A program made the position numbers and the translations under genes. Source: a virus. Taken from it: a DNA stretch of 22,336 bases. The DNA is taken from the IMG/VR virus record IMGVR_UViG_3300027971_000243, positions 1 to 22,336 of that record; one strand, 5' to 3'. The notes under the pieces are model-generated. The model saw only the letters and a program-made list of their open reading frames with translations. It did not search any database and had not been told where the DNA came from. Positions 1 to 22,336 of this stretch are shown one piece after another. Within the stretch, counting starts at the first letter, position 1, and each line of letters begins with the position of its first letter.

Positions 1-29
1 AAATTTGATAGGAATTAATCAATCTTAAA

Positions 30-884
30 TCAGACATTTTCTCCTCCTGACAACTCATCAATCAACTTGATGTATAACATGTATTCTGCTACGACAGAAT
101 CATCAACCTTCTTAACCTCATTTAATAAGCCAGACTTCACTTCATTCAGCTTATCAGAGAGATATTTTTCTTCTTTTTTGTTATCGACATAAGACTCAAT
201 TGAATTCAAAAGTTTTCCCTTGATCTCATTGAGTTTTAATGTAATCGTTTTTTCATCATCGCTTGCTGCAGAGAAAGCGTAAGCCTTGATGAGAGACTTT
301 TGCTCCGTGGTCAAGGTGTCATCATACTTTTCGCCGAGCTTCTTCATCATAATCTTCATGAGAAGGCGATTCGATCCAGCAGTTCCCTCTGTAGTAATCT
401 GCTCATTAGATTCCGTCTTTGGAGTAACCAACCAACGAACTACTTGGTCCTCATACTCAGCCATCTTTGAAAGATCTGCGGACTTTAATCTCCAACTGTT
501 CAATAAATTTTGAACTGTAGCAAATGTCCTGTACTCAGATATTTGTTGATCATAAAAATGATCATCATTTAATTGGTGATTGATTGATCTTATCAATAAT
601 GATTTTTCTCTATCAAGAGAATCTACGTCATGAGATCTTGCTGCAACTTTCGCTTCACCTAAAATTGATGATGCGACTGATTCAGCACTGACTGTCGTCT
701 TCATTATTGAATTAATAAGACGAAACTCCTTATAGAGCTCAGTACCAGGCTTAAAGTGCGTCTTGATTATCTTTAAGGCACGAGAAGATTTTCGCTTATC
801 ATCATCTACTAGTGCCTGAGAAATTGTGTGAATGAGGAACTCGTATAATAGTCCTGTATTTCTTTTTTTGTTATGAGCCGACAT
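30..884 (-). CDS. Conserved phage protein encoded next to the portal, 284 aa
   Basis: Function is not established. The protein is soluble-looking, with no membrane segment or signal peptide, and appears mostly alpha-helical. The N-terminus (HNKKRNTGLLYEFLI, residues 4-18) and the stretch around residues 90-135 (LDREKSLLIRSINHQLND, then a TVQNLLNSWR segment) resemble a family I remember from T4-like phages; I cannot check that recollection here. The C-terminal 80 residues are lysine/glutamate-rich and probably coiled coil. It lies 89 bases downstream of the portal gene, where T4 encodes prohead-core proteins (67, 68, 21). A role in prohead assembly is therefore plausible but inferred from position only. 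The ATG start has AAAGGA 10 bases upstream (895-900). No protease or scaffold motif is visible. Confidence 0.8.
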   Translation of the reverse strand: MSAHNKKRNTGLLYEFLIHTISQALVDDDKRKSSRALKIIKTHFKPGTELYKEFRLINSIMKTTVSAESVASSILGEAKVAARSHDVDSLDREKSLLIRSINHQLNDDHFYDQQISEYRTFATVQNLLNSWRLKSADLSKMAEYEDQVVRWLVTPKTESNEQITTEGTAGSNRLLMKIMMKKLGEKYDDTLTTEQKSLIKAYAFSAASDDEKTITLKLNEIKGKLLNSIESYVDNKKEEKYLSDKLNEVKSGLLNEVKKVDDSVVAEYMLYIKLIDELSGGENV

Positions 885-919
885 TTGGGTCAGATCCTTT
901 CAGGTTGCTTCCAGAAAAT

Positions 920-936
920 CCATCGATTATCGACGG
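920..936 (-). terminator. Weak hairpin between portal and next gene; possible terminator or mRNA structure
   Basis: In the sense of transcription (minus strand) this is CCGTCGA-TAA-TCGATGG, a 7-bp stem with one G-U pair and a 3-base loop. It is followed by ATTTTC. The U-run is short, so termination would be partial at best. An RNA processing or stability element is an alternative. It lies in the longest gene-free stretch of the window (885-973), which otherwise holds only the ribosome binding site of the downstream gene. Confidence 0.3.
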
Positions 937-973
937 ATGATAATAATGGCATAAATATCGAGTAATTTTAGAG

Positions 974-2896
974 TTATTCCTCGACATTGAGATCTATTTC
1001 CTCTTCACCTTCGGTCAACAGTCCCTCTGACTGTTTAACAATTCCTAAAGAATTTGACATCTTCTTTAAAGTAGACATCATATCAGGAGATAGCGGAGGC
1101 TGCGACATTTGTTTTCGATTAGTTGATTCGCCTAAAGGATTGCTAAAGAATTCTTCATCAAATGGTTTTGCTAAAACGTTTCTATGATCTAACGATCTTT
1201 CAAAATCTACAAACCCGTTTGTTTTTCTGTGTCTTGAACCTTTTCTTGTTCTCTTGCTCTTTTTTACAGGTAGGTCTTTTTCTTCAAGAGATGGTAAAAT
1301 CTCATCTTCATCAATATCACCAGACATTAAAAGCTTAGTGCCTGGTTTCGCATCATCCGCGGCGTTGTCTGAAGCAAATAGCCCAGTAGATTCTTCTTCT
1401 CCAGCTGCAGGCGCTTCTTCTGGCGGTGTTTCGGGAGAGGCCGGTGTTTCTTCGCCACCTTCATCTCCACCGCCAGCCTTGGCTCCTTCGATTCCTAAGT
1501 CAGTAATCTTCTCTTTCAAGCGTTGATCATTCATCTCATCGATCTCTTCATCGTTGAGACCCCAAATTTCACGTTGAACAAATCTACGACTACCCATTCC
1601 TTCAGGAAGCGCTGCACCAATTTCAAACTTTGATTTCCAAAGTTCTAATTTTTGTTGTTGTGCAATCGTTGAAGGATTTGACAATCTAAGAGTAAAGTTT
1701 TGAAGATCTTCACCGTCATATCCATGAGAATATAAATGAATGATTGCTAACTTGCTTAACTCTGCAATCAAAGTCTTTTGAATTACAGCGATCGTACGAG
1801 AGAATCGAATGTCCTCTTGCGCTAGCGTTGCCTTAGAAGAAAGCATTTCATCGTATCCAAGATATGCTCGTGGAACCTTTAATGCAGCAAATAACTTCTT
1901 CTGCATATACTGAACATCTTCTACAGACGCAGCATTTTGTCCGCCAGAAAGTGTATCAATCTTTGTTCCTGACTCACCGCCACGAACAGCAATAAAGTAA
2001 TCGTCCTCAACGCTCAAAGGATTATAACGAAGATCAACACGCCCCGTTGTACGATCTATAACCTGACTGGACCTAAGGTTTTTTCTTTGTTCCTCCACAT
2101 ACATTGGAACGTTTTCTGGAGGGATATTGGCTACGTCAATATAGAATACACGGCGCTCAGGGGCACGAACGATACGATACACCAACATCGCATCTTCTAG
2201 TAGAATTAATTGTCTCCAAATCCTACGAGCAGGCTCAATCAATGATGAACCATAAGGAAGAAACATGTCGTTTCCAAGAAGACGAAAATGGGTTACTTCC
2301 CAATTTTCCAGTGTTCTATTTCCCAATGTTGACCAACGATATCTAACAGCAAACGGATCTTCACGATCGTAGTTCTCTTCACGCTCAATCTCATTTACTG
2401 GGATTGGAAATGCATGAATGACTCCCTGCGTGGGAGAAACATCATTATAAAGAAAGAAATCTCCGTACTTAACCAAGTTTCTTGCCCAAGAACGAAGATT
2501 AAACTCTACGTTGATGATGTTATAAAAAAGATCCTCTAAAATGTCCCTGATCTTTTCATCATCAGAATAAACGTGAAGAACTCTTCCCTTGTCATCCTGT
2601 GCGACTGTCTCATCTGCATAGATGTCCATTGCAGCTGCAATTTCGGCAGTGTACTCCATCTCTTGAAAATCTTGATACCTCATCAGTCGTTCTGATAAGT
2701 TATAAGAATTTGCAGTGATTACAGAGTATGTAGGTGATGTAGAACGTTGAAATAACAGAGCGCCTGATGACTTTACCTTGTCAGCAACTGCAACCGTTGT
2801 ATCAAACGTTTTTACCTTACGTTTAACGACAGGCCCGCTTTTAAAAAGTCGAGACAATCGTTGAAATAGGTTCTTGTTCCTATCGTCTTTGGACAC
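974..2896 (-). CDS. Portal protein, T4 gp20-like
   Basis: Dodecameric portal at the head vertex, the DNA channel and docking site of the terminase. The match is to the T4 gp20 family across residues 60-470: YNLSERLMRYQDFQEME near 65-81, the IAAAMDIYADE helix at 86-96, VPRAYLGYDEMLSSKATLAQEDIRF at 341-365, and the GMGSRRFVQREIWGLNDEEI region at 433-452. It is 640 residues long, against about 524 for T4 gp20. The excess is a C-terminal tail from about 475: a Gly/Glu/Pro/Ala-rich stretch, then a basic patch (KKSKRTRKGSRHRK, 545-558), then an acidic end. It starts with GTG; AGAAGG lies 6 bases upstream, which supports that start. Its neighbours are an acidic small protein and terminase upstream. 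Confidence 0.95.
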   Translation of the reverse strand: MSKDDRNKNLFQRLSRLFKSGPVVKRKVKTFDTTVAVADKVKSSGALLFQRSTSPTYSVITANSYNLSERLMRYQDFQEMEYTAEIAAAMDIYADETVAQDDKGRVLHVYSDDEKIRDILEDLFYNIINVEFNLRSWARNLVKYGDFFLYNDVSPTQGVIHAFPIPVNEIEREENYDREDPFAVRYRWSTLGNRTLENWEVTHFRLLGNDMFLPYGSSLIEPARRIWRQLILLEDAMLVYRIVRAPERRVFYIDVANIPPENVPMYVEEQRKNLRSSQVIDRTTGRVDLRYNPLSVEDDYFIAVRGGESGTKIDTLSGGQNAASVEDVQYMQKKLFAALKVPRAYLGYDEMLSSKATLAQEDIRFSRTIAVIQKTLIAELSKLAIIHLYSHGYDGEDLQNFTLRLSNPSTIAQQQKLELWKSKFEIGAALPEGMGSRRFVQREIWGLNDEEIDEMNDQRLKEKITDLGIEGAKAGGGDEGGEETPASPETPPEEAPAAGEEESTGLFASDNAADDAKPGTKLLMSGDIDEDEILPSLEEKDLPVKKSKRTRKGSRHRKTNGFVDFERSLDHRNVLAKPFDEEFFSNPLGESTNRKQMSQPPLSPDMMSTLKKMSNSLGIVKQSEGLLTEGEEEIDLNVEE

Positions 2897-2902
2897 TTTA
2901 TG

Positions 2903-2908
2903 CCTTCT
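2903..2908 (-). promoter_or_regulatory. Ribosome binding site deciding the GTG start of the portal gene
   Basis: On the minus strand this reads AGAAGG, 6 bases before the GTG at 2896-2894. No in-frame ATG lies near, so this strong site supports GTG as the real start. Confidence 0.7.
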
Positions 2909-2960
2909 TTAATCCCTAACCACAGATATTATAAACTTAAAATAACGATTTGATTAACTG

Positions 2961-3326
2961 TCAATCAATTTCAAGCTCATCTTCATCAGACTCTAAATCT
3001 TCTTCAGAAGGAACTTCCTCATCAGAAAGTTCCAATTCTTCTTCTTCTGAAGATTCAAATTCTTCGGCAGGCTCATCTTCTAACTTAGAAACATAATTTA
3101 ACGGTTCACTCAACATATTTTCCAACATTTCATGAACGTGATTAAGATGAGGAGACAGTGCGTTAACAGCAGCATGAGGAGCTTCCTTTTCAAAGGAATT
3201 AATTTCCTCGTATAGATCCACAACAAGACCATAAAGCTTTTTTGCTTCACCAGTGTTCAAACCTTCATAAATGAGATTTGCGTCTTTGTTAATCGACTCT
3301 TGTAATTTCTTAAGATTAATCTTCAT
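2961..3326 (-). CDS. Small protein with extremely acidic C-terminus, 121 aa
   Basis: No recognised family. The N-terminal 85 residues look helical (MKINLKKLQESINKD at the start, then a second helical stretch with HVHEMLENML). The last 35-40 residues consist almost only of Glu, Asp, Ser and Leu. It lies between terminase and portal, with 25 bases to the terminase start on one side and 64 bases to the portal start on the other. T4 encodes a small, strongly acidic prohead core protein (gp67) beside its portal gene. A similar core or packaging-accessory role is possible here, but only composition and location support it. Two ATGs are available at the start. The second (3326) is chosen because GAGG lies 7 bases before it and only 1 base before the first (3332). 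Confidence 0.75.
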   Translation of the reverse strand: MKINLKKLQESINKDANLIYEGLNTGEAKKLYGLVVDLYEEINSFEKEAPHAAVNALSPHLNHVHEMLENMLSEPLNYVSKLEDEPAEEFESSEEEELELSDEEVPSEEDLESDEDELEID

Positions 3327-3333
3327 TTCCATA

Positions 3334-3337
3334 CCTC
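3334..3337 (-). promoter_or_regulatory. Ribosome binding site deciding the start of the acidic small protein
   Basis: GAGG on the minus strand lies 1 base before the ATG at 3332 and 7 bases before the ATG at 3326. The second spacing is the functional one, so the protein probably begins MKINLKK rather than MEMKINLKK. Confidence 0.6.
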
Positions 3338-3357
3338 ACATTGCTATATCTATACAC

Positions 3358-4992
3358 TCACTTGTACAACCAAGATAAATCATCCATTCCATGATCTGTT
3401 TTAGGATCAAGATGCTTAACTTGAGAAGCTTCCCTGAGTTTATAAACATTCGCCTGATTTATTTGATGTTGGCCCTTCGCATTGGCGCCTAATGCATAAG
3501 TTGGATTATTCGGTATTGACCTTGCGTCGATGCTACTAACACCAGTGGCTTTTAACATTGCCATAGCCATGGCATAACCAGCATCATTTGTACCGGTGCC
3601 GCCTTCAGTCAACCACGTACCAATTGCAAGGCTCATGATCAAATCGTCATGACTATCTTTTGATGCCATTGGTTTATTACCGTTCCAAATAAAGGCCTGG
3701 AGTTGATCATAAAGCCTTTGAGAATAACACTTCAAAGTCTTATTACGGATTAATTCCTCTAATTTTGTAAGAATTTGTACTCGCGTCTTTTGGTTCGTAG
3801 GAAACCCGGGCAATTCATCTTGGTTAAGGGGAGTGTAGTTTAAAGCATCTCCTCGATGATTGTGATAGTATATTCTCGGATATCCTGTGTCCCTCAACTT
3901 AACATTGACGAAATATCCGAATGTGTTATTCTCGGGACACAACAAGGCATTGTTATATTTCTTTCCCCACTCGGCAAGAACATCAGCAAACTTTTCAGGT
4001 GGAATCTTACCCATGTATTCTGCAACAACTTCACAAGTCTTTTGATCAAGAACGTGAAACGAAGAATAATCTGCAGCATCTCCGCGGGCAACGTCTGCAG
4101 AGATAACATAGCTCTTTTCGAGGATGGGCTGTTCCCAAACCCAAATGTTTCTATCAAATCCAGTCTTCTCCAACGGTGGACGAATCATAGAACGAAGATC
4201 TTCTAAGTCTTCTGATTGCAGGAATGTGTCACCTGATGTGATGAAGTCACAAAGATACTCTTGACTAACTTTTCTCTTTGGAAGATTACGAGTCTCTTTA
4301 ATAAACCAAGCTTCATCATGCTCAGGATGGACAGTCCACGGTAACCTTATCGGATTAAATTCATTTGTTCCTGCTTCTGCTTCCACCCATAACCGATAAT
4401 ACAGACCACCAACACCATTAGGTGATGAAATAAGAATTGCATTACCACCTGTTGTCAACGTAGGATACAAACCTGTCCAGATCGTATCAAAGTCTCTAAT
4501 GAATGCACACTCGTCAACGATCAATAGAGATAGAGATTCAGAACGACCGGCATCTTCAGATGTAGGAACTGCTTTGACTTGGGAACCATTACTAAAAGAT
4601 ATTTGTTGTTTTGAAGGTTCAAACTTCGGCATCAACAACCAAGTTGGAAGCGATTGTAGCATGACATGAACTTTTTTGATGAAGTTCTGTGCAGTAGCTA
4701 GTTTCGTTGCGATGACGAGGACATTCTTGTCTTTATAGAATATCGCTAACCAAGTTGCATATGCAGCTGAAATCGTAGATAAACCAAGCTGACGAGATTT
4801 TAGAACGATGTTAAAACGATTGTTTTGAAAATCATTTAAGCAATCTTCCTGAAAATCATAAAGATCAAAAGGAATTGTTCCTTTCAACGGATGCTGGATC
4901 TTGGCATATTTTCTGATAAAATACGCTGGGTCTTTACCACAACGTATTATCTCATTAACTTGTTGCTGTTTTGTCAGCAGTTTTTCTTGCAT
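3358..4992 (-). CDS. Terminase large subunit, T4 gp17-like
   Basis: DNA-packaging motor ATPase and headful/end-cutting nuclease that docks on the portal. N-terminal ATPase: Walker A loop K65-S-R-Q-L-G-L-S-T73, Walker B LLIVDE at 156-161, and the SSPNG coupling motif at 189-193. C-terminal RNase H-fold nuclease: D300 in SADVARGD, E354 in LLCPENN, and the D449/D450 pair in DSHDDLIMSLA. At 544 residues it is somewhat shorter than T4 gp17 (610). In T4 the loop reads SRQLGKTT, with lysine near its end. Here that position is Leu and a lysine stands just before the loop instead, as in the deviant Walker A of lambda-type terminases. It starts 4 bases after the stop of the upstream gene. No small-terminase gene is recognisable beside it. 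Confidence 0.96.
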   Translation of the reverse strand: MQEKLLTKQQQVNEIIRCGKDPAYFIRKYAKIQHPLKGTIPFDLYDFQEDCLNDFQNNRFNIVLKSRQLGLSTISAAYATWLAIFYKDKNVLVIATKLATAQNFIKKVHVMLQSLPTWLLMPKFEPSKQQISFSNGSQVKAVPTSEDAGRSESLSLLIVDECAFIRDFDTIWTGLYPTLTTGGNAILISSPNGVGGLYYRLWVEAEAGTNEFNPIRLPWTVHPEHDEAWFIKETRNLPKRKVSQEYLCDFITSGDTFLQSEDLEDLRSMIRPPLEKTGFDRNIWVWEQPILEKSYVISADVARGDAADYSSFHVLDQKTCEVVAEYMGKIPPEKFADVLAEWGKKYNNALLCPENNTFGYFVNVKLRDTGYPRIYYHNHRGDALNYTPLNQDELPGFPTNQKTRVQILTKLEELIRNKTLKCYSQRLYDQLQAFIWNGNKPMASKDSHDDLIMSLAIGTWLTEGGTGTNDAGYAMAMAMLKATGVSSIDARSIPNNPTYALGANAKGQHQINQANVYKLREASQVKHLDPKTDHGMDDLSWLYK

Positions 4993-4996
4993 CCGT

Positions 4997-5377
4997 TCAA
5001 CCTATCTCAAACATGACTTGCTTACGATAAAGCGCAGTTCTTTTTGGATTGTGTACTCCAAATCCCACTATTTCGACCGAATCTCCAGAACTAACTTCTT
5101 TCGTTTTCAATGCTTTTGAAGTTAAATCCTTATAAGACTTTTTGACGGCATCAATGACTGATTTAATGTTGCCAAGTGATAATTCTTCTTCTCGAATTTT
5201 CACCTGTAACATTTGTCTTTCTGATGCAAAATTAACAACAGTTTGATAGGTGACTGAAAGCATGTCTGGTCCTACCAACTTCATTTTAATAGAAAATGAA
5301 TTTACGATTGGAGATGATGATCTCCCCCATGTTGTATCAATGGCTTGGCCTAAAGCGTTGTAATCTAATTCTGACAT
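4997..5377 (-). CDS. Unknown small protein upstream of terminase, 126 aa
   Basis: I do not recognise this protein. It has alternating beta-like stretches (IVNSFSIKMKLVGPDML, then SVTYQTVVNF), a helix (IKSVIDAVKKSYKDL) and a C-terminal beta stretch ending in a basic FGVHNPKRTALYRKQVMFEIG-type segment. No Cys cluster, membrane helix or catalytic motif is seen. It is the gene immediately before terminase (4-base gap), so a head or packaging role is possible; as a small-terminase candidate it lacks an evident helix-turn-helix. Two starts are possible. A TTG at 5386 lies 4 bases after GAGG, and an ATG at 5377 lies 13 bases after it. The ATG is given here, and the TTG would add three residues. Confidence 0.7.
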   Translation of the reverse strand: MSELDYNALGQAIDTTWGRSSSPIVNSFSIKMKLVGPDMLSVTYQTVVNFASERQMLQVKIREEELSLGNIKSVIDAVKKSYKDLTSKALKTKEVSSGDSVEIVGFGVHNPKRTALYRKQVMFEIG

Positions 5378-5416
5378 ATCAGACAATAATCCTCAGTATC
5401 TAAATATTGAGATAAA

Positions 5417-5716
5417 CTAAAACAGCATATTTACCGTAATCTTTTTTCTTCCACCAAGCTTTTCTTGAACCTGCTCTTTTGTTGGACGCCATCCTTCTTT
5501 CCAAAAGGGGAATCTTGGTCTAGCCCAAAAAGTCTCACAGCTTTCGCAACATTCAAACTCCCGATATGATTTTTCATCATCAACAGTTCTCATCAAATAA
5601 TCGCAAACTGGACATGAAAGAGGGACTATTTGTCTCTCTTCAACGGGCTTAATCACATAGAAACCTTCACATTCTTTTATCAATCTATCATTCAAATACG
5701 GTTTCCATTCGTTCAT
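5417..5716 (-). CDS. Zinc-ribbon protein, 99 aa
   Basis: A C-P-V-C pair at residues 35-38 and C-C-E-S-C at 56-60 form a four-cysteine zinc ribbon. The second pair is followed by an aromatic/basic stretch (FWARPRFPFWKEGW) suited to nucleic acid or protein contact. Partner and role are unknown; transcription, recombination or packaging are all possible for phage zinc ribbons. The start ATG overlaps the stop codon of the SbcD-SbcC fusion gene (ATGA), which points to translational coupling and to a role tied to that protein or at least matched expression. The upstream ribosome binding site is weak, consistent with coupling. Confidence 0.78.
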   Translation of the reverse strand: MNEWKPYLNDRLIKECEGFYVIKPVEERQIVPLSCPVCDYLMRTVDDEKSYREFECCESCETFWARPRFPFWKEGWRPTKEQVQEKLGGRKKITVNMLF

Positions 5717-8700
5717 ACAAGCACCATCTTTGAATCCTTTTCGTTCTTTGTGATCTCTAAAATATGATCAGCAACGTCTTTAATTCCATCAACATGAGTA
5801 ATGACCAAAATTAATCTAAAAAACTTCTTAAGGCTTGTCAATAGTCTATTGCAAGATTCTACCCCAGCATCATCTAGTGTTCCAAATCCTTCATCAATGA
5901 TAAACATATCTGATTTTGACATTGAAGAAACATTGACTAATGCAACTCTTAATGCAATAGAAGCAATGGTCTTCTCCATTCCAGAACACAGCTCAATGAT
6001 TCTCCTAGAATCTCCATAATTTATGTAGATCTCAGACGCGTCTGATTCATCATCATTTTCCATTTCAACAGAGAAATCAACAATTCCGTGTAAAATCTTG
6101 GATATCTCTGCATTGATCACAGGAAGCTGTGAACGAGTGATGATCAATGGAATTCCTTTCTTTGAAAAAGCTCCTGAGATGATCTCGTATGTCTTCATCG
6201 TCCTGAGTAGCTTGTCCCTTGATTCTTTCTCTGCATCGAGTTTCTCAAGCTCAGACATCAATCGACCACGTTGCGTAGCCAACATCATCCTTGCATCATC
6301 CCGCTCTTTGATTGACCTAGACAATGTTTCTATTTTTGATCTAAGAGAAACAACCTCTGAATTTTCATCATTTTTTAATGCCTCTTGTAGGTCAATTAAC
6401 TTAAGCTCTGCATCATTTAGATTTGCAGTCAGCGTTTCACAATTTGAACGAATCTTCTCAATCTCTGTCTCTTTACGAGATATTTCAAGGTTCAATTTTG
6501 AAGACAACATCGTTGCCTTCTCTAACTTTGAGATCTTTGAAACCAAAGATTCTTTCTCAAGTTTGCTCAATGCATCGTTAAGGTCATTTAACTTCTTTAA
6601 AGTTGCCGAAGCCTTCTCGTTCTGTGTAACAATCTTGTCCTTATTCTGATGAGCATCCTTAATAAACTTACAAGTAGGATAGTCGTCTCCGCAGGGAACT
6701 TCATCTAGAATTTTTAACGATTTTTGTTGGATCTTTAACAACGTTGACTCTTTGTCATGAAGATGTTGCAATTCAAGAATTGACTTCTCTAATGAATCAA
6801 TCGCAGATAACTTCTTCTTCAAACTGTCAATGTCATCAGAAGCTTCAACTTCCTCAACAATCTTTAGTTTATCTTTTAAAACGATGATCTCATCTTTAAT
6901 AGTGTCAATCTTTGAACATGAATCATTGCATATCGTCTTTAGGCTCTTAACTTTTTGCTCGTGAAGCTGAACATCAATTACAGTCACAGGCTTATGACCC
7001 TTATGAGATGCCAACTCTGTTCTCAATCCAGAGACTTCATTTTGAGCATCCTGGGAAGACGATACCAGTTCATCGATCTTTTCGGATAAATCTAGGATCG
7101 TCTTGCCATGATTTAACTGAAGTTCATCCCAATTTCTATCGGGAAAGTTTTTCAGTTGCGCCTTAAATCCATTGAGATCCTTTGAAGACATGTCATACAT
7201 CTTGTCGAAGATGTCTAGACCTAAGAACCTGGATAACGTTGCTCTTCTTCTAGTTGATCCTTGGTAAATAAATGCATTGATGTCACCCTGCGCAGACAAA
7301 GCGGTCAATGAAAAATCTTCGCTAGTACCAATGAGGTTTCTTATTGCCTTCTCTGTTCCAGTACGAAGATCATCACATAGGTCGTCAACCTCACCGTCAT
7401 CCCTCATCCTATAGAAGTTGAGAGATGTTGATGCAGTTGTCACACCTTTTTTTGTAATTGATTTTGTTGTCTGTCTCTCAGTAATATAAACTTTGCTGTT
7501 GTGATCAAAAATTGCCCGAGCATAACAATAAGGTTTTCTGATGTTACAAACATGCAGGTTCTTTAGCGACCCTCTGTCAGTTGTGTTAAACAATGAATAC
7601 ATCATCGTACCAACAATCGAAGATTTTCCAGTACGATTTGGTCCAAAGATTCCAACGATTCCATTCAGCTTGGTGAAATCAATCTCATTCTCTTCACCAT
7701 ACGCAAAAGTATTGTCCCACTTCAAATGTCTTAAAGACCACTTAGAACCCTTAACATAATCATCAGTTGATGCAACAGCAGACATATACTTTTTGATCTG
7801 ACTGGACATCGAGTCCCAATCAACATCGGTGTTACCATTCTCTTTACAATATGTCTGAATCAGACCCATGATGACATCAGGAGACGTTAGATCAGATTTT
7901 GCTATTGTTGTCGATCCAGTCTTGATTGTCTCATTAGATGCTCGATACTCTGATTTGAAGGTAACCTCTGTTGCTGCATAGGTCGTCTTTAAGGTCTCGT
8001 TCAAAAAGCTTACATCGTCCTGGCTCAATTCCATCTGGGACTTGATCCTGAACCTAGATTGCTTAGGGTACTTAGTGACTTCTTTTAGAAAGTCCTTTTG
8101 TGAACCGCCCCACTGGATCGTCACATACGGTTTTGAATTTGGTAGCTTCTTGAACTTGACATCCCAATCATTCTCATCATTGATATCCCACAAAAAGTAA
8201 CCGTGATCCAACTCCTCGGCATAATTTTGTTGTATTGGGGTTCCTGGAAAACCTATCCACGGCTTCTTTTCGCCGCCAGATGTTTCTCTATATCCGAGAT
8301 ATTGCGTCTGGTGAATGTCACCGAGAAACACATAAGGATAATCCTTAAAAAATTCAACCTTCAATTGTGCTTCGTCAAGTTCCCATCCAGATTCAGTGAC
8401 TGCGCCATGAACTGGGCCATGGTAACATGCGATGTTGATCTTACCAGGCTCCGGCTTCACGTCTTTCCACCCCTCTTCATCAAAGAGAGAATAGACGCAC
8501 CAATTGAATCCAGGATGAAACTCATATACCCCGCTCTTCTTATAGAGATGAACCTTGGGGTTATTTAAGGCTGATACGATCGGAGACACTGCATCTTGTC
8601 TGGACAGGTTTACCAGATTTCCATCATGATTACCGAGTGTGAGGTGAACTTGAGCCACCCCGGCCATTGATTCCAACCACCACGTAAGGAAATCAATATA

Positions 8701-8871
8701 TTCGGGAGAAATTCCGGTTGTCTTTGTATGGAAGATGTCACCACCTATGAAGATGTGATCGACCTTATTCTTCTTACAATCTTTAATGAATGCCGTGAAT
8801 ACTTCACGATACTCATCATGCCGAGAAAGAGACCGAATGTGGATGTCGGCCGTATGAGCAATTCGTACCAT
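5713..8871 (-). CDS. SbcD-SbcC (gp47-gp46) fusion: recombination exonuclease and ATPase in one chain
   Basis: A single 1052-residue protein combining both subunits of the Mre11-Rad50 type complex, which resects DNA ends for recombination-dependent replication. N-terminal calcineurin-like nuclease, about 1-330: D9-x-H11, GGD45, GNHD at 80-83, H151 and GDIH at 184-187, the complete metal ligand set. From about 378 the SMC-type ATPase begins: Walker A GPNRTGKSS (410-418), a long coiled coil (about 590-900) broken by a hook with C727 and C734, signature LCSG (961-964), Walker B FIIDEGFGTLD (990-1000, D993/E994) and switch histidine H1026. In T4 and most bacteria the two are separate proteins. All catalytic motifs are intact, so the fusion is probably active. 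The hook spacing is C-x6-C rather than the usual C-x2-C. The start has only a poor ribosome binding site. Confidence 0.95.
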   Translation of the reverse strand: MVRIAHTADIHIRSLSRHDEYREVFTAFIKDCKKNKVDHIFIGGDIFHTKTTGISPEYIDFLTWWLESMAGVAQVHLTLGNHDGNLVNLSRQDAVSPIVSALNNPKVHLYKKSGVYEFHPGFNWCVYSLFDEEGWKDVKPEPGKINIACYHGPVHGAVTESGWELDEAQLKVEFFKDYPYVFLGDIHQTQYLGYRETSGGEKKPWIGFPGTPIQQNYAEELDHGYFLWDINDENDWDVKFKKLPNSKPYVTIQWGGSQKDFLKEVTKYPKQSRFRIKSQMELSQDDVSFLNETLKTTYAATEVTFKSEYRASNETIKTGSTTIAKSDLTSPDVIMGLIQTYCKENGNTDVDWDSMSSQIKKYMSAVASTDDYVKGSKWSLRHLKWDNTFAYGEENEIDFTKLNGIVGIFGPNRTGKSSIVGTMMYSLFNTTDRGSLKNLHVCNIRKPYCYARAIFDHNSKVYITERQTTKSITKKGVTTASTSLNFYRMRDDGEVDDLCDDLRTGTEKAIRNLIGTSEDFSLTALSAQGDINAFIYQGSTRRRATLSRFLGLDIFDKMYDMSSKDLNGFKAQLKNFPDRNWDELQLNHGKTILDLSEKIDELVSSSQDAQNEVSGLRTELASHKGHKPVTVIDVQLHEQKVKSLKTICNDSCSKIDTIKDEIIVLKDKLKIVEEVEASDDIDSLKKKLSAIDSLEKSILELQHLHDKESTLLKIQQKSLKILDEVPCGDDYPTCKFIKDAHQNKDKIVTQNEKASATLKKLNDLNDALSKLEKESLVSKISKLEKATMLSSKLNLEISRKETEIEKIRSNCETLTANLNDAELKLIDLQEALKNDENSEVVSLRSKIETLSRSIKERDDARMMLATQRGRLMSELEKLDAEKESRDKLLRTMKTYEIISGAFSKKGIPLIITRSQLPVINAEISKILHGIVDFSVEMENDDESDASEIYINYGDSRRIIELCSGMEKTIASIALRVALVNVSSMSKSDMFIIDEGFGTLDDAGVESCNRLLTSLKKFFRLILVITHVDGIKDVADHILEITKNEKDSKMVLV

Positions 8872-8878
8872 TGATCAA

Positions 8879-8895
8879 TTAATGTACCACATTAA
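8879..8895 (-). promoter_or_regulatory. Inverted repeat just upstream of the SbcD-SbcC fusion start
   Basis: TTAATGT-GGT-ACATTAA on the minus strand is a perfect 7-bp inverted repeat with a 3-base loop, ending 7 bases before the ATG. The loop holds the only G-rich bases near the start, so folding could affect initiation. The stem is AU-rich and weak, and chance is not excluded. Confidence 0.28.
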
Positions 8896-8916
8896 CGGTT
8901 AGTGTTCAATAAGCTG

Positions 8917-9894
8917 TTAAAACTTAAAACTAGAAGAAACGAATTTATCCAGTTTGGTCAAGAACCTGTCTTCCCAGAATAAAGGTTTGGCCTCAGAAAG
9001 AGCTTTTTCGAACTCAGCCTTGGACATGTTTCCGGGATCTCCCCATGGTCTCACATCCACTACTACGACATCCACGTTGTATTCTTGTAGTTTCTTCACG
9101 ATCCGTGGGGTTTTCTTCTGCCACATGTCACCATCGAGAGCCAAAGCAACAGGCGTTCCATGTAGAAGAATTTTGTTGAATACCTCATGTCGTTCATCAA
9201 GGTCTGACCCCAACAACGCAGTCGAATTCTCTGGACATTTGACCATGTCAAATGGTCCCTCGCAGAGAACCAACCGTTTGTTCCAATCCAAGTTGATCTC
9301 ATTGAAGACCACAGGGTTCTTATCTACATCTGGGTTGTCATACTTTGGCTTCTTGTCTTTGTCCACTGCTCGAGCCACAAAGTAATTTAATTCACCGCTA
9401 GAATCAAAGGACGGCATGATGACCCTTCTCTTCCATCTCTGTTCATCAGAGACTCCAAACTTGAAGTACCAGGCATCACGGTCAGTCAATCCCCTAGAAT
9501 AAACGTACCTCCATGCCGCCTTGACGTCTGGGTCCATCTCATTTGCCAGGGTCAACAATCGAAAATCCTTTGGCAACTCTATCTTCTGGATCTTCTCAAC
9601 ATCTGCGGTTACCAGATCCGACCTGCCACCTTGTCCAGTTAATTCCCGATATGCGTTCAGGTGTTCCTGTGTCCCATATTTCCGTAATAAAGGAGCAAGG
9701 CTCCGGGCCTTCCAACCGCATACCCAACAGTGGCACGCATCATCAGTTGTACGGATGGCCAACTTCTTTTTAGTCGGATCTGTCGGGGCGCAGATAGGAC
9801 ACCTGACATCGAAGTTGAGACCGTTTCCAGAGATTCGACCTCGACCAAAGATCGACTCATAAAACTTCAGCTTATCCGTGAGAGAATGGACCAC
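8917..9894 (-). CDS. DNA primase, DnaG/gp61-type with zinc finger and TOPRIM
   Basis: Makes RNA primers for lagging-strand replication. The N-terminal zinc-binding domain has C32-P-I-C35 and C56-W-V-C59 (with H55 alongside) and recognises template. The catalytic TOPRIM domain has E212 in LVLCEGPFD and D254-G-D256 in LALDGDMW, followed by a VVVVDVRPWGDPGNMS segment (276-291) typical of the third acidic motif region. The length of 325 residues resembles phage gp61-type primases (T4 gp61 is about 342); no helicase domain follows, so it would work with a separate replicative helicase encoded elsewhere. The only start fitting the reading frame is GTG at 9894, without a clear ribosome binding site, so the exact N-terminus is less certain than the identity. 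Confidence 0.93.
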   Translation of the reverse strand: MVHSLTDKLKFYESIFGRGRISGNGLNFDVRCPICAPTDPTKKKLAIRTTDDACHCWVCGWKARSLAPLLRKYGTQEHLNAYRELTGQGGRSDLVTADVEKIQKIELPKDFRLLTLANEMDPDVKAAWRYVYSRGLTDRDAWYFKFGVSDEQRWKRRVIMPSFDSSGELNYFVARAVDKDKKPKYDNPDVDKNPVVFNEINLDWNKRLVLCEGPFDMVKCPENSTALLGSDLDERHEVFNKILLHGTPVALALDGDMWQKKTPRIVKKLQEYNVDVVVVDVRPWGDPGNMSKAEFEKALSEAKPLFWEDRFLTKLDKFVSSSFKF

Positions 9895-9930
9895 GATACA
9901 ACAGTAATCTATTGGTCAGTCATTTTTCAA

Positions 9931-10488
9931 CTAATCTTGGATGCTAGCAGCCCGGGCAATCACATAGGAATCACACATGTCGCGAGAAGCATCAATAGGC
10001 TTACCATTCTTTTTTAGGGGCCATTGGACATGTTTGAGGTCATGTTCTGACATGTATTTAAAGACCTGTTCTTTTCCACTTATGCCGGCTATTGACGTCC
10101 GCTGCATCTTAATTCCACAGAGTTTTCTCGCGTGAGATGAAGAGATGTACTCAGGATCAACCTTGAATATCTCCCTTGAGATGTACGACACGATGCCGTT
10201 GAACCTCATGAGGGTAGTGATTGTCGCAGCAGAAGACATCCCTGCACGAAACCCCATGAGTGGCTCTTCTAGTGCCACGCGATATTCACCAGGAAACTTT
10301 TTGAATAACTCAGAGAGTTCGACGGCAGTAAGATCAGCTTTTTCCCACAACGTCTTACATTTCTTGAATTCGATTCTGTCTAGGTGAAGAATGTGTGATC
10401 CCTTATCATCAGGTTGAATGTCAGGATTGATGATGCAGACACCCGTCACCGACGTTGAAACATCCAATCCCAGAATTAATGATGACAC
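9931..10488 (-). CDS. RuvC-like Holliday junction resolvase
   Basis: RNase H-fold junction resolvase: it opens with LILGLDVSTSVTG (residues 4-16), the RuvC first strand with catalytic D9. E74 in VALEEP is the second acid, and D170-x-x-D173 in DASRDMCDSYVIA gives the terminal pair with the same three-residue spacing as E. coli RuvC (D138/D141). The length of 185 residues fits the family. It would resolve or debranch recombination intermediates before packaging, the role T4 gives to the unrelated endonuclease VII (gp49). It starts with GTG; an in-frame stop lies 15 bases upstream of it, so no longer protein is possible. It sits between the gp4-like nuclease and the primase, within the DNA-processing block. 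Confidence 0.92.
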   Translation of the reverse strand: MSSLILGLDVSTSVTGVCIINPDIQPDDKGSHILHLDRIEFKKCKTLWEKADLTAVELSELFKKFPGEYRVALEEPLMGFRAGMSSAATITTLMRFNGIVSYISREIFKVDPEYISSSHARKLCGIKMQRTSIAGISGKEQVFKYMSEHDLKHVQWPLKKNGKPIDASRDMCDSYVIARAASIQD

Positions 10489-10528
10489 ACATTTATTGTT
10501 AACTCAGGATGCCTTTAGTAAAATCTTG

Positions 10529-10936
10529 TTAAAGTAGACCCATATCTTTTAATTCTATTTCCGTAAGCACTTTGTAGGTCAACCCATGGGTCGTGCACCA
10601 TTCTTTTGCAGCCCTTACCTTCTTAATTACCGTAGGTTGATTTAACTTACGAGACGGTTTGATCTCTATCACAACCTTAGTTCCATCCTTGTACTCAACT
10701 TGGAAGTCTGGATAGTACTTGCGGACCTTTTTTGTCTTCTGATTAGAAATGTATTCTATAATGAGCTTTTCATAAGACCACGAAACAACATCAGGATTTT
10801 CATCCAAGTGTACCATGTACTTTTGTTCCCATCCTGAACGGTATTTACATTCACCTGCAATCGGAGAAGAGTAGGTACCCCTGTGATAATGACCCTTACG
10901 TTTTCTCTTCCGTTTATGAGGTTTCTTTGGAGGCAT
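10529..10936 (-). CDS. Head-completion nuclease, T4 gp4-like (TnsA-type PD-(D/E)XK fold)
   Basis: 135 residues. After a very basic N-terminus (KKPHKRKRKRK, 4-14) comes GTY at 20-22 and KYRSGWE at 31-37, then D77 in YYPDF and E91-I-K93 in VIEIKP. This is the E...D...ExK set of the TnsA-like endonuclease fold. The order of motifs, the YRS-W-E start, the NP-x-V/I-x-x-W segment after it and the final Y-K-V-L-T-E segment (125-130) match T4 gp4 as I recall it; gp4 is needed to complete filled heads before tail joining. The ATG follows the stop of the 835-residue structural gene by one base. The same nuclease module occurs in the endonuclease gene 3 kb upstream. A mobile-element nuclease is the alternative, but the small size favours gp4. 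Confidence 0.85.
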   Translation of the reverse strand: MPPKKPHKRKRKRKGHYHRGTYSSPIAGECKYRSGWEQKYMVHLDENPDVVSWSYEKLIIEYISNQKTKKVRKYYPDFQVEYKDGTKVVIEIKPSRKLNQPTVIKKVRAAKEWCTTHGLTYKVLTEIELKDMGLL

Positions 10937-10937
10937 A

Positions 10938-13445
10938 TTAAAAATCGTACTTAACTTTGAACAGCAACTTTTCTGAATGCTTTTTCATAATTGGTTGAGC
11001 AAGTTGAGTTTTCATTACAACGTTAAGATTGTCATCATGAAAATTTATTCCTGACACATATACGTAATCCATGTCAGTTTCATTCGGTTTTAATGATGAA
11101 GGTAACGATTTAAAAGATGGATTTGATGAAGAATTAAGATGATTTGCGGGTGCAACAGATTCTAATCGTAGGACATGAATGTTCTGCTCACCCTTAAAAG
11201 ACATTTCATATTGATGTTTACCAAAGAAATAAAGATGAGGACTTTTAATCGCAATTATTCCTTCGTTGTAGAATATTGTTCCGACTGAATTCCACGTTGA
11301 TGCTTTTGTGTCTGAATCTGCTCGATGAAGTGTTCCATTTCCATCATCTTTAATTGTAATTCCAACAGCCCCGCCGCTGCCGGACATCATAGAGTCCGAT
11401 ATGATAAAACTACCAGGCAAAATTCTAAGACCGTAATACAGGTTGCTAATGTCAAAGAAAACGACTTGGTTTGAAGATGAATCTTGCGTCCTTTGAAAAA
11501 TAGCTAAAGGCGCTTTCTCTTGTAACCCTTGGTTAAAATTTCCGCTTTCAATCGATTTATTAATAGATCTTTGATAATTTGTAAATGAAGGACCGGCAGC
11601 TGCAGAAGGTTCCTCTGGGGTGAATCCTACTAATTCATTTGCAAACAAATTTGCATCTTCTATAGACTTTCCAGAATTAGAAGTTCCTTCAAAAGAAGTC
11701 TTAAATAGCATAGATGACGTTGACAACATATTATTAAGATCGATAAATCCGATTGTACGATTATTCAAGTCATCGACGTAGAGATTTTGTAACGGTTCAT
11801 AATTCAAAAGATCATAATTTGGATAAAAGTTTCCATCGTCACAAGGAAGTATCATTAGATTTCTTTTTCTTATGAAGCTTTGATCATATAAAAAGTCGTT
11901 TGCAGATCTTACTGTTGTGGTTGTATCTAATGCAACACCGGTCAGATGATGTTGCCTAGGATTATGACCAGAAGAAAAATCTTTTAAAAAGTTTTCAGAG
12001 TTAATGTAATGACCACCAACTCCAAAAGATAAAGCAACGTTAAAAGGATCAGAAGTTGTACCGTCTACTTCTAGAAATGGAGTTTGTAATATTCCTCCAT
12101 GATCTCCAACAAATCGCCTAATTGAAGAAGACTCTACAAAAAATGGAGGAACATAAAAGCAAACGCCTGAATCATAACCAACGTTTGATAATCCAGTTGA
12201 ACTTGAAGCTGCGATATCAGCGTCGGTCACATAAAATTGTTTGATAGAAATATCATGTAATTCTGCTTTAAGAGGGTGATTAAATTGATAACGATCAGGT
12301 GCGTCTATTGACGTCGCTGGTTTTAACGTAATCAATCCATCTCTTTTTGCAGGATCTGCAGCAAAAAAACTTTTTAATTCATTGTTTCCTGAGTTTGTAC
12401 CTTCATAATAATTTCCCAAGCACATAACATCAGGATTTGTTGGAGTCATCCCATTATCAGGATACACTTTTGGTGCAACTGTTCCAGAAAATATAGAAAA
12501 TGTCCCTTTGTCAGCTCCGTCAATATTAAATGATCCAGTTCCTTGATTAATCAAGTTAGTGCCCCAACGGACGACTACATGATGCCAATGGTTCCATTTT
12601 AAAGAATTGTCTTCAGATAAAAAAACCAAATTTTTAGGATAAGAACCAAATGAAGCAACAGAAGGTGCTATATCTGAGCTATGACTTAATTGAAGCTGCA
12701 AGCGAAAGGCGTTTGGAAATCCATTTTCATCTTTTGATGATCCTGTTACTAAAGACAATGCGTAACTGGAAGATAGGTGAAATATCGTTGCAGCTTTAAA
12801 ATGACCAGTAGAATCTAAGTTTTTATATCTTGGGTTTATATAAAAATCAAAACTAAATGCTCCGCTAAGTGCATATCTTCCAAATGAATATCCTTCATGA
12901 AGAATTCCATTATCATCATTTGGATAAAGCAAAACTGAAGAAGTAGGAACAGTAGAAGAAGAAAAGAAATTTAAACAATGATAATTTGAATATGCCCAAT
13001 GTGCTGAAGGATAGGATGCGCGATAATAATCAGATAAATTTTCTTTAACAACAAGCTTCCTTAAGGTATTTGACGTGAAATTAAAAGAAGGCGTAAACCT
13101 GATCACATCTAAAGCTTTTTGTTTTTTCGCAGAAATACCTTGATCATTCGCAGCTTTCAAATAAGCGTTTAATTGATTAAAGATGTTAAAAGTTGTTTGA
13201 GAATTATTGTTTTTACTCTTGGCTATAGCTTTTATGTTCTCTAATGTAGAAGTTAAATCAGAATCGTCGTGTGTCGATTCTATAAATGAAGATAACGGTG
13301 CAACTTCTTTTTCTATATCAGATCTTCTAGCAAAAACAAAGACTGATCCTGTTACGCCGCTGGAACTAGAAGAATAATGTCTTGACGGATTTGTCGCGAT
13401 TGTTACACTTTGAAAATCAGTCTGATTGACCTTAAATATAGACAT
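10938..13445 (-). CDS. Large virion structural protein with LamG/concanavalin-like domain
   Basis: 835 residues, Ser/Asn/Phe-rich, no membrane segment or signal peptide. Residues about 190-410 look like a LamG/concanavalin-A-type beta sandwich: the ALSGAFSFDFYINP strand (192-205), WNHWHHVVVRW (284-294) and a GSFNIDG-x-x-x-GTFS turn (304-317). This fold usually binds carbohydrate or packs as a structural beta sandwich. The C-terminal 175 residues (about 660-835: YYGLRILPGSFIISD, VGTIFYNEGIIAI, SSNPSF, LLFKVKYDF) match the end of the 412-residue protein upstream. I infer a baseplate, tail-fibre or other outer virion protein that contacts the host surface. The ATG has TTGGGA shortly upstream. 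It could instead be a decoration protein. Confidence 0.85.
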   Translation of the reverse strand: MSIFKVNQTDFQSVTIATNPSRHYSSSSSGVTGSVFVFARRSDIEKEVAPLSSFIESTHDDSDLTSTLENIKAIAKSKNNNSQTTFNIFNQLNAYLKAANDQGISAKKQKALDVIRFTPSFNFTSNTLRKLVVKENLSDYYRASYPSAHWAYSNYHCLNFFSSSTVPTSSVLLYPNDDNGILHEGYSFGRYALSGAFSFDFYINPRYKNLDSTGHFKAATIFHLSSSYALSLVTGSSKDENGFPNAFRLQLQLSHSSDIAPSVASFGSYPKNLVFLSEDNSLKWNHWHHVVVRWGTNLINQGTGSFNIDGADKGTFSIFSGTVAPKVYPDNGMTPTNPDVMCLGNYYEGTNSGNNELKSFFAADPAKRDGLITLKPATSIDAPDRYQFNHPLKAELHDISIKQFYVTDADIAASSSTGLSNVGYDSGVCFYVPPFFVESSSIRRFVGDHGGILQTPFLEVDGTTSDPFNVALSFGVGGHYINSENFLKDFSSGHNPRQHHLTGVALDTTTTVRSANDFLYDQSFIRKRNLMILPCDDGNFYPNYDLLNYEPLQNLYVDDLNNRTIGFIDLNNMLSTSSMLFKTSFEGTSNSGKSIEDANLFANELVGFTPEEPSAAAGPSFTNYQRSINKSIESGNFNQGLQEKAPLAIFQRTQDSSSNQVVFFDISNLYYGLRILPGSFIISDSMMSGSGGAVGITIKDDGNGTLHRADSDTKASTWNSVGTIFYNEGIIAIKSPHLYFFGKHQYEMSFKGEQNIHVLRLESVAPANHLNSSSNPSFKSLPSSLKPNETDMDYVYVSGINFHDDNLNVVMKTQLAQPIMKKHSEKLLFKVKYDF

Positions 13446-13488
13446 TTAATTCCCAAGTAATTATACATCACTAAAAAGACAATGACAT

Positions 13489-13818
13489 CTAAACTGCTTC
13501 TGAAAACACTAAAGGTAATTCTTCAACAATTCCAATTAATCTTGGAGATAAAACCTTAATAAAGTTTTCAACAAATTCGTCTTGAACCATTCCCGAATCT
13601 TCCATACATGAATGAAGAAGCTCATGTAGTAATAGCTCTTTTTTGTGATCGCTTTGTAGTCTATCTCTAACTAAAATTAGTTGATCATCATAATCAATAA
13701 AACTTTTTATTTCTGGGTCTTGTACGCCTTTTTGCGAAAGAACTAAATCAAAAGTAGCATCATCTACTGATGCTATCGAATAAACTCTATTTCCCACTTT
13801 TATAGCGCTCGATTTCAT
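13489..13818 (-). CDS. Small HExxH zinc metallopeptidase-like protein, 109 aa
   Basis: The helix LLLHELLHSCMEDSG carries H65-E-L-L-H69, the zinc-binding and catalytic motif of gluzincin-type metallopeptidases. D81, E82 and E85 in the following QDEFVENF helix are third-ligand candidates. The N-terminal 55 residues form an IKVGNRVYSIASVDD-type beta region, as in other minimal phage HExxH proteins. Substrate is unknown: a virion assembly protein, host repressor or nothing at all are possible. The first 32 bases of the gene overlap the end of the upstream endonuclease gene, and its AGGAG ribosome binding site lies inside that gene, 12 bases before the ATG. It is followed by the LamG-like structural gene after 43 bases. 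Confidence 0.8.
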   Translation of the reverse strand: MKSSAIKVGNRVYSIASVDDATFDLVLSQKGVQDPEIKSFIDYDDQLILVRDRLQSDHKKELLLHELLHSCMEDSGMVQDEFVENFIKVLSPRLIGIVEELPLVFSEAV

Positions 13819-14902
13819 TTTTAAAATTTTCTCCTAGATCTTTTATCATTAATTTAATTTCTTTATCACCCAAAAGTTCATAACTTATTCCAAAAGAATT
13901 TAAGGCTTCTTTTACTAGATTCAACTTTTCTTTCACTGATTCTAATTGTTGAATTTGTGTTGGCTTAATTTCAAATATCTTAACAGCGCCATTAACATAC
14001 TCTACTTTGAAATCTGGTATTGCTCTTCTACCATCTTTTAATCTAACGATCTCTGGCTCATATTGATATGATACTACTTCTTCGCAATCATCCCACCACA
14101 TCATTGCAGCAAGTTCCCAAGAAGACTTAAATTTAACAGAAGATGATTTTTTACAATCATACGTTCCGTTTAAATGTCCTGTTTTGTATCCAGAAACTCC
14201 GCTTATAACTCTTTCAATTGCTGCTTTTGAATATTTTTCTCTTTGTTCTTGCGTCATTAAATCTTTTGTTTTTCCGAACATCGGATTTTTTTTTCCATAA
14301 TTGGAACGCATTCCTGACTCAAATTGTCTTTTTTGAATTTTTGAAATTTTTCTTCCTGCGTTTAAAAGCCTCTCGTCTGTCTTAGTTGTAAGACCATTAT
14401 TCCAAGCTTTCTTACCACACATCCCATTTTCTTTACCATACATAGGGTTTCTAGACCCTGAAAAAGCACAGTTTTTTGAGCAGAATCTAACGTGCCTTTT
14501 TATAAAATCTTTTTGAAATTCTTTTCCACAACCTTCGCAGATTTTTGATATTATCTTAGAATCTCTTTCGTATTTATGATGATAAAAGCAATCAGAAGAG
14601 CAGTACTTCGCTTTTTTTTCATAAGACTTAGTTGCTTCAAAAGCTTTACTGCAATTTAGGCATTGCTTTGTAATGCTACTCGTTAAAGATTTTGAAATTG
14701 AAATTTTCATGCAATCTTGGTTGCATGTCTTTTTTTCTCTAAATCTGTAAGGAACAACAAATTGTTTGTTACAAACAACACAGATATTCGTTACTATTTT
14801 CTTTCTAGACAAGAAATAACATTCCTTACAACAAAACGTTTTTTTCTTTACTGAAAGAAAATCAATTTTGCAATTCTTACAATTATAGCTTGATTGTTTC
14901 AT
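13787..14902 (-). CDS. Putative free-standing homing endonuclease: four zinc fingers, NUMOD3 motifs, PD-(D/E)XK nuclease
   Basis: A modular 371-residue protein. Residues 1-146 hold four treble-clef-like cysteine fingers, numbered from the in-frame TTG one codon upstream: C9/C12-C26/C29, C42/C45-C61/C65, C82/C85-C102/C106 and C123/C126-C142/C146. Then come NUMOD3-like DNA-binding motifs, RNPMYGKENGM (152-162) and KNPMFGK (206-212), typical of phage homing endonucleases. The C-terminus (247-315) is a TnsA-like nuclease: GTY, KFKSSWE264, PD298F, E312-I-K314. I find no HNH or GIY-YIG motif. It sits between two structural genes and overlaps the downstream HExxH gene by 32 bases. The start (ATG 14902) has no ribosome binding site and lies inside a 12-bp hairpin. 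Mobility and target are inferred. A non-mobile regulatory nuclease is the alternative. Confidence 0.85.
   Translation of the reverse strand: MKQSSYNCKNCKIDFLSVKKKTFCCKECYFLSRKKIVTNICVVCNKQFVVPYRFREKKTCNQDCMKISISKSLTSSITKQCLNCSKAFEATKSYEKKAKYCSSDCFYHHKYERDSKIISKICEGCGKEFQKDFIKRHVRFCSKNCAFSGSRNPMYGKENGMCGKKAWNNGLTTKTDERLLNAGRKISKIQKRQFESGMRSNYGKKNPMFGKTKDLMTQEQREKYSKAAIERVISGVSGYKTGHLNGTYDCKKSSSVKFKSSWELAAMMWWDDCEEVVSYQYEPEIVRLKDGRRAIPDFKVEYVNGAVKIFEIKPTQIQQLESVKEKLNLVKEALNSFGISYELLGDKEIKLMIKDLGENFKNEIERYKSGK
13831..13835 (-). promoter_or_regulatory. AGGAG ribosome binding site of the HExxH gene, inside the endonuclease coding region
   Basis: AGGAG on the minus strand, 12 bases before the ATG at 13818, separated by an A/T-only spacer. 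The spacing is long. The site is buried in the last codons of the upstream endonuclease gene, so translation of that gene may compete with or assist initiation here. Confidence 0.55.
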
Positions 14903-14912
14903 CAAGCTATAA
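14883..14912 (-). promoter_or_regulatory. Perfect 12-bp inverted repeat covering the endonuclease start codon
   Basis: On the minus strand TTATAGCTTGAT, a six-base loop GAAACA and ATCAAGCTATAA form a perfect 12-bp stem. The A and U of the start codon (14902-14901) are the last paired bases of the 5' arm, and its G is the first loop base. The only other nearby in-frame start, TTG at 14905, is also paired. No U-run follows on either strand, so this does not look like an intrinsic terminator. The hairpin begins 13 bases after the stop codon of the upstream 412-residue gene. It most likely limits translation of the endonuclease. Confidence 0.7.
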
Positions 14913-14925
14913 CTATAACGTGATA

Positions 14926-16164
14926 TTACTTTGTGTAACTTCTTGACTTCTTTTTCGCAAAGTCTAATCGAACTCTAAATGTTAAGTCCCGCTCCGGACT
15001 CTTTTCAACTGGTCTACTTAGCTTAGCTACGGCTAGAAGATTGTCATTGGCATCATACAAACCTATTGAGGTTACGAATGTAAATGTCTGTTGTGTGTCT
15101 TCGCTTCCTGGTTCTATTACTACTATTCTATTATTAGAGTCAGTGAATGTTGGATTTGATGAGTAGTTGAATTCATCAGCAGATGCACGACAGAATATCA
15201 AAGTGCTATTAATGTTTGTTGTGTTCTGAAATGTTATGGCAGTTTGTGAACCAGAACTAAATCTTGTAGCGCAGATGTTATCAACGATGTTGTCGATCGA
15301 CCCTGAAACAATAAAATCAGGAATAAACTTTGATTTTCCTGATGTTTCGGTACCAGATGCCCCTAAAACAGTAAAACCGGTTGGGGTCATGGCGTCGATT
15401 GTTCCTGACACAAATTGGCTTGAAGAGGTGATCTTTTCGAGATCAAGAACTGCGATACCACGATCGTAGAACAATAGTCCTACTGTTCTATTTGTGTCAG
15501 CGGCGTCAACGATATTTCCTAATTGTCCTCCAAATTCCGTAAGTTTTGAAGTTGAAGCGCCGATGTCAGTGTATATGGAGACTCCAGTTTCTGAAGTTTT
15601 GTAAAGGTTAGGGATGTTTGTCCCGCCGTCATATCTTGATAATGAAGCTGTCTGGAAGAATCTCATTGCAAAAGATTCCCGTTTAATTTGATCTCTTGAG
15701 AACAATCTCTTAAATGCAATAAAAAAAGCTGCATCGATTTGGTCATTTGGAGAAGCAGAACCATACGGAGCGATGAATTGTGAATCTGCATCGCCTAACA
15801 GAAGTTGAGAAAATTGTCTATAATTGTCCATTTTTTCCCTCATCATTAATGACGATGATGGAAAGACTTCTTTTCCTACTGAATCTACAGAAGCTAGAGA
15901 TGATGAAATTACGTCTGAGTTTTGATATAACCCTACAGTACAATCAAACACAGGGTTTGCTGTTTGAAGAGTAAAATCTTGATCATAAATGGTTTGAAAC
16001 AACGATGAAGTAATTCCAGGACCGATACCACCAGTTACGAAAACTTGATATTTTCTTCTTGATGTTGAACCGCTTATATCTTCTTGAATTACGTCAATGA
16101 GCTGACTTAAAAAAGAACGAGCTGTTTTGATGTCTGATGGTTCTAGGTTCTTAAACGTTGCCAT
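14926..16164 (-). CDS. Virion structural protein sharing a C-terminal module with the LamG-like protein, 412 aa
   Basis: No named family recognised. The N-terminal 130 residues (SDIKTARSFLSQLIDVIQEDISGS and onward) are separate; from about 145 on, the protein matches the end of the 835-residue structural protein in motif order: AFKRLFSRDQIKRESFAMRF (150-169), VGLLFYDRGIAVLD (228-241), SSNPTF (335-340), TSIGLYDANDNLLAVAKLSRP (365-385), LTFRVRLDF (394-402). The C-terminal tail is basic (KKKSRSYTK). It lacks the lectin-like domain. I infer a baseplate or tail protein with its own N-terminal attachment region. The start ATG is 6 bases after the stop of the upstream gene, and AAGAAG overlapping that stop region serves as ribosome binding site. 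Confidence 0.8.
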   Translation of the reverse strand: MATFKNLEPSDIKTARSFLSQLIDVIQEDISGSTSRRKYQVFVTGGIGPGITSSLFQTIYDQDFTLQTANPVFDCTVGLYQNSDVISSSLASVDSVGKEVFPSSSLMMREKMDNYRQFSQLLLGDADSQFIAPYGSASPNDQIDAAFFIAFKRLFSRDQIKRESFAMRFFQTASLSRYDGGTNIPNLYKTSETGVSIYTDIGASTSKLTEFGGQLGNIVDAADTNRTVGLLFYDRGIAVLDLEKITSSSQFVSGTIDAMTPTGFTVLGASGTETSGKSKFIPDFIVSGSIDNIVDNICATRFSSGSQTAITFQNTTNINSTLIFCRASADEFNYSSNPTFTDSNNRIVVIEPGSEDTQQTFTFVTSIGLYDANDNLLAVAKLSRPVEKSPERDLTFRVRLDFAKKKSRSYTK

Positions 16165-16170
16165 GTAATT

Positions 16171-16890
16171 TTACTTCTTAATTTGAACTGCTATATCTTT
16201 TACGGCACCGGACTGCATTCCAGTTACCCTAACATAACTCTTAATAGTATCACGAGTTGTTCCCGTTCCATAAACATCAAACACCGTTTGTGTTAATGAT
16301 TTAGAATTAATTTTAAAGCTTAGAGATGAGCCTAAACTACTTGTTCTTCCTGAACTTGTTAATGTGTAGTATGCTCTTTGCTGATTGTCAATGTTATTTG
16401 GAGTTTTGGACCCGTTATCGATGACCAAGAAAAGATTTGGTACATCTACTAAAAATGTTTGATCTCGTAACTCTACGTCAATAGACGTTTCATTTAACAA
16501 TGTTTGCTCAAACAGCAATGCTGAAGACGTTTGTCTTCCAGTCCCAGTTGTTGTATAAACAGTGACTACTTCATTTGATGAAGCGTTGTCACCACTAAAG
16601 TTAAACCGTGGAAGACGAATTAAATTGGAGTTTGAAACGCTAATCAATTTATATTTTTGAGCGTGCGCTTGATTTGTAAGAGCCTCAAATATTGGAGTGT
16701 TCTTTTCAATCTTTTCTCTTCCGACCGATCTTCCATATTTTGAAATAATCGCGTAATTGACTTCATCATCTCCCAACGCAAATTTAAACAGAGTAAAATC
16801 CCCGTTGTTTCTAGAAAGAAACTGTCTTCCAGTATCAGTAAGGACTGCATCTAAAATTATATTATTAGTACTATGATCTAAAAAACCCAT
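16171..16890 (-). CDS. Phage structural protein with tail-fibre-like N-terminus, 239 aa
   Basis: The N-terminal 45 residues (IILDAVLTDTGRQFLSR, then FTLFKFALGDDEVNY) resemble the LTD-x-GR...FALGDDEV signature that recurs at the start of phage tail-fibre or baseplate proteins, where it probably mediates attachment to the virion. The remainder is beta-rich and Ser/Thr/Asn-rich, as expected of an extended virion protein, with no catalytic motif. At 239 residues it is short for a complete fibre, so an adaptor or connector between tail and larger adhesins is likelier. It lies 6 bases before the 412-residue gene and 54 bases after the fibronectin-domain gene, within one structural operon. The ribosome binding site is weak. 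Confidence 0.78.
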   Translation of the reverse strand: MGFLDHSTNNIILDAVLTDTGRQFLSRNNGDFTLFKFALGDDEVNYAIISKYGRSVGREKIEKNTPIFEALTNQAHAQKYKLISVSNSNLIRLPRFNFSGDNASSNEVVTVYTTTGTGRQTSSALLFEQTLLNETSIDVELRDQTFLVDVPNLFLVIDNGSKTPNNIDNQQRAYYTLTSSGRTSSLGSSLSFKINSKSLTQTVFDVYGTGTTRDTIKSYVRVTGMQSGAVKDIAVQIKK

Positions 16891-16944
16891 GATAACTCAA
16901 CTAAAAAATCTTACATGTAACTATTAGACAAGTAAATTTTAAGG

Positions 16945-18828
16945 TTAGCTTTTTAAATTAAAATTGTTCGAAGACACCTTTGATTTAGCTTTTACAGTAC
17001 GAAGGTCATTGATGTTTATATTCAATTGACAACTTTTTTGATTTTCTATGTTAATAAAGTTCATTTTATAACTAGAACCAAATTTAGACGAATTTAGAAC
17101 ATTCGTTAATTGTTCTGACCCATTTATTACATTATAACAGTCTGGACTAAAATAAACGTGCATTGTTTTTTTATTGGATGTTTTTATCGTATCGATAAAA
17201 AGATCCTGCTGCACATATAGATTCGGATATTGTTTAGGGCAATTTGCAACTGAAACTAGTTTAATTTCAATTTTGTTTTTATAAGCATCAAAAGAAACTT
17301 TAAATTGTTCTGAATAGTTTGATGTTAATCCATGAGCATCTATCGCAGCAACTGCATATATGTACTCGGATTTTTTTAAAAAATCGTCATCATAATAACT
17401 GCACTCTGGGTATAGAGTTTTCTCTATTAAGCTCTGGTTTATCGTTTCTTCTAAATCTGGGAAAACTACTGATCCATCAGCAAAATCAAAAACCTTTATT
17501 AACTCAAAAGGTTCATTTATTTTTTTCCTTCTAAAAATTTGAAATTTCTTTATATCCATTTGAGGGTTTATTGGAAAAGACCAATAAATCATTAATGATC
17601 CTCTTATTCCAGTATTGGGATAAGGTTTATTGCTGTTTGGATCAAACATTGCAGTAGAAGGATTAACTCTGTCATAGTTCCAAACAAACTTTACATTAGT
17701 TGGTGGAGGAGGACCTAAGTTTTCAGTGGTTTCTACATATGATGATACTGGTTTTGAACTAATCAAGCTACTGATCATTGATGTATTTGCACTAGAATTT
17801 TCTATCGCTGGGAAACTTATGTTAACGATAGATTTTACCTTATAGAGGTAAACAGTCCCATACCTTACGTTAAGATCTAAAAAGCTAGACGTTCCTCCAT
17901 TTTCTATGATTATCGGTTCATGATTTTTTTGTGTGCCATCTGAAAATAATTCAACTTTTTCAATAACATAACCTGCCAAATAAACGTTGACTGGGGATGA
18001 TACGTCTACATTGTTTGTAGTTATCTTATAGTAGGGTACACTTGGTTTAAATTCGTCTTCAGTTAAATCAAAATTTCCATTTGATCTAATCAAAGACTTT
18101 GCAGTTTTATTTACTTTTTCAAGAGCTTGTTTATGAACATTTAATGTTGAATTTGAACCTTGTGAAGTAAGATCGAATAAAACGTTATTATTGATTTGCG
18201 AATAAAAGTTTAACCCTTTTATTTTTTCGAAATAAAGATTTAAGTTCTTTTTCCCTTCTCCACTTCTAAAAACAGTGCCTTTCATCAACTCTTGCTGATT
18301 AAAAATATTTGAAACTACGTTTATGTTTGATGATCCAATAGAATTTTTTATATTTTGATAACTGTTGACAGAGACGCCATCTTTTTTAGTATTAGAATCT
18401 ACTGTTATTTTGCTTGATTCTTTAAAAATATCTCCGGCATTCTTATCGATGTTTCCGTTGCTAAAATTTAAAGAAGTAAAATAATTTGATGAAAACTTTT
18501 GTTCATCAACAATTTTGCTAAAGTTTTTTGTGATTAAATCTTTAATTGCAGAATATGGAATAGAAGGCCTTTTGAATGTAATTTTCACATATCTTGGAAA
18601 TTTTTTCTCTGCATAATCGAGGTATTTTTCGGCTATTTCAGAACCTGTTTTACTTATAATATCTTGAGAAATATTCATGCTTTTTATAGCATCATCTGTC
18701 AAAATATCTTTGTCTTTTATGCACTCATTTGTAACATAGTACTTATACACAAACTCAGTTTTTAAGTTTGTAACTTCAGGTACGTCAGCAGTATAAATGA
18801 TTCTTGAAGGAATTGATTTGACGCCCAC
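16945..18828 (-). CDS. Virion protein with two fibronectin type III-like domains, 627 aa
   Basis: Residues 1-270 are Asn/Ser/Lys-rich without recognisable motif. Residues about 280-365 (YVIEKVELFSDG, then YLYKVKSIVNI) form a first FN3-like repeat. Residues about 373-512 form a second and clearer one, with a PPPPTNVKFVWNYD entry, IYWSFPINP, KFQIFRRK (428-435), FELIKVFD, and the closing EYIYAVAAIDAHGLTSNYSE strand (488-507). FN3 domains in tailed phages are common in tail and adhesion proteins and bind cell-surface carbohydrate weakly. The tail from about 520 carries scattered cysteines. The start is GTG, with TAGG overlapping the stop of the upstream gene as ribosome binding site, six bases apart. 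Placement in the tail or baseplate is inferred. Confidence 0.8.
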   Translation of the reverse strand: MGVKSIPSRIIYTADVPEVTNLKTEFVYKYYVTNECIKDKDILTDDAIKSMNISQDIISKTGSEIAEKYLDYAEKKFPRYVKITFKRPSIPYSAIKDLITKNFSKIVDEQKFSSNYFTSLNFSNGNIDKNAGDIFKESSKITVDSNTKKDGVSVNSYQNIKNSIGSSNINVVSNIFNQQELMKGTVFRSGEGKKNLNLYFEKIKGLNFYSQINNNVLFDLTSQGSNSTLNVHKQALEKVNKTAKSLIRSNGNFDLTEDEFKPSVPYYKITTNNVDVSSPVNVYLAGYVIEKVELFSDGTQKNHEPIIIENGGTSSFLDLNVRYGTVYLYKVKSIVNISFPAIENSSANTSMISSLISSKPVSSYVETTENLGPPPPTNVKFVWNYDRVNPSTAMFDPNSNKPYPNTGIRGSLMIYWSFPINPQMDIKKFQIFRRKKINEPFELIKVFDFADGSVVFPDLEETINQSLIEKTLYPECSYYDDDFLKKSEYIYAVAAIDAHGLTSNYSEQFKVSFDAYKNKIEIKLVSVANCPKQYPNLYVQQDLFIDTIKTSNKKTMHVYFSPDCYNVINGSEQLTNVLNSSKFGSSYKMNFINIENQKSCQLNININDLRTVKAKSKVSSNNFNLKS

Positions 18829-18834
18829 TTCGAC

Positions 18835-21800
18835 CTACTTTCTATATACGTTTTTAGTTGTGTTAGAAACTAAGTTAGCCTTAATTGTTGTTTCAAAAGA
18901 ACTTGCTGATTTTTTTACAGATAGAGGTAGAACGTATTCTTCAGCATGAGTTTCGATAGATATAAAAAAATTCTCTAAAGATGTGTCGTTAGGAGATTTA
19001 TCCGAATCGACATATTCATTTTTTGTATTGTTGTATTGTATAAACTTTTCTTGCTTTAAAAGAAAGTCAAACTTTTGTGCTCCTAATGTCGTCGAAATCG
19101 TTTTTTCATAATCTACTTGAAACTCTGGATCAAATATTATATTAAAAACTCTATCAAACTTTTTTGGTTGCAATATTTTAGAAATATATGCATCTGGGTT
19201 CTGAAATATTTCACTTGCTGCATTAACGCTTCTTGGAAATGACAACATACCAACATTCGAACTTGCGCTAGCTTTAAAAAATTTTGTGTTATTTTGATTA
19301 GAGCTTATAGAAGTTGTATTTGTAGATGAAGAAACCTGATTTGAATATAGGTTCTTTCCTCCGACACCTAAAACGTTTGAAATAGATTTTGAAACGTTAT
19401 TAGAGTTTTTAATTTTTCGATTTTCTAAAACGTTGAAGGTTTTATTAATTTTTTCTTTTAACGTTTCATCATTCATTAATCCCAATAACGCTTCAACTTC
19501 CCTTGAGTCTAAATTAAAATTCACGTCGTTAAACGTCATACCCGTTACAATTTTGAGATAATTTTCAAGTAAAAAACTAGTTACGTGATTTTCAATTATT
19601 TCGTTTTTTTCATCTCTAGATAAGAAAGAGTATTCTGCACCAAAAGCGTTGCTTTTATCATCCCAGTATTCAGGATTTCCAGTGTCTATTGACTTTATAT
19701 CAGTAAACAATGAATAATTTCTTGTTGGAACTGCTTTAAAGATTTCATGATAATCTGAATTTCTTGTTCTGCGGAGGCTGCCATAATTTCTGATTGGGAA
19801 CCTCGATGCTTCAAATAAAAATATTTTTGGTCGATAGATAATATCGCCGTTTAAAAGGTCTGTTTTATAAACACAGACTTTAAAAATATCATCATGTTTA
19901 CTGTTTTTTGTATTTCTAGAAGAAGTTTTTAATAGTCTTTCAAACAAGCCTTGCGGAATTCCAACTGATAAAATCTTTTTATTATAACCTTTTTTTGTAG
20001 TAAACTCTTTATTGTCCTTGAACAATAATTCAAAGTTTTCTGTCATTTTTGGATAATAAGAAATGTTTTCTATGTAATTTGTAAAAAGATCTTCTTCTTC
20101 TGGTTCCTTGTCATCATCTGAAAAACTTTTAAAAGATTGAAATGTATCTTCGACCGTAGATAACATCAACATTAACTGAGGTTCTTTAAGAACTAAAGAT
20201 AACTTTTTTGCATCATTGTTAAGATATCTTAACAAGTACCCTATCGCTTCTGAACTAAACTTTTTTATAGCAGAATCTATTGTCTTGATATTTGAGCTTA
20301 AAACGTCAAGTGTGTTTAATACACCAAATGATACATTTAGTAATGTTTTTAACTCTTTCTGAATATAAGAACTTATTTGTTTTTTGATTATACTCTTTGG
20401 AGTACTTTCAACGTTAACATATAAAACTAAACCGTATTTTGCAAAACCTAAAATATTTAAAGCATTTGTACCGACAGCATCATTCCCTCCAGCCTGAATA
20501 GACTCGCCGCCTGTTGTGTCATCGATGGAAATTGACACAACTGTATTATCTGAAAACGATGATATCATTCTACAAATACCATTAAAAAATAGCAACATCA
20601 TTGTATCAACACTAACTTGTTGAAATTTTGAATTTGAGCCACCTTTACATGCATATTTGACATATGCATCTTTAAATTCTTTCATGATTTTTGCTAAATC
20701 TTTAATAAAAGAATTTGAACGAATAACTTGACCTAGATACTGAGCATTATCAAATTTGCAAGGAACATAAGATTCCCAAGGCGCAGCTTTTGCATTTTCA
20801 TACATACCACGCAAGTTTTTTGTAATTTCAACTAGCGCTGCATCAGTAGACATAGAAGAATAAACGTTAAACTGATTTTTTATGTATTCATCAAGATTAT
20901 GTTTGAGCGTATCTATTTTGCTTTCTACATCTTGATTTTTCTCAAATCCTCCGGAACGCAGAGTATTAAATAATGCTTTATCAATTTCAACATCTTCTCC
21001 AGATTTAGCAATGTCATTTATTAGAAAAAATAGTAATGATCTAACTGAGCGACCAAAATCATTTTCTTGAGCAGCTAATGAAAACATAGCTGCAACTCCT
21101 CTGTCTGATTGCTTGAAGAAATATATGCCCGTAGAATCGTTAGGATTAAATTGATAAATTTTTGACATCCCGTTTTCATCTACGATATACGACATAACGT
21201 TTTCAAAAAACGCTACTGGATCAAGCGAAACTACTTCTGGTTTTTGTGATTGTTCGTTTGCGTCTTGTTGTTGTGCAACAAACGCAGAATCGTCGGTCGG
21301 CAAAAGACCAAAGTTTGACATGATATCAAAAAAGTTATTGTCTAGACGGCTTAACAATCTTTGAAAATTGTCTATTCTTTCTATGTTGATTGTTTGACCA
21401 ACAACATTAGTGAATATCGTTTCAGCATCAAAAAAATATTTTGAGCCCACTACCAATTCATTACTAATATGAATTGGCTCTTTTTCTTCTAAATTAAGAA
21501 CTGCACGATTTTGATTCGATAAATCTCTAGAATAGCATAAATCCATCAAGCTAGAATTGACAGCTGTAAAATCTGGAGACTTTTGAAAAATATCTTTATT
21601 TGCTGGATATATTCCAAACACACTATCAAAGAAATTTTTTGATGTTATTGGAGACGTGCCAGGACCCCTAAACGTTTTTAATGCTTGAGATTCTGAGTCA
21701 AAACATAATGAATGTCTAAGCTCTTTTGTTATTAAATGAAATATTAAAGCGGTTTTAGATTCATCATCTTTTATCATGTTTAAAAGATAATCAATGCTTC

Positions 21801-22335
21801 CCATTGCTTTATTAATAGAACCAATTGATGAAGCCATAGATGAATTAATCACGCCCATGTTTAGCCCCATGTCTGGTTGAGATGAATTTTGAACAACAGG
21901 TTGTGTCGAAGGAGAAATATTAATATTTCCTATTGCGGTCTTGAACTTTTCTAGATCAAGTCTAAAAAATCCATCATTTGGTAAAGTTGAAAAATTATCA
22001 TCTGTATTTTTTTGATTATTTTCATTTAGCAAATTTTTTGAATGAGAAAATAATAAATTTCTTAATTCATGTATCGCAAGAATCCAAAGTTTTGATGATG
22101 AGTATTTTAATGATGCATTTTGAGGTAGCGTTTTTATATCAGATAAAATAACATCTAAATTTAATTTTTCAGGAAGATTTTTAGCTATAGAAGATAAATT
22201 AATTTTTTTTGTTTTATGACTATCATCATTAAAAGATTTTTCTACAAATTCAACAGGAGAAAATTCATAAATTTTATTATGTAAATTTAAATTCGTGCCG
22301 GCCAAAGACAACATTTTTAAAAGACTGTTCAGCAT
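18835..22335 (-). CDS. Very large unknown protein, 1166 aa, possibly cut by the window edge
   Basis: I recognise no domain. The reading frame runs to the last base of the window, where an ATG stands at 22335. The upstream sequence is missing, so this may be an internal methionine and the true protein longer. The chain is Asn/Ser/Lys/Phe-rich and lacks a signal peptide. Helical segments alternate with low-complexity linkers: about residues 140-170 (Ser/Asn/Gln), about 365 (AQQQDANEQSQKPE) and about 1020-1055 (Ser/Thr/Asn). There are no catalytic Cys/His clusters or nucleotide-binding loops. Its size and its place before adhesion-type structural genes suggest a virion protein (tail, baseplate or internal), but that is inference only. 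Its DNA is the most AT-rich in the window. Confidence 0.75.
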   Translation of the reverse strand: MLNSLLKMLSLAGTNLNLHNKIYEFSPVEFVEKSFNDDSHKTKKINLSSIAKNLPEKLNLDVILSDIKTLPQNASLKYSSSKLWILAIHELRNLLFSHSKNLLNENNQKNTDDNFSTLPNDGFFRLDLEKFKTAIGNINISPSTQPVVQNSSQPDMGLNMGVINSSMASSIGSINKAMGSIDYLLNMIKDDESKTALIFHLITKELRHSLCFDSESQALKTFRGPGTSPITSKNFFDSVFGIYPANKDIFQKSPDFTAVNSSLMDLCYSRDLSNQNRAVLNLEEKEPIHISNELVVGSKYFFDAETIFTNVVGQTINIERIDNFQRLLSRLDNNFFDIMSNFGLLPTDDSAFVAQQQDANEQSQKPEVVSLDPVAFFENVMSYIVDENGMSKIYQFNPNDSTGIYFFKQSDRGVAAMFSLAAQENDFGRSVRSLLFFLINDIAKSGEDVEIDKALFNTLRSGGFEKNQDVESKIDTLKHNLDEYIKNQFNVYSSMSTDAALVEITKNLRGMYENAKAAPWESYVPCKFDNAQYLGQVIRSNSFIKDLAKIMKEFKDAYVKYACKGGSNSKFQQVSVDTMMLLFFNGICRMISSFSDNTVVSISIDDTTGGESIQAGGNDAVGTNALNILGFAKYGLVLYVNVESTPKSIIKKQISSYIQKELKTLLNVSFGVLNTLDVLSSNIKTIDSAIKKFSSEAIGYLLRYLNNDAKKLSLVLKEPQLMLMLSTVEDTFQSFKSFSDDDKEPEEEDLFTNYIENISYYPKMTENFELLFKDNKEFTTKKGYNKKILSVGIPQGLFERLLKTSSRNTKNSKHDDIFKVCVYKTDLLNGDIIYRPKIFLFEASRFPIRNYGSLRRTRNSDYHEIFKAVPTRNYSLFTDIKSIDTGNPEYWDDKSNAFGAEYSFLSRDEKNEIIENHVTSFLLENYLKIVTGMTFNDVNFNLDSREVEALLGLMNDETLKEKINKTFNVLENRKIKNSNNVSKSISNVLGVGGKNLYSNQVSSSTNTTSISSNQNNTKFFKASASSNVGMLSFPRSVNAASEIFQNPDAYISKILQPKKFDRVFNIIFDPEFQVDYEKTISTTLGAQKFDFLLKQEKFIQYNNTKNEYVDSDKSPNDTSLENFFISIETHAEEYVLPLSVKKSASSFETTIKANLVSNTTKNVYRK

Positions 22336-22336
22336 A

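Follow-up and report, generated by a model that had tools for sequence, protein, structure and literature searches.

The window analysed here, a stretch of 22,336 nucleotides of DNA from a large environmental phage, carries one long gene located between primase/resolvase and packaging genes. The features of this neighbourhood are the following:

974-2896, minus strand: T4-like portal protein (Pfam Portal_T4, E 4.5e-72)
3358-4992, minus strand: terminase large subunit (Pfam Terminase_6N, T4likevirus-type)
5417-5716, minus strand: small open reading frame, sharing 4 nt, including the stop codon, with the end of the fusion gene
5713-8871, minus strand: SbcDC (gp47-gp46 / Mre11-Rad50) fusion gene, 1052 aa (open frame, motifs, profile matches)
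8917-9894, minus strand: DNA primase, the upstream neighbour (PHROG_47, E 2.2e-42)
9931-10488, minus strand: RuvC-like Holliday junction resolvase (PHROG_159, E 7.6e-9)

The frame of the fusion gene starts with an ATG at 8871 and runs through 1052 stop-free codons to a stop at 5715-5713 on the minus strand. The initial annotation had described a gp47-like nuclease and a gp46-like ATPase joined in one chain, and both the joining and the relation to gp47/gp46 are upheld by the single frame, the motifs and the profile matches, the SbcD/Mre11/gp47-type nuclease preceding the SbcC/Rad50/gp46-type ATPase. That annotation gave no strand; its coordinates for the junction agree with the minus strand. 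The protein matches Pfam Metallophos at residues 3-188 (E 1.6e-14), PHROG_100 (SbcD-like) at residues 1-371 (E 9.7e-27) and PHROG_77 (SbcC-like) at residues 276-1050 (E 7.2e-50), and scores below the curated cut-offs of the Pfam ATPase models and of the listed NCBIfam SbcC, SbcD, Rad50 and Mre11 models. Its predicted structure is of moderate confidence (mean pLDDT 79.9, pTM 0.50), the placement of the nuclease relative to the ATPase not being reliable. Within the gene, the following parts can be delimited:

7951-8871, minus strand: nuclease core and subsequent beta-rich region, residues 1-307 (Pfam Metallophos, model, conservation)
8269-8283, minus strand: turn of a predicted beta-hairpin, residues 197-201 (model; split site in 16 relatives)
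7765-7881, minus strand: two helices within residues 331-369 (model)
7744-7764, minus strand: connector from the nuclease side to the ATPase side, residues 370-376 (model)
7216-7743, minus strand: ATPase N-lobe with Walker A and Q528, residues 377-552 (model, conservation, motifs)
6166-7215, minus strand: coiled coil, residues 553-902 (model)
6670-6693, minus strand: C727-x6-C734 at the coiled-coil tip, where a CXXC zinc hook is expected (alignment)
5716-6165, minus strand: ATPase C-lobe with LCSG, Walker B DE and H1026, residues 903-1052 (motifs, conservation)

The first 307 residues carry D9, H11, D45, N81, H82, H151, D185 and H187, exactly as first placed, and calcineurin-type phosphoesterase motifs I-IV are present; the later part of this region is probably the capping domain. 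The two helices of the model, residues 331-345 and 352-369, may represent the Rad50-binding helix-loop-helix, so that putative Rad50-binding helices and a short link are found between the two halves. The ATPase is of the two-lobed ABC type, with Walker A (GPNRTGKS, residues 410-417), signature (LCSG, 961-964), Walker B (D993/E994) and H-loop (H1026) at the sites originally assigned to them, and in the model its lobes are separated by the helices of a long coiled coil within residues 553-902.

Eighteen positions were followed through 132 aligned rows, in which some contigs occur twice, and were kept in 128-132 of them. The phosphoesterase motifs had been called complete, which needs one qualification: D185 replaces a His of the GHFH of T4 gp47. 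Motif V thus departs from the canonical GHxH, reading GDxH in 128 rows, ADxH in three and GHxH in one. The tip of the coiled coil departs from the CXXC zinc hook as well: C-x6-C, the form found in the window, occurs in 125 rows, CXXC in five, all of them distant fusions, and neither in two. T4 gp46 has CPTC at this place. E. coli SbcD/SbcC and cellular Mre11/Rad50 have the canonical motif V His and the CXXC hook; they resemble the window protein in sequence and fold, but consist of two subunits instead of one chain. From the sequence, GDxH and C-x6-C could entail metal binding and hook chemistry unlike those of the canonical enzymes. Searched against the phage collection with a cut-off as loose as E 10, the 69-aa hook stretch gave zero matches, and no report of a variant C-x6-C phage zinc hook was found in open-licence PMC papers. 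In Mimivirus R555 an Asp also replaces a catalytic His (PMC3175470), in what we read as the same position as D185. Since an Asp for a catalytic His is reported for this recognised member too, we file the fusion protein as a divergent relative that would work like the Mre11/Rad50 (SbcD/SbcC) family.

Structural comparisons point the same way. Foldseek matches in the PDB were Rad50/SbcC structures and E. coli SbcD (4m0v). Giant-virus proteins of 969-1417 aa (16-22% identity) came out best in BFVD, with alignments covering most of each protein, and several of them bear the name DNA repair (exonuclease); the long proteins encoded by Tenacibaculum phages pT24 and PTm1 were also among the best. The fusion is real, and its kind has been known since 2011, when Yoshida et al. 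presented thirteen cases of Mre11 fused to Rad50, from Mimivirus, a Bacillus phage, plasmids and eukaryotes, and proposed a viral origin for aquatic homologues (PMC3175470). By its sequence, the window protein belongs to this published class; it has in common with Mimivirus R555 and the protein of Bacillus phage 0305phi8-36, as presented there, a nuclease followed by an ATPase in one chain with a short link (PMC3175470), and differs in the C-x6-C tip and in belonging to a phage whose portal is T4-like. T4 itself, also a tailed phage, has the same two activities by motif, probably in a comparable role, but encodes them in two genes, with 46.1 and 46.2 between them.

The initial annotation had called for a search for the same fusion in other phages, and it is found in environmental loci as well as in cultured phages. 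At least 594 stretches encode some relative, of which 80 were retrieved. Among cultured phages, Microcystis phage Mel-JY01 has a single long gene of the same type; with a distant relative (L083) as query, such genes were also seen in Tenacibaculum phages, Sphingomonas phage PAU and Chryseobacterium phage MA9V-1. A first scan of bacterial genomes returned none, and an alignment-based scan returned three MAG contigs with relatives, which are taken as phage sequence or contamination. Among 146 non-identical related loci, 127 remain open for more than 200 codons beyond H187, across the connector, near-identical contigs being counted separately and the suspect Listeria phage LMTA-57 included. The continuity of the frame at the junction is thereby corroborated in all 127 intact loci, and the connector is also open in the 15 of 15 split loci of this set that cover it; it measures seven residues in 119 of 120 intact rows. 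Counted with contigs included twice, 155 loci comprise 119 in which a single open frame spans the entire gene, 22 partial and open, and 14 interrupted. In one of these 14 (L076) a frame change adjoins the linker, alongside several others in the same contig; in the remainder the break lies away from it.

In 16 of the 146 non-identical loci, a proportion that is not a frequency because three later scans took split sequences or the endonuclease of split loci as query, the gene is once more in two pieces, always cut at the turn (residues 197-201) of the predicted nuclease hairpin, whose strands are residues 190-196 and 202-208. The split falls after the last metal ligand, leaving the catalytic core, from residue 1 up to about 196, as a separate polypeptide. 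First halves end acidic (...EVELEIDEADL...) and second halves mostly begin basic (MSKRIRIRTKKPW...), a post hoc comparison with no null model in which head start codons were chosen by a script rule. The halves share a 4-nt stop/start overlap in nine of the 16, and a homing-endonuclease-like gene lies between them in three.

We consider the window protein, with a probability of about 0.85, to be an SbcCD/Mre11-Rad50 enzyme made as one chain by a tailed phage whose portal is T4-like, and to act like the 2:2 gp47/gp46 complex. Each chain would contribute one nuclease, the Rad50-binding helices and one ABC-ATPase head with its lobes linked by the coiled coil, and two chains would most likely dimerise through the nuclease and the ATP-sandwiched heads, as the equivalent of 2:2 gp47/gp46. 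By analogy with the family, the ATP-bound enzyme would grip DNA ends, and ATP hydrolysis would open the nuclease site, so that ends and hairpins are trimmed; the resulting single strand would pass to a RecA-family recombinase for recombination-dependent replication. The support computed here comprises the single frame, the conserved motifs, the predicted fold, a RecA-family gene in 11 of 11 relatives tested, the neighbouring primase and RuvC-like resolvase genes, and the PHROG_100 pattern: in 14 of 16 larger relatives, mostly contigs of uncertain completeness, no gene other than the fused or split one matches PHROG_100. As for the other two, LR756501 (735 kb) has an extra, separate SbcC-like match that outscores its fusion, its sole PHROG_100 match lying elsewhere, and LR756508 has no PHROG_100 match above threshold.

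The initial annotation had further proposed that fusion fixes the stoichiometry and might change the gating of the nuclease by ATP. Compatible with the single-chain enzyme, and with about an even chance of being right, is a neutral fusion that behaves as the two-subunit enzyme, with both properties unchanged. The seven-residue connector is of the order compatible with known Mre11/Rad50 geometry, given as about 28 Å, nine to twelve residues (PMC3175470), and because a short link fits this geometry, ATP gating need not differ. Relatives also tolerate cuts of the chain elsewhere, and a fixed stoichiometry, though plausible, is weakened by those in which the catalytic core is a separate polypeptide. 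Against neutrality, the constant joining at the connector, in intact and split loci alike, hints at some advantage. Internal initiation near the junction, which would additionally give a separate ATPase and make the chain only partly a fusion, is unlikely: candidate starts exist (ATG codons 335, 355 and 363; TTG 383), and Met occupies alignment column 363 in 26 and column 388 in 27 of 132 rows, but no Met is widely conserved around the junction, and the four candidates have zero Shine-Dalgarno matches, an argument weakened by the same script finding none at the gene's own ATG either. Slightly less probable still is a Lamassu-like defence or counter-defence ATPase-nuclease instead of a recombination enzyme; the PADLOC matches to LmuB (residues 385-1048, E 7.6e-24) and mad3 (E 4.3e-17) are limited to the Rad50-like half, where PHROG_77 scores far better, and the latter matches the fused or split gene in 16 of 16 larger relatives, while the position next to replication and packaging genes also speaks against it. 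That a sequencing or assembly error merged two genes, as may be suspected for LMTA-57 (3030 nt, against 3031 nt in LMSP-25 and LMTA-34, sibling phages listed as 100.0% identical to it and annotated with two features), is contradicted here by the conserved frame, by identities down to 37% among 36 aligned intact sequences and by the cultured phages, and is virtually untenable.

Compared with the single-chain fusion itself, the fresher observation is that some relatives are re-cut at one fixed nuclease site. We consider it an evenly balanced proposition that fused SbcDC is also a naturally split nuclease, in which charged extensions zip the halves, the 4-nt overlap couples them, and homing endonucleases seeded and spread the split. 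The acidic and basic extensions appear complementary and could zip the enzyme together. In the model of one first fragment alone (L134, 215 aa, mean pLDDT 82.8), with the partner half absent, the acidic tail is not a strand (residues 190-194, pLDDT <50; 202-207 helical). Aeh1 nrdA/mobE, T4 gene 60/mobA and phage 25 gene 43 are described as genes in pieces after homing-endonuclease insertion (PMC2988022); the split relatives likewise present a contiguous gene cut at an intron-less endonuclease gene, with pieces presumably reassembling, but differ in the gene concerned, in the single hairpin site of 16 loci, in the charged extensions and in having no endonuclease gene between the halves in 13 of 16. 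Rfam introns or RNA elements gave no match at gathering threshold in split loci from seven sources, those in the inserts of L021 and L082 being weak and far below gathering scores. Where finite, dN/dS was 0.03-0.09 in both halves, with dS infinite in many comparisons and pre-split time included. In a tree of the window's wider clade, split and intact ancestors each require five steps, counted by eye. The window's own hairpin (YRE-TSGGE-KKPWI) exceeds in length that of many intact but more distant relatives and may be the healed scar of an earlier split. No report of a split SbcDC/gp47 was found in open-licence PMC papers.

The published fusion class thus gains a large group of environmental phage sequences, with 127 intact non-identical loci. 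The fusion puts an enzyme usually investigated as a two-subunit complex into one gene and one chain, and is useful for tests of gating and stoichiometry. Its split relatives amount to a natural experiment that asks which covalent links are needed for the enzyme, and may offer a natural plan for dividing a nuclease.

The nuclease of SbcD/Mre11/gp47 type and the ATPase of SbcC/Rad50/gp46 type are encoded in one continuous chain, as the initial annotation had proposed, in an open frame of 1052 codons on the minus strand with no internal stop. The relevant features of the window are:

8871-5713, minus strand: SbcDC fusion gene, ATG at 8871, stop at 5715-5713
Upstream of the fusion gene: primase and RuvC-like resolvase
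Downstream of the fusion gene: T4-type terminase and portal
13787-14905, minus strand: probable homing-endonuclease-like ORF, with an N-terminal match to the HNH-endonuclease PHROG_1271 (E 2.8e-12)
10529-10936: ORF matching PHROG_218, as does a stretch of ORF 13787-14905
10938-13445, 14926-16164, 16171-16890, 16945-18828 and 18835-22335, minus strand: five presumably structural proteins (239-1166 aa) with no PHROG match at E 0.01

The phosphoesterase and ATPase residues named in that annotation are all found in place, and the 18 positions checked are conserved in 128-132 of the 132 rows of aligned relatives, some contigs being included twice. Metallophos matches residues 3-188, PHROG_100 (SbcD-like) residues 1-371 and PHROG_77 (SbcC-like) residues 276-1050; the Pfam ATPase models and the listed NCBIfam SbcC, SbcD, Rad50 and Mre11 models stayed below cut-off on the fusion protein. 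An AlphaFold2 model computed from 36 aligned intact sequences (input A1; mean pLDDT 79.9, pTM 0.50) has the expected order: the nuclease, a beta-rich region, two helices (331-345 and 352-369), the connector, an ATPase lobe, a coiled coil within residues 553-902 and a second lobe. The names "capping domain" and "helix-loop-helix" may be applied to these regions by analogy with the family. The connector, residues 370-376, measures seven residues in the model and in 119 of 120 intact rows. Foldseek matches in the PDB were Rad50/SbcC structures, other SMC-type ATPases and E. coli SbcD; the best BFVD matches were giant-virus proteins of 969-1417 aa and long proteins of Tenacibaculum phages pT24 and PTm1.

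Relatives were collected from IMG/VR with the window protein as query (91 relatives, of which the best 80, representing 79 loci, were kept) and with the alignment as query (at least 594, best 80 kept). Among 155 loci examined, a count that includes contigs fetched twice and omits L001, L084 and L158, a single open frame runs through 119 full-length loci; 22 partial loci are also open, and interruptions occur in 13 full-length loci and one partial one. A set of 146 loci, in which near-identical contigs count separately, was left after dropping 89 that matched another locus exactly over the 300 bases surrounding the site where some relatives are split, and 10 that did not cover it. The gene is intact, that is, open for more than 200 codons beyond H187 and so across the connector, in 127 of these (three MAG contigs and Listeria phage LMTA-57 included), split in 16, which is no frequency because three later scans were queried with split sequences or their endonuclease, and unclear in three. 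A sequencing error joining two genes is thus not the explanation for the window gene. The other alternative, internal initiation giving two proteins, was addressed through the start codons: no Shine-Dalgarno match was found at ATG codons 335, 355 and 363 or TTG 383, which is weak evidence because the same script found none at the gene's own start. The window gene is a real, well-conserved single-chain SbcDC.

Individual loci call for comment. LMTA-57 (L249) is annotated with a single "recombination exonuclease" of 1009 aa, its long gene spanning 3030 nt. In siblings that are listed at 100.0% identity the span is 3031 nt and is divided into two annotated features. Because of this one-nucleotide difference, its fusion is likely an artefact of the kind feared in the initial annotation, or else very recent. 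L050 has one in-frame stop, at codon 278. L076, with several frame changes and outside the 146 loci, is probably low-quality sequence. L166 and L167 carry full-length fused genes on contigs labelled as Halobacteriovorax and Methylococcaceae MAGs; these are probably phage sequences that were placed in bacterial bins.

The fusion type is already known, and the window gene adds another member. The parts consulted of Yoshida, Claverie and Ogata 2011 (PMC3175470) describe thirteen Mre11/Rad50 fusions, in Mimivirus (R555), Bacillus phage 0305phi8-36, five bacteria (some on plasmids) and six eukaryotes, as well as numerous homologues of R555 in viral metagenomes from aquatic sources, a phage origin being suggested for some. 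In the sections consulted, a survey of jumbo phages from 2021 (PMC7824862) presents SbcC and SbcD as partners and makes no mention of a fusion. Cultured phages carry one long gene as well: Microcystis phage Mel-JY01 (28% identity to the window protein) and, in a search started from the distant relative L083, Tenacibaculum PTm1, Sphingomonas PAU (gp288) and Chryseobacterium MA9V-1.

The family departs from the canonical enzymes at two places. The canonical hook is a zinc-binding CXXC. At the coiled-coil tip (6670-6693) the window protein has C727-x6-C734 instead, a spacing shared by 125 of 132 rows. Of the other seven, the distant fusions L081, L082, L083, L159 and L160 carry CXXC, and L067 and L071 show neither pattern. 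CXXC is found in T4 gp46, Cr30 gp46, LMTA-57 and phage G gp375, whereas Moorella phage SbcC has neither spacing. This altered hook, family-wide and outside the claims of the initial annotation, is of interest beyond the fusion. The nuclease motif containing D185 (codon 8317-8319) is GDxH in 128 of 132 rows, ADxH in three and GHxH in one, in contrast to GHFH in T4 gp47. In Mimivirus R555 an Asp is likewise described as replacing a catalytic His (PMC3175470), and the two are taken to occupy the same position.

Also of interest beyond the fusion, and likewise found in the relatives rather than claimed at the outset, is a recurrent split at the turn of one predicted nuclease beta-hairpin. The split loci are L017, L021/L052/L088/L169/L170, L082, L097, L115, L117, L122, L123, L134, L141, L171, L254, L256, L259, L261 and L287. 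In all 16 the frame stops 30-38 codons past the H187 position and the remainder forms a second gene. Where loci were read closely, the break follows the last metal ligand, between residues matching model strands 190-196 and 202-208. All 16 first halves finish with an acidic tail, with a net charge of -4 to -7 across ten residues; a model of split fragment 1 did not show this tail as a strand. In 15 of the 16 second halves the opening stretch is basic (+1 to +6). The L097 second half scores 0 from the upstream ATG chosen by the script, and an internal ATG is followed by nearly the basic stretch of L017. In nine loci the stop of the first half and the start of the second share 4 nt.

Three split loci hold an endonuclease-like gene between the halves. 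The L021 insert matches a homing-endonuclease PHROG (E 4.1e-17) and recurs in L052, L088, L169 and L170; that of L171, on a 201-kb contig, is related to it (39% identity); and that of L082 encodes another protein, which has a TnsA-like domain and matches an HNH-endonuclease PHROG. Only a short remnant lies between the halves of L017, and a search for introns at the split loci found none. Trees built without the split site need five changes for the split state over 84 rows (10 split) and seven over 66 rows (15 split, L261 left out). In the two windows beside the site, L017 is 90% and 83% identical to L021, against 73-79% and 72-73% to the intact L009 and L013; of the 13 remaining windows, 12 show L009 to be at least as near to L017. 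The comparison for L097 is mixed: in the windows beside the site it shares 78% and 78% identity with L017 and 70-76% and 63-72% with three intact relatives, yet the next window gives 67% against 79-88%. The pattern hints at possible short-range gene conversion, as is described for homing endonucleases (PMC2988022, in the part consulted).

Mre11 and Rad50 work as a 2:2 assembly, and two fused chains would give its equivalent. The seven-residue connector comes near the range of nine to twelve residues judged compatible with known geometry in the 2011 paper (PMC3175470). Among 16 larger relatives, 14 have the fusion-family gene as their sole PHROG_100 match; in LR756508 no PHROG_100 match passes, and in LR756501 the match lies elsewhere and a separate SbcC-like match outscores the fusion. 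A RecA-family gene was found in all 11 relatives tested. In giant phage SPN3US an SbcC homologue is reported as essential, according to the portion consulted of PMC5105663. Taking together the PHROG_100 counts, the RecA-family genes and the neighbouring genes, the best reading is that the fusion enzyme would act in resection for recombination-dependent replication.
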